Below are positions 1-64,000 of a DNA stretch of 64,000 nt, one piece after another (within the stretch, counting starts at the first letter, position 1; each line of letters opens with the position of its first letter). This DNA comes from Mucilaginibacter rubeus (GTDB taxonomy: Bacteria > Bacteroidota > Bacteroidia > Sphingobacteriales > Sphingobacteriaceae). The stretch spans positions 496,001 through 560,000 of the forward strand of contig NZ_BMKD01000002.1 in NCBI RefSeq assembly GCF_014643835.1, in the 5' to 3' direction. Position numbers and translations under genes: made by a program. The notes below the pieces were generated by a model. It was given only the letters and a program-made list of their open reading frames with translations, had not been told where the DNA came from and did not search any database.

Positions 1-288
1 GCCTTGCCATCTGTTATCATCATATTTAAAATAACGGATCTTATTACCTTTTGCATTAAACCAGTGTATGGAGTTGCCGTAATAGAACTCCTTGCCATTT
101 GCAGAAAAGGCCGACCGCCCCATGGCTATGCCACTATCGGGCACCAACATGTGTTGCGCAAAAACACGCGGTGTATCATCAGGGCGCTGCTGTCCAAGAT
201 AAGCGTCCTTGCTATTGAAAAAATTGCTTTGAGCGCTTACACAGCTATAAAAGCAGCACAACACAAGCAGGAAAATTAAAATTCTCAT
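1..288 (-). CDS. PD40-type secreted protein, 5' part only
   Basis: Reading the minus strand from the ATG at 288 gives 96 residues that stay open to the window edge, so the C-terminal part lies outside. The start MRILIFLLVLCCFYSCVSAQ is a signal peptide; the Cys in YSC could also be a lipoprotein Cys. The next part, with YLGQQRPDDTPRVFAQHM followed by SAFSANGKEFYYG, has the pattern of WD40-like (PD40) beta-propeller proteins common in Bacteroidota. These usually have a YLGQ-x-P-P-G-xxP-x-xF opening and a FSPDG-x-EFYY blade motif. The function is unknown; a periplasmic or surface propeller is likely. An opposite-strand ORF over the same bases is a shadow. Confidence 0.7.
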   Translation of the reverse strand, partial: MRILIFLLVLCCFYSCVSAQSNFFNSKDAYLGQQRPDDTPRVFAQHMLVPDSGIAMGRSAFSANGKEFYYGNSIHWFNAKGNKIRYFKYDDNRWQG

Positions 289-471
289 GGTAAAATGGTT
301 ATGTTTATTTTATTGGATTTACTATCTGCAAAACAAAGTTAGCGGTGGTTAATTACAAACACCGGTTCAAACCCATTCAAGTTTGTTTCAATTAAAATCA
401 AGTTGTTTTGCCCGTACCATATTCCTCCAGATTGCTCTCTTAAATTAGTGTAAATCAAAATAAAAGCACTT

Positions 472-900
472 ATGAAAAAGGCCATTTTATTAATCATCAC
501 CGCCGCCCTGCTTGGTACCGGTGCCGTGGTAAAAGCAACCGGCAGTTTAGAAGTACCAGTCGCTGTAAAGCAAAGCCTCGCCAAAAAATATCCAAATGCC
601 ACAAAAGTTACCTGGGAAAAAGAAAAAGGAAATTATGAAGCCAATTGGGGAGGCAAATCGGGCGAGGATACTTCGGTAACTTTTACCCCCAAAGGCGAAT
701 TTGTAGAAGAGGGGGATGCCATACCGGTTAACCAACTACCTCCTGCTGTTTTTGAATATGTTAAAACTAATTATAAAGGCACAAAAATTAAAGAAGCCGG
801 GCGTGTAACCAATGCGGCGGGCAAAAAGATGTTTGAGGCAGAAATAAAAGGGAAAGATCTGTTATTTGACCAAAAAGGAAAGTTCATTAAAATTGATTGA
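472..900 (+). CDS. Secreted PepSY-like (DUF2874-type) protein
   Basis: The product has 142 residues. Residues 1-22 form a signal peptide (MKKAILLIITAALLGTGAVV), so the protein is periplasmic or exported. The mature part matches the Bacteroidota PepSY-like pattern: VPVAVKQSLAKKYPNATKVTW followed by short charged beta strands, then a second half-repeat from PPAVFEYVKTNYKG onward. Such proteins are small stand-alone beta-lactamase-inhibitor-like folds of unknown ligand. It stands alone between the divergent PD40 gene and the DUF5686 gene, with no clear terminator behind it. The family assignment rests on recognised sequence pattern only; the function is not known. Confidence 0.75.
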   Translation: MKKAILLIITAALLGTGAVVKATGSLEVPVAVKQSLAKKYPNATKVTWEKEKGNYEANWGGKSGEDTSVTFTPKGEFVEEGDAIPVNQLPPAVFEYVKTNYKGTKIKEAGRVTNAAGKKMFEAEIKGKDLLFDQKGKFIKID

Positions 901-1059
901 ATATAGCCGTCACAATCCTGTTAATCTTAAAATAATACTATCTTTTGTAACAATTCAAATTTAATTTGTACGTTTAAAACAATTGAAAAGCATATTCCGG
1001 GCACACGCCCGAAATATGAATAAAACTGAACACTTTTTGTACCCTTAATCTACCACAAT

Positions 1060-3687
1060 TTGCTATCCTCTTTTGAGATTTATTCCCGAACGTCAAACTC
1101 AACAAGACTGCTATTCTCTAATCTTTTAACTCCATTGCTTATCCTTATGTTGTTTCCGTTGTGCAGCACAGCACAACAACCAGACAGCGTTAAAAAACCA
1201 TCAGCTCAGGTAATAACGAGCATTAAAGGACAAGTGGTAGATGACGCCTCGGGGCAGCCGCTTCCGGGTATTAATGTTAAAGTTGTTGGCGGCAGGTACG
1301 GAACCATTGCAGAACCGGACGGGAAATTTGAGTTAAACGCCCCGGGAGCTTTTACGCATGTTACCTTCTCTTATATTGGCTATCAAACCGTTACAAAAGT
1401 GATTAAACCTGGACAGGTAAACGTTCTGCACATCAGGTTACATGATAGTCAAACCCAGCTTAAAGAGGTTAAGGTTGTTTCCGGAAAGAAACAACGATAC
1501 CGTAATAAAGGCAACCCTGCGGTTGAGCTTATCCAGCAGGTGATCGACCATAAAAAGCAAAACCGCATGGAAAGCGCCGATTACCTGCAATATGACCAAT
1601 ATGAGCGCATCAATCTGTCATTTATCGACGTTCCTTCTAAACTGATGAACAGCCGTTATTTTAAGATGTACCAGTTTATGCTTGATACTGTAAAAGATAA
1701 CGGGCAAACCCAGGTGTTGCTTCCCGCGTATCTTAGCGAAAAGCAATATCAAAATTACTATCGCAAAGATCCGGCTAAATCCATCAGTGTGCTCAAAGCG
1801 CAAAAGGAAGCCAACATCCTTAAATTTATTGATACGGCAGGCCTTGATGTTTATATGAACCGCCTTTACGGTAATGTAATTGATATTTATGATAACAATG
1901 TTTTTATCATTACCAACCAGTTCCTGAGCCCTATTGCAGATCACTCTCCTAATTATTACAAATTTTTTATTACCGATACCATACAGACTGCTAAGGAAAA
2001 ACTGATTGAACTAAGTTTTATACCACGTACCAAAGGCGACTTGCTTTTTGAAGGTAAATTGCTTGTAAGTATGACGGGCAACTATGCCGTACGGGGCTGT
2101 GAACTTAATGTGAACAAACAGATCAACATTAACTTCATGCGAACGCTCAAGATCACGCTTGATTTTGAGCAGAACCCTAACGGCCGGTATTTTTTAAGCA
2201 AAAGCGACGTTAAAGCCGATTTCGGCATCTTAAAAAACAAAGGCCTGGGGTTAATGGGCGAACGAACGGTAATTTTCTCTAACTATATAGCAGACAAACC
2301 GCTTCCCGCCGCATTTTATGAGGGCAAAGAATTGCAGATAGCTCCCGATGCAGACAAGCCCGACACCTCATACTGGGCTCGTAACCGGCCGGATACACTA
2401 ACCGATCATCAGTCGAAGATGTACCCGCGCATCTCCCGGTTAGAAAAAATGCCGCAATTTAAACGGGCAACCTGGTTTGCAGCTACTTTTACCGGAGGTT
2501 ATGCCAAGGCGGGCCCGGTGCTGATAGGCCCCATTGGCACATTTTATTCCCGGGACAGCCAGGAAGGCTCCCGCTTTCAGATTGGCGGACGTACCACCAC
2601 CGATTTAAGCAAATCAATTTATTTTGAAGGATTTGGCGCCTATGGTACTCGCGATAAGGCTTATAAATACAATATCGCAACTTTTTACTCATTCAATAAA
2701 ACACCTTTTTACCGCTACCCTAATGACTACCTTAAGGCAAGCTATTTAAATGATGTTAATGTACCGGGGAGGGACCTTTCTACTATCAATCAGCAAGCCG
2801 CGCTTGCATCGTTTTCAACAGGAAAAACAATATACTGGCTTTATAGTAAGATTGCCAAAATTGAATATGTAAAGGACTTTGAAAACCATTTTTCGTTCGA
2901 TCTCGCGTTTAGAAACTGGAACCAGCGCCCCGCCGCGGCATTAGTATTTCAATATAATGATGATGCCAACACTATGGTTCATGACATTACTACCAGCGAG
3001 TTGAACCTCGCTTTCAGGTATGCACCGCATGAGCAAATTTTACAGGGAACGGTATACCGCCGCACCATCTACAGCAAATACCCGATCATAAATTTGCAGA
3101 TCAATCATGGCTTTAAAGGCCTGTTCAATGGTGAATATGATTTCACCAGTGTTAAAGCAAGCATTTTCAAACGGTTTTACCTGTCTCAGCTTGGTTATAC
3201 TGATATTACTGTACTTGGAAATTATTTAGTGGGTAAAGTGCCATTTCCACTCCTCAATCTGGCCCCGGCTAACCAGTCACTCGCCTATGATGAGGATGCC
3301 TATAACCAGCAAACCTACCTTGAGTTTGTAAGCGATCATTATGCGGGTATTAACTTAACCCATAGCTTCAGCGGCTTTTTGCTGAATAAATTCCCATTGA
3401 TAAAACACCTGAAATGGAGGGAATTTCTATCAGCCAAAATACTATTCGGCGGCTTGCGCAACGAAAATAATCCACTTTATTCACCTAACTTGTTCCGGTT
3501 CCCGGTAGGTGGTAACGGGGCAAATGGTACTTATGCTTTAGGCACTAAACCTTATATAGAAGCCGGAGTAGGTATAGGTAATATCTTTAAGTTTTTGCGG
3601 ATAGACGGGATCAAAAGGTTTAATTACCTTGACCATCCGGGGGCTGCGGAATATGGCGTTAAATTTAGTTTCGCCCCGGATTTTTAA
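1060..3687 (+). CDS. DUF5686 and CarboxypepD_reg outer-membrane protein
   Basis: The product has 875 residues if the TTG at 1060 is used. The first ATG (1147) would cut the signal peptide in half, so the upstream TTG, giving a hydrophobic stretch ending LFPLCSTAQ near residue 39, is preferred. Residues about 52-140 form a carboxypeptidase-regulatory-like beta sandwich (SIKGQVVDDASGQPLPGI, DGKFELNAPG, FSYIGYQ). The rest, starting near YRNKGNPAVELIQQVIDHKK, is the DUF5686 region typical of Bacteroidota, with many alternating beta strands that suggest an outer-membrane barrel. It ends in FAPDF. The role is unknown; TonB-independent outer-membrane function is an inference. It converges with the phosphatase gene across a shared hairpin. 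Confidence 0.85.
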   Translation: MLSSFEIYSRTSNSTRLLFSNLLTPLLILMLFPLCSTAQQPDSVKKPSAQVITSIKGQVVDDASGQPLPGINVKVVGGRYGTIAEPDGKFELNAPGAFTHVTFSYIGYQTVTKVIKPGQVNVLHIRLHDSQTQLKEVKVVSGKKQRYRNKGNPAVELIQQVIDHKKQNRMESADYLQYDQYERINLSFIDVPSKLMNSRYFKMYQFMLDTVKDNGQTQVLLPAYLSEKQYQNYYRKDPAKSISVLKAQKEANILKFIDTAGLDVYMNRLYGNVIDIYDNNVFIITNQFLSPIADHSPNYYKFFITDTIQTAKEKLIELSFIPRTKGDLLFEGKLLVSMTGNYAVRGCELNVNKQININFMRTLKITLDFEQNPNGRYFLSKSDVKADFGILKNKGLGLMGERTVIFSNYIADKPLPAAFYEGKELQIAPDADKPDTSYWARNRPDTLTDHQSKMYPRISRLEKMPQFKRATWFAATFTGGYAKAGPVLIGPIGTFYSRDSQEGSRFQIGGRTTTDLSKSIYFEGFGAYGTRDKAYKYNIATFYSFNKTPFYRYPNDYLKASYLNDVNVPGRDLSTINQQAALASFSTGKTIYWLYSKIAKIEYVKDFENHFSFDLAFRNWNQRPAAALVFQYNDDANTMVHDITTSELNLAFRYAPHEQILQGTVYRRTIYSKYPIINLQINHGFKGLFNGEYDFTSVKASIFKRFYLSQLGYTDITVLGNYLVGKVPFPLLNLAPANQSLAYDEDAYNQQTYLEFVSDHYAGINLTHSFSGFLLNKFPLIKHLKWREFLSAKILFGGLRNENNPLYSPNLFRFPVGGNGANGTYALGTKPYIEAGVGIGNIFKFLRIDGIKRFNYLDHPGAAEYGVKFSFAPDF

Positions 3688-3709
3688 GCAATTTGGCATT
3701 ACAGGTAAT

Positions 3710-3739
3710 CATAGCCATTGACTAAAGTCAACGGCTATG
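3710..3739. terminator. Bidirectional hairpin between convergent genes
   Basis: CATAGCCATTGACT and AGTCAACGGCTATG pair with one A-C mismatch over 14 bases and a 2-base loop, midway between the convergent DUF5686 and phosphatase genes. No long T run follows on the plus strand; the flank is only AT-rich. Likely a shared transcription terminator. Confidence 0.6.
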
Positions 3740-3760
3740 AAACTTTCATTTTCAAACAAC

Positions 3761-4315
3761 TTAAAAATTACAATCTTTTCCTGGATCGATATTTTCCTTA
3801 TCGCGGGTAAGAACAGCTTCGCCGTTTTCAAAGGAGACAACCCAAATGCTATCGTAATCATCATCCGGCCATTTCAGGTTATCCTGTTTTATGCCTAAGG
3901 AACGTACTATTGGTGCAATGCCGCCATGCTCCCATACCACTAATATTACACCGGTACGGCTTTTTAAATCGGCAGCCAAACCTAAAGAATCCTTCTCGGT
4001 ACGTGAGCTGTTTACCGTTAAATTGTATTTGGCAGCAAGCGGCACAATGGTCTGAAACATTCTCGAGTGTTTGGTAGCCTCTCCCAGCCCCAGGCCGGGC
4101 ACAAATATTTTGTCAGGCACTCCAAATCTGGCGGTTAGTATAGCCGGTAACTTTAACGATCTGTTTATTCCCTGGCAATTCAGATTATCGCCCTTCAATG
4201 CCTTTTCGGCATGACGGATAAAGACAATCTTTAAATCAGTTGATTGCGCCTTAACTGATAGTATAGCTAACAGGGATATGATAAATAAAAACAGGATACG
4301 AATGATCTTTTTCAT
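3761..4315 (-). CDS. Exported histidine phosphatase superfamily protein
   Basis: I place the start at the ATG at 4315, giving 184 residues with a signal peptide (MKKIIRILFLFIISLLAILS, cleaved near VKA-QS). An upstream in-frame ATG at 4354 would add 13 charged residues before the signal peptide and is less likely. The catalytic RHAEK motif follows directly (VFIRHAEK), and the second catalytic His is in VVWEHGG, as in branch-1 histidine phosphatases. At 184 residues it is a small SixA/Ais-like member. The substrate is unknown; extracytoplasmic dephosphorylation is the inference. It lies downstream of the TonB-receptor operon on the same strand, separated by a terminator and an array of GGGTTAACA sites. 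Confidence 0.8.
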   Translation of the reverse strand: MKKIIRILFLFIISLLAILSVKAQSTDLKIVFIRHAEKALKGDNLNCQGINRSLKLPAILTARFGVPDKIFVPGLGLGEATKHSRMFQTIVPLAAKYNLTVNSSRTEKDSLGLAADLKSRTGVILVVWEHGGIAPIVRSLGIKQDNLKWPDDDYDSIWVVSFENGEAVLTRDKENIDPGKDCNF

Positions 4316-4426
4316 TTTTGTAATTGAGTCTTTAAAAGGACGAGGCCGTATCATTAGTCGAATTGACTACCTTGGAGTTATGTTACCTGTGAATTGAAAT
4401 TCAGCCGATAATATTTATACAAAACG

Positions 4427-4592
4427 GGGTTAACATGTTTTTTGAATAAAAAACTACCAACCAACTGATTATTAGACACATAATTAAATATTTACACAAA
4501 AAAGGGGGTTAACACTTTTTTGGATAAAAACAAATTCAATTAACTGATTATCAGATATATAATTAAATGTTAACCCTGAATTGTGTTAACCC
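4427..4592. repeat. Degenerate 79-bp duplication with four GGGTTAACA sites
   Basis: GGGTTAACA occurs at 4427-4435 and 4506-4514, and its reverse complement TGTTAACCC at 4568-4576 and 4584-4592. The first two copies sit in an imperfect direct repeat of period 79: the sequence after each reads TTTTTTG, AATAAAA or GATAAAAA, then AACTGATTAT, then ATAATTAAAT. The array lies in the gene-free stretch 4316-4717, directly upstream of the phosphatase start, so it could be an operator array for that gene. No matching regulator is visible nearby. Confidence 0.6.
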
Positions 4593-4657
4593 TGTTACCT
4601 CCCCTTTTATTAGTAAATTCAACCCGGAATTATATATCGCTTAAGCATCTGAATAAG

Positions 4658-4696
4658 TCAAAAAATGAGGCCGATGATATATGATACAGCCTCATC
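4658..4696 (-). terminator. Intrinsic terminator of the TonB-receptor operon
   Basis: On the minus strand ATGAGGC (from 4695) pairs with GCCTCAT (to 4665) and is followed by six T residues. It lies 20 to 60 bases past the stop of the beta-helix lipoprotein gene. Confidence 0.65.
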
Positions 4697-4717
4697 CTTA
4701 TATAAATAGTTAATAAT

Positions 4718-6145
4718 TTAATGCTGATTTCCTGAGCCATTTAACTGGTATGCCCCAAGATCGGCACCAGGTAATGTTGCGTCAGATAAGCCATAAACCT
4801 TATCAAGCGGTACCGTAATTAACGGTTTAATGGTAGTGTTACCCTTACCGATAAGCGGCGAGCCGGCCAGCAAACGGAAGTTAAAGTTACCTATGGCGTT
4901 ATATTGGTACAACGGATGACCTACAGTTGGCAGCGGAAAGTTCAGGAACATCGGGTTATTTTTTTGTACAACATCGCTGCCATCATAAATAGAACCTAAA
5001 GTATAATTTGAAGGCAGGTATTTTGCCGATGTTGTGATTGATGGAATATCCGTGCTTTGCGGCTGCGTGATGTAGCCTGTTGGATAAAACTGGTTGGCTA
5101 CACTTAATGAATCGGCCCATTGATAGTTATTACCGTATGAAAGGTGGGCAACATCGGCAACCGGGCTGCCTACCACACGATAACCAAACTTGCAATTGAT
5201 TGCCACGTTATTGTAATACATGCCCGCTGCACCTTCTTCAAAATTGATACAACCACCACGACCGCTTTGCACCTGGCGGTAACCACCACTAACAAATGTA
5301 TTGTTATACATTACAATATTGGTTTGCGGTGCACCCGTAGCCTGACCTTTGTTTGATGCTTTTTGGCCATTAGTAGCCGTACCGATAAACATATTGTAGG
5401 CCATTGTACCTACAGTACCGCCTTTGGCATTTAAACAATCACCGCCGCTGACACCATTTTTTTCAAAAGTATTTCTGAAGATGGCTATTTTACCTGCTGA
5501 GATCCTAATAGGGTCATCTATCCCACCGTACAGCCAGGAATCTTCCATAATGAAATTGCCTTTATAATTGGCAAATAAAATACTGTATTGGTTGCCTGTG
5601 CCCGAGCCGGCAATAGTTGATGTGGCTTTTCCCTCGGTTAAGCCGGCATACTCCACGTGAGTCCATCTTAGCACTAATAAATTACAGGTTGGTCCGCCAA
5701 TAATGCCTTTCCATTTACCAGCGTATGCAGGATCGACAGCAGCAGTAAAGCCACCGGGCGCATCATTTTTCACAATACCAGGAACGGTGATCCAGTTTGG
5801 CTGATTTTTTGACCCGTTACTCACCAGGGTACCAAGCGCAATAAGGCTGCTCCCGGCACCCATGTTTAATCTTACACCAGGCTGCAATAATAAAGTATCA
5901 GTTGGGTTGATCACCAAATCACAACCGTCTTCAACGGTGTATGTTTTGCCGGTAAGCATGGTACCTTTTACCGGGATTACTGTTGAACCGCTTGAGCTGC
6001 ACGAAAGCGGAGCTTTATCACTTACCGGGTTTGCAGCCGGTGGTGTATAGCTGTAAATGTCCATGTGCTCACCTTTCCATTTCTGACAACCGGAAAACGC
6101 GGCCGCCATCAGGATACAAATAACTGGGATTATATATTTTTTCAT
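4718..6145 (-). CDS. Beta-helix-like surface lipoprotein
   Basis: The product has 475 residues. The start MKKYIIPVICILMAAAFSGC is a lipoprotein signal peptide with lipid-attachment Cys20. The mature protein starts with a short Pro-rich stretch, then many short hydrophobic strands with turns (VNPTDTLLLQPGVRLNMGAGSS style, LVSNGSKNQPN, WTHVEYAGLTEGKATS, FRNTFEKNGVSGGDC, MYNNTFVSGG). This suggests a right-handed parallel beta-helix of the kind seen in polysaccharide-binding proteins; catalytic residues are not evident. It follows the TonB-dependent receptor by 11 bases on the same strand, so it probably works as that receptor's surface partner, in place of a SusD protein. The ligand is unknown. 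Confidence 0.7.
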   Translation of the reverse strand: MKKYIIPVICILMAAAFSGCQKWKGEHMDIYSYTPPAANPVSDKAPLSCSSSGSTVIPVKGTMLTGKTYTVEDGCDLVINPTDTLLLQPGVRLNMGAGSSLIALGTLVSNGSKNQPNWITVPGIVKNDAPGGFTAAVDPAYAGKWKGIIGGPTCNLLVLRWTHVEYAGLTEGKATSTIAGSGTGNQYSILFANYKGNFIMEDSWLYGGIDDPIRISAGKIAIFRNTFEKNGVSGGDCLNAKGGTVGTMAYNMFIGTATNGQKASNKGQATGAPQTNIVMYNNTFVSGGYRQVQSGRGGCINFEEGAAGMYYNNVAINCKFGYRVVGSPVADVAHLSYGNNYQWADSLSVANQFYPTGYITQPQSTDIPSITTSAKYLPSNYTLGSIYDGSDVVQKNNPMFLNFPLPTVGHPLYQYNAIGNFNFRLLAGSPLIGKGNTTIKPLITVPLDKVYGLSDATLPGADLGAYQLNGSGNQH

Positions 6146-6156
6146 CGTTGTTTTTA

Positions 6157-8991
6157 TTATAATTTATACCTGAAACCACCAAGGAATAGTGTTTTGTAAT
6201 AGTCGCTTTGTACAAGCGTTTGACCTGCAATGTCCTGTTTGCCTAAAAACTCCTGCTGCTTTGCATCAAGACTACCATGCGGGTATTTCAAATAGATTTT
6301 GCTGGCCGCGTTGGTGATATTATTAACCTTGCCATAGAAAGAAAATCTTTTGGCGATAGTTTTTTCGAAAGAAAAATCTAACTGGTTGTAGGCATGCTGG
6401 TAAAAATCGAGGTTATAATATGGTGATACCTGCGCCAAACGCTCGCCGGTGTAAACAAAAGCCAGTTGCATATCCAAACCTAACTTCGCGCTTTTGTACA
6501 GTACAGATGCGTTACCTACATGATCTGCCTGACCTTGCAGCGGACGCGTTTGATTCACATTGGTTTGCTGTAAACCCAATGTTGGGTCATTTGAGTAAAG
6601 CAATTTGTTGGTGGTTATCCTTGAGTGGGTATAAGTATAGTTGATTGAAAAGCCTATCACACCAAAGAATTTAGTAGCCAAAGCTTCAAAACCATAGTTG
6701 GTAGCATTACCAGGATCATTTTGAGGTTTAATAACCTGATCGCTCGGACCACCGTTGCGCACGACAAAGTACTCAATTGGATTATAGATCTTTTTGTAGA
6801 AAGAGCCTAACAATAACTGATCGGCACCGCCGGGGAAAAACTCATAACGTACGTCGTAATTATCGGCAGTGATATGCTTTAAATATGGGTTACCTACCTG
6901 GTCATAATATTCGCCCGTAACTTTATATGGCACCTGCTCACCAAAGCCCGGACGGCTGATTGCTGCAAAGTACGATGCACGGATATTCTGATTATCTGTT
7001 AACTGGTATTTTAAGTGAAGGCTTGGTAATACGTCGGTGTATTTAATGTTACCGCTTCTTTGTGTAACCGTTTCGGGCGATTGGGTGTTGTAGGTCAAAT
7101 CGGTATTTTCGATTCGCACGCCGCCTAATATCTGCAGTTTCGGGAACAGATCAAACTTAATCTGTAAATATTCGGCATTATCATTTTCCCTTACGTGGTA
7201 GTTGTTTTGCAGATCGGGGTTATTGGCACCGATACCATCAGCAGCCGAATTGAATGCAAAAGGGATAGCGTCGAAATTATTATTGAACAAGGTTGATTTA
7301 CCACCGGTTAATGAATAAGTGATATAATCAGCATCCCTCACTTTATGGCGATATAAACCACCTGCAGAAAACTCAACATCTTTACCGGCAATTTTAGGAG
7401 TATAGATCAGATTAGCGTATCCCGAAATGTCTTTATCGCGGTTATTTTCCCAATGATGGTCTAACTGGGTATTGTTGTCAACCTCGGCAGTGACGGCTCC
7501 CGAGTTATTGAGGGTTTTATTGGCATCATAAAAAAACTCGGTTCTATCCGGCTGGTGCCTCGTAGCTTCAGAATATACCCCATCCCAGTTTAAGCGCCAC
7601 TCGTTACCAAGCCAGTGATCACCATGCAAGGTTGAGTTATAGATATTTTGCTTGGTTAGCATACTCCTGTTTGAGATGGTGATCTGCTTGCTTAAGCCAG
7701 TTGAGTTTAAGCCCAAACCAAGGGTATCAGAAGTAAAGCGCGATTCAAATTCGCTTTGATGAATGTATAGGTTGTATAACGAGATCTTGTTTTTGTCGTT
7801 AATCGCGTAATCTATTTTGTTGTGGATACCTACGCGTTCTGTTTGGGTTGAATAAGTACGGTCATAAGCATCAGAAAACTGCGGCGAGTTTGGTAGTGGG
7901 ATAGCTGAAGGCTGCGCATTTGGCGTAAGCTGCTTTGAGTTAGAACCACGGTATATGTTCTGATAACTTGCAGATACAATAACGCCTAATTTTTTATTCA
8001 AAAACCTATCACCAATAGTGAGGCCGGCGGTTGAGCTAAAAGGAGTTGAAATATTTTTATCGCTTGTAAGCGCCTTATTGCTAAAATCGGCATAGGTAGC
8101 GGCATAGCTGTTACCATTGATTGCTGCCGGAGATTTGCTGTTAGGAGATGCGCTGAAACCAACAAATGGCCTGCTTGACGAAAACAGGGTAGAAAAGCCA
8201 CCTGATACGTTAGCGCTGAAAGTAAACTGGCTTGGAGCACTTTTCATCACCAGGTTCATCACGCCGCCAATGGCATCGCCTTCCATACTTGGGGTAAGCG
8301 CTTTGATCACTTCAAGCCTTTCCAGCATTTCTGAAGGGAATATATCCATAGGCACAAACCGGTATTGAGCATCCGGGCTTGGTATTTTAATACCGTTTAC
8401 CAATGTTGAGTTGTAACGCTGGTCCATACCCCTAATGATAGCGTAACGACCTTCGCCACTTGCCGAACGCTGAATGGTTACACCGCTAACACGCTGTAAA
8501 GCGTTAGCCACAGTAACGTCGGGCAATAACTTTATTGCATTTGCCGAAAGTACGTTGATAACCATCGGTGCATTTTTTTCAATGCTACGCACAGCGCCAT
8601 CAGATTCTTTATTTGTCTGGGCTTTAACCTGTATTTCTGTCATCTGCATATCGGCGTCCTGCAAGGCCACGTTTACCGTAATGACTTCATTGACCGATGT
8701 AATATTGCCCTCCCTAACTTTAGAAGGGCCGTAACCAACATAATTTACCTGTATTTTGTATGGCCCATTCTTTAAATTTTTAAAGCTATAAGCGCCATTA
8801 AGGTTAACCGCAACAAATTTGCTAACCCCATCCTGGGTTAAGTGAACTGTTGCTCCGGTAAGGGGTTCGCCGGTTTTAGTATCGGTTACCTTTCCCCTTA
8901 TGGTTTGGGCATTAGCCGAAACAGAAAATAACAGGCATATTGAAAACAAGAGCAATAGCCTGTAAAGAAAGTAGGTGTATTTCATGAACAA
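6157..8991 (-). CDS. TonB-dependent outer-membrane receptor
   Basis: The product has 944 residues. A signal peptide ends near VSANAQ (about residue 29). Residues 30-120 are a CarboxypepD_reg-like domain (RGKVTDTKTGEPLTGATVHL, YVGYG). The plug domain follows: LLPDVTVANALQRVSGVTIQR, GEGRYAIIRGMDQRYNSTLVNG, VIKALTPSMEGDAIGGVMNL. The rest is a 22-strand type beta barrel ending in FRYKL. It imports a ligand with TonB energy. No SusD gene is adjacent, so it is not a classical Sus pair; a beta-helix lipoprotein follows 11 bases downstream. The alternative start two codons in (8985) is equally good. It diverges from fbp across 495 bases of palindrome-containing DNA. Confidence 0.9.
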   Translation of the reverse strand: MFMKYTYFLYRLLLLFSICLLFSVSANAQTIRGKVTDTKTGEPLTGATVHLTQDGVSKFVAVNLNGAYSFKNLKNGPYKIQVNYVGYGPSKVREGNITSVNEVITVNVALQDADMQMTEIQVKAQTNKESDGAVRSIEKNAPMVINVLSANAIKLLPDVTVANALQRVSGVTIQRSASGEGRYAIIRGMDQRYNSTLVNGIKIPSPDAQYRFVPMDIFPSEMLERLEVIKALTPSMEGDAIGGVMNLVMKSAPSQFTFSANVSGGFSTLFSSSRPFVGFSASPNSKSPAAINGNSYAATYADFSNKALTSDKNISTPFSSTAGLTIGDRFLNKKLGVIVSASYQNIYRGSNSKQLTPNAQPSAIPLPNSPQFSDAYDRTYSTQTERVGIHNKIDYAINDKNKISLYNLYIHQSEFESRFTSDTLGLGLNSTGLSKQITISNRSMLTKQNIYNSTLHGDHWLGNEWRLNWDGVYSEATRHQPDRTEFFYDANKTLNNSGAVTAEVDNNTQLDHHWENNRDKDISGYANLIYTPKIAGKDVEFSAGGLYRHKVRDADYITYSLTGGKSTLFNNNFDAIPFAFNSAADGIGANNPDLQNNYHVRENDNAEYLQIKFDLFPKLQILGGVRIENTDLTYNTQSPETVTQRSGNIKYTDVLPSLHLKYQLTDNQNIRASYFAAISRPGFGEQVPYKVTGEYYDQVGNPYLKHITADNYDVRYEFFPGGADQLLLGSFYKKIYNPIEYFVVRNGGPSDQVIKPQNDPGNATNYGFEALATKFFGVIGFSINYTYTHSRITTNKLLYSNDPTLGLQQTNVNQTRPLQGQADHVGNASVLYKSAKLGLDMQLAFVYTGERLAQVSPYYNLDFYQHAYNQLDFSFEKTIAKRFSFYGKVNNITNAASKIYLKYPHGSLDAKQQEFLGKQDIAGQTLVQSDYYKTLFLGGFRYKL

Positions 8992-9486
8992 CGGGTTTAA
9001 TTTTCCGCAAAGAAACCCGCTGAAAACTGGAGAAAAATTGAATAAAAGAGCCTAAAACTATTAGATAACCCAAACTTAATAAATGCTTAACATAAAAGGC
9101 TGAATTGCATTAATTACCTCCAAATTAAGATGGGCAGCTTCTATAACAAGGCTGTCCTTTCAGCTTATTCGGCTTTTATTTTAGGTAGGATCAACTCCTA
9201 ACCTGTTGATGCTACTATCCTCGAAAACAAGGTAGCTGATTATCCCCGATTAACACGATAGCTTAAAAATACACCATGCGAAGCTATGCTAACAGACTGT
9301 TTATCAATTAAAAATAACATTTCCATAAAATTGGTTAACCAAGCAAAAACGCAAACGTTTGCGTAAATAATTAACAGCATTGTGGGTGCAATATGTAAAT
9401 ACCATGTTATAATTGGTAATCGGTAAGTATTCTGTTAACCAATTTCTTTTAAGCTACCGGGTTAAACACATTAAACATCGAAAAAT
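8992..9486. other. Divergent intergenic region, TonB receptor / fbp
   Basis: This gene-free stretch separates the two divergent starts. It holds two palindromes about 120-155 bases upstream of fbp (listed separately), a half-site GTTAACCAAT at 9434-9443 and an imperfect inverted repeat near 9184-9204 (AGGTAGGA / TCCTAACCT). I see no convincing ORF and no clear TAnnTTTG promoter. Confidence 0.5.
9332..9365. promoter_or_regulatory. Two adjacent palindromes, LacI/PurR-operator-like
   Basis: TTGGTTAACCAA (9332-9343) and ACGCAAACGTTTGCGT (9350-9365) are perfect palindromes of 12 and 16 bases, six bases apart. The second closely matches the known E. coli PurR box (ACGCAAACGTTTTCGT) and has the central CG of LacI-family operators. 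It lies about 120 bases upstream of the fructose-1,6-bisphosphatase start and about 360 from the TonB receptor start. Binding by a LacI-family sugar-responsive regulator is inferred; no such gene is in the window. Confidence 0.55.
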
Positions 9487-10539
9487 ATGACGGCATTTAA
9501 AACTCTTGGACAATTTATTATTGAGCGGCAAAAAGATTTTCCTTATGCCAAAGGCGAGCTTTCTCGGCTACTTCGTGATATTGGGATCGCCGCCAAAATA
9601 GTAAACAGGGAAATTAACAAGGCCGGCCTTGTTGATATTTTAGGTGATGCCGGCTCCTCCAATATTCAGGGAGAGTCACAAAAAAAGCTGGACATTTATG
9701 CCAATGAGCAGTTTATAGCAGCATTAAGAAGCGGCGGGGAATGCTGTATAGTTGTTTCGGAAGAAAATGATGAATACCTGGTTATAGATTCGGATATTTC
9801 AAAAGAAGCAAACTACGTTGTTGCACTTGATCCTTTAGACGGATCATCCAATATCGATGTCAATGTAGGCGTAGGAACCATATTTTCTATTTACAGACGA
9901 AAATCAGACACAGGGAAACATTCCACAAACGAAGATGTATTACAGCTTGGTACCGAGCAGGTGGCTGCAGGATATGTCATTTATGGATCTTCAACGATGC
10001 TTGTATATACCACAGGCAAGGGTGTTAATGGCTTTACCCTTGATCCTTCAATCGGTGAGTTTTGTCTTTCGCACCCTAACATGACTGTTCCGGCAGCAGG
10101 AACAATTTACTCAATAAACGAAGGCAATTACATTCATTTTCCGGATGGGGTAAAAAAATATATCAAATATTGCCAGGTAGAAGATCCGGATACCAACCGA
10201 CCATATACTTCCAGGTACACAGGATCGATGGTTGCGGATATACACCGGACCTTAATAAAAGGCGGAATTTTTATTTATCCCCCTACTACAGGCGCAAAAA
10301 AGGGAAAACTGCGGCTGATTTACGAGTGTAACCCTATGGCTTATATTATTGAGCAAGCCGGCGGCAAAGCATCAGACGGATACAAAAGAATTATGGAAAT
10401 TGAAGTAAAGGAACTACACCAGCGATCCTCCATATTTATTGGCTCAATGGATATGGTACTCAAAGCCGAAGAATTTATGTCATCATTTTCTCCAAAATTA
10501 TTTGTGAAATCGTTTGAAGGAGAAGTTAAAATTCAATAA
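9487..10539 (+). CDS. fbp: Fructose-1,6-bisphosphatase class I
   Basis: The product has 350 residues, the usual length of class I enzymes. It hydrolyses fructose 1,6-bisphosphate to fructose 6-phosphate in gluconeogenesis, in the cytoplasm. The metal-binding signature [19 protein letters not shown] (near residues 117-135) is complete, with the upstream Glu-rich SEENDE. The sugar-phosphate region includes [15 protein letters not shown] and the later GGKASDG. It is monocistronic as far as I can see. Its product feeds GlmS, which uses fructose 6-phosphate and lies 5 kb away, but the link is only metabolic. The palindromes upstream suggest control by a carbon-responsive repressor. Confidence 0.95.
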
Positions 10540-10898
10540 GAATATTGAAAAACGCGATAGTGACCACGTTAAGCGCCAACTTTTTGTAAAGCTGCTTTCA
10601 CAATTTAATGCTTTAATTGCAAGTTAAAAATACTGGGCAAAACTTGGTTTTAAAGTGACATAAGACAATAATCGACGAAAATTGTTTTTTCTTCTGAACT
10701 AAAATTGTCATCAAAATGTCATGAAGTGTAAAATACTTCACAACTATACGTGTCACAAATACACATAACTTTACACGTTTAAACAGCAGAATCAGCATTT
10801 TTGAACTATTTAAGCTTTTAGTCTATATCTTTAGGAAAAAATCAACGGTAATTTTTAATATAAGACCACGTTTCGAGGGCTTAATTAAAAATTATAAC
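10540..10898. other. Upstream region of the pectate-lyase-like gene
   Basis: There is no ORF of note. It contains TGAAGT-N7-ACTTCA (10722-10740), the 15-mer TTTACACGTTTAAAC (10770-10784) that recurs inverted upstream of glmS, and a promoter-like TTTG (10800-10803) followed 22 bases later by TATCTTTA (10826-10833), resembling the Bacteroidota -33/-7 pair. The leader would be roughly 60 bases long. Confidence 0.4.
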
Positions 10899-12311
10899 AT
10901 GCAAAAAACAAAATCTTTAAAAAAAATGACTTTTGGCAGTTTGGCACTGAGCGCAATTATCCTCATCGGAAGTTGCTCCAAAAATGCAGACCAACCAGTA
11001 ACCGTTCCAATTAATGATTTAAACGCCAGCAAAAGCCTGGCAACAACAGCCCCCACCGTCTACACGATGGCCACATCTTCAATCCGGTTAGATCAAGGTT
11101 ACGCTTACAAATTCAGCCCCGTTCAGGTAAGCGGCGATTCAAACACGCAGCCAACAGCGTCAACACTCCAACTTTATGAAAATGGTGTTGCGTTAGGTCC
11201 GGCTCATTCTGTTCACAGTGACATCAGAAACCTTGGTAAAGGGCGTTACAGTCACTGGGATACCGGATTGTATTTCTCAACTTCCGACAATAGCAGCCCA
11301 CTGACAAACGGAAGAAAGTACACTTACACCCTTACCGGTACAACAACTACTACCACCACAACCGCTCCGGCTACAAGTACTTCAACAACAACCGCATCGG
11401 GCTCCGTTTTGAGTACAGTATTAACCGGTTACGCTGCTGTTAACGGTACAACAACCGGTGGTAAAGGCGGTACCACGGTAACTGTAAACACACTGGCTGC
11501 GTTCAAATCTGCGGTGTCAGGCAATTCGCCCAAGATTGTGTATGTTTCCGGAACAATTAGCGGATCAGGCGTAACTCCTGTGTATGTTGGTTCAAATACC
11601 ACCATCATCGGTAAAACCGGCGCCGTTTTATCAAGCCTTAACCTTTACCTGTTCACTGTAAGCAATATCATTATCCAAAACGTTACGTTTAGAAACTACG
11701 TAACCGAATGCGGTGTTTACGTTAAATTCCAGTCGAACCACGTTTGGATTGACCATTGCGATTTTGCAACAGACCGCAGCCATGGCTGGGATTACTGGGG
11801 TAAAGATATCGGCGTTGCCGAAGGCTCTGACTACGTAACCATTTCATGGAACAAATTCCATGACACCTACTTGTCATTGCTTATTGGTTCGGTAACAAGC
11901 GATGCTGTTACAGCCAACACCGGCAAACTACACGTTACATTGCACCACAACTACTGGTACAATGTGTCTGAAAGGGAGCCAACTTTGGTATTCGGTACTA
12001 TCCACATGTACAATAACTACCACTTAAACAACGATGGTTATTCCATCGGTGCAAGATACGGTGGTACAGTAAGGACAGATAATGAATATTTCTCAGGCTG
12101 CAGGAAGCCACTTACTACTAACTTAGATGGCGACCCTGTAGGTTACTTCAGCGGTATATCAACCAACATTTATTCTAATTGCGGTGCTAACGACATCACC
12201 TCATCTTTATCAAGTTGGGTGCCGTCATACGCTTACAGCACGTTGCTTGATGCTGCTGCAAACGTTCCGGCAGTGGTAACAGCAGGTGCCGGCGTTAAAA
12301 CAGTTAATTAA
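10899..12311 (+). CDS. Pectate lyase family (PL1-like) lipoprotein with extra N-terminal module
   Basis: The product has 470 residues. A lipoprotein signal ends at Cys26 (LIGSC). Residues about 58-145 form a module shared almost word for word with the small lipoprotein at 37130 (ENGVALGPAHS, SHW, LYFSTSDNS, LTNGRKYTYT). A Thr/Ser linker (147-169) leads to a pectate-lyase beta-helix (170-470) with the calcium-site motif VWIDHCDF (282-289), LHHNYW, and REP followed by IHMYNNYH. Arg359 fits the catalytic Arg of pectate lyases, but the second Arg of the usual RxPxxR is Val364. The enzyme should cleave uronate-containing polysaccharide by beta-elimination at the cell surface. Own EPS rather than plant pectin is my inference from the shared module. 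Confidence 0.85.
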   Translation: MQKTKSLKKMTFGSLALSAIILIGSCSKNADQPVTVPINDLNASKSLATTAPTVYTMATSSIRLDQGYAYKFSPVQVSGDSNTQPTASTLQLYENGVALGPAHSVHSDIRNLGKGRYSHWDTGLYFSTSDNSSPLTNGRKYTYTLTGTTTTTTTTAPATSTSTTTASGSVLSTVLTGYAAVNGTTTGGKGGTTVTVNTLAAFKSAVSGNSPKIVYVSGTISGSGVTPVYVGSNTTIIGKTGAVLSSLNLYLFTVSNIIIQNVTFRNYVTECGVYVKFQSNHVWIDHCDFATDRSHGWDYWGKDIGVAEGSDYVTISWNKFHDTYLSLLIGSVTSDAVTANTGKLHVTLHHNYWYNVSEREPTLVFGTIHMYNNYHLNNDGYSIGARYGGTVRTDNEYFSGCRKPLTTNLDGDPVGYFSGISTNIYSNCGANDITSSLSSWVPSYAYSTLLDAAANVPAVVTAGAGVKTVN

Positions 12312-12333
12312 TTAAATTATTCATCCCCATGCT

Positions 12334-12380
12334 AAGTGAAAGGCCGCTTTATGAATTATCATAAAAGCGGCCTTTCACTT
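12334..12380. terminator. Strong bidirectional terminator
   Basis: AAGTGAAAGGCCGCTTTATGA pairs with TCATAAAAGCGGCCTTTCACTT with a single bulged A and a 4-base loop, flanked by A and T runs on both sides. It separates the convergent lyase gene and the SGNH gene. Confidence 0.9.
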
Positions 12381-12408
12381 TTTATTGATCCCAGCTCCGA
12401 TACAATAA

Positions 12409-13392
12409 TCAATTTTCACGCAGGGGCTCCTGGTTTTTACTGAAGTATTGAACGTTAGCCGCAGGGCTTAATCTTTTTTTCATAAAAGCCACAATGGTAT
12501 CGGTATACAGGTCGGCTCCTCTGCCGTTTAAATGCGCCCTGTCCGAATAGTATTCCGGGTTTTTAAAATATACATCGTTGGTAAAATCGTGAAAAACAAC
12601 CTTGTTACTGTTACAAGTACTTTTCAATTTTAAATAGGAATTCTGTTGGGTATCATCGTTATACCTTGGCGATACAAAAACAAACAATTGAATTTTTTGC
12701 CGCTTACATTCATTTATAAACAAATCCAGCGCATTTACATTATCGGCCGATATGCTGTCTGAATATGGCTTAAGCGATGTATGGGTTGAAACCCGGCTGA
12801 CGTCCATTTTATTATCTAAAGGATTAAAGCCCATGACAGTGTTTCCTGATGATAAAAAGTAATGCTGAAATATAGAAACCACCTGGCCATTGTAGCGGTA
12901 TGTTTGAAGATGGCTTTTTAGTAGCTCCAGCCGGTCTTTCTTTTCAATCATATTGCCGATAACATCCGATTGTTTTAAATAAGGCAGTAAAATGGAAAGC
13001 CTGTTCTTTTCATCTTCCTTTTCACTTAACACATCGCTCGTTACATCTAATACAACAACCTTAGGAACGTGGTGCTGTAATGCCAGTTCAAAAATTGCTG
13101 TACTATATAAAAGCCCTTCGCCATCCCGGCCGCCATTAAAACAACTTAGGTGTAAACCATCCTTTATAATCGATGAGTTATAATGATGAGAAGCTCTTGA
13201 GCTTCCCAAAACCAACACATCTTCATTTAAATTATACACAACGTGATTAGCGACAGCGTATTCGCCGGAAACCTGGTGTGTAAAAAAATAATAAAGGAAC
13301 ATACCGGCTGCCTGATCAACAGCCACAAAAGCCACAATCATCAATAACAACCTGATAAAAAACTTATTGCTGTTTTCTTTCAACTGCTTCAT
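12409..13392 (-). CDS. SGNH-hydrolase-like partner of the MBOAT acyltransferase (pair 1)
   Basis: The product has 327 residues. One N-terminal membrane segment (about residues 12-38) anchors it, with the rest outside. The SGNH fold is shown by VLGSSRASHHY (block I; Ser65 as candidate nucleophile), NGGRDG (block II) and SDRAHLNGRGADLY near the end (Asp284 and His287). This is the pattern of AlgJ/AlgX- or DltD-like proteins that take an acetyl group passed across the membrane by an MBOAT protein and put it on polysaccharide. The MBOAT gene lies 3 bases upstream in the same operon. O-acetylation of the neighbouring EPS is inferred. A terminator follows. Confidence 0.75.
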   Translation of the reverse strand: MKQLKENSNKFFIRLLLMIVAFVAVDQAAGMFLYYFFTHQVSGEYAVANHVVYNLNEDVLVLGSSRASHHYNSSIIKDGLHLSCFNGGRDGEGLLYSTAIFELALQHHVPKVVVLDVTSDVLSEKEDEKNRLSILLPYLKQSDVIGNMIEKKDRLELLKSHLQTYRYNGQVVSIFQHYFLSSGNTVMGFNPLDNKMDVSRVSTHTSLKPYSDSISADNVNALDLFINECKRQKIQLFVFVSPRYNDDTQQNSYLKLKSTCNSNKVVFHDFTNDVYFKNPEYYSDRAHLNGRGADLYTDTIVAFMKKRLSPAANVQYFSKNQEPLREN

Positions 13393-13395
13393 AAT

Positions 13396-14826
13396 CTAAA
13401 ACTGAAAGTAAATGAATTGTCCGCCGTCAAAAACGCCAAACAACAGGATTATAAAAACCAACCCTAAATAGGAAGCCATGCGGATCCCCCAATTTTCATT
13501 GTGAAGAAACCGTAATGAATGATGGCCGTATTCCTGCTTTATTTCGTAAAAAAACAAGGCGGCTATAGCCATCAAGTCATACAGAAAATAAGAAGGTTCG
13601 CCTATGAAAAAGCCGGGTTTATAAATAAAAACACCTTTTAACAAACCCCAGGCCTGCTCTAATGATACAGCCCTGAAAAAGATCCAGCTTATAGTGACCA
13701 GGAATATTGTAAAAGATATATTTAAGAAATTGGCAAATACTCCACTGCCTAACCCTAATTTACTTGCTGTTGCCGTCCTCCACTTCTGCGTTGCCATTCC
13801 GCAAATGAGGTAAAACCCGTGTAAAGCGCCCCAAACAATAAATGTCCAATTAGCGCCATGCCACAAACCGCTGATCATAAACACTGCAAATAAATTTAAA
13901 TACAACCGGCCTTTGCTAACCCGGTTGCCTCCTAAGGGTATATACACATAATCTTTAAACCACGTAGAAAGTGAGATATGCCACCTGCTCCAAAACTCGT
14001 TTATGCTTTTTGCAAAATAAGGCCGTTTAAAATTTTCCATCAGCTTAAAGCCTATCACCCTGGCACTGCCTATCGCAATATCCGAGTAGCCCGAAAAGTC
14101 GCAATAAATCTGGACTGCAAAAAACAATGAAGCAAGCACAATTGTGGCCGAGCCGTGTTCAGGATAATTGTTAAAAACAGTTTTTACATATATAGATAAC
14201 CTGTCGGCAACAACAACCTTTTTAAAAAAACCGATCAGCATTCGTTTTAACCCTTCAGAAACATCCAGGGCATTAAAATGATGTTCGGTTTTAAATTGCG
14301 GTAACAGATTTTGAGGACGTTCAATAGGGCCGGCAACTAATTGCGGATAAAACATCACGTATAAAGCATAAATACCGAAATGCCGTTCGGCCTTTTGATG
14401 GCCCCGGTAAACTTCAATAGTATAGCTCATGGCCTGAAAAGTGTGAAATGACAACCCTATCGGAAGCAGGATCTGTAAAAACGGAATCGGGTTAGTGTAC
14501 CCCATCCAGTATAGCAATCCCGATAAATTGGCATTAAAAAAATTAAAATACTTAAATACAGCCAGTACGCCAATATTTGCCGTAAGGCTTAATATTAACA
14601 AAAGCTTCTTCTTCTTAGGGTCACTAACTTTTTCCAGGTAAATGCCCGCGGTATAGTCGATAATTATTGTAAAAAACAGGATGAGGATATAAATAGCTTT
14701 AAAGAACATATAAAAATAGCAGCTTGCTATAAGCAGCAACAGCCACCTAAATTTATGAGGCACCAGAAAATATAAAGCCGTTACCACAGGAAAAAACAGC
14801 AGAAAAGTAAATGAGTTGAATATCAT
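13396..14826 (-). CDS. MBOAT O-acyltransferase, AlgI-like (pair 1)
   Basis: The product has 476 residues and is a polytopic inner-membrane protein with about ten hydrophobic segments. Signature motifs are complete: FPQLVAGPIERP near 160, YCDFSGYSDIAIG near 241, EFWSRWHISLSTWFKDY (His283) and GLWHGANWTF with the conserved active-site His323. The length and order match AlgI and related acetyl exporters. It is expected to move acetyl groups across the membrane for polysaccharide O-acetylation, together with the SGNH protein 3 bases downstream. It is divergent from glmS. A second such pair lies at 48340-50742, about 35 kb away at the other end of the EPS locus. Confidence 0.92.
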   Translation of the reverse strand: MIFNSFTFLLFFPVVTALYFLVPHKFRWLLLLIASCYFYMFFKAIYILILFFTIIIDYTAGIYLEKVSDPKKKKLLLILSLTANIGVLAVFKYFNFFNANLSGLLYWMGYTNPIPFLQILLPIGLSFHTFQAMSYTIEVYRGHQKAERHFGIYALYVMFYPQLVAGPIERPQNLLPQFKTEHHFNALDVSEGLKRMLIGFFKKVVVADRLSIYVKTVFNNYPEHGSATIVLASLFFAVQIYCDFSGYSDIAIGSARVIGFKLMENFKRPYFAKSINEFWSRWHISLSTWFKDYVYIPLGGNRVSKGRLYLNLFAVFMISGLWHGANWTFIVWGALHGFYLICGMATQKWRTATASKLGLGSGVFANFLNISFTIFLVTISWIFFRAVSLEQAWGLLKGVFIYKPGFFIGEPSYFLYDLMAIAALFFYEIKQEYGHHSLRFLHNENWGIRMASYLGLVFIILLFGVFDGGQFIYFQF

Positions 14827-15221
14827 CGCCAGGTTCTTTTTGGTTAATTAAACCTAACTGAAAATAAAATGATATAAAATAGGAGCACTGCGATCGTAAA
14901 TCATTCTGTAAAATCACGCAACAAACTTCACAGCCAAAATCTGATCAGCACATTGCAAGTTCAGGAATACATGCACTGTAACCCCAAAGTGAATTGATTC
15001 TCCAACCATTTGATAAAAAATCTTTAACCGGCTTATCATATAACACAACAACTAAAATGTAAAGCGATTTATATCCTTTTACAGTTTAAACGTGTAAAAT
15101 GGCGTCAGATTTACAATTTACGGGCAATTGAACTTAGCTCATACTTTATTGATAGTCAATTAAATAATTTTACTCACCAAGTAACAAATAAACTTAATTT
15201 ATCATTTAAAGACCTAAAACT
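14827..15221. promoter_or_regulatory. Divergent control region, MBOAT pair 1 / glmS
   Basis: Within this 395-base gap, TTTTACA (15077-15083) and TGTAAAA (15093-15099) form an inverted repeat with a 9-base spacer about 125 bases upstream of glmS. GTTTAAACGTGTAAA (15084-15098) is the exact reverse complement of a 15-mer upstream of the pectate-lyase-like gene. TTTACAATTTAC follows at 15111. No ORF is apparent. Confidence 0.5.
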
Positions 15222-17060
15222 ATGTGCGGAATTGTTGGTTACATCGGATCAAGAGATGCGTGGCCCGTTGTGTTGAACGGCCTCAAACGATTAGAATATC
15301 GTGGTTATGATAGCGCCGGTATTGCTATCATAAATAATGTAGGCTTCAATGTGTATAAAAAAACCGGAAAAGTGGCGTGTCTTGAGGCTCACACAGCAGA
15401 TAAAGACAAAAGCGGGCATGTTGCAATAGGACATACCCGGTGGGCCACACATGGCGCCCCATCTGATGCAAATTCGCATCCGCATAGCTCAAACGATAAC
15501 CGCCTGCACATTATCCATAACGGGATCATCGAAAATTACCTGATCCTTAAAGAAGAACTACTTGCCCGTGGGCATACCTTTAAAAGTGAAACAGATACAG
15601 AAATCCTGATCCACTTAATTGAGGAAATTCAAAATATCGAACAAACTGATTTACTGGAGGCTGTCCGATTGGCTTTAAATACAGTGATAGGTGCTTACGC
15701 TATAGTTATCCTGGACCGGGAAAACCCCGATCAGCTGATTGCCGCCCGAAAAGGCAGTCCATTGGTTATTGGTGTTGGCCATGGCGAGTATTTTATTGCA
15801 TCAGACGCCACTCCTATTATCGAGTACACCAAAAACGTAGTGTATTTAAAAGATAACGAAATAGTACAGGTTAAACCCAGTGGGCTTTTAATAAAGAAGC
15901 TTGACAATGTTGTTCAAACCCCATTGATCCAGGAGTTAGAATTAAAACTTGAATCGTTAGAAAAAGGCGGCTTTGAGCACTTTATGATGAAGGAAATCTT
16001 TGAGCAGCCGCGTTCTATAAGGGATTGCATGCGTGGTCGCATCTTTCCGCTTGAAGGCAAGGTTGAGTTAGGTGGCATTAAACAATATACCGACAAGCTT
16101 AAAAATGCCGAGCGGATAATTATTATTGCCTGCGGTACCTCGTGGCATGCCGGCCTAACAGGCGAATACCTTATTGAAGAATACGGACGCATTAAGGTAG
16201 AAGTTGAATATGCTTCCGAATTCAGGTATCGTAACCCCATAATTACTGATAAGGATATTGTAATGGCGGTATCCCAATCGGGAGAAACTGCCGATACATT
16301 AGCCGCCATTGAAATAGCTAAAGAACGGGGTGCAACTATCCTGGGGATCTGCAATGTTGTTGGCGCTTCAATTCCGCGCGTAACTGATGCAGGGGTTTAC
16401 ACCCATGCCGGCCCGGAAATAGGCGTTGCCTCGACAAAAGCCTTTACAGCGCAGGTTACTGTTTTAACTTTAATTGCTTTATATATTGCGCAGCACAAAG
16501 GTACTTTAACACCAGGCAGGCTCACCAATTTATTAACGGAGCTTGATACCATACCCGATAAAATACAAACTCTGCTGCAGGATAATGAATTGATTGAAGA
16601 CATTGCCTGCAAAATAAAGAATGCCCCTAACTGCCTGTTCTTAGGGCGTGGTTTCGGTTTCCCGGTTGCTTTGGAAGGGGCTTTAAAACTGAAGGAGATC
16701 TCCTATATCCATGCCGAAGGTTATCCCGCCGCCGAAATGAAGCACGGGCCAATTGCGTTAATTGACGAGCAGATGCCGGTGATCTTCATCGCCACAAAAA
16801 ACTCATCGTATGAAAAAGTGATCAGTAATATACAGGAGGTTAAAGCCCGGAAAGGAATAGTAATAGCTATTGTTACCCGTGGTGATGTTAAAGTGAAAAA
16901 CATGGCCGATTACTGCATTGAAATACCCGATGCCGACGAAGCCTTTTTACCACTGCTGGCCACTATCCCGCTACAACTTCTCTCCTATCATATAGCCGTA
17001 AAACGGGGTTGTAATGTTGATCAGCCCCGTAATCTGGCTAAATCGGTTACAGTAGAATAA
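15222..17060 (+). CDS. glmS: Glutamine-fructose-6-phosphate aminotransferase (isomerizing)
   Basis: The product has 612 residues, full length for GlmS. It makes glucosamine 6-phosphate from fructose 6-phosphate and glutamine, the first step toward UDP-GlcNAc. Cys2 (MCGIVGYIG) is the N-terminal nucleophile after Met removal, and the glutaminase domain runs to about 220 (RWATHG, HNGIIENY). Two SIS sugar-isomerase domains follow (CGTSWHAG, SQSGETADT, STKAFTAQ, then EGALKLKEISYIHAEGYPA). The C-terminus ends DQPRNLAKSVTVE, as is typical. It starts the EPS region and would supply amino-sugar precursor. It has its own terminator, so it is not in one transcript with the export genes. It may be the cell's only copy or an EPS-dedicated second one. 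Confidence 0.95.
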   Translation: MCGIVGYIGSRDAWPVVLNGLKRLEYRGYDSAGIAIINNVGFNVYKKTGKVACLEAHTADKDKSGHVAIGHTRWATHGAPSDANSHPHSSNDNRLHIIHNGIIENYLILKEELLARGHTFKSETDTEILIHLIEEIQNIEQTDLLEAVRLALNTVIGAYAIVILDRENPDQLIAARKGSPLVIGVGHGEYFIASDATPIIEYTKNVVYLKDNEIVQVKPSGLLIKKLDNVVQTPLIQELELKLESLEKGGFEHFMMKEIFEQPRSIRDCMRGRIFPLEGKVELGGIKQYTDKLKNAERIIIIACGTSWHAGLTGEYLIEEYGRIKVEVEYASEFRYRNPIITDKDIVMAVSQSGETADTLAAIEIAKERGATILGICNVVGASIPRVTDAGVYTHAGPEIGVASTKAFTAQVTVLTLIALYIAQHKGTLTPGRLTNLLTELDTIPDKIQTLLQDNELIEDIACKIKNAPNCLFLGRGFGFPVALEGALKLKEISYIHAEGYPAAEMKHGPIALIDEQMPVIFIATKNSSYEKVISNIQEVKARKGIVIAIVTRGDVKVKNMADYCIEIPDADEAFLPLLATIPLQLLSYHIAVKRGCNVDQPRNLAKSVTVE

Positions 17061-17088
17061 TTTGGAATAATTAACCAACAAACTCCAT

Positions 17089-17118
17089 AAAAAAAGCAGG
17101 CTCAGGCCTGCTTTTTTT
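17089..17118 (+). terminator. Intrinsic terminator after glmS
   Basis: AAAAAAGCAGGC pairs with GCCTGCTTTTTTT around a 3-4 base loop. It lies about 30 bases past the glmS stop and has a T tail. Confidence 0.9.
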
Positions 17119-17223
17119 ATGTGCTGTTATTTCTGGGTGTAACCACTATTATATGAACGTGCAGCCCCAAATTCCCAACTCAGACACTTTTTTCTCATCC
17201 CTTTACACATGCCTGCATTACTG

Positions 17224-17242
17224 CTTTACATGTTCTGTAAAG
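17224..17242. promoter_or_regulatory. Inverted repeat CTTTACA-N5-TGTAAAG upstream of the export gene
   Basis: The repeat has perfect 7-base arms, 126 bases upstream of the Wza-like start. The TTTACA/TGTAAA core also occurs as an inverted repeat upstream of glmS, suggesting a common binding protein. A TAAATTTG at 17310-17317 fits the Bacteroidota -7 element, but I see no matching -33 box. The gene-free stretch 17119-17367 holds nothing else clear. Confidence 0.45.
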
Positions 17243-17367
17243 ACTAAGATACAGGTTTACAAAAAAACGGCAATCGACTAAAACCGTATACTATCGATGC
17301 CCAAATAGATAAATTTGACTAACCAAATAAACCAGTTCAAAATAGTTCCCTAAACTCTCTTAAACTA

Positions 17368-18132
17368 TTGATGATGAAAAAAATTAATATATACTGTTTC
17401 ATTACAACATTGCTATTGATAACCGGATGTGCCGGAAGTCGGGATCTTGTTTACTTCAGCAACATGGCAAATACAGGTGCAGCAAATAACAATACAAGCG
17501 GAACAGTAGTCATTCATCAGAAAGACATTTTAAATGTAACTGTTACCAGCTTAAATCCCGAATCGAATATGTTGTTCAACGGTAACAAAAATGTAGGCTT
17601 AAACAATCAATCAACCCGCGGCGGATATAAAGTAAACGAAAATGGATTTGTGAATTTACCGCTTATAGGTGACTATAAAATTGAAGGGCAAACCATTGAG
17701 GAAGCACAGACTGAAATAGCTAAAAAGCTATCGGCTTTTGTTAAAAGCCCGGTAGTTGACATCCAACTCCTAAATTTTAAAATAAGCGTGATAGGCGAGG
17801 TTAACAAACCATCAACATTTATAATAACTGATGAAAATGTAAACTTACTTGAAGCATTAGGTATGGCAGGGGATATGACAGTTTATGGACGCAGGGAAAA
17901 TGTATTGGTGATCCGCACAGAAAACGGACGCAGAACAATGAACCGCCTTAACCTTAATAAAGTTGAATCAATGGATTCGCCTTACTTCAACCTTAAACAA
18001 AATGATATTGTTTATGTGGAGCCCGACAAATCAAAGGCGGTTGAGTATAGCCAAAGCACACGCTTAGCACCAATAGTAGTAGCCTCAATTTCGGCATTGG
18101 CCGTATTGGCGGCAGTACTGTTAAGAAGATAA
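17368..18132 (+). CDS. Polysaccharide export lipoprotein (Wza/Poly_export family)
   Basis: The product has 254 residues. A lipoprotein signal ends at Cys21 (LLLITGC). The Poly_export region starts near residue 48 (VVIHQKDILNVTVTSLNPES), runs through VNENGFVNLPLIGDYKIEGQT, and an SLBB-like part follows (ISVIGEVNKPSTFIITDENVNLLEALGMAG). A C-terminal hydrophobic helix (PIVVASISALAVLAAVLL, about 235-252) could be a membrane-spanning end like that of Wza. It should form the outer-membrane channel for the EPS. It is followed 34 bases later by the BY-kinase, its usual partner. It begins the main export and biosynthesis transcript. Confidence 0.9.
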   Translation: MMMKKINIYCFITTLLLITGCAGSRDLVYFSNMANTGAANNNTSGTVVIHQKDILNVTVTSLNPESNMLFNGNKNVGLNNQSTRGGYKVNENGFVNLPLIGDYKIEGQTIEEAQTEIAKKLSAFVKSPVVDIQLLNFKISVIGEVNKPSTFIITDENVNLLEALGMAGDMTVYGRRENVLVIRTENGRRTMNRLNLNKVESMDSPYFNLKQNDIVYVEPDKSKAVEYSQSTRLAPIVVASISALAVLAAVLLRR

Positions 18133-18166
18133 AATACAGTTTTAAAGATACCTAAGAATAGCTGAC

Positions 18167-20479
18167 ATGGATAATAATTTTATTTTAAAAGAACCTTTGC
18201 CGGGCAACAAGTTCAGGAACAACATTAAGCCTTATTTAAATGGCTGGTATTTATTCCTGATAAGCATGGTTATCTGTTTTGGCGCAGCCTGGACATACCT
18301 TAACTATGTTACCCCGCTGTATAAAATAACAAGTACACTGCAAATCCCTGACGATAAAAAAGGCGATGGTATTTTAAAAGCTACTGCTTTCAGTGACCTG
18401 AACATGTTTCAGGAAACTAAAACCGTGGATAATGAAATGGAGGTATTACGATCAAAAGATTTGATTTATAGCGTATTCAAAAAACTTAACCTGGAAACTT
18501 CCTATTTTGATGAAAGCGGCTTTAAAGTAAAAGAACTGTATGGTAATGAGCGGCCTTTCACCGTTACTGTAAAGAGAATAGGGAAAACCGGCTATTTGAA
18601 AAAACTATATATCCAGCCATATTCACAAAGTAAGTTTTTGTTAAAAGAGGAAACCAAAACATGGATTTACAGCTATAACCAACTGATTAATCATAAGGAT
18701 TATTCCTTTAAAGTAGAAAAAGGGCCGGCCCTTGCAGATAATGACACGCCGATACTGATCCAGTTTAAAAACCTTACCGGGCTGGCAGCAGCTTACAGCG
18801 CCGGATCATTACAGGTTAACCCTGTAGTTAAAGAATCAAACACCTTAACCTTAAGCCTGGTTGATGCTGTGCCCGAAAGAGGGATTGATATTTTGAACAA
18901 CATCATATCTACCTATAACGCCGAAAACGTTGTTAAGAAAAACGTTACAGCCGTAAACACCATATTATTCATTGATAAACGATTACATGATTTAGAACGG
19001 GACCTGTCATACACCGAAGGTGACATTGAAACTTTCAAGCAAAGGAATGGAGCTGCAGAGATCAATGCAAGCACACAGGTAAATCTGACAAAATCTGCAG
19101 AATATAATCAACTGCTTGAAGAATCAAATACTCAGTTGGGTATTGTGAATTCCATTGAAGCATATTTAAAAAACTCGGCTAACCAATACGATGCTGTACC
19201 CAGTACCATGGGATTGAAGGATCCGGCGTTAAATACACTGGTTAGCCGTTTCAACGACCTGCAGTTGGAAAGGAACCGCATGCTGGGCAGCGCAAACCCT
19301 GCCAACCCTCTTATTGAAAACCTGAGCAACCAGATAGCCAGCCTTCGTGTAAATATCATGGAAAACCTCAGTAATATTAAAAAAGGCTTCTCAATCAGCC
19401 ACAAATTGCTCAGCCAAAATTCTGCCCAGTATGACTCCCGCATCCGCTCGGTTCCGTCGCTTGAACGGGGGCTTTTACAGCGGAGCCGTGAACAGGGGGT
19501 AAAAACTAATTTATACCAATACTTGTTGCAAAAAAGAGAAGAAACGGCGTTGTCGTTATCAGCTACAATTCCTTCATCGCAATTGATTGATAAACCTGCC
19601 GCTAATCCGATAGCTGAATTTCCTAAGCAACAGCTCACCTATTTATTCGCTATTATAGCCGGGTTATTTATGCCGGGAATTTACATCTTCCTGAAAGATA
19701 AATTTAGCCTGAAAATCAGGAATCAATCAAGCCTGCTGAATATAAAAGGCGTAAAGATCCTGGGCGAATTATGCCATAATAATGAAGGTCAGAGCCCTGT
19801 AGTTATATCTAACGGCAGTAATACCAACATTTCAGAACTGTTCAGGTATATCAGGAGCAATATTGGCTTCCTGAACCAGGGAACACAGCACAAAACCATG
19901 CTTGTTACATCGTCTATGAAAGGCGAAGGCAAAACCTTTTTCAGCATCAACCTGGGCTTAACGCTTGCCATGCTCAATAAACGGGTATTAATTATGGAGT
20001 TTGACCTGCGCAAGCCCGATTTGCTTAAAAACATCAACATGGAGCAAACCAAGGGCATTACAGATTTTTTAATGGGTGATACCAATTCACCGGCCGAATG
20101 CATCCAGGCTTATAATGAATCAGATAACCTTTTTGTAATGGGAAGCGGCAGTAAAGCAATTAACCCCGCCGAGCTATTGTCAGATAAACGGCTTGACCTG
20201 CTTTTTAACTGGTGCAAAACAGAGTTTGACTATATCGTGCTTGACACATCGCCTGTTGGTGCCGTTGCCGATGCTTTTAGCCTGGCTAAATACGCCGAGT
20301 TGAGTATTTATATTGTACGGTATAATTATACCAATACCGAGCAATTAAGTATCCTCAGAGATATTTATGATAATGATAAATTAAATAACCTTATGGTAGT
20401 GTTTAACGATGCGAAAAAAGAAAACCGGGAGGCGTACGCCTACGGTGGCTATGGATACGCATCGGCATATGGCAGTTGA
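18167..20479 (+). CDS. Wzc-like chain-length regulator and bacterial tyrosine kinase
   Basis: The product has 770 residues. A Wzz-type N-terminal membrane segment (about 27-48) precedes a large periplasmic part with coiled-coil stretches (about 265-460), and a second membrane segment (about 489-509) leads to a cytoplasmic BY-kinase. The kinase shows Walker A SSMKGEGKT (582-590), Walker A' VLIMEFDLRKP (607-617) and Walker B YIVLDTSP (689-696). The C-terminus carries a Tyr cluster at 757, 759, 762, 764 and 768, the usual autophosphorylation tail. It should control polymerisation and export of the EPS with the Wza-like protein upstream. It is followed by about 495 bases of repeat-bearing leader, not directly by another gene. 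Confidence 0.93.
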   Translation: MDNNFILKEPLPGNKFRNNIKPYLNGWYLFLISMVICFGAAWTYLNYVTPLYKITSTLQIPDDKKGDGILKATAFSDLNMFQETKTVDNEMEVLRSKDLIYSVFKKLNLETSYFDESGFKVKELYGNERPFTVTVKRIGKTGYLKKLYIQPYSQSKFLLKEETKTWIYSYNQLINHKDYSFKVEKGPALADNDTPILIQFKNLTGLAAAYSAGSLQVNPVVKESNTLTLSLVDAVPERGIDILNNIISTYNAENVVKKNVTAVNTILFIDKRLHDLERDLSYTEGDIETFKQRNGAAEINASTQVNLTKSAEYNQLLEESNTQLGIVNSIEAYLKNSANQYDAVPSTMGLKDPALNTLVSRFNDLQLERNRMLGSANPANPLIENLSNQIASLRVNIMENLSNIKKGFSISHKLLSQNSAQYDSRIRSVPSLERGLLQRSREQGVKTNLYQYLLQKREETALSLSATIPSSQLIDKPAANPIAEFPKQQLTYLFAIIAGLFMPGIYIFLKDKFSLKIRNQSSLLNIKGVKILGELCHNNEGQSPVVISNGSNTNISELFRYIRSNIGFLNQGTQHKTMLVTSSMKGEGKTFFSINLGLTLAMLNKRVLIMEFDLRKPDLLKNINMEQTKGITDFLMGDTNSPAECIQAYNESDNLFVMGSGSKAINPAELLSDKRLDLLFNWCKTEFDYIVLDTSPVGAVADAFSLAKYAELSIYIVRYNYTNTEQLSILRDIYDNDKLNNLMVVFNDAKKENREAYAYGGYGYASAYGS

Positions 20480-20974
20480 TAGCTATCATTTTTACAATGG
20501 CATAAGGTTAATGCTAATACGTGTTATAAACTTTTAGTTAGACTGTTTTACTGCTGTTCCATGTGACTGGATTGGCGGAGTCTTAAGCAACGTAAGTTGC
20601 AGTTGTTATGAACCAATAACCGGGTAACCGGAGAACGATATAAGCCGTTAGCTTGCTTTTTTACGGTCTGGCCAGTGTGACTGGATTGGCGAAGCCGCAG
20701 AGAGACTAAGACACCTGTTATATTTTATAGTAAACGGGAAAAACCGGCGAATATTATAAACTATTAGTTCGATTATTTTTTATTAACCGCCTAACCATGT
20801 GACTGGATTGGCGGAGCCACAGCCAGCACAGGCTGCGTCCGTAATAAATCAGATAACCAGGTTAGTAATTTTCAATTACTATTTTTTAAAACCATCATCA
20901 CTTGCGCCATGTGAGTGAGTTGGCGAAGCTATAATAAGCCCTTATTAATTCCCCGATCCAACTTTATTCATTTT
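20480..20974 (+). repeat. Four-copy ~115-bp repeat leader upstream of the UpxY gene
   Basis: A conserved core (CCA-x-GTGACTGGATTGGCG-x-AG) occurs at 20559-20580, 20672-20694, 20795-20816 and, more diverged (GTGAGTGAGTTGGCGAAG), at 20907-20928. The spacings are 113, 123 and 112 bases. Between cores, weaker similarity recurs in the same order: a GGG/CCGG stretch with GAA, then TATAA, TTAG and a T-rich tract. Copies 2 and 4 carry GGCGAAGC, able to form a tiny hairpin. No ORF fits. The position, directly before a transcription antiterminator gene within an EPS operon, suggests an RNA leader or a regulatory target. I do not recognise the element. Confidence 0.8.
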
Positions 20975-21538
20975 ATGGAAACCCAATTAAGAACACCGCA
21001 ATTTCGCATGACAAATTATCATGAAAAAAAATGGCTTGTTATTTACACCAAGCCCCGATGGGAAAAAAAGGTGGACAAGCTTTTAAAGCAAAATGGCATT
21101 GAATGCTATTGCCCGGTCAGAGATGTAGTAAGCCAATGGTCTGACAGGAAAAAGGAGATCAGTGTTCCTCTGTTTAGCTCCTACGTATTTGTTCATGTCG
21201 ATGCTTATGAGCAGTCAAGGGCGCTTTACGTAATGGGGGCGTTAGGCTTTGTTTACTATATGGGTAAACCTGCTGTAGTGAGGGACAACGTAATAGACGA
21301 GATCAGGACAAATCTTGTACGCTACAAAGACATGGAAATTGTGAGCCTTAACAACCTCAGTATTGGTGATACAGTTAAAATAAAAGATGGCGCTCTTGTA
21401 AATCAAATGGGTAAGGTGTTGCAGATACAGGGTAAAAATGTATTAATGATTTTTGAAACCATCAATTGCGCTTTGGTAACACGTGTTTCAATCCAAAACT
21501 TATCAGTTCATAACATCAGCAGAAATCATGAAAATTGA
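20975..21538 (+). CDS. UpxY-family transcription antiterminator (NusG paralogue)
   Basis: The product has 187 residues from the ATG at 20975. A GTG at 20915 would extend it into repeat copy 4 and is rejected as the start. The NusG N-terminal domain is clear: [52 protein letters not shown]-like C-terminal part follows ([22 protein letters not shown]). UpxY proteins in Bacteroides bind RNA polymerase on the 5' leader of capsule operons and prevent early termination. The same role for the downstream EPS genes is inferred. The gene overlaps the next gene's start by 11 bases, so translation is probably coupled. Confidence 0.9.
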
Positions 21539-22826
21539 GAATTACCAACCTAAATTAGGCATTATCGGTCTTGGTTATGTAGGCTTGCCCCTGGCCGTTG
21601 AATTTGCAAAAAAATACAAAGTTATTGGCTATGACATTAATGTAGATCGCATTAATGAGCTCAAATCGGGCATTGATCACACCTTAGAGATCGACCCCGA
21701 TCAATTAAATGCTGTAATTACCCCTGTTTGTACAACCGCAACCGGTTTATACGTTACTGATGAAATTGAAAAACTACAGCAATGTTCCATATTCATTGTA
21801 ACTGTGCCAACCCCTGTTGATAAAAATAACCGGCCTGATCTCTCACCGTTAATAAACGCCAGCAGGGTTGTAGGCAAAGTGTTAAAAAAGAATGATATCG
21901 TGGTTTACGAATCAACCGTATATCCTGGGGTAACAGAAGATGAATGTATGCCTATTTTAGAAAAAGTATCGGGGCTTACCTATAATGTTGATTTTTTTGC
22001 GGGCTACTCGCCTGAAAGGATCAATCCCGGAGATAAATTACATACCGTTTCAAAAATCCGCAAAATTACATCAGGCTCTACTCCGGAAACAGCCGAAACT
22101 GTAGATAAGCTTTACCAATCAATTATTACAGCCGGCACATTTAAAGCGCATTCGATAAAAGTAGCTGAGGCTGCTAAGGTAATTGAAAATGCGCAACGCG
22201 ATATAAATATTGCATTTGTGAACGAGCTGGCCATGATCTTTAATAAACTGGGTATCGATACCCATAAAGTATTGGAGGCGGCGGGCACTAAATGGAACTT
22301 TCTGAATTTTCGCCCGGGCCTTGTTGGCGGCCACTGTATCGGGGTTGACCCATATTATCTTGCACAAAAGGCCCAGGAAGCAGGGTATCACCCTGAAATT
22401 ATTTTGGCTGGCCGGCGTATCAATGACTCTATGGGTGCATATGTTGCCGATCAGTTTATTAAACAGATGATTTGTCGCGGTACTTCAATAACAGATAGTG
22501 AGGTGCTGATACTTGGTTTCACATTTAAAGAAAACTGCCCCGACGTAAGGAATACCCGTGTGATAGACATTGTTAAACGGTTGAAGGAGTATAAAGTAAA
22601 AGTGCATATCCATGATCCCTGGGCCAACGCGGCACATGCCAAAAAAGAGTATGGCATCATCTGCGAAAACGGCGAATCAAAAACCCGTACCTATGACGGG
22701 GTTTTACTTGCTGTTGCCCACGAAGAGTTTAAAGAAATGAATGTAAAAGCGCTTTGCAAACCCAATGCAGTATTGTATGATTTGAAGGCATTTTTACCAG
22801 AAAACGTTGTTAACGCCCGGCTTTAA
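21528..22826 (+). CDS. Nucleotide-sugar 6-dehydrogenase (UDP-GlcNAc/UDP-Glc type)
   Basis: The product has 432 residues from the ATG at 21528; a start at 21483 would reach deeper into upxY. The NAD site [13 protein letters not shown] lies at the N-terminus. Catalytic Cys270 sits in [14 protein letters not shown], and [13 protein letters not shown] marks the C-terminal domain. It oxidises C6 of a UDP-hexose to the uronic acid using two NAD+. The sequence looks closest to the VipA/TviB/WbpA group, which makes UDP-GlcNAcA or UDP-GalNAcA, but UDP-glucose cannot be excluded. Together with the 4-epimerase at 37787 it argues for uronic acid in the EPS, which fits a pectate-lyase-like enzyme nearby. 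Confidence 0.9.
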
Positions 22827-22832
22827 AAATTT

Positions 22833-24272
22833 ATGACCTACAAACAAAGAGCCGTGTCCGGTATAGTATGGGCGCTGTGGCAGCAATTAAGTTCAAAGGT
22901 GGTGAGCTTTGGCATATCCATTTTTCTGGCACGGATCCTGGAGCCGTCACAATTTGGTTTGATAGCTATGCTGTATCTTTTTATATCGATAGGCAATAGC
23001 CTTTTGGACGGCGGCCTTACAGCCTCGCTGATCCGAACCACCAATGCAGATCAGCGCGATTATTCAACCGTTTTCTATTTTAATATCATTGGCAGCAGCA
23101 TTCTTTACCTGATACTTTTTATAACTGCGCCGCTCATCGCCGCTTTTTATCACCAGCCACTGTTAACCTCTGTTGTGCGCGTTTACACCTTAATTTTAAT
23201 TATAAACGCGTTTTTTGGGGTACAAAGCACCTTACTGGTCAAGGATCTGAAGTTTAAAAAACAAACCAACATTCAAGTCCCGTCGGCCATTGGCGGCGGA
23301 ATATTGGGTATCATACTTGCAAAATTAGGATACGGAGTTTGGAGCCTGGTTTGGATGGGCTTATGCACATCTTTTTTATCAACGGCCATACATTGGATCA
23401 CTTCAAGCTGGCGACCGGCACTGATATTTGATAAGGCTTGTTTTAAAAAACATATCCATTTCGGCTACAAAATGACATTATCAGGTTTAATTGATACCGT
23501 TTATCAAAACATTTACCTGATAATCATAGGTAAGTTCTTTTCGGCAACCCAGCTTGGCTACTACAGCCGGGCCGATTCGATAAGCCAATTACCGATAAGT
23601 AATATTTCAGCAGCTATAAATAAAGTTACTTACCCAATGTTCGCAGAGATCTCAAACGACCCAATACAACTAAAAAATGTATATAAACGGCTTATGCAGC
23701 AGGTAGTATTCTGGAACGCACCGGCACTTATATTGCTCAGCGTTATTGCCAGGCCTTTGTTTCACATTTTGTTGACCGACAAATGGCTGCCAGCCGTTCC
23801 GTTTTTCCAGTTGCTATGCATAGGTGGCATCATGTACCCGCTTCATTCATACAACTTAAATGTTTTGAAAGTAATGGGGCAAAGCGCATTATTTTTAAAG
23901 TTAGAGGTTATTAAAAAGGTTTTAAGTGTAGTCGGCATCCTGCTCTTTATTCCCTTCGGGATTTATGGGTTATTATACTTTCAGTTACTTTTTAACATAA
24001 TAGCCTACTACATCAATTCCATTTACAGCGGGCGCTTAATTGACTACCCGGTTACCGAACAGGTGAAAGATATTTTGCCAACAGTAACGTTGGCCGGAAG
24101 TATCGGCCTCTGCTGTTATTTTCTTGACAAGTTGCTGATCAATGATTTTTTCATCCCGACTATGCAAATTGGCATATTACTCATAGTATTCATTGCGGTT
24201 TATTATGGTGCCAGTTTATTAATTAAGCTCTCCGCTATTAAAGATTTTAACCAATTAATCCTAAAAAGATGA
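22833..24272 (+). CDS. Wzx-type lipopolysaccharide/EPS flippase
   Basis: The product has 479 residues and about 12-14 membrane helices. The opening (RAVSGIVWALWQQLSSKVVSFGISIFLARIL then FGLIAMLYLFISIGNSLLDGG) is the familiar start of the WzxC/RfbX branch of the MOP exporter superfamily. It should flip the lipid-linked repeat unit across the inner membrane for polymerisation by Wzy (30152). It lies 6 bases after the dehydrogenase, and its stop overlaps the next start as ATGA, so these genes are one tightly packed operon. Confidence 0.92.
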   Translation: MTYKQRAVSGIVWALWQQLSSKVVSFGISIFLARILEPSQFGLIAMLYLFISIGNSLLDGGLTASLIRTTNADQRDYSTVFYFNIIGSSILYLILFITAPLIAAFYHQPLLTSVVRVYTLILIINAFFGVQSTLLVKDLKFKKQTNIQVPSAIGGGILGIILAKLGYGVWSLVWMGLCTSFLSTAIHWITSSWRPALIFDKACFKKHIHFGYKMTLSGLIDTVYQNIYLIIIGKFFSATQLGYYSRADSISQLPISNISAAINKVTYPMFAEISNDPIQLKNVYKRLMQQVVFWNAPALILLSVIARPLFHILLTDKWLPAVPFFQLLCIGGIMYPLHSYNLNVLKVMGQSALFLKLEVIKKVLSVVGILLFIPFGIYGLLYFQLLFNIIAYYINSIYSGRLIDYPVTEQVKDILPTVTLAGSIGLCCYFLDKLLINDFFIPTMQIGILLIVFIAVYYGASLLIKLSAIKDFNQLILKR

Positions 24273-25444
24273 TTCCAGTAACCAAACCATTTCTCCCTGC
24301 CGAAAAGGAGTTCAGAGCCTATGTTAAAAGTATCTGGGAAAGGCAATGGCTCACCAACAACGGCCCCCTTGTGAACACGCTCGAATTAAAGTTAAAACAA
24401 TACCTGGGCGTTAGTCATATGCTGTTTGTTACAAACGGTACAATAGCTTTGCAACTGGCCATCAAAGCCCTTAACTTAAGCGGAGAAATTATCACAACGC
24501 CATTTTCATTTGTTGCTACTACAAGCACTATTGTATGGCAGGGTTGCGAACCTGTATTTGTGGATATCGACCCTGAGACGCTGAATATTGATCCGGCTAA
24601 AATAGAAGCAGCCATCACACCCAACACATCGGCTATACTGGCAACACACGTATTTGGTAACCCATGCGATATAACAGCCATACAGGCTATTGCTGATAAA
24701 CATAACCTTAAGGTGATCTATGATGCCGCGCATTGCTTCGGTACTTTTTATAAAAACCGCTCCGTATTTGAATATGGCGACATCAGTGTAACCAGCTTTC
24801 ACTCAACCAAATTATATCACACTATCGAAGGCGGCGCTGTATTTACCCAGGATCCGGAGTTATTAAAAACCATGGCACTGATGCGCAACTTCGGATATTC
24901 AGGTGTTGACACTTTTTCTGAAGAAGGTATCAACGCAAAAAACAGCGAGTTTCATGCAGCAATGGGTTTATGCAACCTGCACCATGTTGACGAAATACTT
25001 AAAAAAAGAAAGTATTTGTATGAGCAATATCTGCAGCGCCTGGAAAACCTGGATGTTCAGTTTCAAAAACTTGAAAACGAACAGGATTACAATTATGCAT
25101 ATTTCCCCGTCGTTTTTCAAACAGAGGCCCTTATGCATCAAAGTAAAGCAAAATTAGAGTTGGCACAGATTTATTGCAGGAGGTATTTTTACCCCTCACT
25201 GTCATCATTGCCATACGTAAAAAGCCAACCAATGCCTGTTTGCGATTCCATAGCGTCACGGGTGGTTTGTCTTCCTTTATATCATACGCTGTCGCTGTCA
25301 GATCTCGACCTTATTTGCAGGTTGTTGCTCCGCGCACAAAACTTCGACAACAACTTTAAACCGAAACATTTTGGCACACTGGTGACAGATAAAATTGAAT
25401 CTGAAATAAATGTAAGGGCAGCGAATGTAAATGGAACGGTATGA
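24269..25444 (+). CDS. DegT/DnrJ/EryC1-family sugar aminotransferase (first copy)
   Basis: The product has 391 residues, near the family norm. It transfers an amino group from glutamate to a keto-sugar nucleotide with PLP. The PLP site is visible: IYDAAHCFG carries the Asp, and the Schiff-base Lys181 lies in SFHSTKLYHTIEGGA. The N-terminal IPVTKPFLP and NNGPLVNTLE pattern is typical. The likely substrate is the 4-keto-6-deoxy sugar made by the 4,6-dehydratase at 43512. Its start overlaps Wzx and its end overlaps the GT2 gene, both as ATGA. The exact sugar cannot be read from sequence. Confidence 0.92.
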   Translation: MIPVTKPFLPAEKEFRAYVKSIWERQWLTNNGPLVNTLELKLKQYLGVSHMLFVTNGTIALQLAIKALNLSGEIITTPFSFVATTSTIVWQGCEPVFVDIDPETLNIDPAKIEAAITPNTSAILATHVFGNPCDITAIQAIADKHNLKVIYDAAHCFGTFYKNRSVFEYGDISVTSFHSTKLYHTIEGGAVFTQDPELLKTMALMRNFGYSGVDTFSEEGINAKNSEFHAAMGLCNLHHVDEILKKRKYLYEQYLQRLENLDVQFQKLENEQDYNYAYFPVVFQTEALMHQSKAKLELAQIYCRRYFYPSLSSLPYVKSQPMPVCDSIASRVVCLPLYHTLSLSDLDLICRLLLRAQNFDNNFKPKHFGTLVTDKIESEINVRAANVNGTV

Positions 25445-26298
25445 ATGATGAAGAAATAATGGTAAGTGTTCTTTGTATTACTTACAACCATGAAAAATTC
25501 ATTTCCGAGGCTATCCGAAGCTTCTTGATGCAGAAAACCAACTTTAAGTTTGAGATCATTATTGGCGACGATTGCTCGACAGATAAAACCCAGTCAATAA
25601 TTAAATTTTACTCAGAAACCTATCCCGGCAGGATCAAGCTTATAGCCTCCCCTACCAACTTAGGCACGCATAAAAATTTAATTAATTGTGTTACACAGTG
25701 CAGGGGCAGGTACATAGCTCTTTGCGAGGGCGACGACTACTGGATAAATGAATATAAACTGCAAAAGCAGGTTGATTTTTTAGAAAACAATGCCGACTTC
25801 GTTATTTGCTGCCATTACCACAAAGTGATAAACGTTAATAACAAAACACTTTACGTACATCCTAACCCCACACCGCTAATACATACATATGCCGATTTGC
25901 TGGCGGGGAAACAGGAAGAAACAAAAACGGCAACAGTTGTTTATCGCAATATTCCCGAAACTCATCAGTTGTTCGCTGCCCCCTGGTTTTTTGAATGTTT
26001 TGCCGGCGATAAAATGTTTAAGCTATGGGCCACCCAGCATACCGGCGGTAAAATTTATGTAATACCCGAGGTAATGAGCTGTTACCGCAATCATGAAGGA
26101 GGTGTGTGGAGCATGATCAACGCCAAAGCACGCATGGAAATGGTTATAAGTGATTTCAATTTAATCATCAAGAACTTCACATACTCCGCGATCGCTAAAA
26201 AAAGACTTTTGCTGCTTTACATAAAACGCTATCTGCTTTTTGAATTACAAAACAAGCGGTTTCGTAAAGCTTACGATACGGTAAAATACCTGCTATAA
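25441..26298 (+). CDS. Glycosyltransferase family 2
   Basis: The product has 285 residues with a GT-A fold. It opens VSVLCITYNHEKFISEAIRS, then IIGDDCSTDKTQ, and CEGDDYW carries the metal-binding acidic cluster. No membrane segment is evident, so it is cytoplasmic or peripheral. It adds one sugar to the lipid-linked repeat unit; donor and linkage are unknown. The start overlaps the aminotransferase stop as ATGA. Confidence 0.9.
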   Translation: MNDEEIMVSVLCITYNHEKFISEAIRSFLMQKTNFKFEIIIGDDCSTDKTQSIIKFYSETYPGRIKLIASPTNLGTHKNLINCVTQCRGRYIALCEGDDYWINEYKLQKQVDFLENNADFVICCHYHKVINVNNKTLYVHPNPTPLIHTYADLLAGKQEETKTATVVYRNIPETHQLFAAPWFFECFAGDKMFKLWATQHTGGKIYVIPEVMSCYRNHEGGVWSMINAKARMEMVISDFNLIIKNFTYSAIAKKRLLLLYIKRYLLFELQNKRFRKAYDTVKYLL

Positions 26299-26322
26299 CT
26301 GCCCAGCGCATTTAACATTAAC

Positions 26323-27492
26323 ATGAACATACAAGCCGCCCCTTTTTCAAAACCCGTTCTGTTTTTCATTATTCCGTCGCTTAGAGGCGGAGGAGCAGAA
26401 AGAGTTATCATTTCGCTTGCTAATTATTTTAATAAAAACAACTTCCAGTCGGTACTTATTTCTTTAAACAATGATGTTCCAGCATATGAAATTGATAATG
26501 ATGTTAAGGTATTTTACCTTGCTGACCGTCAAAAAAATTTGTTTGTTTACAGGTTGTATCATATTGCCGAAACTTTTTTTAAACTTATCAAGTTATTGCG
26601 GGCTCAAAAACCGGTGTGCGCTTTATCATTTATCACATCCGCCAATATTTGGACTGGTATTACCTGTTGGTTTACCCGGGTACCTTACATTGTTTCAGAG
26701 CGCACTTCGCCCGATAGAAGCGTTATCAGGTTTAACTATTTGCGTAAACAACTGGCTTTAAACTTATATAAAAGAGCCGAAGCGGTTGTAGTAAGTGCTA
26801 AAGGAGTTGAGGACTGCCTGCTTAAGGACAAAGACTTTAAAGTGCTAACAAACATCGAGCGCATAACAAATGCTGTTACTATTTTCCCATTACCGTCAGA
26901 GGAGAAGGTTCACCATCGGAGGTTTATTTTGGGAGTTGGCCGTTTGGCCTATGTAAAGGGCTTTGATATCCTTATTGAGGCCTATGCAAAATCAAGCCTT
27001 ACCGACGTCGATCTGATAATCGTTGGCGATGGCGAAGAACGTGCTAACCTCGTTTGCCAGATCTTTAATCTGGGGTTAAGAGAACGGGTATTGCTACCTG
27101 GAAGCAAAAACAACCTTCAGGATTATTACAACCAGGCCGAAATGTTTGTCTTACCATCGCGCAACGAGGGATACCCTAATGCTTTAGTTGAGGCTATGAG
27201 CTTTGGATGCCCTTCCATAGCAGTTGATTGCAATTTTGGACCTTCGGAGATCATCAACAACGGCCAAAATGGGATATTGGTAAAAAGAGGATCAATAAGT
27301 GATTTAGCCGATGCAATGCACCGTTTGGCCAACAATGAGGTTGTAAAAACAACTCTTGGAAATCAGGCCCGCGTCATATCTAAAACCAACCATCCTGATA
27401 AGATACTGGGAGAATGGGAAACGTTAATCAAAAAGCACGTCGCTGCAATTGCAACAGCGGCACAACTAACAAACAGCCAACCAGCTTTATAA
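26323..27492 (+). CDS. Glycosyltransferase family 4
   Basis: The product has 389 residues with a GT-B fold. The N-terminal half shows FFIIPSLRGGGAERVIISLA, a common GT4 opening. The C-terminal half has GVGRLAYVKGFDILIEAYA and the donor-site EX7E motif in NEGYPNALVEAMSFGCPSI. It builds one linkage of the EPS repeat unit. The gap to the GT2 gene is 24 bases and to the deacetylase-like gene 18 bases, all in one direction. Confidence 0.92.
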   Translation: MNIQAAPFSKPVLFFIIPSLRGGGAERVIISLANYFNKNNFQSVLISLNNDVPAYEIDNDVKVFYLADRQKNLFVYRLYHIAETFFKLIKLLRAQKPVCALSFITSANIWTGITCWFTRVPYIVSERTSPDRSVIRFNYLRKQLALNLYKRAEAVVVSAKGVEDCLLKDKDFKVLTNIERITNAVTIFPLPSEEKVHHRRFILGVGRLAYVKGFDILIEAYAKSSLTDVDLIIVGDGEERANLVCQIFNLGLRERVLLPGSKNNLQDYYNQAEMFVLPSRNEGYPNALVEAMSFGCPSIAVDCNFGPSEIINNGQNGILVKRGSISDLADAMHRLANNEVVKTTLGNQARVISKTNHPDKILGEWETLIKKHVAAIATAAQLTNSQPAL

Positions 27493-27510
27493 AACTATCA
27501 AACTGTTAAT

Positions 27511-28278
27511 ATGCTACAGTACTTAATTCGTTTGGATGATTTATGCCCGACAAATAACCTCCAAAAATGGCAACGTTTCTTCACCCTGTTTGACAAGTAT
27601 GGCATAAAACCCATAATTGCTGTTATACCGGCAAATAAAGACCCAAAGTTAAAAGCCTGCGGTAATTTCAATCCTTACTACTGGCAGTTGGTGCGCGAAC
27701 TTCAAAATCAAAATTATGTGATAGGCATGCACGGTTTTGATCATTATTACATAAATCACAACTCCGGCTTGCTGAAGATGAATAACCGGTCGGAATTTGC
27801 AGGCTTACCATTGCAAACACAAAAAGAAAAAATAAGAAAAGCAGCCCAAATTTTCAAACGTGAAAATATCAACCCCACTGTTTTTATTGCTCCTGCACAT
27901 ACTTTTGACCGTAATACATTGCTTGCTTTACACGAATACACCAACATTAAAATAATAAGTGACGGCCTGCTTAAGTCACCTTATGTAAGATTTGGCTTTA
28001 ATTGGGTACCTGTTCAACTATCAGAAGTTGAACAAAAAACAAAATACACCTGGACATTCAATTATCATCCCGAAACCTGTTCTGACAAAACGTTTGCTGA
28101 GCTTGAAATTTTCATAGAAAAAAACCATCACCTTTTTGTTTCATTGGATGACCTCGATTTTTCAAATTATACCTGGGCAGATGCCCTTGCCGAAAAATAT
28201 TGCATTTATAAACGATTAGCCCGTGATTATGCTCAAAAAGCAATCGCTTTTTTGGAACGGGTCCCTGCCGGAAACTAA
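27511..28278 (+). CDS. Polysaccharide-deacetylase-like protein (DUF2334 type)
   Basis: The product has 255 residues. It carries an N-terminal LIRLDDLCP (Asp9-Asp10) and a GMHGFDHYYINH His cluster, the arrangement of the DUF2334/NodB-like metal-dependent carbohydrate esterases. IAPAHTFD follows at mid length. No signal peptide is present, so it would act on a cytoplasmic substrate such as a nucleotide- or lipid-linked sugar, which is less usual than periplasmic deacetylation. N-deacetylation of an amino sugar in the repeat unit is a reasonable guess. Its end overlaps only the upstream extension of the next gene, not the start I favour. Confidence 0.7.
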   Translation: MLQYLIRLDDLCPTNNLQKWQRFFTLFDKYGIKPIIAVIPANKDPKLKACGNFNPYYWQLVRELQNQNYVIGMHGFDHYYINHNSGLLKMNNRSEFAGLPLQTQKEKIRKAAQIFKRENINPTVFIAPAHTFDRNTLLALHEYTNIKIISDGLLKSPYVRFGFNWVPVQLSEVEQKTKYTWTFNYHPETCSDKTFAELEIFIEKNHHLFVSLDDLDFSNYTWADALAEKYCIYKRLARDYAQKAIAFLERVPAGN

Positions 28279-28294
28279 CTCTATTAAACCTGAT

Positions 28295-29539
28295 ATGAAA
28301 ATTTCTTTTGCGCCACCTTACATTGACCAGGCTGTTATAAACGAGGTTATGGACACGCTTAATTCTGGCTGGATAACCACCGGGCCCAAAGTAGCCGCAC
28401 TTGAACAGCAAATGAAGCAGCTTACAGCTTCGGATGCAGCTGTTTGCGTAAACTCTTGGACATCAGGAGCTATCCTGATGCTGAAATGGTTCGGCATAAA
28501 GGAAGGCGACGAGGTTATCATACCAGCATACACCTATTGTGCTACCGCCTTAAGTGTAATGCATTGCGGGGCTACGCCGGTGATAGTTGATGTTGATGAC
28601 GACTGCTGCATCTCCACAGAAGCTGTGATTAAAGCAATAACTCCAAAAACAAAAGCAATTATTGCTGTTGACATAGCCGGCTGGCCATGCAACTACGAAG
28701 AATTAAAGGCGATTATCAATAAACCGGAAATTAAAAAATTATTCGTTGCTGAAAGCCCTAAGCAAAAGATTTTAGGCAGGATCCTCTTAATTGCCGATGC
28801 AGCGCACTCAATCGGTGCAACCATAAATGAATTGCCGGCAGCAAAGTATAGTGACGTATCGATATTTTCTTTTCACGCGGTAAAAAACATCACTACAGCC
28901 GAAGGAGGTTGTATCTGCATCAATTTACCTGCCCGCTTTAATTCGGCTGAAGAATACCGGTATTTAAAACTATATACTCTTAACGGCCAAACCAAAGATG
29001 CCTTCACCAAAAGTAATGGCGGCGGCTGGAAATACGATATTCTGTTTATGGGCCTCAAAATCAATATGCCCGACATTTGTGCCGCGATAGGCCTCGGCCA
29101 GCTCAGAAATTATGAGGCCAGCTTGCTCCCTATGCGCAAGCATGTTGCATCCGTATATTGTGACAGGTTCAAATCAATGGACTGGTTTGTTGAACCGCCA
29201 CTAAAAAACGAGCAAAGGGAATCATCCTACCACTTGTTTGCCCTGCGGGTCAAAGGCATATCAGAGACACAGCGTGACCAGATAATTGAAAGTATTATGG
29301 CTGAAGGGATCATGGCCAATGTACATTTTACCCCGCTGCCAATGCTTACTCTTTTTAAAGATCTGGGTTATAAGATCGCTCAGTATCCATCAGCTTATGC
29401 TCTTTACGCAAATGAAATCTCGCTGCCCATTTATCCTCAACTTACCGGCGAGCAGATTGATTTCATAATTACAACCGTCATAAACTCGGTTAACACTGTG
29501 CTGGATGAGTGTAAAGAACTTGCAAAAGTGGAATTATAA
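28295..29539 (+). CDS. DegT/DnrJ/EryC1-family sugar aminotransferase (second copy)
   Basis: The product has 414 residues from the ATG at 28295. An upstream in-frame ATG (28223) would add 24 residues inside the previous gene, and homologues begin at KISFAPPYIDQAVINEV. The PLP features are complete: IADAAHSIG, then FSFHAVKNITTAEGG with Lys197. Residues before the PLP site (VDVDDDCCISTEAV) fit the family. It differs clearly from the first DegT copy, so a second amino sugar is likely. It is followed 9 bases later by the phosphosugar transferase. Confidence 0.92.
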   Translation: MKISFAPPYIDQAVINEVMDTLNSGWITTGPKVAALEQQMKQLTASDAAVCVNSWTSGAILMLKWFGIKEGDEVIIPAYTYCATALSVMHCGATPVIVDVDDDCCISTEAVIKAITPKTKAIIAVDIAGWPCNYEELKAIINKPEIKKLFVAESPKQKILGRILLIADAAHSIGATINELPAAKYSDVSIFSFHAVKNITTAEGGCICINLPARFNSAEEYRYLKLYTLNGQTKDAFTKSNGGGWKYDILFMGLKINMPDICAAIGLGQLRNYEASLLPMRKHVASVYCDRFKSMDWFVEPPLKNEQRESSYHLFALRVKGISETQRDQIIESIMAEGIMANVHFTPLPMLTLFKDLGYKIAQYPSAYALYANEISLPIYPQLTGEQIDFIITTVINSVNTVLDECKELAKVEL

Positions 29540-29548
29540 AATAGAGTT

Positions 29549-30139
29549 ATGATTAAACGGCTTTTTGATATTGTCATATCACTTATAGCACTGATAATGT
29601 TGCTCCCATTGTTTATTTTAATTGCCATAGCTATTAAAATAAATTCGAGGGGAAGCGCATTTTATAAACAAACAAGGGTTGGGAAAGATGGAAATGAGTT
29701 TGAACTGTTCAAATTCCGGACCATGTACATAAACTCGGACAGGGCCGGATTATTAACCATAGGCAGTAAAGATTACCGGATCACCAGTGTTGGTTACTGG
29801 CTCAGGAAATATAAACTTGATGAACTGCCGCAATTACTAAACGTGTTAAAAGGTGACATGAGCTTTGTTGGCCCGCGCCCCGAAGTACGGAAATATGTAA
29901 ACCTGTATACACCTGCTCAACTAAGGGTATTAAGTGTTAAACCGGGAGTAACAGACTGGGCATCCATCAAATATTTTGATGAAAATGATATCCTGGCCGG
30001 CAGCGATGATCCTGAAGATATGTATATCAAGGTAATAGTTCCATCAAAGATCAGCAAGAATCTCGAATACATCGACAATCAGGATCTTTTCATGGATCTG
30101 AAGATAATACTATCTACAATAAAACGAATTTTTCAATAG
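29549..30139 (+). CDS. Undecaprenyl-phosphate phosphosugar transferase (PglC-like)
   Basis: The product has 196 residues, the short monotopic form without the four-helix N-terminus of WcaJ. One re-entrant hydrophobic helix (IVISLIALIMLLPLFILIAI) precedes the core: FYKQTRVGKDGNEFELFKFRTM, LDELPQLLNVLKGDMSFVGPRPE. It moves a phosphosugar from a UDP-sugar to undecaprenyl phosphate, starting the repeat unit. Small enzymes of this class often use UDP-diacetylbacillosamine or UDP-QuiNAc-type donors, which matches the dehydratase, aminotransferases and GNAT in this locus. Confidence 0.93.
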   Translation: MIKRLFDIVISLIALIMLLPLFILIAIAIKINSRGSAFYKQTRVGKDGNEFELFKFRTMYINSDRAGLLTIGSKDYRITSVGYWLRKYKLDELPQLLNVLKGDMSFVGPRPEVRKYVNLYTPAQLRVLSVKPGVTDWASIKYFDENDILAGSDDPEDMYIKVIVPSKISKNLEYIDNQDLFMDLKIILSTIKRIFQ

Positions 30140-30151
30140 TTCCACTTTATT

Positions 30152-31381
30152 ATGCTGCTTAAAAAGTGCCTCTTTTATGGTTTAATGCTCTTCTATCTGT
30201 ACACACTTGCTTTTAACATTTTCATGACAGATACTTTGAGGATTCCTGCGCCTGTAATTTTTTGCATGCTGCTATTCTTTGTGCAAAAACCTTTGCTGGA
30301 TTTCGGCTATACCAAGGAGTTAATAATTTTTTTAATCGGCGTTTTTTTATATCAGGTAGTAGGGATGAACAATTATGTTACCTTTTTTGCCATTCTCCTT
30401 ACTATAATACCATGTTCGTTATACTTCAACTATTTTGTTGGTGCAAATAAATCGCGCTATTACGCTTCAATATTAATGTTTTTCTTTCTGCTCATGTGCT
30501 CTATGATCATTATGGTACTTGATCACAGCATGGCAGGCACCATTGATCCGATCAGGAGCATGCTATTGGGCGAGCCGGTTAAACAAAGTCCAGCCGGCCT
30601 GGCAGTAACGCAATTCAACTTCGGGTACCAGGTTGTAGCCATTACCACGTTTGCCTTTATTGCATCATGCACTACCGGGCAATATCTTATAGTAAGAGCA
30701 TTGGTTTTAGCGGCCTGCATTGTTTGCATTTACCTTGGCATGAACAGGTCGGCATTTATAAGCTTTGGAGCCGGTGTAACGCTCTTCCTGTTTATTTACT
30801 ATCGCTATAGAGCCGTTTTCCTGGTTGCAGCTACAGTGATCATATGTTTTGGGTTGTACACTTATGTATTAAAAGATAACACTGATGACAAAAACAACAT
30901 CCTGTCAAAAAATCAGGCTAAAGAGGCAAATGATTTTAACAGGGCCGACATGGCTGCCGAAAACCTTAAAATATTTGCTGACTATCCTTTCGGACTTATA
31001 TTTTATGGTAAAACCTGGAACGACGTAACTTACCGGAACCCCTTGTTCACTTTCGGATTATCATCGCACAATGCCTACCTGATGTTTATTACCCTGCTTG
31101 GCCCGTTTTTGGGGCTGGGGTTACTATGGGCCATATATTACAAAACTGTCCGACTGTTTTGGCAAACTATAAAAAACGTAAAGCATAAAGGGAGTGCAAT
31201 TTATGTAGCTATATTTTTCACTTTTATAGCAATTTCATTAAACGCGCTGTCACATAACGGGTGGCTGATGAGCGTGGACGGCCCTACTATATTTATTTAT
31301 TTCGCCGTATTACACTACAACAGGTTAAAAGACCCTGTAAAACAAACCGAACCAGTGCAGGAAGAATTAGCTGTCGCTTAA
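30152..31381 (+). CDS. Wzy-like O-antigen/EPS polymerase
   Basis: The product has 409 residues with about ten membrane helices and one larger outside loop (around 245-300, rich in charged residues: DNTDDKNNILSKNQAKEAND). This topology, the lack of other motifs and the place between the phosphosugar transferase and a GT4 gene point to the O-antigen ligase/polymerase superfamily. SSHNAYLMFITLLGP is like the conserved H-N-x-Y stretch near the C-terminal half of WaaL/Wzy proteins. It is expected to join lipid-linked repeat units in the periplasm. Confidence 0.8.
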   Translation: MLLKKCLFYGLMLFYLYTLAFNIFMTDTLRIPAPVIFCMLLFFVQKPLLDFGYTKELIIFLIGVFLYQVVGMNNYVTFFAILLTIIPCSLYFNYFVGANKSRYYASILMFFFLLMCSMIIMVLDHSMAGTIDPIRSMLLGEPVKQSPAGLAVTQFNFGYQVVAITTFAFIASCTTGQYLIVRALVLAACIVCIYLGMNRSAFISFGAGVTLFLFIYYRYRAVFLVAATVIICFGLYTYVLKDNTDDKNNILSKNQAKEANDFNRADMAAENLKIFADYPFGLIFYGKTWNDVTYRNPLFTFGLSSHNAYLMFITLLGPFLGLGLLWAIYYKTVRLFWQTIKNVKHKGSAIYVAIFFTFIAISLNALSHNGWLMSVDGPTIFIYFAVLHYNRLKDPVKQTEPVQEELAVA

Positions 31382-31406
31382 AACTTGATCCAGATTTTTA
31401 TTTATA

Positions 31407-32468
31407 ATGAGAAAAAAGATTTTCCTTGTTCTTGGCTCGCTTGGCACAGGTGGTTCTGAGCGTGTTTACTGGCTGTTATCGCAATATTTCAACAAACCCG
31501 ATTATGAGGTAGTTGTAGTATTGCTTAATGGAGACGAGTGCAGTTTCTCAACAGAAATAGCAGGTATCAGATTTTTAAACCTGAAAACAATAAAGGCTTC
31601 ACGCTCATTTTTTAAACTTCGCAAACTGCTGAAAGATGAAAAACCATACGCTGTTTTTTCAACTACCGATCATATTAATATCCTGGTAGCCTTTGTTTCA
31701 ATGTTTGTTAAAGTGCCTAATTTAATAGCCAGGGCATCTAACAATCCGCAGCAAATGGCACAGTTTTATGGGTTTAAATCCCGTTTTTACAATTACTTTT
31801 CCAGGTTTTTGTTTGTACGCTTTAACTCAATAGTTTGCCAGTCGGAAGAAATGAAGCAATCCATTGCCCGGTTTTATAACATCAACCTAAACAAGCTTAT
31901 AGTTATTCATAACCCGGTTATTATAACGAATGCAATAAAACCTCAAAACCAAATTTCGGGACTAAAGAGGCTTATTGCAGTTAACCGGCTCATCAAAGAG
32001 AAAGGATTATTTCGCTTGCTTGAGGTTATGAAAGCACTGCCTCAAAACTATGTTCTAACTATAGCCGGCAAGGGCCCGCTGATGGATACCTTAAAAGCAG
32101 AGGTACAAAATATCGGCCTCAACGAACGCGTGAAGTTCATCGGCGAAATTAAAAATGTTGCCGATGTTATTTCTAAGCATGACTTACTGGTTTTAAGCTC
32201 ATTTACCGAAGGCTTCCCTAATGTAGTGCTCGAAGCACTGTCGGTAGGCGTTCCGGTAGTTACATTCAGAGTTGGCGGTGTTAACGAACTGATAAGGGAA
32301 GGCTTTAACGGTTTTATAGCCGAACAAAATGATCTTTGCACACTACGCCATCAAATTATCAGGGCATGCAATCAAACCTGGCAGCATCCTAATATCAAAG
32401 CCGATATCGTTGATCGCTTTAGTCTCGAGAAAATAGGCATGGAATATGAAACCCTGCTTGCTAATTAA
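31407..32468 (+). CDS. Glycosyltransferase family 4
   Basis: The product has 353 residues with a GT-B fold. The opening FLVLGSLGTGGSERVYWLLSQ and the C-terminal donor-site segment SSFTEGFPNVVLEALSVGVP (EX7E) define GT4. IAVNRLIKEKGLFRLLEV is the start of the C-terminal domain. It is the second of four GT4 enzymes in the locus. Donor and acceptor are unknown. Confidence 0.92.
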   Translation: MRKKIFLVLGSLGTGGSERVYWLLSQYFNKPDYEVVVVLLNGDECSFSTEIAGIRFLNLKTIKASRSFFKLRKLLKDEKPYAVFSTTDHINILVAFVSMFVKVPNLIARASNNPQQMAQFYGFKSRFYNYFSRFLFVRFNSIVCQSEEMKQSIARFYNINLNKLIVIHNPVIITNAIKPQNQISGLKRLIAVNRLIKEKGLFRLLEVMKALPQNYVLTIAGKGPLMDTLKAEVQNIGLNERVKFIGEIKNVADVISKHDLLVLSSFTEGFPNVVLEALSVGVPVVTFRVGGVNELIREGFNGFIAEQNDLCTLRHQIIRACNQTWQHPNIKADIVDRFSLEKIGMEYETLLAN

Positions 32469-32498
32469 ACAAAACTATTAACCCCTTAGCGTTTTTTT

Positions 32499-34340
32499 AT
32501 GTGCGGCATTTACGGATCAACAGTGAGATATGACGATAACATCATATTTCAAAAACTGGCAAGGGCCGATTTCAGGGGGCCCGATTATTCTGGCTTTGAA
32601 CACAATGGTCCGGTTACCCTGGGCCATAACCGGCTGGCTATTGTTGATCTGGACCACCGGTCAGATCAGCCCTTAACTTACAATCACCTTAAAGTTGTAT
32701 TTAATGGCGAAATCTACAACTATAAAACCTTAAAGGTAAAGCTCACAGCCCTGGGTTACAGATTCCTGACCGATTCCGATACAGAGGTTATTACAGCCGC
32801 CTATCTTGAATACGGCGAAAACTGTGTCAACCATTTCAACGGGATGTTTGCCTTTGTAATTTTTGACACCCGTACGCTCCAGCTTTTTGGCGCCCGCGAC
32901 AGGCTTGGCAAAAAGCCGTTTTATTATACCCAAAATGGTTTAGATTTTGAATTTGCCAGCCAGCCATCGCAAATATGTATAGGCCGGAATGTAACTATCA
33001 ATGAACAGGCTATTAACGAATATTTTGTATGGGGATACGTTCCCGAACCCAAATCGGCCTGGAACGAAATCCAAAAGCTTGAGGCCGGGCATTCATTTTG
33101 TTTTGATTGCAACACCGGCAGTTTCAGAAAAAGAAAATACTGGGAACTGGACTTAAACCATGCCGAACGCTATGAAGGAGCATATCAGCAAGCACAGGCC
33201 GATTTAACCCGGCTGATTACCAACGCTGTTGATATACGCATGCATGCCGATGTGCCCCTTGGAGTATACCTTTCAGGCGGTATCGACTCATCACTTGTTG
33301 CGGCTATAGCTTCAAAAAACTATGATAATGTAAAAACCTTTTGCATAAAATTCAGAGAAAAAGGTTTTGATGAAAGCGTTTTTGCACAAAAAATTGCCGA
33401 TCATTTAAAAACAGATCATCATACAATTGAATGTAATAAAGAAGAAGGCATTGAACTAATTGAGAGTTTCGGCCGCTATTATGATGAGCCTTTTGCCGAT
33501 TCAAGCGCCATCCCATCCCTGCTGTTAAGTAAACACACCAAAAAACACGTTACCGTGGTTTTAAGCGGTGATGGCGGCGACGAAAGCTTTTTAGGATACA
33601 GCCGTTATAAATGGTTTAATATGGTTAACCAGCTGTTTAAATGCCCGCTGGCGCTGCGTAAAAAAATAGCCGATCTAATTAGCATCTCCCCTAACTATCG
33701 TCATAAACTAATTGCAATGGGGATCTGCAATCCGGAGGTCAAATCACTTTACGGGCTTATGCTGGGCGGCCTGGAATACTCCTGGCTCGAAAATCCTAAC
33801 ATTGGCCTGCAGGTTCCCTTCATGGATATCTGGTCGTCAAAATCAACAAGCATGCTTCAAAAGCTGTCGGCATTTGATACCAAGACCTATTTAAACGGTG
33901 ATATAAATACTAAGGTTGACAGGGGCACAATGGCCTTTTCGTTAGAAGCAAGGGCGCCGCTTATGGATTACCGGGTAATTGCATTTGCGCAAACCTTGCC
34001 CGACAGCTATAAATTTAAATACGGCATTCAAAAAAGGATTTTGAAAGATATACTATACCAATATGCGCCGGCGCAACTGTTTGACAGGCCAAAATCCGGC
34101 TTTACAATGCCGCTAAGCCATTGGTTTAAAAACGAACTGAGAGATCACGTGATGGATCATCTTTCAATCAGCGAGCTAAAGAACATCCCCGGTATTAACG
34201 TACAAAAATCATTTGCTATGATAAACGATCACATGAGCGGCAAATGGAACAGGGCAACCCAGATCTGGAAACTGCTTGTGTATACACAATGGCTTAAAGA
34301 TCAGCGTTCAAAAGCAATTTCAACATACCAGGTAGCTTAA
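32499..34340 (+). CDS. AsnB-like glutamine-dependent amidotransferase
   Basis: The product has 613 residues, the standard length of asparagine synthetase B. Cys2 (MCGIYGS) is the glutaminase nucleophile. The synthase part shows the PP-loop VYLSGGIDSSLVAAIAS and VVLSGDGGDESFLGYSRYKW. Such genes inside O-antigen and capsule loci often do not make asparagine but amidate sugar carboxylates (WbpS/WbmI-like) to give uronamides. With a nucleotide-sugar dehydrogenase and a glucuronate epimerase in the same locus, that role is more likely here. It remains an inference, as sequence alone does not separate the two activities. Confidence 0.88.
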   Translation: MCGIYGSTVRYDDNIIFQKLARADFRGPDYSGFEHNGPVTLGHNRLAIVDLDHRSDQPLTYNHLKVVFNGEIYNYKTLKVKLTALGYRFLTDSDTEVITAAYLEYGENCVNHFNGMFAFVIFDTRTLQLFGARDRLGKKPFYYTQNGLDFEFASQPSQICIGRNVTINEQAINEYFVWGYVPEPKSAWNEIQKLEAGHSFCFDCNTGSFRKRKYWELDLNHAERYEGAYQQAQADLTRLITNAVDIRMHADVPLGVYLSGGIDSSLVAAIASKNYDNVKTFCIKFREKGFDESVFAQKIADHLKTDHHTIECNKEEGIELIESFGRYYDEPFADSSAIPSLLLSKHTKKHVTVVLSGDGGDESFLGYSRYKWFNMVNQLFKCPLALRKKIADLISISPNYRHKLIAMGICNPEVKSLYGLMLGGLEYSWLENPNIGLQVPFMDIWSSKSTSMLQKLSAFDTKTYLNGDINTKVDRGTMAFSLEARAPLMDYRVIAFAQTLPDSYKFKYGIQKRILKDILYQYAPAQLFDRPKSGFTMPLSHWFKNELRDHVMDHLSISELKNIPGINVQKSFAMINDHMSGKWNRATQIWKLLVYTQWLKDQRSKAISTYQVA

Positions 34341-34354
34341 AACATTCTAACCTT

Positions 34355-35086
34355 ATGATCCAGATTAACAACAGGGCTATGCGTATAGTACCATACACAG
34401 TTGTGTGGTTTGCCGCTAAGCCCAATTTATGGGGTTGCCTGTTAAAATACTATAAACAAAGTAAAAGCAGCGAAACTGTTCCGGGATATCGTAAAGAGGA
34501 TTTTTTTACAAAAATAATTGATATAACCGTACCTGTACCTGCTATTGAAGCCAATTTTGACAAAAACACAACATACGAAATACGCAGGGCCCTTAAAGAT
34601 GGCGTATCAACCGTGATGGGTACCGGCATTAAACCCTTTATTGACTTTTACAATGCATTTGCAGTTACCAAGGGCCTAAAAAAAATCAATAAAGAATTTT
34701 ATAAATACAAACCGCACCTGTTTATCTCCAAAGCGGTTTACCAGGACCAGGATATTGTTATGCACGCTTACATCCGCGATCATTCATCGCAAAGAGTAAG
34801 ATTATTGCATTCGGCTTCCCTGTTCAGAAATGAAAATGACAGCCAGTTAAGAGCTGTCACAGGCCGGGCAAACCGCTTGCTGCATTTTGAAGATATCCGC
34901 TTTTTTAAACAGCTTGGGTTTAAAATATATGATTTGGGCGGCTATGCTTACAATACATCGGATGCCGAACTTTTAAAGATCAACAAATTCAAAGATAGTT
35001 TTGGTGGAAGCCTGCTGCAGGAAACCGATTATCTGCCTATATCACTAACGCTCCTGTCATTTTTAAAAAAAACATTTCGATTATGA
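34355..35086 (+). CDS. FemAB/GNAT-like acyltransferase
   Basis: The product has 243 residues and no membrane segment or signal. The C-terminal half carries the FemAB-type GNAT pattern: LRAVTGRANRLLHFEDIRFFKQLG, then IYDLGGYA and a closing FKDSFGG. The N-terminal half is weakly conserved (TTYEIRRALKDGV). Such proteins in polysaccharide loci (BcsL/CelD-like) move acyl or amino-acyl groups to amino sugars. A second FemAB-like gene lies at 42463. Its stop overlaps the next start as ATGA, so this protein and the GINT1-like one are probably made together. Confidence 0.65.
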   Translation: MIQINNRAMRIVPYTVVWFAAKPNLWGCLLKYYKQSKSSETVPGYRKEDFFTKIIDITVPVPAIEANFDKNTTYEIRRALKDGVSTVMGTGIKPFIDFYNAFAVTKGLKKINKEFYKYKPHLFISKAVYQDQDIVMHAYIRDHSSQRVRLLHSASLFRNENDSQLRAVTGRANRLLHFEDIRFFKQLGFKIYDLGGYAYNTSDAELLKINKFKDSFGGSLLQETDYLPISLTLLSFLKKTFRL

Positions 35087-36000
35087 AAGACCTTATCTCC
35101 TCATTCATTTCATTTATTCACAGAGTGTTTAGTTATGACAAATGGAATATAGGTTATATATCACAATCTCCAGAAAACCTTATCCACACTCAGCAGCTAA
35201 ACGGAAAAATCAATTGGTTATCAGAAGATAAGGCGGATTATACGGCCGATCCTTTTACTGCAAATATCAACGGCCGTTTACATCTCTATTATGAAGAGCT
35301 TAATTTTTGGAAGGGAAAAGGCGAAATCATGATGACGGATAACATGCATTTCAAAAATAAGAAAAAAGTAAATGGCATCATGGAAGACGAAATACACCTC
35401 TCTTATCCTCACATGTTCACTGATAGTAACCGGCTATACTGTATTCCGGAAACAGGCAGAGCTAAACAGGTGGCTCTTTATCAAATTGATATGAACAACC
35501 CTTATAAGTTTGAAAAGATTAGGGTATTGCTGGAAGGCCAGGCATTTGTTGACAGTTCTATTATCCATTATAACAACAAATATTGGCTCTTTACAAGTGT
35601 TTCGGGTGAACAGGGTGTACTGTACTTATTTTATGCCGACACACTCGACGCTCCATTTAAGGCACATAAACAAAACCCGATAAATGTGGCGTCAAACGTG
35701 AGCCGGTCGGCAGGGAGGCTATTTGTAGTTGGGCAAAAACTTTATATGCCCAGCCAAAACCCTAAAAGGTGTTATGGAGGCTCGGTAATGATCAATGAAA
35801 TAACCACTATAACCGAAACAGATTTTCAATACCATACTGCTTTTGAACTACTTCCCCAGGCACCTTATGACGAAGGGTTGCATACTATAAATTTTGAAGA
35901 TGGATTGTTGATTGTTGATGGAAAACGCAAAGTATTGAGTGCAATGGGCCCCTTTAAAAAAGTGATCAGGAAACTGAAGACCCTTAATAACGCTAACTAA
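35083..36000 (+). CDS. GINT1-N-like beta-propeller protein of polysaccharide loci
   Basis: The product has 305 residues. The pattern ADYTADPFTANINGRLHLYYEE, then HLSYPHMF and CIPETGRAKQVALYQ, HYNNKYWLFTS, SRSAGRLF matches proteins annotated as the N-terminal domain of glucosamine inositolphosphorylceramide transferase 1. The repeated strand pattern suggests a five-bladed GH43-like propeller. No glycoside-hydrolase catalytic set can be assigned with confidence. Bacterial copies occur in EPS and O-antigen clusters with unknown role, possibly transfer or formylation. It overlaps the FemAB-like gene by 4 bases upstream and the GT4 gene by 1 base downstream (TAATG). Confidence 0.65.
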   Translation: MKDLISSFISFIHRVFSYDKWNIGYISQSPENLIHTQQLNGKINWLSEDKADYTADPFTANINGRLHLYYEELNFWKGKGEIMMTDNMHFKNKKKVNGIMEDEIHLSYPHMFTDSNRLYCIPETGRAKQVALYQIDMNNPYKFEKIRVLLEGQAFVDSSIIHYNNKYWLFTSVSGEQGVLYLFYADTLDAPFKAHKQNPINVASNVSRSAGRLFVVGQKLYMPSQNPKRCYGGSVMINEITTITETDFQYHTAFELLPQAPYDEGLHTINFEDGLLIVDGKRKVLSAMGPFKKVIRKLKTLNNAN

Positions 36001-37070
36001 TGCCCAAGATGAAGCCTAAATTACTTTTTGTTTCAATTACCAACAAGGCAAACGGCGCCGAGAACATACTGCTACAAGCCGCCCGTGCGAGTAACGCTTC
36101 TCTGCTATTTTTAAAGAAAGTTGAAAGCGGCGGGTTAAATATTCCCATCGATCAACAAGTGGAATATGTGAGCAACGGAAGCATATTAAGTGGCTTTTCA
36201 AGGTTAATAAAAAGCTTAAGCCCTTACCGCACAGATCATATTATTTTTAGTACACATCCTTACTTAAATGCTTTCCTGGGTTTTTTAAAGCGCATTGGAT
36301 ATTTAAAATCAAAACTCATAGTAAGGGAATGCTCTTCTGTTTTAACCCGGTACAGCGGTTTAAAAAAATTGAGTTACCAGATAGCATATTGGCTTGGCTA
36401 CCCCGGGGTAAATTTGGTTGTATGCCAAACCAACAGCATGCGGGATAGCTTTGTACAGCATCTCCCATACATCGACAAGCGAAGGGTTATCATTCAGAAA
36501 AACCCGATCGATATTGAACAAAACCTAATAAAGGCCGAAGAAGCACTGCCCGCTGCCGATGCCACTGCTGAATTTATTTGCGCAGCCGGGCGGCTGATTC
36601 CTGAAAAGGGTTTTGATATACTAATTATCGCTTTTGATGAAATTAAAGCTTCCCAGCCCCATTTGCAGCTCCTGATATTTGGCGAAGGCCCCGAGCAAGC
36701 TTCGCTTCAGAAACTGATCAGTGAATTAAAATTGGAAGGCCGGGTAGTATTAAAAGGGTGGGTCGCAAACCCAATGCCTTATTTTAAGCATGCAAAAGCC
36801 TGCGTTATATCATCAATAAAAGAGGGCTTTCCGAACGTATTGTTGCAAATGATGATCCTGAACCCTGTTGTAATCAGCACCAATTGCGCGGGAGGTATCG
36901 ATGAGATCCCGGGCATTTACCTGGCTGAAGCCGATAATGTAAACTCGTTAACAACAACGGTAAACACCGCCCTCAGCACTAATAGCAATCATAAAGACCT
37001 TATAATGCAATACGTAGAAGACCGCACCCCCGAAATATTCATCAAGTCGATACTGAATGCACTGGTATAA
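36000..37070 (+). CDS. Glycosyltransferase family 4
   Basis: The product has 356 residues. It starts one base inside the previous stop (TAATG). The N-terminus is a weak GT4 opening (LLFVSITNKANGAENILLQAA), and the C-terminal half is clear: CAAGRLIPEKGFDILIIAFDE and SSIKEGFPNVLLQMMILNP. In the last motif the usual final Glu of EX7E is Gln (E-G-F-P-N-V-L-L-Q), a change seen in some GT4 members but worth noting. It is the last gene of the tight block 20975-37070. Confidence 0.88.
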   Translation: MPKMKPKLLFVSITNKANGAENILLQAARASNASLLFLKKVESGGLNIPIDQQVEYVSNGSILSGFSRLIKSLSPYRTDHIIFSTHPYLNAFLGFLKRIGYLKSKLIVRECSSVLTRYSGLKKLSYQIAYWLGYPGVNLVVCQTNSMRDSFVQHLPYIDKRRVIIQKNPIDIEQNLIKAEEALPAADATAEFICAAGRLIPEKGFDILIIAFDEIKASQPHLQLLIFGEGPEQASLQKLISELKLEGRVVLKGWVANPMPYFKHAKACVISSIKEGFPNVLLQMMILNPVVISTNCAGGIDEIPGIYLAEADNVNSLTTTVNTALSTNSNHKDLIMQYVEDRTPEIFIKSILNALV

Positions 37071-37129
37071 ACAGCCCCTGACTTATACATAGTAGCGCAA
37101 CAACTTTAACTAACTAAAATAAAATTTTT

Positions 37130-37576
37130 ATGAAAACAATTATTAAATCCACCCGAAATGTTGTGTTGCCTATAATAACAATTGTAGCCATGCTATCTGC
37201 TATTAACGGCTGTAAAAAAGCCGACCAGCCAACACCAACTCCAACACCGCCTACAACTACTCCTCCGGTTACAACACCACAGGACGAATCTATCAAATCG
37301 ATAAGCTTGATAGGGTTGAGAGTAGATAGCGGCTTTTGTTACAAAATTGGCTATGATTTACCTGAAATTGGGGATTCAAACACCTCTCCAACTGTTTCAA
37401 AGCTCAGGCTGTTTGAAAATGGCGTTGAACTGGGGCCGGCCCACTCTACCCACCATGATATCCGCAGTTTTGGACTGGGACAATTTAGCCATTGGGGCAA
37501 CACATTGTATTTCTCAACGTCGGACAATAGTAATCCACTTACAAACGGGAGAAAATACACTTATACCATGAAGTAA
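37130..37576 (+). CDS. Small lipoprotein made of the module shared with the pectate-lyase-like protein
   Basis: The product has 148 residues. A lipoprotein signal ends at Cys28 (SAINGC), followed by a Pro/Thr spacer (34-50) and one module (about 56-147). The module matches residues 58-145 of the lyase at 10899: LRVDSGF / IRLDQGY, GDSNTSPTVSKLRLFENGVE, LGPAHSTHHDIRSFG, FSHWGNTLYFSTSDNSNP, LTNGRKYTYTMK. Roughly two thirds of positions are the same. It has conserved His, Trp, Asp and Asn and no obvious enzyme motif, which suggests a carbohydrate-binding or EPS-anchoring function. I do not recognise the family by name. It lies 59 bases after the GT4 gene and before a hairpin. Confidence 0.8.
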   Translation: MKTIIKSTRNVVLPIITIVAMLSAINGCKKADQPTPTPTPPTTTPPVTTPQDESIKSISLIGLRVDSGFCYKIGYDLPEIGDSNTSPTVSKLRLFENGVELGPAHSTHHDIRSFGLGQFSHWGNTLYFSTSDNSNPLTNGRKYTYTMK

Positions 37577-37578
37577 GA

Positions 37579-37616
37579 TTTATCAAATCACACTCAAACG
37601 CGCGCAATTTGATAAA
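37579..37616 (+). terminator. Hairpin just after the module lipoprotein gene
   Basis: TTTATCAAAT (37579-37588) and ATTTGATAAA (37607-37616) pair perfectly, 2 bases past the stop codon, with an 18-base loop. There is no T run, so it may be a weak terminator or an mRNA-end stabiliser. A second small hairpin, TAAGCG-TTCG-CGCTTA, lies at 37709-37724 in the gap before the epimerase. Confidence 0.4.
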
Positions 37617-37786
37617 CTCCTTACTCAAAAGTATTCTGCAACAAGTACATCTACCTCCTTTTTCGTTACCATTCCTGATTCTTTTTCATACAGGCATTTA
37701 CAATTAGTTAAGCGTTCGCGCTTATAATCAACCAATAATCAACGCCTTTCTCTAAGGCTTTCATTTAAACCTAATTTCACTTATTT

Positions 37787-38872
37787 ATGAAAATTTTAAT
37801 TACCGGCACTGCGGGATTTATCGGCTATCATTTAACCCAAAAATTACTTAAACGCGGTGACACCGTTGTAGGCATTGATAATATTAACGATTACTACGAT
37901 GTAAAGCTAAAGCACGCCCGATTGCTGGATGCCGGCATAAAAGTATCAGGAATGGTTTATAACAAACCTGTTTGCAGCACAAAACATCCAAACTATACGT
38001 TTATAAAACTGGATATAACGGATAAAGAAAATCTGCAGCAGCAATTCCAAAACTATCAGTTTGATGCCGTTTGTAACTTGGCCGCACAGGCCGGTGTACG
38101 CTACAGTCTTACTAATCCTGATGTTTATATTGACACAAACGTAAAAGGATTTTTAAACATCCTGGAATGCTGCAGGCATTTCAAGATTAATCACCTTGTT
38201 TACGCCAGTTCATCAAGCGTTTACGGTTTAAACAAAAAAATGCCCTTCAGCGAGCATAATATTGCCGACCATCCGGTTTCATTATACGCAGCATCAAAAA
38301 AAGCCAATGAAATGATGGCCCATACCTACAGCCATTTATTTAATCTGCGAACTACGGGGTTACGTTTTTTTACAGTTTACGGGCCGTGGGGCCGGCCGGA
38401 CATGGCTTTATTTATTTTTACCAAAGCAATTCTGGAGGGGAGGCCTATTGAAGTTTTTAACAACGGCAATATGCTTCGCGATTTTACCTACGTAGATGAC
38501 ATTGTTGAAGGCATTACACATGTTATTGATCAACCGGCTGAGACCAATTTTCTGTGGGATGCCAAAGATCCCGATCCGGCTACATCATCTGCACCTTTCA
38601 GGGTGTTTAACATTGGCAGAGGAGCACCGGTTAACCTACTTGATTTTGTAAGCGAAATTGAGGCACAGGTGAACAAAAAAGCAATCAAAACACTAATGCC
38701 GATGCAGGATGGCGACGTTGCCGAAACCTGTGCTGATGTTTCAAATTTAGATGAAATGCTGAACTACAAGCCCCAGGTTTCTGTCCATACAGGGGTTGAG
38801 CGATTTATTGCATGGTATAAAAAATATTACCATATTAAAAGCACCAGCCCTGAGCCGGTCCTTGTTCACTAA
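37787..38872 (+). CDS. UDP-glucuronate 4-epimerase-like SDR protein
   Basis: The product has 361 residues, an extended short-chain dehydrogenase. MKILITGTAGFIGYHL is the NAD-binding start and NINDYYDVKLKHARL is the segment typical of UDP-glucuronate 4-epimerases. The catalytic YxxxK is in SLYAASKKANE, preceded by YASSSSVYG. It would turn UDP-GlcA into UDP-GalA, or the N-acetyl equivalents. A GalA-type residue in the EPS would be the natural target for the pectate-lyase-like lipoprotein. It begins a second cluster of the locus after a 210-base gap that contains two hairpins. Confidence 0.9.
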   Translation: MKILITGTAGFIGYHLTQKLLKRGDTVVGIDNINDYYDVKLKHARLLDAGIKVSGMVYNKPVCSTKHPNYTFIKLDITDKENLQQQFQNYQFDAVCNLAAQAGVRYSLTNPDVYIDTNVKGFLNILECCRHFKINHLVYASSSSVYGLNKKMPFSEHNIADHPVSLYAASKKANEMMAHTYSHLFNLRTTGLRFFTVYGPWGRPDMALFIFTKAILEGRPIEVFNNGNMLRDFTYVDDIVEGITHVIDQPAETNFLWDAKDPDPATSSAPFRVFNIGRGAPVNLLDFVSEIEAQVNKKAIKTLMPMQDGDVAETCADVSNLDEMLNYKPQVSVHTGVERFIAWYKKYYHIKSTSPEPVLVH

Positions 38873-38965
38873 AATACATCCCCGATAACAGTGCATTGTC
38901 TTTGACCAGCATTACATCCCCAATTAAATCCTCGCTCATAATAACCTATTGCTTATTATACCATC

Positions 38966-40096
38966 ATGGCAAGCAAAAAAGTGCTGATCGCCTGCGATTC
39001 GGCCAAATCGTTGATTGATTTTAGAGGTAAATTAGTTGAGCTGATGCGGAGAGAACATACTGTTTATGCTTTTATCCCTGCGATACCGCCCGAGCAACGC
39101 GCAAGACTGGCATTGTTAAACATCGTTTTATTTGAAAATAATCTAAACGGAAGTAATGTATCGATCTTATCTGATCTGAAATATGCGTTGAAACTTTACC
39201 GGCTCATCAAACAGCTAAAGCCGGATGTTTTTTTTCCATACACCCTTAAACCGGTTATATATGGAACACTTGCAGCCAAACTGGGCGGCGTGCGAAAAAT
39301 AACCCCAATGCTTTCGGGCCTTGGTTATAACTTTGTTAGCGGTAACACATCTTTAACAAGCAAAATTACCCGCTTCCTGCTTAGGTTCAGCCTTAAAAAC
39401 AGGCAGGGGTTGTCTGTCATATTTCAAAATAAAGATGATGTACAAACTCTGCTTGATTCTAAAATAATATCAGCAAAACATCAAACCGCAGTAGTTAACG
39501 GATCGGGAGTAGACTTGAGCTACTATACCCCTACCCGGCCGGACATTAATAACATAAGCTTTATCATGGTATCCAGGCTAATCAATGCCAAAGGGATCCG
39601 CGAATATTTTGAAGCAGCGCAAATTGTATTCCTAAAGCATCCGCAGGTAACGTTCAAGCTAATCGGATCCTATGATGATAATGTTGACGCCATTCACCCC
39701 GACTTATTTTCGGAGATAAAGCACCGGAGTGTAATTAACTACCTGGGTGCCGTTGATGATGTAAGACCATATATAAGCAGTTCGTCTGTTGTGGTACTGC
39801 CTTCATACTATCGGGAGGGAATTCCACGGTGTTTACTTGAAGCCATGGCTATGGCGCGTGCCATTATAACCTGCGATTCTGTTGGTTGCAGGGAAACTGT
39901 TGATGCGTCACCCAACAGCAATGGATTTTTAATACCCGTAAAAAACACAGCCGAACTTGTGCACAAGATGGAGTATTTCATAACCAACAAGGAAGCTATC
40001 AGCAGTTTCGGGCTTAACGGACTGGCCTTGGCAAAGGAAAAATTTGATGTGCATAAAGTAAATGCTATGATGATGCAGATTATGGACCTGAATTAA
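38966..40096 (+). CDS. Glycosyltransferase family 4
   Basis: The product has 376 residues. It resembles the GT4 branch next to phosphosugar transferases in Bacteroidota loci: KPDVFFPYTLKPVIYG, MLSGLGYNFVSG, VVNGSGVDLSYYTPT, FIMVSRLINAKGIREYFEAA, and the EX7E site in REGIPRCLLEAMAMARAII. Members of this branch commonly add the second sugar to the lipid carrier. The 93-base gap upstream has no clear signal. Confidence 0.9.
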   Translation: MASKKVLIACDSAKSLIDFRGKLVELMRREHTVYAFIPAIPPEQRARLALLNIVLFENNLNGSNVSILSDLKYALKLYRLIKQLKPDVFFPYTLKPVIYGTLAAKLGGVRKITPMLSGLGYNFVSGNTSLTSKITRFLLRFSLKNRQGLSVIFQNKDDVQTLLDSKIISAKHQTAVVNGSGVDLSYYTPTRPDINNISFIMVSRLINAKGIREYFEAAQIVFLKHPQVTFKLIGSYDDNVDAIHPDLFSEIKHRSVINYLGAVDDVRPYISSSSVVVLPSYYREGIPRCLLEAMAMARAIITCDSVGCRETVDASPNSNGFLIPVKNTAELVHKMEYFITNKEAISSFGLNGLALAKEKFDVHKVNAMMMQIMDLN

Positions 40097-40123
40097 TTAG
40101 CCGAAAATCAACAATACAAATTC

Positions 40124-40927
40124 ATGAGAAATAGACTTAACTACGGAGACAGGCATTTTGAAGATTTCCGCGTTGCGATGCGTGATTACGGATGGGTTAT
40201 TTTTGAGAATGCATTAGACAGCGATTTTGTTGCAGTTATTAATGAGGATTTAAAGGAAGCGTACGTAAAACGACGGGCCATTCAGGAAAAAAATGGGATA
40301 AGCTCTAACATGGCCGGCACACTTCATCACCTTGTTGAAAAGGACAATTTCAGCTTGCCGTTTATTGAAAAAATGTATTGTGCCGATGAAATAGCTTATT
40401 TTTTGAGTGGTAATTATATACTGAATGGTTTTAATGCTGTAATACACACCCAGCAGCAACATCCTTATGTAAGTAACATGCACCGTGATGTGCGCACATT
40501 TTTAGGCGATACGAAATTATTAGTGCAAATGATAGTTACCCTTGATGATTTTACCGCAGAAAACGGTGCTACCTATTTTCTGTCGGGCTCACATAAAACA
40601 GATATCAAACCTAACGAAAATTATTTCTACGAAACCGCCGAAAGGGCTGTAACACCAAAAGGAAGCATCATCCTTTTCGACTCCAACATATGGCATGCTG
40701 CCGGAGAAAACAAAACAATTAAGCAACGCCGGGCATTAACACTGGGATTCACCCGCCCTTTTATTAAACCACAAATGGACTACCCAAGGGTATTAGGTTA
40801 CGACTTTATTGATAAGCTTAGCTCTGATCAGCGGCAGGTATTGGGTTACAATTCACGTATCCCGGAAAGCCTGGAAGAATATTATCAACCCATTCATTTA
40901 AGAATGTATAAAAGCGACCAGGGATAA
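40124..40927 (+). CDS. PhyH-family Fe(II)/2-oxoglutarate dioxygenase
   Basis: The product has 267 residues, the usual size of phytanoyl-CoA-dioxygenase-like proteins. The iron facial triad is visible as His120-x-Asp122 (NMHRDVRTFLGD) and distal His191 (SNIWHAAGENKT), and the 2-oxoglutarate Arg fits QRRALTLGF. The enzyme should hydroxylate or otherwise oxidise a small substrate in the cytoplasm. PhyH genes occur now and then in LPS and EPS loci with unproven substrates; a modified sugar or acyl group is likely. It lies 28 bases after GT4 and 32 before the aminotransferase-like gene. Confidence 0.88.
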   Translation: MRNRLNYGDRHFEDFRVAMRDYGWVIFENALDSDFVAVINEDLKEAYVKRRAIQEKNGISSNMAGTLHHLVEKDNFSLPFIEKMYCADEIAYFLSGNYILNGFNAVIHTQQQHPYVSNMHRDVRTFLGDTKLLVQMIVTLDDFTAENGATYFLSGSHKTDIKPNENYFYETAERAVTPKGSIILFDSNIWHAAGENKTIKQRRALTLGFTRPFIKPQMDYPRVLGYDFIDKLSSDQRQVLGYNSRIPESLEEYYQPIHLRMYKSDQG

Positions 40928-40958
40928 CAACTTTATTTTTCACACTCAATTTACAGTC

Positions 40959-41933
40959 ATGCAAAAAAATAAAGCCGCGTTAAAACCGATAGGCGGGTAT
41001 TTGGAGCTGGAACTGCCCAAAGGGAATGAATACTATCCCGATTTGGTTAGGTTAAACACAGGACGTAATGCGTTAGAATACATATTGATACAAAAAAAAT
41101 ATCATAAAATTTATATTCCTTATTTCACCTGCGATGTACTGCTTGAACCAATTGCACGAACAGGTATTCAATACCAGTTTTATCATGTTGACCGGCAGTT
41201 AGATCCCATCATCGATTTTGAGATTGAGCCTGACGCTTGTTTTTTATATACCAATTACTTTGGCATAAAACAAACAAAAGCATTAGAGCTTAGCGGCAAA
41301 ATCAAAAATCTTATAATTGATAATTCGCAAGCCTTTTTTTCAGAGCCCCTTGCCGGCATTGATACATTTTACTCGTGCCGTAAGTTTTTTGGCGTTCCAG
41401 ACGGCGCATACTTAAGCATTAAAAGAAAACTTACTAAAAAGTTGCCCGTAGATAGCTCAGTAAACCGATTTTCGCACCTTATAAAAAGTATAGACGCAGG
41501 TATAGAAGCCGGGTATTCTGACTATATAAACAACAGCAAGGATCTGGAAAACAACGAGATCAGGTCCATGTCGTTATTGACCCGAAAGATACTTACAAGC
41601 ATCAATTACAACGAATGTGTATTTGCAAGGCAACGAAACTTTAATTTTTTGCATAAGCACCTTGCTGAATTTAACCTGCTCAAGTTTGATGCCGCTGATG
41701 AGCACACAGTACCGTTGGTATACCCTTTTTTAACTAATGACCGGCACTTAAAAGTACATCTGATCCAGAAAAAAATATATGTTGCTACCTACTGGCCTAA
41801 TGTATTTAAGTGGACTAAGAAAAACACCAACGAAAATTATCTGGCCCGGTGCTTAGTGCCATTACCAATTGATCAACGGTATGACCTTCAGGATATGTTT
41901 TATATGTTAAATACGCTAAGACTTTTTTTATGA
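40959..41933 (+). CDS. Diverged PLP-aminotransferase-fold (DegT-like) protein
   Basis: The product has 324 residues, shorter than the two true DegT enzymes here (391 and 414). The fold features remain: LNTGRNALEYIL, IYIPYFTCDVLL, IIDNSQAFF (Asp121, the pyridine-nitrogen position) and CRKFFGVPDGAYL (Lys142, the Schiff-base position). The small size and low similarity suggest an altered sugar or amino-acid substrate. The next gene starts inside its stop (ATGA), so it may work directly with that GNAT, for example making and then acylating an amino group. Confidence 0.7.
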   Translation: MQKNKAALKPIGGYLELELPKGNEYYPDLVRLNTGRNALEYILIQKKYHKIYIPYFTCDVLLEPIARTGIQYQFYHVDRQLDPIIDFEIEPDACFLYTNYFGIKQTKALELSGKIKNLIIDNSQAFFSEPLAGIDTFYSCRKFFGVPDGAYLSIKRKLTKKLPVDSSVNRFSHLIKSIDAGIEAGYSDYINNSKDLENNEIRSMSLLTRKILTSINYNECVFARQRNFNFLHKHLAEFNLLKFDAADEHTVPLVYPFLTNDRHLKVHLIQKKIYVATYWPNVFKWTKKNTNENYLARCLVPLPIDQRYDLQDMFYMLNTLRLFL

Positions 41934-42436
41934 CCATTTCAGTTTACATACGCCCCCTTGTAATAGAAGATGCGTCCGTATCTTACGCATGGCGTAACGA
42001 CCCATTGATATGGGTATATACAGGCTACAAACCCACTCATTATATTAGTTCGGAAATAGAAACAGCCTGGTTACGTGAAAAGCTGGCCAAGCCCGATCAG
42101 CTTAGATTTGCAATTTGTGTTAAAGAACTTAATACATATATAGGGAATATACAACTGCTCGATATTACTGATCATGACGCAGAACTGCACCTGTTTATTG
42201 GTAACAAACTTTACTGGGGTAAAGGAATTGGTTACCAGGCAACAGTGCAGATGATACGATATGGCTTTTTAATAAAGGAACTGGATGAGATTTATTTAAA
42301 GGTACACCCTGCAAATATCGCGGCAATCACTGTTTATGAAAAGGCCGGATTTGAAATTACAGGTAAGGTAAATGATTTGATTACAATGAGTATTACCAAA
42401 AGTAAATTTGTTTGCCTTCAAAATCAACAATCATAA
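41930..42436 (+). CDS. GNAT N-acetyltransferase
   Basis: The product has 168 residues, one GNAT domain of the RimJ/PseH-like group: YIRPLVIEDASVSYAWRNDP, LHLFIGNKLYWGKGIGYQA (acetyl-CoA loop) and VHPANIAAITVYEKAGF. It probably acetylates the amino group made by one of the aminotransferases, giving an N-acetylated dideoxy sugar. It overlaps the aminotransferase-like gene as ATGA. The start and length are well supported. Confidence 0.88.
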   Translation: MTISVYIRPLVIEDASVSYAWRNDPLIWVYTGYKPTHYISSEIETAWLREKLAKPDQLRFAICVKELNTYIGNIQLLDITDHDAELHLFIGNKLYWGKGIGYQATVQMIRYGFLIKELDEIYLKVHPANIAAITVYEKAGFEITGKVNDLITMSITKSKFVCLQNQQS

Positions 42437-42462
42437 TTTACTATCTCCTAAACTTTAATTCA

Positions 42463-43488
42463 ATGATTAAGATCTTTACCCTGCTCAATAAAGAGGAATG
42501 GATTTCTTACGTCGGTAATTCGGCCGAATATGATTTTTATCATACATGGCATTATCACTCCCTTGAAACAGCGGGAGATCCTGTTCTATTTATTTATGAG
42601 GAGTCAGATACCTATATCGGCTTCCCCCTGCTGCAGCGAAAAATTCCGGGTTCTGATTATAGCGACCTAACCTGCGTATATGGTTTTTCGGGCCCGTTTT
42701 CAAACAAAAAAATTGATGAGATAGATGAGGAGCTGATGGAAAATTTTAAAAGCGCTTTCAACAATTTCCTTATAAAGGAAAAGTACATATCTGTTTTTGT
42801 AAGACTTCATCCTTTTTATAAGCAGCAAAAATTACTGGATAAATTTGGAGGTGTTCACGAAAACGGAAAAACGGTAGTATTTGACCTTTCAGTGCCTATT
42901 GATGAACAGCGCAAAAAATACAGGCAATCAACCATGGATGCTATTAAGCACGCATGGAAAAGGGGGTTTAAAGTAAAGGACGAAACAAATGCTGACGGCA
43001 TAAACACCTTTGTCGAAATTTATACCGAAAACATGAAACGCGTTGGCGCCAGCAGCTACTACCTGTTTAATGAAAAATACTTTTCAGAAATATTAAACAC
43101 ATCTGAATATGAAGCCCGTTTGCTAACTGTTTACTACAACGACATTGCAATTGCAAGCACTATAATAACCTTTACAAATGGCATTATTCAAGCCCATTTA
43201 GTAGGTGCCCGCGCAGAATATTTACATCATAGTCCAACCAAATTTCTGGCCGATTGCATAACGCAGATAGGCAGAGAAAAAGGAATGAAATATTACAACC
43301 TGGGTGGTGGCCTTGGATTTAAAAACGACAAGCTCTTTGACTGGAAATGTGCCTTCTCCGACCTCCATCTTGACTTTAAAACATGGAGATATATTGCCAA
43401 TCCCGAAATATACCAAAAGCTTTTGCAGGATAAGGGCATTGAAGAAAATGCCGAAGTAGACTTTTTTCCACTATACAGATACGCTTAA
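42463..43488 (+). CDS. FemAB-like GNAT acyltransferase
   Basis: The product has 341 residues from the ATG at 42463; the upstream ATG (42412) lies inside the GNAT gene and adds a non-conserved stretch. FemAB pattern: FYHTWHYHSL at the start, RQSTMDAIKHAWKRGFKV near the middle, HLVGARAEYLHHSPTKFL, then YYNLGGGLGFKNDKLFDWKCAFS near the end. Proteins of this kind transfer amino acids or acyl groups to polysaccharide or peptide amines. It is the second FemAB-like gene in the locus. It lies 23 bases before the dehydratase. Confidence 0.75.
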   Translation: MIKIFTLLNKEEWISYVGNSAEYDFYHTWHYHSLETAGDPVLFIYEESDTYIGFPLLQRKIPGSDYSDLTCVYGFSGPFSNKKIDEIDEELMENFKSAFNNFLIKEKYISVFVRLHPFYKQQKLLDKFGGVHENGKTVVFDLSVPIDEQRKKYRQSTMDAIKHAWKRGFKVKDETNADGINTFVEIYTENMKRVGASSYYLFNEKYFSEILNTSEYEARLLTVYYNDIAIASTIITFTNGIIQAHLVGARAEYLHHSPTKFLADCITQIGREKGMKYYNLGGGLGFKNDKLFDWKCAFSDLHLDFKTWRYIANPEIYQKLLQDKGIEENAEVDFFPLYRYA

Positions 43489-43511
43489 GATAATACCTAA
43501 ATAAACCAGTT

Positions 43512-45464
43512 ATGATATACCTCAAAAATTTGTTGTTCCAGGATAAGTTCCATTCAAGATGGCTAATCCTGGTAATTGACCTGATGGTAGTTTTGTTATC
43601 ATTATGGACATCACTATATTTTAAAAACCGGCTTCAGTTTGATCCCATCAGTCTTTATTATATGCTCTTTTATTGCAGCAATGCGGTGTTGGTTTTTATG
43701 ATAATGAAAATACATACCTGTATTATCAGGTATTCCAACACACGCGATATGATGCGGATTTTAATAACCGTACTGGCAAGTAACGTTACTTTTCTGCTGT
43801 TTTATCATTTGTTCTTCGCTTTCTATCTTAAAATAGATGTCAGCGGATTGATGGACGTGCTGCTGATCAATTTCTTTATCACTTCGTCTATGCTTATGTG
43901 TATGCGTATTATTATCAAGGATGTTTTTAAATACATTGAGGCAACAAGCTATAAAGTTGAAAAAGAAAATGTACTGATCTACGGCTCCAACGAACCTTCC
44001 ATACTAATTAAAAATGCCCTTGAAGCGCAAAAAGGATTTATACTCAATGTTCAGGGCTTTATCGACACCGGGGTTGACAGAATATCAAAATGCATTGAGC
44101 AAAAGCAAGTTTATCCTATCAAATCAATTGATATGCTAAAAAAACGCTACGATATAAAGTCAATGCTGATAACATCCGAGGATATAAAAATCGATGGAAA
44201 ACGAAAAGCGGTTGAAAAATGCATTGAACTTGGCATAAAAGTAATTATTGTGCCGTCATCAGACCAGTGGATCAACGGCAAGCCAAACCTAAATCAGTTT
44301 AAAGACTTAAAAATAGAAGACCTATTGGAGCGAAAACCCATAAAAATCTGCAATGAACATATTTTAGATGACATTAAAGGTAAAAGGATTTTGATCACGG
44401 GTGCTGCCGGTTCAATAGGTTCTGAGCTGGTAAGGCAAGTGTTAATGTATAGTCCCGAATTTGTTGTATTATGTGACAGGGCCGAAACCCCGCTGCATGA
44501 TATTCAAATGGAAATTGAAGATGGTTTGTACGGTAACCGCACCAGGATCTTTATTGCTGATATTCAAAATGCCGGTCGTATAAAAACACTATTTAATTTA
44601 TACAGGCCTCAAATAGTATTTCATGCGGCAGCTTACAAGCATGTACCGATGATGGAAAATAATCCAACCGAAGCTATTTTAACCAACGTATGGGGCACAA
44701 AAATCCTGGCAGATATTTCAATAGAATTTAATGTCGAAAAATTTGTAATGATCTCAACAGATAAAGCGGTGCGTCCAACAAACATCATGGGGGCCTCAAA
44801 ACGGATAGCCGAAATGTATATTCAATCGTTAAATAACCTGTTGTTTGAAGAGCATTTTTTTAACTCCGATCCGTCAAAAGGCAACCAAACCAGGTTTATA
44901 ACAACCCGCTTTGGCAATGTCCTTGGGTCAAACGGCTCCGTGATCCCTCGCTTTAAAGCACAAATTGAAAAAGGCGGGCCCGTCACTGTTACCCATCCGG
45001 ATATCACAAGATACTTTATGACTATACCCGAAGCTGTACAACTGGTACTTGAGGCAGCCGTAATGGGCAAAGGAGGTGAAATATTTTTATTTGACATGGG
45101 CGAGCCGGTAAAAATCGCCGATCTGGCGGCGAATATGATAAAAATGGCTGGTCTTGTTCCGGGAAAAGATATCCAGATTGTTTATACCGGATTGCGGCCT
45201 GGCGAAAAACTATATGAAGAGTTGTTAAACGCGGAAGAAGAGGTAATACCTACTTATAACAAAGACATCAAAATCTCCAAAAATATCCCGGTTAGTTACG
45301 CTAAGATCAATAATTTAATAAAGGACCTTTTGGAACTTAACCTGCATAATGAAGTTGATTTGATGGTATCGAAAATGAAAACCATATTGCCTGATTACAT
45401 CAGCAACAACTCCCAATATGAAAAGCTCGACATAAAATTGATTGATAAACAAATGGTAAATTGA
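43512..45464 (+). CDS. CapD/WbpM-like nucleotide-sugar 4,6-dehydratase
   Basis: The product has 650 residues. About four N-terminal membrane helices (residues 15-130) are followed by a CoA-binding-like Rossmann domain (VLIYGSNEPS) and the SDR domain from about 290: RILITGAAGSIGSELVRQVL, FHAAAYKHVPMMENNPTEA, MISTDKAVRPTNIMGASKR. This is the long membrane-bound form of UDP-GlcNAc 4,6-dehydratases, which gives the 4-keto-6-deoxy sugar for QuiNAc, FucNAc or bacillosamine. It feeds the DegT enzymes and then the phosphosugar transferase. It is the last gene of the EPS transcript, and a terminator begins inside its final codons. Confidence 0.93.
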   Translation: MIYLKNLLFQDKFHSRWLILVIDLMVVLLSLWTSLYFKNRLQFDPISLYYMLFYCSNAVLVFMIMKIHTCIIRYSNTRDMMRILITVLASNVTFLLFYHLFFAFYLKIDVSGLMDVLLINFFITSSMLMCMRIIIKDVFKYIEATSYKVEKENVLIYGSNEPSILIKNALEAQKGFILNVQGFIDTGVDRISKCIEQKQVYPIKSIDMLKKRYDIKSMLITSEDIKIDGKRKAVEKCIELGIKVIIVPSSDQWINGKPNLNQFKDLKIEDLLERKPIKICNEHILDDIKGKRILITGAAGSIGSELVRQVLMYSPEFVVLCDRAETPLHDIQMEIEDGLYGNRTRIFIADIQNAGRIKTLFNLYRPQIVFHAAAYKHVPMMENNPTEAILTNVWGTKILADISIEFNVEKFVMISTDKAVRPTNIMGASKRIAEMYIQSLNNLLFEEHFFNSDPSKGNQTRFITTRFGNVLGSNGSVIPRFKAQIEKGGPVTVTHPDITRYFMTIPEAVQLVLEAAVMGKGGEIFLFDMGEPVKIADLAANMIKMAGLVPGKDIQIVYTGLRPGEKLYEELLNAEEEVIPTYNKDIKISKNIPVSYAKINNLIKDLLELNLHNEVDLMVSKMKTILPDYISNNSQYEKLDIKLIDKQMVN

Positions 45465-45474
45465 GCTTTTTTTT
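45421..45474 (+). terminator. Terminator overlapping the end of the dehydratase gene
   Basis: AAAAGCTC (45421-45428, in the coding sequence) pairs with GAGCTTTT (45463-45470, starting at the stop codon), followed by further T residues. The loop is 34 bases. It is placed to end the EPS transcript. Confidence 0.6.
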
Positions 45475-45600
45475 AATTTATATGATTTATCTTATAGGTT
45501 ATCAATAATAATTTGCAGATTTAAGCAAATTAAAACCTAAGATCCCATTTACATCACGATGGGTAAAGCTGATGATTGTTATTTTTAAAGAGGAAATCTA

Positions 45601-47127
45601 ATGTCCTTTGATCCGAATTCTGATTTTTTTGAGATAGCGTTCAACGTGACGGAGCATACAGAGGCTATGCTGGCTTATTGGGATAAAAACCTGATTTGCC
45701 GCTATGCCAATAAAGCTACCGCCGATTGGTTTGGGATAACCCCGGAGCACATGATCAATAAATCACATCTTTCAGAAATTTTAGGAACATTATTTGAAAT
45801 ACAACTTCCTTATATTAATGGTGTGTTAGGCGGTAAAATACAGGTTTTTGACCAGGTAATTCATTTGTATTCAGGCAGAGCAAAAAATGTGCGGGTAACT
45901 TATCATCCCAACTATGTTGAAGGTGAAATAAAGGGATTTTATGCACATATGGCAGACATTAGCCCGCTAAATAATAAATCCCACGATAATAATAAAACAG
46001 GGGTAGAAAAACTACCGGAGTTTGTAACTCAAAATGACCAGCTCCTTGAAAATGTTGCAAAAACACTAAATGAGAATGTGTTTATCGGATTTCCGAGTAT
46101 CTCTGCACTTTCAAAAAAACATTTTGTATCCGAGTCAAAATTAAAAAGGGATTTTAAGCAAAGTTTCGGCAGAACTATTTTTTCCTATTACCGGTATCTG
46201 CAAATGGAAATTGCAGACAGGTATATCAGGGAAAAGCGCTGCAATAAAAACCAAATGGCAGTAATGCTTAATTTTTCCAATCCGTCGAATTTTTCGGCAT
46301 GTTATCATAGATATTTAGAAGAAAAATCATCCGATAGTGAGCTCATCGAAACACAAAAAGAAGATAATACGCATAATAAAATGCTTATAGAACAGGCCCC
46401 TATTGCTATTGCCATGTTCGATAACCAGATGCAATTTATTGCTGCTTCAAAAAGATGGATTGCCGAATATAAACTTGAAAGCACAGGTTTTATTGGAAAA
46501 AGTATTTATGAAGTTTTACCGGCTACAAAAAAGAAATGCGAAAAGCTCCACAATCATTGCTTAAAAGGTAATATATATCAATGTGATGGCCTGCTCTTAA
46601 AAAAGAATGATGGTACCCGCGTTTGGTTAAAGTGGAATATTCACCCCTGGTTTACAACTTCGGGAGAAACAGGCGGACTATTTATCCATACCGAAGATAT
46701 CTCCAAAATTAAAGCCATAGAGAAAGAAAACAAACAGGCCGAGAAGCTTTTAAAAAGAGCTGCAACCTTGTCAAAAATAGGTACCTGGACTCGGGATCTG
46801 CTTACCCATACTATGCAGTGGGATAACGTTATAAAAAGCATCCTTGAAGTACCTGAGTACTTTGTACCTGATATAAAAACGATATGGAAGCTTTTTAAAC
46901 AAGGTAAAAGCGAGCGGCTTAGTAAAAAAGCTTTAAAAGACGCATTAAAATACGGAAGCTCTTTTGATATTGAAGTTGATATGATAACCGCCAAAGGTAA
47001 TTCAAGAAAAATAAGAATTATTGGTTATCCTGAATTTCAAAATAATAAGTGTAAAAAGCTATCTGGAATATTACTGGATATCACTCCTCTTTCACCTTTT
47101 AAAACGGCCAACTTTTTGACGGATTGA
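45601..47127 (+). CDS. PAS-AraC(HTH)-PAS-PAS regulator
   Basis: The product has 508 residues and no membrane segment. PAS 1 is at about 14-122 (AMLAYWDKNLICRYANKATA). An AraC-type double helix-turn-helix is at about 146-241 (SISALSKKHFVSESKLKRDF, FGRTIFSYYRYLQMEIADRYI, NQMAVMLNFSNPSNFSACYHRY). PAS 2 is at 258-370 (APIAIAMFDNQMQFIAASKRW) and PAS 3 at 380-497 (LSKIGTWTRDLLTHTMQW). There is no histidine-kinase, GGDEF or receiver domain. A DNA-binding domain in the middle of PAS domains is unusual, as AraC domains normally sit at the C-terminus. It would be a one-component sensor, and its position right after the EPS operon suggests it controls that locus. Confidence 0.8.
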   Translation: MSFDPNSDFFEIAFNVTEHTEAMLAYWDKNLICRYANKATADWFGITPEHMINKSHLSEILGTLFEIQLPYINGVLGGKIQVFDQVIHLYSGRAKNVRVTYHPNYVEGEIKGFYAHMADISPLNNKSHDNNKTGVEKLPEFVTQNDQLLENVAKTLNENVFIGFPSISALSKKHFVSESKLKRDFKQSFGRTIFSYYRYLQMEIADRYIREKRCNKNQMAVMLNFSNPSNFSACYHRYLEEKSSDSELIETQKEDNTHNKMLIEQAPIAIAMFDNQMQFIAASKRWIAEYKLESTGFIGKSIYEVLPATKKKCEKLHNHCLKGNIYQCDGLLLKKNDGTRVWLKWNIHPWFTTSGETGGLFIHTEDISKIKAIEKENKQAEKLLKRAATLSKIGTWTRDLLTHTMQWDNVIKSILEVPEYFVPDIKTIWKLFKQGKSERLSKKALKDALKYGSSFDIEVDMITAKGNSRKIRIIGYPEFQNNKCKKLSGILLDITPLSPFKTANFLTD

Positions 47128-47704
47128 GCTGTTTAGAAAAATACTTTATCGTGATGATCTCCAACCGGAAGACAAAAAAAATGATAATTCGCCATTATTT
47201 TATGAATTTATGCGTTTGCATTAGCTCCATGCGCTAAATTTATCTTATTTTGAAATAAATTACACCATTAGTAAAATTAACTAAAATAACACTTCATTGG
47301 ATGGATAACAGTTTAATAACTTAACTACCACTCACAAAACCTGGCAAATATTGGCCCCAAAAACGTGCAGAGCCATTTTTACCATTCCCAATTAGTGTAT
47401 ATTAACGCCTTCTACAGGTATAATTTGGCCTTTTATAGGTTGAATTAACAACGGAAGTATACATAAATTTAATTCACAAACGATGATACGAATTATCAAA
47501 TAAGGCCATCGTTTGTTTATTGATAAACAAATGTGAAGCACTAAATACTAAACAAATGAATAACCTAAACTCAAATCATGATTCAGAAAAAGCCGAGAAC
47601 CGATATTTACGATCATAAGTATCTATAAATAACTTGCAGTTTATTATAACCTAAATTTAATTATGCTAACCAACTAAAATTGACACCTAATCGAATCTAA
47701 TCTT
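47128..47704. promoter_or_regulatory. 577-base gap with two mutually exclusive hairpins
   Basis: There is no plausible gene. ACAAACGATG (47476-47485) pairs with CATCGTTTGT (47507-47516). The same CGTTTGTTTAT segment (47510-47520) can instead pair with ATAAACAAATG (47523-47533) around a 2-base loop. The two structures exclude each other, the arrangement of attenuators and riboswitches. They lie about 170-230 bases upstream of the HTH gene at 47705. Neither hairpin has a strong T run. Elsewhere in the gap I see only AT-rich sequence. Confidence 0.4.
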
Positions 47705-48142
47705 ATGCACAGCAAAGTTTATTACCCTGTTAGCTCATATATCAATAATGATCAAAGATCTATTGGTATTAATGACACTCAAGATTTACATTTTGGCAAA
47801 ATTGTAGAGCGAATTGTTAGACGTGACCATATGGGGATAAGTGAAATCGCCCGGAAACTCAACGTAAGCCGCAGAACCTTATACAATTGGTTCAACACCA
47901 AAAGGCTTAGCTTTGATATAATTTGTCAGATCGGAATTGTTATCGAACACGATTTTTCAAAGGAATTTCCCAACGAATTTGCCTTGAGATTTAACTCGCC
48001 GAATGCCGAAAAGGATATCGAAACCCATGAGGCAAAAGACGCTCCGCTTGATGCCATATATTATTGGATGGACAAGTATATTAAATTGCTTGAAAAATTC
48101 AATGAAGCCTTGCGTAACGAGAACACATTAAAACCAGATTGA
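47705..48142 (+). CDS. Helix-turn-helix regulator, small
   Basis: The product has 145 residues. The helix-turn-helix lies at about 48-75 (MGISEIARKLNVSRRTLYNWF), followed by NTKRLSFDIICQIGIVIEHDFSKEF, which resembles small Bacteroidota XRE/Fis-like regulators. The N-terminal 35 residues and the acidic C-terminal tail (to KLLEKFNEALRN) have no recognised domain. It stands alone between the PAS-AraC regulator and the second MBOAT pair, so control of EPS or of O-acetylation is likely. The following 197 bases include the 13-mer TACATCTACCTCC (48252-48264), also present upstream of the epimerase. Confidence 0.7.
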   Translation: MHSKVYYPVSSYINNDQRSIGINDTQDLHFGKIVERIVRRDHMGISEIARKLNVSRRTLYNWFNTKRLSFDIICQIGIVIEHDFSKEFPNEFALRFNSPNAEKDIETHEAKDAPLDAIYYWMDKYIKLLEKFNEALRNENTLKPD

Positions 48143-48339
48143 CAGGTCCATCGGTATTACAAAATTATTATATTGACAAAAGACCTTTACTTTTTTATAT
48201 TGTTATAAGTTGGTTGTTGTAAACAGCAATCAATTTTTTGTTGCTTTTTTATACATCTACCTCCACCTATTTTCCAGCCTCTGTACTTACTAAATATTCC
48301 TAAGTCAGCCACTTTGGCTATTTTTTAAAATTCACCATC

Positions 48340-49791
48340 ATGCTTTTTAATTCCTTTGGGTTCGGAATATTTCTGATTGTGGTTTTTGTGCTTTATTGGT
48401 TTGTACTAAACCGAAAACTGCAACAGCAAAATTTGTTACTGCTCACTGCAAGTTATTTTTTTTACGCATGCTGGGACTGGCGGTTTCTTTTGTTGTTAAT
48501 TTTTTCTACCCTTTTAGATTATTTTACCGGGCTAAAAATGTACCAGGCAAAAACACATAGCCTAAAAACCTTTTGGCTTTGGTTAAGCATATCTGTAAAC
48601 CTGGGTTTTTTGGGTGTTTTTAAATACTACAACTTCTTTGCAGCATCGCTTGCCGGCCTATGCGCCAGTATAGGGATTCATTTAAGCCCGTTTACTCTAA
48701 ATGTAATCCTGCCTGTCGGTATCTCTTTTTATACATTTCATGGTTTATCATATGTAATTGATGTTTATAAAAACCGTATTAAAGCCGAACGGAACTTCAT
48801 TGACTATTCATTGTTCGTAAGTTTTTTTCCGCTTTTGGTGGCCGGCCCTATCGAGCGGGCAACACACCTTTTGCCCCAGGTAAAAACCAAGAGAGAGTTT
48901 AACTACCAGGAGGCAATTAATGGGCTGCGGCAAATTCTATGGGGCCTGTTTAAAAAAGCTGTAATTGCCGATCAATGTGCCGACTATGCCAACATGATAT
49001 TTGCAAATAGTTCGCATTATCCAGGCAGTACCCTGGTTTTAGGCGCTATATTTTTTGCATTCCAAATCTATTGCGATTTCTCGGGGTATTCTGATATGGC
49101 ATTAGGCATAGCAAAACTTTTTGGATTTGAACTGCTGAGAAATTTTGCATTCCCGTACTTTTCAAGAGATATGGCCGAGTTTTGGCGCAGATGGCATATC
49201 TCACTATCGTCATGGTTTAGAGATTACTTATACATACCTCTTGGGGGCAGCAAAACAGGCACCTGGCTCAAAGTAAGAAACACATTAATCATTTTCTTGG
49301 TTAGCGGTTTTTGGCACGGCGCCAACTGGACCTTCATCATCTGGGGCCTTCTAAATGCTTTATTCATTCTCCCTTCTATCCTTTTAAAAACAAACAGAAA
49401 CCACCTCGAAATTGCAGCCAAAGGCAAAGCTATGCCAACGTTCACCGAATTCATGCAAATGGGAGCCACATTTCTGCAGGTAATTTTTACTTGGATCTTT
49501 TTTAGGGCTGATAGTGTTACACAAGCCTTTAAATATATCGGCCGGATTTTTTCACGATCGCTTTTTTCCATACCTCAATTAGATGTTAACAAAGCACAAT
49601 TGCTTGAAGTGATCATTCTTATCCTATGTTTTATAATAGTTGAGTGGCAGGGACGGGAAAACCAATATGCCATTGAGAAGTTAAGCTGGTTAAGAAAAAG
49701 AGGGTACAGATTGACCTTTTATTATACATTGGTTGTGGTGATTTTTTTATTTACAGGAAAAGAGCAGCAGTTTATTTACTTTCAATTTTAA
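48340..49791 (+). CDS. MBOAT O-acyltransferase, AlgI-like (pair 2)
   Basis: The product has 483 residues with about ten membrane helices. Motifs: FFPLLVAGPIERATHLLPQ, FQIYCDFSGYSDMALG, EFWRRWHISLSSWFRDYLYIP (His286) and GFWHGANWTF with active-site His326. It is clearly a homologue of the 13396-14826 protein but well diverged, so it is not a recent duplication. It should bring acetyl groups across the membrane for the SGNH partner 3 bases downstream. Target: the EPS of this locus, by position. Confidence 0.92.
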   Translation: MLFNSFGFGIFLIVVFVLYWFVLNRKLQQQNLLLLTASYFFYACWDWRFLLLLIFSTLLDYFTGLKMYQAKTHSLKTFWLWLSISVNLGFLGVFKYYNFFAASLAGLCASIGIHLSPFTLNVILPVGISFYTFHGLSYVIDVYKNRIKAERNFIDYSLFVSFFPLLVAGPIERATHLLPQVKTKREFNYQEAINGLRQILWGLFKKAVIADQCADYANMIFANSSHYPGSTLVLGAIFFAFQIYCDFSGYSDMALGIAKLFGFELLRNFAFPYFSRDMAEFWRRWHISLSSWFRDYLYIPLGGSKTGTWLKVRNTLIIFLVSGFWHGANWTFIIWGLLNALFILPSILLKTNRNHLEIAAKGKAMPTFTEFMQMGATFLQVIFTWIFFRADSVTQAFKYIGRIFSRSLFSIPQLDVNKAQLLEVIILILCFIIVEWQGRENQYAIEKLSWLRKRGYRLTFYYTLVVVIFLFTGKEQQFIYFQF

Positions 49792-49794
49792 GCA

Positions 49795-50742
49795 ATGCAC
49801 CGCTTTTTAATTAAAACCATATCATTTGTTTTAATGAGCTGCCTGCTCATATTGGCTATTGCCCTGATTCCGGGTTATATGGTAAATAAATTTTCAAAGT
49901 TTAGTGTAAAGAAAGACAATACTATTGCACTTTTTGGTCATTCACATTCAGAATGTGCCTACAATGATACCCTGATACCCAAACTAACCAATCTGTCGCA
50001 CTCAGCCGAATCTTATTTTTACACCTTTCAGAAGGTTAAAAAATACCTGTCGCAAAACCCTCAGATAACCACTGTACTTATAGAATTTTCAAATAACCAG
50101 ATTGACACAAAAATGGATGACTGGACATGGGGGTACACCTACATGTCAAATATGTTTCCGCAATATGCCTCTTTTATGAGCCTGGCCGATTTTGAATTGC
50201 TGGCTAAGCATAATTCAAAATATTTTATGAATTGTGTAGGCATAGCTGCGCGTACCAATTTTATTAAAGCACTTTCATTCAATTATGATTACACAGGAAA
50301 AACAGGAGGATATTTCAAAATAGAAGGTTCCAGGCCTTTACCTTCAAATAATCCGGCGGGTAAAATTATTAAAGCAGCATCGAATAAAAGTGCAATCTCA
50401 ACAACCAATATTCAATATCTAAGGAAAATAATAGATTATTGCAACGGCATGCATAAAAGTGTTTTCCTGATCAGGAGCCCGCAACATCCATTGTATGAGT
50501 ACAGAAATAATGAGGCAGAGTTTTCGCGGATCCGTGAGCGTTACTTTAGCGATATAAAATTCCTGGACTTCAATAACTTTCCGCTAAAAAATGATGACTT
50601 TGCCGATTTTGGGCATTTGAATTTCAAAGGAGCTTTAAAGTTTTCAGCGTACATCAATCAGCGCATTATGAACGGGATGCTTAATACCGTTAATACCGCA
50701 TCTTTAAGTCAGCCTGATAATAAAACGGTCAGTGGCAATTAA
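49795..50742 (+). CDS. SGNH-hydrolase-like partner of MBOAT (pair 2)
   Basis: The product has 315 residues. An N-terminal membrane helix (about 5-28) is followed by block I ALFGHSHSECAYND (Ser50 as candidate nucleophile in G-H-S) and a C-terminal catalytic pair FADFGHLNFKGA (Asp271, His274). It has the same organisation as the protein at 12409 but little overall similarity. It is likely the extracytoplasmic acetyl acceptor/transferase for MBOAT pair 2. It is the last gene before two terminators. Confidence 0.75.
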   Translation: MHRFLIKTISFVLMSCLLILAIALIPGYMVNKFSKFSVKKDNTIALFGHSHSECAYNDTLIPKLTNLSHSAESYFYTFQKVKKYLSQNPQITTVLIEFSNNQIDTKMDDWTWGYTYMSNMFPQYASFMSLADFELLAKHNSKYFMNCVGIAARTNFIKALSFNYDYTGKTGGYFKIEGSRPLPSNNPAGKIIKAASNKSAISTTNIQYLRKIIDYCNGMHKSVFLIRSPQHPLYEYRNNEAEFSRIRERYFSDIKFLDFNNFPLKNDDFADFGHLNFKGALKFSAYINQRIMNGMLNTVNTASLSQPDNKTVSGN

Positions 50743-50773
50743 TAGATAAAATATCAAACAACTAACTAACAGC

Positions 50774-50804
50774 GCCCGGTACAAAATGTATCGGGCTTTT
50801 TTTT
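50774..50804 (+). terminator. Intrinsic terminator after MBOAT pair 2
   Basis: GCCCGGTACA pairs with TGTATCGGGC (one G-T) around AAA, followed by eight T residues. Confidence 0.9.
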
Positions 50805-50875
50805 GTCTTATAAATAGCTTAAACTTTTTATGTCCGACGAACTATTGCAGGAAGCTGCCGGCATTTTGATAATAG

Positions 50876-50917
50876 TTAATAATAAAGCGCTGACCAAGGA
50901 CGGCGCTTTATTATTAA
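50876..50917. terminator. Perfect 15-bp inverted repeat, bidirectional terminator
   Basis: TTAATAATAAAGCGC (50876-50890) and GCGCTTTATTATTAA (50903-50917) match perfectly with a 12-base loop and AT-rich arms. It lies between the convergent SGNH and cytochrome genes and would mainly serve the minus-strand operon. The rest of 50805-51024 has no ORF. Confidence 0.7.
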
Positions 50918-51024
50918 TAAAACTCCATTTAAATAAACAGCATAATAAATCAATAACTTAGACAGCCGGGGGTATTAGAAAACTTAGCTTACTCCATCCT
51001 TTGTAATCCCGGCTTTGCCTCACT

Positions 51025-51618
51025 TTATTTAGCCGGGGCATACGCGCCCGTTTTTAACCAGGTAAGCCAGGCTTTCTTAAATGCGGCGTGGCTCATTGGT
51101 GGAAGTTTACGGCCTTCTCCTGGTTTCCAGGCCGACAGCACCAGTCCATCATCTGCATGTGCAATGAGCTTCTGCATGTCCTTATGCCCGTTTTGCTTGG
51201 GATCTATGATTTGTTTTGCCAACTGACGGGGTGTTCTCCCCTGGAAAACCATTTTCATATCGGCTGGTGGGAGATGCCAATTGGGATTGCCCGGGGGCGT
51301 ATGTAAGCCCGGAGTATTTGTTGGCTGATGGCAATTGGCACATTTCATGGCATAAACACCCTTACCATCAACCCCTCTTTTGGGAAACATAGTGTGCAAG
51401 TGATTATCATCACCCTGCAGTGGTATATCTCCCGAGGGATGACAATTCATACAGCGGGCACTCATCAATACGGTGTAAACTTGTTTAAAAGCTGCAATAG
51501 AAGCCACACTATCTTTAGGTAGTGCCGTATAATTAAATGTTGATTTTTCCTCTTTGAACGATAATATGACCGCACTTGACATAAACAAAACGATCATGGT
51601 GATTATTAGTTTTTTCAT
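51025..51618 (-). CDS. Di-haem c-type cytochrome subunit
   Basis: The product has 197 residues. An N-terminal signal or anchor ([20 protein letters not shown]) and two haem-binding CxxCH motifs, CMNCH and CANCH, are visible, each followed by a Pro-rich stretch; LPPADMKMVF and LPPMSHAAF may hold axial Met ligands. It should pass electrons from the molybdenum enzyme encoded upstream to the respiratory chain, in the periplasm. Its start overlaps the stop of the large subunit as ATGA, and it is the third gene of the operon. Confidence 0.85.
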   Translation of the reverse strand: MKKLIITMIVLFMSSAVILSFKEEKSTFNYTALPKDSVASIAAFKQVYTVLMSARCMNCHPSGDIPLQGDDNHLHTMFPKRGVDGKGVYAMKCANCHQPTNTPGLHTPPGNPNWHLPPADMKMVFQGRTPRQLAKQIIDPKQNGHKDMQKLIAHADDGLVLSAWKPGEGRKLPPMSHAAFKKAWLTWLKTGAYAPAK

Positions 51619-53765
51619 GCCTGTTTTTCGAGTCGGTTGTTAACGATAGGTAAATTGTAAATCCGTTTTCCGGTTGCTGCAAAAATTGCATTAGCTACAG
51701 CCGGTGCTGTTGGCGGAACTGCACATTCTCCGGCACCTCCCATTTTTTCCTTGCTATCCACAATGTAAACATTGATCCGGGGTGCCTCGTGCATCCGGGT
51801 GATCCGGTAATCATAAAAATTATTTTGTTGCAATTCTCCATTAACGAACGTTAGCTCGCCGTACATTGCCATCGAGATACTGAAAATTATCCCGCTTTCC
51901 ATTTGGGCTTTTACACCGTCGGGGTTCACGGCAAGGCCACACTCAATTGCACAGTCTACCTGATGTACCTTCGTAACTCCTTTATCAACGCTTACTTCGG
52001 CTATAATAGCTACGACGCTGCCAAAAGCCTCATGTACCGCCATGCCTTTAAACCGCCCTGGTAACAGCGTTCGGTTCCAATTGCCTTTTTCAGCCACAAG
52101 ATTAAGTGCAGCCAGGTGCCTCGAATGATTTTTAAATAAGCCGCGGCGGTACTCCACAGGGTCGATACTTACATTGTGGGCAAGCTGGTCTATAAGCGTT
52201 TCCATTACAAATGCAGTGTGCGTACCACCTACAGACCGGTACCACAAAACAGGTACTACTTCTTTAGTGGTGTGAAGGCCTACAAAATGATTTGGTATCT
52301 CGTCCAGGTATGGTGATCCTTTTACGCCTTCCACCGTTGTATCATCTATTGCCGGAGGCGGACCAAAAAGTATTGCCGCATCCGCCATAATTGACTGACC
52401 TGCAATATTATGGTTCCAGGCAATGGGAAGACCGTCCTTATCAACGCCAATCTTTACATTATGGACATAAAAAGGCCGGTAAAAGCCGCTCTTCATATCA
52501 TCTTCCCGTGTCCATACCATTTTTACCGGCCTGCCGCTTGCTTTCGCAATATGAACCGCCTCCGAAACAAAATCGCAGGCAGGTGTAGCACGCCTGCCGA
52601 AGCCTCCCCCAAGGAATGGTATATTTACTTTTACCTGCTCCGGCTTAAATCCAAGAATTTTTGCTGCGGCAGCCTGTTCTCCGCCTGGCAACTGTGTACC
52701 TGTCCATATCTCGCAGCTGTTATTTTCAATCTTCACGGTGCAATTCAGCGGTTCCATAGGAGCATGGGCCAGATAAGGAAAAACATATTCTGCCGAAATG
52801 GTTTTTACCGCTTTTGTAAACGCTGTTTTTACATCGCCTTTTTTCTGAACCAGGAGCCCATCCGATGCAGCCAGTTTTCGGTAAGCCGCAGTTTGCGTAC
52901 CGGTATTTAACTGCACGCCGGCGCCATGGTCCCAGGTTATCTGTAAGGCCTTCCGTCCCTGTTGGGCCGCCCAGAAGTGGTCGGCAATAACAGCCACCCC
53001 AGTTGGGATTTGAACAACCTCCCTTACGCCGGGAATTACTTTCGCCTTACCGGCATCAAACGATTTAACTTTACCACCAAAAACAGGTGCATGGGCAACA
53101 ACTGCGGTGAGTAATCCGGGAAACTGGATATCCATGCCAAATTTTGCAGTACCGTCAGTCTTTACTCGCGCATCCATCCTTTTGCTTCCTTTGCCTATAT
53201 ACCTCCAGTCGGTAGATAAACGCAGCGGAACCTTTGCTGGTACAGGTAACTTTGCGGCATCGTTAGCTAACTCTCCATAAGTGTATCTTTTGCTCCCGGC
53301 AATAACAAACCCATCTTCCGTTTTGCAGCTTTCAACAGCAGTCCCCGAACGGGTAGCGGCTGTTTGAAGCAAGAGCGTCCGCGCGGTTGCGCCGGCATTA
53401 CGATACCTGTCAAACTCAGACCAGGTGGTACTTGACCCGCCGGTAATTTGGGCACCGTAAATAACATGGTTAAACGCCTTATCGGCACCGCCATGTTTAA
53501 TATTGATTTTTTTCAGATCCACATCAAGCTCATCCGCGATAAGCATGGGCAGTGTAGTCCAGATCCCCTGCCCCATTTCCACGTGGCTCAGATATACCGA
53601 AATACTATTGTCTGTACCTATATTTAAAAATGCATTCGGGGCAAACACATTTAAATCAGCCGTATCTGCAAGGGCAGCAAGCTTATTGGCCTTTGGAATA
53701 GTAAATGAGATAAGCAAGCCACCGCTCAATAATGCACCTGATTGTATAAAGTTACGCCTGTTCAT
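51615..53765 (-). CDS. Molybdopterin-binding large subunit (isoquinoline 1-oxidoreductase beta-like)
   Basis: The product has 716 residues from the ATG at 53765. The upstream in-frame ATG (53843) lies inside the small-subunit gene and would hide the twin-arginine signal [15 protein letters not shown], so the shorter form is chosen. The xanthine-oxidase-family pattern is clear: [53 protein letters not shown], and near the end [20 protein letters not shown]. It should hydroxylate N-heterocycles or oxidise aldehydes; the substrate is unknown. Being Tat-exported it acts in the periplasm, carrying the FeS subunit along. Both ends overlap neighbours as ATGA. Confidence 0.9.
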
Positions 53766-54232
53766 GATTTTGCTCCTTCCCGCTGCAGTTCTGCCGCTTT
53801 GTGTATAGCCAACCGGATGCGGGGATAAGTACCGCAACGGCAAATATTACCTGACATCGCATCATCAATATCCTGATCTGTTGGGTTGGGATTTTCCCGC
53901 AGCAAAACAGCTGCAGACATGAGTTGCCCCGACTGGCAATAACCACATTGCGGAACATCGAGTTCGGCCCAGGCAATTTGCAAAGCGTGGTCATTTAATT
54001 TAGACAGTCCTTCAATTGTAGTGACCTGCTGCCCTGCCGCACGGCTCACTTTTGTTACGCATGACCGTACAGCTTCGCCGTTCAGGTGTACAGTACATGC
54101 TCCGCACTGCGCCACGCCACAACCGAATTTGGTGCCGGTAAGGCCTAAAAGGTCACGAATAACCCACAGTAAAGGCATGTCCGGGTCAGCGGCAACCTCC
54201 CGCTGTTTCCCATTGATTGTTATCGCTATCAT
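53762..54232 (-). CDS. [2Fe-2S] small subunit (isoquinoline 1-oxidoreductase alpha-like)
   Basis: The product has 156 residues, the usual length. The plant-type cluster is bound by [15 protein letters not shown] (plus a later Cys in VRSCV), and the second cluster by CGYCQSGQ and CRCGTYPRI. It has no signal of its own, so export would be with the Tat-signal large subunit. It is first in a three-gene operon with ATGA overlaps. It transfers electrons from the molybdenum site toward the cytochrome. Confidence 0.93.
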
Positions 54233-54383
54233 ATCGAAGAGTTTAAGTTAGGCTTGAGATCGGGAATTAATAATTAAATTTAAATATTTCTACCAGGAAT
54301 ACCAGTGTAAATCAAATAGTTATTTTTCTTTAAATCTATTGCAGGTTAAATCTGGCGCCAGGGTGAACCGCCACGGCCGTTTC

Positions 54384-54540
54384 TCAATTCAATGTTCTAT
54401 ATTCCTGGCGTGTTTGGCCGCTTACCTTTTTAAATGCCGGTGTAAAATGCCGCGGGTACTTAAATCCCAAGCTGTAGACACTAACCAGCCAATTTCATAT
54501 CGGCCAGGGGGAGATATCTCAAACATCGCAACGCTCTTTA
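54384..54540 (-). pseudogene. Degraded AraC-family C-terminal remnant
   Basis: On the minus strand, 54482 to 54384 reads YSLGFKYPRHFTPAFKKV followed by SGQTRQEYRTLN and a stop. This is the last helix-turn-helix of AraC-type regulators (LGF-x-x-P-x-x-F-x-x-x-FKK-x-x-G-x-T-x-x-EYR). Upstream of this the frame is lost: RYLPLADMKLAG is read in another frame from about 54520 and hits a stop. No N-terminal part is recognised in 54541-54686. It looks like the broken end of a former regulator. The rest of 54233-54686 shows nothing else. Confidence 0.5.
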
Positions 54541-54686
54541 TATGCATTGATAATTAATCAGTGTTATTAACCTCTATTACAACCTGATGGCCGGTTAATG
54601 TTACCGGAGCAGGCAGATTTATTTGTTCAACACATTTTAACATTTGCCGGCATATTATTTATCTTCACAACAAATACATATTACCC

Positions 54687-55904
54687 ATGTCAAAAACAAT
54701 CAAACCCTTGTTAGTTACCTGTGCAATTGCTTCACTTTGCTCTTTTTTTGATATTACGCAGGCTGTTGCCCAGTCACTGCCGCCCGTTGAAACGCAATCG
54801 CCAACGGCCGACTACAAGCCCGCTTTTCCGGGTCAGACAAGGGCCCCTGGTGCACAAACTAAAACCAAACTCAGTGTAAACGTGATCAATCATGAGCTGA
54901 AGCAACCCTTTGCTTTACGCTGTCTGCCCGATGGGCGCTTTTTAATTACGGAAAAAGGCGGTACCATGCGGATATTAAAGGCTGATGGCGGTTTAGACAA
55001 GAACATTCAAGGTTTACCGGCAGTGGCAGTGGGTGGCCAGGGCGGTTTGTTAGATGTTAATTTTGATGCTTCTTTTGTAAAAGACCGGATGTTATTTTGG
55101 TCATACTCCGAAAAAGTTCCTGAGGGATTCCAGTTGGCTGTCGCCACTGGTGTGCTTTCGTCCGATTACAGCAGGCTCGAAAATGTAAAGGTAATCTATC
55201 ATGCTAAACCTGCTTATAACGGTCATCTGCAATTCGGCTCACGAATCGTTTTCGATAAACAAGGCAATCTGTTTGTAAGCACAGGCGAACATGGGGATGA
55301 TGAAATGCGTGTCAAGGCCCAGGACCTGAATACTGCAATCGGAAAAGTATTGCATATAACCCGTGACGGGAAACCGGTGCCTGGCGGACCATTTTCGCAA
55401 AAAGCCGGCGCTTTGCCCGAAATTTATGCTTATGGCTTAAGAAACCCCGAAGGTATGACGATGAATCCAAATACCGGCGAATTATGGGAATCAGAATTCG
55501 GTCCGCGCGGAGGTGATGAAATTAACATTATCCGGCCGGGAAAGAACTATGGCTGGCCGGTTATTACTTACGGCATCGAATACCGGGGTGTAAAAGTTGG
55601 CGATGGAATACAGCAAAAAGAAGGCATGGCCCAACCCATTTATTACTGGAACCCAAGCATTTCACCGTGCGGCATAACCTTTTATACGGGCAACCTGATT
55701 CCCGAATGGAAAGGAAATCTATTTGTAGGCGCCTTAGGTGGATCACATATCATCAGGCTTATTATTAAAGACAATAAGATTGTAGCGGAAGAACGCCTGC
55801 TGAAAGACAAGGGCGAACGCTGGCGTTCTCTTGTTACCGGTAAGGACGGCGCATTATACGGTGTTACGGACAATGGCAATCTTTACAAAATAAGTAAGCT
55901 TTAA
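54687..55904 (+). CDS. PQQ-dependent aldose sugar dehydrogenase, secreted
   Basis: The product has 405 residues. A signal peptide ends near QAVAQ (about residue 29). The soluble glucose-dehydrogenase (Asd/YliI) fold is shown by QPFALRCLPDGRFLITEKGG, GQGGLLDVNFD, NGHLQFGSRIVFDKQGNLFV, HGDDEMRVKAQDLNTAIGKV, GLRNPEGMTMNPNTGELWES and GPRGGDEINIIRPGKNYGWP. It oxidises aldose sugars in the periplasm using PQQ. No PQQ biosynthesis gene is in the window. Gaps of over 160 bases on both sides suggest it is transcribed alone. Confidence 0.92.
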   Translation: MSKTIKPLLVTCAIASLCSFFDITQAVAQSLPPVETQSPTADYKPAFPGQTRAPGAQTKTKLSVNVINHELKQPFALRCLPDGRFLITEKGGTMRILKADGGLDKNIQGLPAVAVGGQGGLLDVNFDASFVKDRMLFWSYSEKVPEGFQLAVATGVLSSDYSRLENVKVIYHAKPAYNGHLQFGSRIVFDKQGNLFVSTGEHGDDEMRVKAQDLNTAIGKVLHITRDGKPVPGGPFSQKAGALPEIYAYGLRNPEGMTMNPNTGELWESEFGPRGGDEINIIRPGKNYGWPVITYGIEYRGVKVGDGIQQKEGMAQPIYYWNPSISPCGITFYTGNLIPEWKGNLFVGALGGSHIIRLIIKDNKIVAEERLLKDKGERWRSLVTGKDGALYGVTDNGNLYKISKL

Positions 55905-56057
55905 TGTGAAAAGTTTATGGGAGAGTAATTTTGCTTAAATCGATCAGCGCTGCTTAATATAGCGGAACCGCCTGTTTACAATTCGGGAACGGGATATACA
56001 ATTACATCAAAGGTTAGCGCTTGTCTTTTTAATTGGAAATTGAAAGTTTGAGTTTCA

Positions 56058-56065
56058 TAACTTTA
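56058..56065 (+). promoter_or_regulatory. -7-like element TAACTTTA four bases before an ATG
   Basis: TAACTTTA ends 4 bases before the ATG at 56070. A matching TAACTTTG (57001-57008) ends 4 bases before the ATG at 57013. If these are -7 boxes of the Bacteroidota sigma factor, transcription would start at or next to the start codon. Confidence 0.35.
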
Positions 56066-56069
56066 AGTC

Positions 56070-56948
56070 ATGGACAATAAAATAGCGAGATCGGTTTCTC
56101 TCTTTAACAATGACCTCAGGTTAAAAGGCTTCAATGTTTTCCAGATAAAAGAAGACGATCAGGCTGTTCGGTTTTACAGTAGAAAAGACTTTTACAAAAT
56201 TTGTTTAACTACAGGCAAAAGCAAGATTCACTATGCCGACCGCAGCTTTGAAGTGGAGGGCACTGTTTTGTTTTTTGGCAATCCGCATATTCCATATTCC
56301 TGGGAAACTATCTCAACCACTTATGTGGGTTATACCTGTCTCTTTTCCGAAGAATTTCTGTGCGTTTCAGAACGTACCGATATGCTGCAGCAATCACCCT
56401 TTTTCAAGATCGGCGGCACACCGGTACTAAAGATCACCGAACAGCAAAGAGCGTCTCTGAACATCCTCTTTCAGAAGATGATAGATGAGCAAAACAGTAG
56501 TTACGTATATAAAGACGACCTGATACGCAGTTACATCAACCTGATCATGCATGAAGCGATGAAAATGCAGCCCTCTGAAAATTTTGATCAGCATAAAAAC
56601 GCTGCCTACCGGGTCGCTGCTGTATTTATGGAATTGCTTGAAAGACAATTCCCTGTAGAAAGCCCCAATAAGCCGTTGCAGTTGAAGACGGCCCAGGACT
56701 ACGCCCAAAACCTCGCCCTTCACGTAAATTACCTCAACCGTATGGTAAAGGAAGTTACCGGCAGGCCAACATCTGCGCACATTGCAGAGCGGATTATCAG
56801 CGAAGCAAAAGCACTGTTACAACATACTGACTGGAACATAGCCGACATTGCTTATGCACTTGGCTTTGAATATCCCAGCTACTTCAACAACTATTTTAAA
56901 CGCATGACTGGCACCAATCCAAGTTCGCTTCGCACCATGGAAGTTTGA
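56070..56948 (+). CDS. AraC-family transcriptional regulator
   Basis: The product has 292 residues. The N-terminal cupin-like sensing part (IHYADRSFEVEGTVLFFGNPHIPYSW) is typical of Bacteroidota AraC regulators. The C-terminal double helix-turn-helix (about 195-290) reads AQDYAQNLALHVNYLNRMVKEVTG, TSAHIAERIISEAKALLQ, WNIADIAYALGFEYPSYFNNYF. It is a complete relative of the type whose remnant lies at 54384. It probably controls the following cupin and acetyltransferase genes or the dehydrogenase; no operator is evident. Confidence 0.9.
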   Translation: MDNKIARSVSLFNNDLRLKGFNVFQIKEDDQAVRFYSRKDFYKICLTTGKSKIHYADRSFEVEGTVLFFGNPHIPYSWETISTTYVGYTCLFSEEFLCVSERTDMLQQSPFFKIGGTPVLKITEQQRASLNILFQKMIDEQNSSYVYKDDLIRSYINLIMHEAMKMQPSENFDQHKNAAYRVAAVFMELLERQFPVESPNKPLQLKTAQDYAQNLALHVNYLNRMVKEVTGRPTSAHIAERIISEAKALLQHTDWNIADIAYALGFEYPSYFNNYFKRMTGTNPSSLRTMEV

Positions 56949-57012
56949 TTTTCATAAGCATTGGTTTGATTTTCTTAAACAGCAAAGTTGGCAACAGCAC
57001 TAACTTTGCAAA

Positions 57013-57273
57013 ATGAAAAACATCGGCAGATACAAAACTTCCATCATACTGCAGCTGATGATTTTAGCTGCAGGTAGTCTGTTTTCACTAAGTGCCACGG
57101 CGCAAAAATTTCTACATAAAGGTGATGTGGTCACCATTTCGCCGGGCATCTTACACTGGCATGGTACTACGTTCCAAAACAGCTTTACGCAAATAGCACT
57201 GAATTTCAATATAGAAAAAGGCATTGCGACATGGCTACATATTTCTGATAATGAATACAATATCGTTAAATAA
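57013..57273 (+). CDS. Truncated exported cupin (C-terminal half only)
   Basis: The product has 86 residues. Residues 1-31 are a signal peptide (SLFSLSATAQ), followed directly by the second half of a single-domain cupin: LHKGDVVTISPGILHWHG, then IALNFNIEKGIATWL and DNEYN. Compared with the full cupin at 58034, the first metal motif (WHTHPAGQ type) and all preceding strands are absent, as if about 60 codons were lost in frame. It may be non-functional. The open frame and start context are intact, so I list it as a coding sequence. It ends 10 bases before the acetyltransferase start. Confidence 0.6.
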   Translation: MKNIGRYKTSIILQLMILAAGSLFSLSATAQKFLHKGDVVTISPGILHWHGTTFQNSFTQIALNFNIEKGIATWLHISDNEYNIVK

Positions 57274-57283
57274 CCACATTATT

Positions 57284-57844
57284 ATGAAAGATATTTTCGA
57301 ACGGTTGAAAGCAGGGGAATTTGTTCCGCTTACTGACCTGGAATTTTACAAGGTAAATGCTGTGGTGGCCCGCACTCTGGCGTTGTCGCCTGCACTCAAT
57401 GCAGCAACCACCGTTGAGCAGATCCACCAGCAACTTAGCAACATTATTGGCGCAACAATAGACAAAAGCACCACTTTGTTCGCACCCTTCCATACCAACT
57501 TTGGCCGTTTCATTAGTATTGGCAAGCATGTGTTTATTAATCATGCCTGCTCGTTTCTTGACATGGGCGGTATTACGCTGGAAGATCATGTACTCCTCGG
57601 CCCTAAGGTAAACCTGATCACTGAAAATCATCCACTCGACCCGGTCAACCGGCGGGGTATGATTTGCAAACCTATCGTTATCAAGCGCAACGCATGGATT
57701 GGTGCTGGCGCTACTATATTGCCGGGTGTAACCGTTGGAGAGAATGCCGTTGTTGCCGCGGGTGCGGTTGTTAGCAAAGATGTGCCGGCAAATACTGTTG
57801 TCGGGGGTATTCCGGCAAAAATTTTAAAAACTATTGAACAATGA
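57284..57844 (+). CDS. Hexapeptide-repeat sugar O-acetyltransferase (Maa/NodL-like)
   Basis: The product has 186 residues from the ATG at 57284. The longer frame from 57224 overlaps the cupin fragment and lacks similarity. The start KDIFERLKAGEFVPLTD resembles the maltose/galactoside acetyltransferase lead. The left-handed beta-helix hexapeptides include FGRFISIGKHVFINHACSF, ITLEDHVLLGPKVNLITENH (catalytic His in the NHP segment) and IGAGATILPGVTVGENAVV. It acetylates a sugar hydroxyl with acetyl-CoA in the cytoplasm. Confidence 0.9.
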   Translation: MKDIFERLKAGEFVPLTDLEFYKVNAVVARTLALSPALNAATTVEQIHQQLSNIIGATIDKSTTLFAPFHTNFGRFISIGKHVFINHACSFLDMGGITLEDHVLLGPKVNLITENHPLDPVNRRGMICKPIVIKRNAWIGAGATILPGVTVGENAVVAAGAVVSKDVPANTVVGGIPAKILKTIEQ

Positions 57845-58033
57845 AGAACAATGGCGCATTAGCATATCGGAAACTTAAAAAGTTAATTACTATACAGATA
57901 ATAACATTTACCCACAAATACAGGTTATTAAAGCACGACAAGTTAACGAAGCCAGGAAAATATAATGGCTGAAAAATACACTACATTATGTCATTGATGT
58001 CAAAACCATATAAACTCTCTCAATCTATTTATT

Positions 58034-58429
58034 ATGGAAATAATTAAAAACGGTGCGCAAGCATCAGTAAAAGGTCCGGAAGCTTGGTTTACCGGCGCCG
58101 TGCGTATAGATCCCCTGTTTGCAAAAAAAGAAGCTACCAAAGGCGCGGGTGCGTTGGTCACCTTTGAGCCTGCCGCCAGAACAGCCTGGCACACTCACCC
58201 GGCAGGTCAAACACTTATTGTTATTTCCGGTCTTGGCCGGGTACAACGCGAAGGTGGGCCGATCGAAGATATAGGGCCGGGTGATGTAGTTTGGTTTGAA
58301 CCAAACGAGAAACACTGGCATGGTGCATCGCCGGGTAAAGCTATGAGTCATATAGCCATTCAGGAAGCCGTTAACGGCGAGGTGGTTACCTGGCTGGAGA
58401 AAGTAAGTGATGATCAATATTCAAAATAA
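58034..58429 (+). CDS. Single-domain cupin protein
   Basis: The product has 131 residues, a full cupin. The first metal motif is in [20 protein letters not shown] and the second in [25 protein letters not shown]-type strands and [10 protein letters not shown] close the fold. The family (CMD/cupin, RmlC-like) has varied, mostly unproven small-molecule roles. It is intact, in contrast to the truncated copy at 57013. The 189 bases upstream have no recognised gene. Confidence 0.88.
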
Positions 58430-58435
58430 ACGATT

Positions 58436-58653
58436 ATGAAAACAACAACAGTAAAAGCATACGGTACTGAAGCTGCAGATGCCTCGATTCATGATTCCAA
58501 TCTCAAATCGGCCGGCATCCTGCCGACCGATTCAGTAGAGAAAGCCAGTTACGGCAACTTTGTACATCTGATGGACCCGAGGGCAACAAAATTGAACTAT
58601 GGGAACCTAATGATGTGGAATATGCCAAATTGGGTAAATTAACAACTAAATAG
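58436..58653 (+). pseudogene. Chimeric remnant: alcohol-dehydrogenase start joined to a frameshifted VOC-protein end
   Basis: Residues 1-17 (MKTTTVKAYGTEAADAS) are the opening of YahK-like zinc alcohol dehydrogenases. From about 58490 the frame reads LKSAGILPTDSVEKASYGNF and VHLMDP, the last part of a VOC/glyoxalase protein. After GAC CC (58574-58578) one base is missing. In the shifted frame from 58579 the sequence continues EGNKIELWEPNDVEYAKLG to a stop at 58651. Thus two unrelated gene ends are joined and the second has a frameshift. The open frame as it stands would stop at 58642 with a nonsense tail. Confidence 0.75.
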
Positions 58654-58673
58654 TGGTATCACGCCAACATGGG

Positions 58674-59579
58674 TCAACGGCTATCAGAGGCCTGCTGTAG
58701 GGCTGCGACGTCAACTTTCTTCATCGTCATAAAAGCCTGCGTAACGCGTGCAATTTGTTCGGGGCTGCCGTTTTTCAGTGTTTTTAACATAACTGTTGAT
58801 GCAACCTGCCAGGACACGCCATATTTGTCCTTCAGCCAACCGCATTGGCCGGGTTTGCCATCAGCTGAAAGCGCTGACCAATAATAATCGATCTCTTCCT
58901 GTATTTCACAAGGGATCAATAGCGACACCGCGTCGTTAAAACTAAAACCGTGTGGATGCGCGCTGTCCATCGCTGCCAGCCAGGTTTGGTCGATATGAAA
59001 ATCGGCAAACATAAGCGTGCCGGCTTTATCAGGCCCTATATCCTCGGGGCGCGGGGCAGTAATGCCTCGTTTACCATCTTTAAACACAGAACAATAAAAG
59101 TCGATGGCTTCATTAGCTTTACCGGCCACCAAGCCCGTATACATCAGCGACGGAACGATCACTGGTCTTTCCTCACCTGCCGGATTGGTCAGTATCAGTT
59201 GCCATGACACACCATATTTATCGCTTACCCAACCGTAACGCTCGCTGAAAGGATAGCGGTCGAGCGGCATCATTATCTTTCCGCTTTCTGATAGTTTGCT
59301 CCAAACTTCGTCAATACGCCCTGCGGCATCTGGATCACGCGACGGATCAAAATTGATCATAAAAGAAATAGAGGGACTGATCTTTAATCCATCCCCGGCG
59401 CTGATGCCCAGGAATGGCTGGCCGGCAAAGGTAAATTCAACTATTTCGCACTCCCCGCCGGGCATTGGGAAATGATTAACATAGTTTAAAGCCGAATCAG
59501 GCATTAAAGTTGCATAGAACTCGGCAGCTTCCCGGGCTTTATCCTGGTCGAACCAGATGTGTGGTTTGATGGGTAACAT
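58674..59579 (-). CDS. PhnB-like VOC-family protein with two tandem domains
   Basis: The product has 301 residues made of two repeated VOC domains. The first begins PHIWFDQDKAREAAEFYATLMP, with FTFAGQPFLGISAG and WVSDKYGVSWQLILTNPAG. The second begins PSLMYTGLVAGKANEAIDFYCSVF, with MFADFHIDQTWLAAMDS and WLKDKYGVSWQV. Such proteins (3-demethylubiquinone-methyltransferase-like/PhnB) are common and of unknown function. The C-terminal tail (QAFMTMKKVDVAALQQA) is the usual helix of the family. It is convergent with the remnant at 58436. Confidence 0.88.
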   Translation of the reverse strand: MLPIKPHIWFDQDKAREAAEFYATLMPDSALNYVNHFPMPGGECEIVEFTFAGQPFLGISAGDGLKISPSISFMINFDPSRDPDAAGRIDEVWSKLSESGKIMMPLDRYPFSERYGWVSDKYGVSWQLILTNPAGEERPVIVPSLMYTGLVAGKANEAIDFYCSVFKDGKRGITAPRPEDIGPDKAGTLMFADFHIDQTWLAAMDSAHPHGFSFNDAVSLLIPCEIQEEIDYYWSALSADGKPGQCGWLKDKYGVSWQVASTVMLKTLKNGSPEQIARVTQAFMTMKKVDVAALQQASDSR

Positions 59580-59889
59580 GGGTAAATGATTTTAGTGGTG
59601 ATATATAATAAAAAATTGTAAGCGTTAATTGTTTTTACAGGCAACACCGCCGGCTAAGGCTTCACCTTGCAGCCTTTATCCGGACTAAGAACTCAAGACC
59701 CTAATCTGTTCTGATTTTTCTTATTAACTACCTCAAAACTAATTGGTTTTTCATGGACAGACAAGGTGCATTAGTGACATTTAAGCGGCATATTATGACA
59801 TGAGTTCGTTCACCGTCGGTCTGTAAAACCAAATGAAAAGCCCTCTATTTTCATCAGGGTATATTATATTGCACATTCATTGAAAAACC
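59580..59889. other. Gap between the VOC gene and the next plus-strand gene
   Basis: 310 bases. I see no convincing gene, repeat or promoter element on either strand. Confidence 0.4.
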
Positions 59890-60258
59890 ATGAAAAAACC
59901 CGTGCCATTTGACTTCCTGCTCGATTACCTACCGACAGGTATAATCATCAAGCCGGCGGTAGGCATGTTCTATATCTATTTCGATAAAAAGATTGTGCTG
60001 ATCTTCCGAAAGGTTAGTAAAAATCCGCAGCATAACGGTATTTGGATCTCTACCAGGCGGGAAAATCATGCCAGCCTCAAAGGGGAAATACCGGCCATCA
60101 CTGATTTTGTATTAGACGAGGGCTTTGATACGGCCTGGCTCCTGCTTAGTGACAGCCACGATGATTTTGAGAGTTCGGCAATACAGCTGTGCGAACTTGT
60201 TTTGCGCAGGAATAAAAGGATCGGGAAAGTAACGTCTAAAAGCACAGCGATGTTTTAA
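59890..60258 (+). CDS. Conserved small protein, TfoX-N-like
   Basis: The product has 122 residues, soluble, with no signal peptide. FDFLLDYLPTGIIIKPAVGMFYIYFDKKIVLIFRK resembles the TfoX N-terminal type fold (K-P-x-x-GMxxx-Y with strand pairs), and SSAIQLCELVLRRNKRIGKV closes it. I recognise the pattern from Bacteroidota hypothetical proteins, but no function is known. It converges with the small gene at 60275 over a 16-base gap. Confidence 0.65.
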   Translation: MKKPVPFDFLLDYLPTGIIIKPAVGMFYIYFDKKIVLIFRKVSKNPQHNGIWISTRRENHASLKGEIPAITDFVLDEGFDTAWLLLSDSHDDFESSAIQLCELVLRRNKRIGKVTSKSTAMF

Positions 60259-60274
60259 TAGCCTCCTTAACAAT

Positions 60275-60469
60275 TTAATCGTTGTCAGCATCAGCTTCTT
60301 CGGGATGATCTTTAAAATATTCCCGTGCCTTTTTTAAACCTGTGGCTATGGCAATGCCTTCATCGCCGCTTTCCTTCAAAATTTCATTGGCAATTTCTAC
60401 CGCCTTTTCCCGCAATTTGGGAGGTTGATTTTTGTAAGATGGCGGGTAGTCTCCGTTATACCAGGGCAT
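60275..60469 (-). CDS. Very small conserved protein (ChaB-like appearance)
   Basis: The product has 64 residues. The line MPWYNGDYPPSYKNQPPKLR then AVEIANEILKESGDEGIAIATGLKKAREYF has the look of a widespread small family that begins MPW-x-x-x-DYP-x-S-x-KN and carries an EG-x-AIA-x-x-x-x-KA core. The acidic tail EEADADND ends it. The role is unknown; perhaps stress-related. Coding is supported by this pattern, not by length. Confidence 0.7.
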   Translation of the reverse strand: MPWYNGDYPPSYKNQPPKLREKAVEIANEILKESGDEGIAIATGLKKAREYFKDHPEEADADND

Positions 60470-60677
60470 GCTTCCTCCTTTTTAGGTAACAACAATTACG
60501 ATGAAGATTTGATTGCAAAAAGTGTTGATTGAGCGGCAAGAAGTTCAAAGCATTTCTTCAAAAGATCATTCGAACTACTCTTTCAAATACTTGCGAATAA
60601 TATTCTTACGAGAGAAGCGGCCTGATTAAAAGTTAAATTCTGATAACGCTTTTCTGTTAGCATGCATTTGCATCAGC

Positions 60678-61550
60678 TTACTTTAAAAAATTGTTCAAGT
60701 AGGTCAACACCGTTGTTGTCTGCATCATCAGGCTTACATGTCCTTGCGAAGGGACAATGGCCAATTGCGATTTTGGCATTGGTGCTAAATCAGCAGAAAC
60801 GCCGCCGCCTAATAATCTATATGTTTTTGCCAATTCAATTTTGTCCAGCCCATCGTTATCACCGGCTATGATCAATACCGGAGCAGAAATTTTCGAAATA
60901 TTGTCATCACCGAAGTCGAACGGCTCCTGCGCGAAAGCGATCATCTGCCCTATAAACTTTGTCCATTTTGTTTTATCTGGTGCTATTGCATCGTATGCGG
61001 TTTTCATAGGAGTATTCATAAAAAGCCCGGGCTTCCAGGATTTGAAAACATTGGTTATTTCAGGCAGCCATCCGCTACTTTTATAAGTAGAAGAAATGAT
61101 CACTAATTTTTTTAACCGTTTAGGGCTTTGTAAAGCAAACTTGTAAGCCACAGAGCCACCCATACTATACCCTGCTACGTCGGCACTGTCAATTTTCAGG
61201 TAGTCCATAACTCCTTCCACATCATTAGCTAAGGTAGCATATGATAACTTTCTATCCGAAAACGGTGTATGCCCGTGTCCCTGTAATTCAATGGCAATTA
61301 CTTTCCTGTTTTTTGATAGTTCAGGGATCAATTCGGCCCAGTTTCCTTCAATTGTCATAAAAGCACCATGTAGTAAAATGAGCGGTTTACCCTCGCCATA
61401 TACCTCATAATAAACTTTGATACCGTTCACAGGCGCGTAGCCACCGTTGGAAGGCTTGATTTGTTGTCCATTTGATCGTGATGTTGCAAACATAATTACA
61501 ATTAACAGTATTGATTTAAGAGGGTTAAGTGCTTGGAGTAAATTTTTCAT
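60678..61550 (-). CDS. Exported alpha/beta-hydrolase
   Basis: The product has 290 residues from the ATG at 61550; the longer frame from 61595 adds a 15-residue lead before the signal peptide. A signal sequence ends near SNGQQ. The hydrolase fold is complete: LILLHGAFMTIEGNW, IELQGHGHTPFSDR, nucleophile elbow AGYSMGGSVAYKFAL, acid in IIAGDNDGLDK and catalytic His in VPSQGHVSLM. The substrate is unknown; an esterase in the periplasm is likely. The 208 bases between it and the gene at 60275 hold nothing clear. Confidence 0.88.
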   Translation of the reverse strand: MKNLLQALNPLKSILLIVIMFATSRSNGQQIKPSNGGYAPVNGIKVYYEVYGEGKPLILLHGAFMTIEGNWAELIPELSKNRKVIAIELQGHGHTPFSDRKLSYATLANDVEGVMDYLKIDSADVAGYSMGGSVAYKFALQSPKRLKKLVIISSTYKSSGWLPEITNVFKSWKPGLFMNTPMKTAYDAIAPDKTKWTKFIGQMIAFAQEPFDFGDDNISKISAPVLIIAGDNDGLDKIELAKTYRLLGGGVSADLAPMPKSQLAIVPSQGHVSLMMQTTTVLTYLNNFLK

Positions 61551-61737
61551 GGCGGTTAAGTTTGATTTTATTAACAATACAAAGATGGAACTCATTTCAG
61601 GGTTTGATAGCGTACAAAAACGACTACTTAGGGGACAATTGCGACAAAATATGCTTGTAAGCGAGGAAATGATTCTGCCTGCTCCCCGTTAAAGAAGATC
61701 AAGCATGGAAGCAAGTAAACATGAATCTGTAAAAAGA

Positions 61738-61768
61738 AAACCCTCTAAAATTGTAATTTAGAGGGTTT
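61738..61768 (-). terminator. Terminator of the downstream tRNA-Pro copy
   Basis: AAACCCTCTAAA and TTTAGAGGGTTT pair with a short AT loop. It is 22 bases downstream of the tRNA on the minus strand and has a T-rich flank. Confidence 0.75.
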
Positions 61769-61789
61769 GATACTTGATATCGCTTTCTG

Positions 61790-61863
61790 TCGGGATGGCA
61801 GGATTCGAACCTGCGGCCTCCACATCCCAAATGTGGCGCGATACCGGGCTACGCTACATCCCG
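61790..61863 (-). tRNA. tRNA-Pro (UGG), downstream copy
   Basis: The cloverleaf on the minus strand has acceptor arms CGGGATG / CATCCCG, discriminator A, T loop GGTTCGAATCC, and an anticodon stem CCACA / TGTGG around TTTGGGA, giving anticodon UGG. CCA is not encoded. It is identical in all bases to the copy at 61964. Confidence 0.95.
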
Positions 61864-61911
61864 TTTTTTTATTCAGCCTGCGCTGGCATACTATTTCGCC
61901 AATCAGAAAAG

Positions 61912-61943
61912 AAAACCCTCTAAAATTCAATTTAGAGGGTTTT
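61912..61943 (-). terminator. Terminator of the upstream tRNA-Pro copy
   Basis: AAAACCCTCTAAA and TTTAGAGGGTTTT pair with a short loop, between the two tRNA genes. It is nearly identical to the terminator at 61738. Confidence 0.75.
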
Positions 61944-61963
61944 GATACTTGGTATCGCTTTAG

Positions 61964-62037
61964 TCGGGATGGCAGGATTCGAACCTGCGGCCTCCACATC
62001 CCAAATGTGGCGCGATACCGGGCTACGCTACATCCCG
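61964..62037 (-). tRNA. tRNA-Pro (UGG), upstream copy
   Basis: It has the same structure and sequence as the tRNA at 61790, with anticodon UGG and no encoded CCA. The period between the two copies is 174 bases and includes the terminator, so the whole unit is duplicated. Confidence 0.95.
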
Positions 62038-62262
62038 TCTCCCTGATTGGGTGTGCAAAAGTATGATTTTAAATTAAGTTGCAAAATTTTTTTTGAAAGA
62101 TTTTGCAAGCCTGCCTATAATCTGCTCATTAACAAAATATTGCCTTAAATTAAATTCTTTATGGTTTCTCAAAATACTGAATAACCCTGTTATTACACTT
62201 GATTTCCCCCCAAAAAACTTAAAAAAGGATTGCATGTTGTTATGCTATAGCTGTTCAAATCC

Positions 62263-63465
62263 ATGAATTTATATGAACAACAGCCTTACTGGCTAATAAA
62301 AAATAGCATAATTGCCTCCTACCCTTCTCTTCAAAAAGATTTGAAGCTGGATGTGGCCATTATTGGGGCCGGCATCAGCGCCGCTTTAACAGCCTGGCAG
62401 CTCCGCAACTCGGGTTTAAGTATAGCTGTTTTTGATAAGCGCCACGTTGGTATGGGCAGTACCGCGGCCAGCACTGCGTTCCTGCAATATGAAATTGATA
62501 CGCCCCTTACATCTTTAAAACACCTGGTTGGCGAAGCAAATGCCGTAACAAGCTATCAACTTTGCCGCAAAGCTATTTATGACATTGCTGATTTATGTAA
62601 ATCGCTTAAACCCGCCTTTGATTTTAGCTTGAGGCCAAGTTTGCAGTATGCCAGCTTCAAAACACATACAAATTCACTAAATCAGGAATATAACTTCCGT
62701 AAAAAGCATGGCTTTGAGGTACAATGGCTCGAAGCTGATGAAATTGAACAGAAATTCGGGTTTAAGGCTTCCGGGGCTATTTTCTCTGCAGATGGCGGGG
62801 AGGTTGATGCATATCTGCTTACCCATGCTTTACTTGCAAATTTTGCCAAAGCCGGTCATAAAGTATACAGCAATACCGATATTAAAGCCATTGAGCATCA
62901 TAAACAAGGCATAACGCTGCAAACCGGCAACGGCTCAGTTATCAAAGCTAAAAAGTTGATTATTGCATGTGGTTACGAAAGTTTAAAATATGTCCCTAAA
63001 AAAATAGCCGAAATTAACTCAACTTACGCACTGGTTTCGGAGCCTTTGCCCGATGTACGTTTTTGGTATAAGAACAGTTTGATTTGGGAAACTGCTGTAC
63101 CCTACATGTACTTTAGGGCTGTAAGTGAAAACCGCATCCTGGTTGGAGGCCGCGATGACCCTTTTCATCATCCGCATATACAGCCTTCTGTTATTAAACG
63201 AAAGACGGACATGTTACAGCAGGCTTTTCTCAAAAAAATGCCGCACATCCCGTTAAAAGCTGATTTTAGGTGGGCTGGTGCTTTTGCCAACACGAAAGAT
63301 GGCTTGCCTTATATTGGCTGTATCCCCGAAAGACCAGACACTTATTTTGCGCTTGGCTTTGGAGGTAATGGTATCACTTTTAGCGTAATAGCTGCCGAAA
63401 TTCTCCATGATCTTATCATGGAGAGAAAGAACGAACATGTTCAATTGTTCGGTTTTAACAGGTAG
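62263..63465 (+). CDS. FAD-dependent oxidoreductase (DAO family)
   Basis: The product has 400 residues. The FAD-binding GxGxxG is in DVAIIGAGISAALTAWQL, then FDKRHVGMGSTAASTAFLQ, typical of glycine/D-amino-acid-oxidase-like (DadA/YurR) proteins. C-terminal DGLPYIGCIPERPDTYFALGFGGNGITFSV completes the FAD domain. It probably oxidises an amine or sugar; the substrate is unknown. It is followed, over a 40-base gap, by an AraC-type regulator on the same strand. The 225 bases upstream, after the tRNAs, have no clear signal. Confidence 0.88.
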   Translation: MNLYEQQPYWLIKNSIIASYPSLQKDLKLDVAIIGAGISAALTAWQLRNSGLSIAVFDKRHVGMGSTAASTAFLQYEIDTPLTSLKHLVGEANAVTSYQLCRKAIYDIADLCKSLKPAFDFSLRPSLQYASFKTHTNSLNQEYNFRKKHGFEVQWLEADEIEQKFGFKASGAIFSADGGEVDAYLLTHALLANFAKAGHKVYSNTDIKAIEHHKQGITLQTGNGSVIKAKKLIIACGYESLKYVPKKIAEINSTYALVSEPLPDVRFWYKNSLIWETAVPYMYFRAVSENRILVGGRDDPFHHPHIQPSVIKRKTDMLQQAFLKKMPHIPLKADFRWAGAFANTKDGLPYIGCIPERPDTYFALGFGGNGITFSVIAAEILHDLIMERKNEHVQLFGFNR

Positions 63466-63505
63466 CGCGTTTTCAAATAATAAAAAGCCGATATTTATAC
63501 CTGAA

Positions 63506-63943
63506 ATGACCAATCAATTACCCAAAATATACCTCTACCGCAGGCTTGTACAGGCTAAGTTGTTCATTGATAAAAACTATCATGAACCGATCGACCTGAA
63601 CGATATTGCCGACGAGGCCTATTTTTCCAAATATCATTTCATCAGGTTGTTTAAAAACATCTATGGTAAAACACCACACCAATACCTCATCCAGGTGCGG
63701 GTTGAAAACGCCCGGCTGCAATTAAAAAAAGGCCTTCCCATTGCTAATGTTTGTTATGCTGTAGGTTTTGACAGTGTTACTTCATTTTCTGCTTTATTTA
63801 AAAAGATCACCTCCCGTTCTCCTGCAAACTACCAGCAAACAGAACTTAAACGGCAGGCGGAGATGCAGCAATCGCCCCTCAAATTTATACCCGGTTGCTT
63901 TGCCCGGGAAAAAGAATGGCTGCGAAATCGCAATTTTCAATAA
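63506..63943 (+). CDS. Short AraC-family regulator
   Basis: The product has 145 residues from the ATG at 63506; the open frame to 63407 overlaps the oxidoreductase without similarity. It is almost only a double helix-turn-helix: HEPIDLNDIADEAYFSKYHF, RLFKNIYGKTPHQYLIQVRVE, LPIANVCYAVGFDSVTSFSALF, KKITSRSPANY. A 25-residue tail follows, rich in polar residues. No sensing domain is present, so it may respond through a partner or be constitutive. It may control the oxidoreductase gene upstream. Confidence 0.88.
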   Translation: MTNQLPKIYLYRRLVQAKLFIDKNYHEPIDLNDIADEAYFSKYHFIRLFKNIYGKTPHQYLIQVRVENARLQLKKGLPIANVCYAVGFDSVTSFSALFKKITSRSPANYQQTELKRQAEMQQSPLKFIPGCFAREKEWLRNRNFQ

Positions 63944-64000
63944 GCCCGGTTCTTTTTTGATAACGACTTTTGGTTTATCAAACAACATTAACATGATAAC

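Follow-up and report, generated by a model that had tools for sequence, protein, structure and literature searches.

A module of about 88 residues, encoded twice in the EPS system of Mucilaginibacter rubeus, is probably a polysaccharide-binding module of a new kind. It lies on a PL1-type lyase and, alone, on a small lipoprotein, both encoded in the 64,000-nucleotide stretch of DNA analysed here, hereafter called the window. We consider the module a candidate of this type because it is carried by a lipoprotein of the EPS cluster and by the lyase, and occurs elsewhere on proteins that assemble or degrade polysaccharides. With a probability of roughly 0.6, it is a carbohydrate-recognition domain, perhaps for uronate polymers, with which the lipoprotein would tether EPS and the module-held lyase would trim it. 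The features concerned are as follows:

10899..12311, + strand: PL1-type lyase with N-terminal module, 470 aa (PF00544, E 3e-27)
11055..11333, + strand: module of the lyase (BLASTP, alignment)
11340..11414, + strand: Thr/Ser-rich linker of the lyase, residues 148-172 (predicted pLDDT <50)
11415..12308, + strand: beta-helix PL1-type domain of the lyase (alignment, structure prediction)
12409..14826, - strand: SGNH-like protein and MBOAT acyltransferase adjoining the lyase (names from sequence)
17368..42436, + strand: EPS cluster (15 of its proteins scanned, other names from sequence)
21483-22826: TviB-like UDP-sugar dehydrogenase (score 585.8 bits, just under the cut-off of 592)
37130..37576, + strand: standalone module lipoprotein, 148 aa (signal bearing Cys28, then a Pro/Thr-rich linker and the module)
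37130..37213, + strand: signal region with likely lipobox Cys28 (sequence, orthologue translations; Asn at -2 not ideal)
37214..37291, + strand: Pro/Thr-rich linker from Cys28 to the module (sequence)
37292..37573, + strand: module of the lipoprotein, 94 aa as modelled (predicted structure, alignment)
37787..38872, + strand: NAD-dependent epimerase/dehydratase directly after the lipoprotein (profile and PDB matches)

The sequence-only reading had held that the lipoprotein and the lyase share this module, and both open reading frames were found where it had placed them. The two modules are 59% identical, and each of the blocks it had quoted (GDSNT, ENGVxLGPAHSxHxDIR, SHW, LYFSTSDNS and LTNGRKYTYT) is present in both proteins. 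BLASTP aligned the two proteins over 146 aa, signal region included, at 46% identity (E 2e-36, single comparison), and they share the same architecture, an N-terminal signal with a Cys, a low-complexity stretch and then the module. By the lipobox rule, Cys28 of the lipoprotein is a likely lipid anchor, as is Cys26 of the lyase, which was present in 23/23 aligned lyases. The linker of the lipoprotein varies in length and composition across orthologues.

Structure prediction of the lipoprotein module gave a mean pLDDT of 95.4 and a pTM of 0.87, against less than 50 for the lyase linker. The module is thus predicted to be a discrete, independently folding domain between disordered linkers, as is expected of carbohydrate-binding modules (CBMs), and like them it forms part of carbohydrate-active enzymes among its hosts. 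Nine residues (E96, G117, S131, D132, N133, P136, N139, G140 and Y143) were invariant in 72/72 aligned rows, the loop 129-142 accounting for six, and H105, H121 and R141 were retained in 67, 68 and 67 of the 72 rows, respectively. The small, well-conserved signature is FSxSDNSDPxTNGRxY.

As the earlier reading had supposed, the module has no named family or enzyme motif: Pfam, NCBIfam and PHROGs cover nothing of it. When 24 members of the module family were searched against Pfam with an E limit of 1, five single-member matches arose (E 0.08-0.28), which we took as chance and none of which was a CBM. Matches in NCBIfam were weak throughout, the best at E 0.015, and fell within or close to the signal and linker; PHROGs and the INPHARED phage records gave none to the module. 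The PDB sequence search returned one match, at E 6.1, to the signal and linker, and the module profile returned none. No enzyme family matched the module. Foldseek with the model found nothing in the PDB at E 0.001, and in structure comparisons neither a lectin nor a CBM fold was matched with confidence. In the titles and abstract openings of published work on such modules, lyases and hosts the module is not described, and the family is unnamed in the libraries and literature searched.

The PF00544 domain and the conserved WIDH and Arg-x-Pro (R359-x-P361) of PL1 enzymes were all found in the window lyase. Where 7bbv reads DYYDGLLDI, however, the window lyase reads DYWGKDIGV, a Gly standing where YYDGLLD has its Asp pair. 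The acidic residues of this motif are the canonical calcium ligands. Some other module lyases retain YYDGLLD, for example that at L062. Because the Asp pair is absent, we do not claim canonical pectate lyase activity for the window enzyme; it may cut a substrate other than plain pectate, or its activity may be altered. The lyase also matches VexL (PDB 6fi2, E 5e-20), with the match confined to the catalytic domain.

The EPS cluster encodes an export protein, Wzc, an UpxY antiterminator, the TviB-like dehydrogenase, Wzx, aminotransferases and a sugar transferase, as well as Wzy, glycosyltransferases, AsnB, an epimerase and PhyH. The placement of one module gene ahead of this operon and the other inside it was confirmed: about 5 kb separate the end of the lyase gene from the export gene at 17368 that follows it, and cluster genes at 36000-37070 and 37787-38872 flank the lipoprotein gene. 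In sister genomes the epimerase/dehydratase gene precedes the lyase. The SGNH-like protein and MBOAT next to the window lyase, named from their sequences, are perhaps involved in EPS O-acylation.

The conservation of this linkage was assessed in the Sphingobacteriaceae, the family of the nearest genome (G001), in a sample of 251 genomes. The module was found in 32 of these, on a PL1 lyase in all 32. PF00544 matches at E 1e-15 numbered 49, in 41 genomes, and by comparison of positions the module was on 34 and absent from 15. A wider scan gave 77 distinct loci, 69 in Sphingobacteriaceae and 8 elsewhere; as these are the best-scoring 77 of 276 relatives, the tally leans to the Sphingobacteriaceae, and among the 69 some genomes count twice, with a lipoprotein locus and a lyase locus. 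Loci were searched with the proteins of the window's cluster, counting matches within 10 kb. At least four EPS-gene matches (median 12) were found in 59/69 Sphingobacteriaceae loci among these best 77 of 276, compared to 2/14 control loci (L198 and L199) for the 15 module-less PL1 lyases of the same family (Fisher p 4.6e-7, from related genomes that are not independent and in part give two loci). One control locus, L199, also holds a module lyase in the same operon. At L198 (genome G010), the module-less lyase is 41% identical to the window's and the locus is EPS-like, which shows that a lyase of this sort can do without the module. The other ten of the 69 loci, again from the best 77 of 276, comprised five with no match (L045, L047, L048, L070 and L071), four with three matches each, sited at the head of the EPS cluster (L049, L051, L054 and L084), and L063, with two matches on a short contig.

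Among the same best 77 of 276 relatives, and considering the genes detected, the order epimerase, lyase, GT4 was seen in 43/43 loci outside Mucilaginibacter (Pedobacter, Sphingobacterium, Arcticibacter, Daejeonella and Desertivirga; two seen on one side only because of a contig end) and in 11 Mucilaginibacter loci. In 15/15 Mucilaginibacter loci with a standalone copy, a GT4 gene preceded this copy and the epimerase followed it, matching the arrangement of the window. The operon marker PhyH (E 1e-60) occurred in 29/251 genomes, all 29 of them module-positive, against three module-positive among the other 222 (p 6e-35, related genomes not being independent); a further PhyH match lies at another place in five of the 29 genomes. 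In the 15 genomes measured, the lyase lay 2.0-3.5 kb from PhyH in 12, at 11.9 kb in G109 and at 28.8 kb in G001 and G235. The tie between module and EPS gene cluster is firm in the Sphingobacteriaceae. Tandem module lyases were seen in the EPS operon of Desertivirga (L076 and L093), and one L076 lyase has two modules.

A tree of 107 modules, with few columns and many weak forks, placed the window lyase module in a 10-row clade (99/87) that contained no in-operon lyase. SGNH-like and MBOAT genes adjoin seven of its nine relatives there (L045, L047, L048, L049, L051, L054 and L084), the other two, L070 and L071, having no such neighbours. In two species (L034/L047 and L035/L048) the lyase is on another scaffold. 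We considered that the window lyase might be the in-operon lyase moved upstream, but rejected this on the basis of the separate clade and of two MAGs that hold both kinds, RYN_310 (L039, L071) and 341R (L037, L070). The in-operon lyase therefore appears to have been lost in the window's clade, the lipoprotein to have been kept in the operon, and the second lyase to sit at the head of the cluster. The standalone modules formed a main clade of 13 rows (100/99) and a second of three rows (100/100).

Outside the family, the module occurs sparsely in other phyla. It was found in 2/395 genomes of the window's phylum (one being G001) and in 1/398, 3/80, 1/101 and 6/61 genomes of the phyla round G637, G636, G638 and G639, respectively, seed genomes counted; the richest remote phylum sampled was that of the Armatimonadetes seed (6/61). 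The weak matches L123 and L150 were dropped before the counts. For 34 remote hosts, Pfam was scanned, leaving out L113, L114 and L116 as near-copies of L112 and L115, and L122, cut by a contig end. Nine of the 34 were of pectin-lyase type: a Pel9A-like protein (L083), Pec_lyase proteins (L103, L155) and PcRGLX proteins (L152, L154, L157, L158, L159, L166). A further five had PKD, CBM6/35, LamG or Ig-type domains (L104, L151, L153, L156, L161), in L104 and L161 only below curated cut-offs. The remainder included two Beta_helix proteins (L099), a protein combining TPR repeats with a weak GH127 match (L160), GDSL esterases (L124, L163), methyltransferases on phage contigs (L112, L115), a radical SAM protein with SPASM (L162) and a Chloroflexi protein with ABC_tran, the module and Wzt_C (L107). 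In 11/34 there was no Pfam match (L053, L097, L106, L111, L117, L118, L119, L120, L121, L164, L165). The module lies at the N-terminus of some hosts but at the C-terminus of others, and some hosts look cytoplasmic.

Homologues of the window's cluster genes, other than module and lyase, were found in 8/36 remote loci (L053, L099, L107, L124, L162, L163, L164 and L165; L104 was left out of this search). AsnB-like and GT4-like homologues occurred in 3/36 each and others in one or two. The neighbour tally that had been proposed as a check on the EPS link thus came out in its favour within the Sphingobacteriaceae, but 28/36 remote loci, many of them short, had no homologue of the cluster genes, so the tie to an EPS cluster is putative outside that family. 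There, the polysaccharide link would be drawn from the fused domains. L107 adjoins a permease-like gene, AsnB and glycosyltransferases (names partly from sequence), and so resembles a locus for O-antigen export.

Several individual loci stood out. At L163, in the phylum of the Nitrospirota seed, the GDSL protein with the module has an MBOAT gene some 1.5 kb away that shares 38% identity with the window's MBOAT, echoing the lyase-SGNH-MBOAT neighbourhood. In Nitrospira defluvii (L053:9383-11455), two near-identical modules precede a putative propeller-like region with no Pfam match, and the gene adjoins secretion-type genes. On a phage contig (L112:6603-7520; copies L113 and L114, relative L115), a methyltransferase carries the module at its C-terminus, next to a putative tail-spike-like protein on the opposite strand (7427-9175). 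A plasmid search turned up a single protein, of GDSL type, from Solidesulfovibrio. Foldseek against viral models (BFVD) yielded five matches at E 4.3e-9 or better and 38-42% identity, all from Hyperionvirus or Harvfovirus (A0A3G5ADE5, A0A3G5A2W3, A0A3G5AAL9, A0A3G5AEI9 and A0A3G5A4X5). In the database these are labelled galacturonosyltransferase 6-like (42% identity), radical SAM, methyltransferase and glutamine amidotransferase; the fifth is uncharacterised.

The lipoprotein might be a functionless leftover of a duplicated lyase. The standalone clades sit, with weak support, amid the modules of in-operon lyases from their own genus, and in Mucilaginibacter sp. SP1R1 (L046:9938-10294) the standalone frame lacks an ATG, with a signal-like piece lying upstream, so that this gene may be broken. 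Yet dN/dS of the lipoprotein module was 0.013-0.137 in 7/12 pairwise comparisons, dS being saturated in the other five, and the same slot is kept in the 15 loci seen among the best 77 of 276 relatives. The module is under purifying selection and is not decaying in the window's clade, which makes such a leftover barely credible. The invariant residues, with six of the nine in one loop, and the near-invariant H105, H121 and R141 would also suit a small enzyme or metal-binding domain in which E96, H105, H121, D132, N133, N139 and R141 formed a catalytic or calcium site. A conserved ligand site accounts for the same pattern, however, and with no enzyme family in Pfam or NCBIfam matching the module we regard this as quite improbable.

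Another possibility is that the module is an accessory part of a catalytic cleft, like the Ig-like domain of the GH120 beta-xylosidase XylC (PDB 3vst). That domain, 9% identical to the module, is inserted in the glycosidase and not tethered by a linker. About 25 residues with pLDDT <50 separate the module from the lyase; the module also changes ends between hosts and exists alone, which makes a cleft role improbable. The module could instead be a protein-protein docking unit through which glycan enzymes assemble on a common partner in the EPS machinery, making no contact with sugar. Its fusion to secreted and cytoplasmic-looking hosts of differing chemistry fits this, and the small lipoprotein could serve as the docking partner at the membrane. 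Hosts across several phyla and viruses would then all require the same partner, though, and none of the window's cluster-gene homologues recurs widely in the 36 remote loci; we consider docking unlikely.

Polysaccharide binding, or EPS anchoring, had been proposed from the sequence and is partly supported: the EPS linkage and the glycan-enzyme fusions favour it, although no lectin or CBM fold was matched with confidence. Like the CBMs of pectin lyases in CAZy, the module is a small, discrete, beta-rich domain that is joined to a pectin-type lyase by a low-complexity linker and is sometimes doubled; CBM77 is one such pectin binder. Unlike them, it matched no Pfam family and is also present by itself on a lipoprotein and as part of glycan-assembly proteins, and its binding is putative. 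In the Chloroflexi protein, a likely O-antigen exporter, it sits between the ATPase and the C-terminal carbohydrate-binding domain of Wzt (PF14524), the two being different families in one protein. The resemblance to VexL concerns the PL1-type lyase, as VexL was not found by PDB searches with the module. VexL is a Vi-antigen lyase from a GalNAcA capsule locus.

A uronate substrate is suggested by the TviB-like dehydrogenase, hinting at a GlcNAcA/GalNAcA-type sugar, by the pectin-type hosts, by the galacturonosyltransferase-like viral protein and by VexL among the lyase relatives. This reading is weak, since the epimerase at 37787..38872, perhaps a UDP-uronate epimerase, reached no NCBIfam cut-off (best dTDP-glucose 4,6-dehydratase, with TviC lower). 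In the PDB, too, its top match carries the label dTDP-glucose 4,6-dehydratase, followed by an 'epimerase domain-containing protein'.

On the polysaccharide-binding reading, the module would recognise carbohydrate, perhaps uronate-containing (GalA- or GalNAcA-like) polymers. The lipoprotein would display it on a flexible tether and so hold EPS at the cell surface, while the lipid-anchored lyase would stay on the same EPS through its module and flexible linker, trimming or releasing chains. AlgL is a lyase of another EPS system that cuts its own polymer. A tether role is implausible for those hosts that look cytoplasmic; on these, the module may recognise nascent glycan. It is possible, though doubtful, that it is a uronan-recognition module serving both sides of the membrane, on builders, amidators, methylators and exporters as well as cutters of acidic glycans, in several phyla, phages and giant viruses, of which the Sphingobacteriaceae made an EPS-tethering lipoprotein.

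If the polysaccharide-binding reading is true, the module represents a binding family absent from the domain libraries searched (Pfam, NCBIfam and PHROGs), and would offer a possible probe for acidic polysaccharides. Its occurrence indicates that Mucilaginibacter, Pedobacter and Sphingobacterium share a conserved EPS operon with a dedicated lyase, which makes EPS retention and trimming in these genera directly testable.
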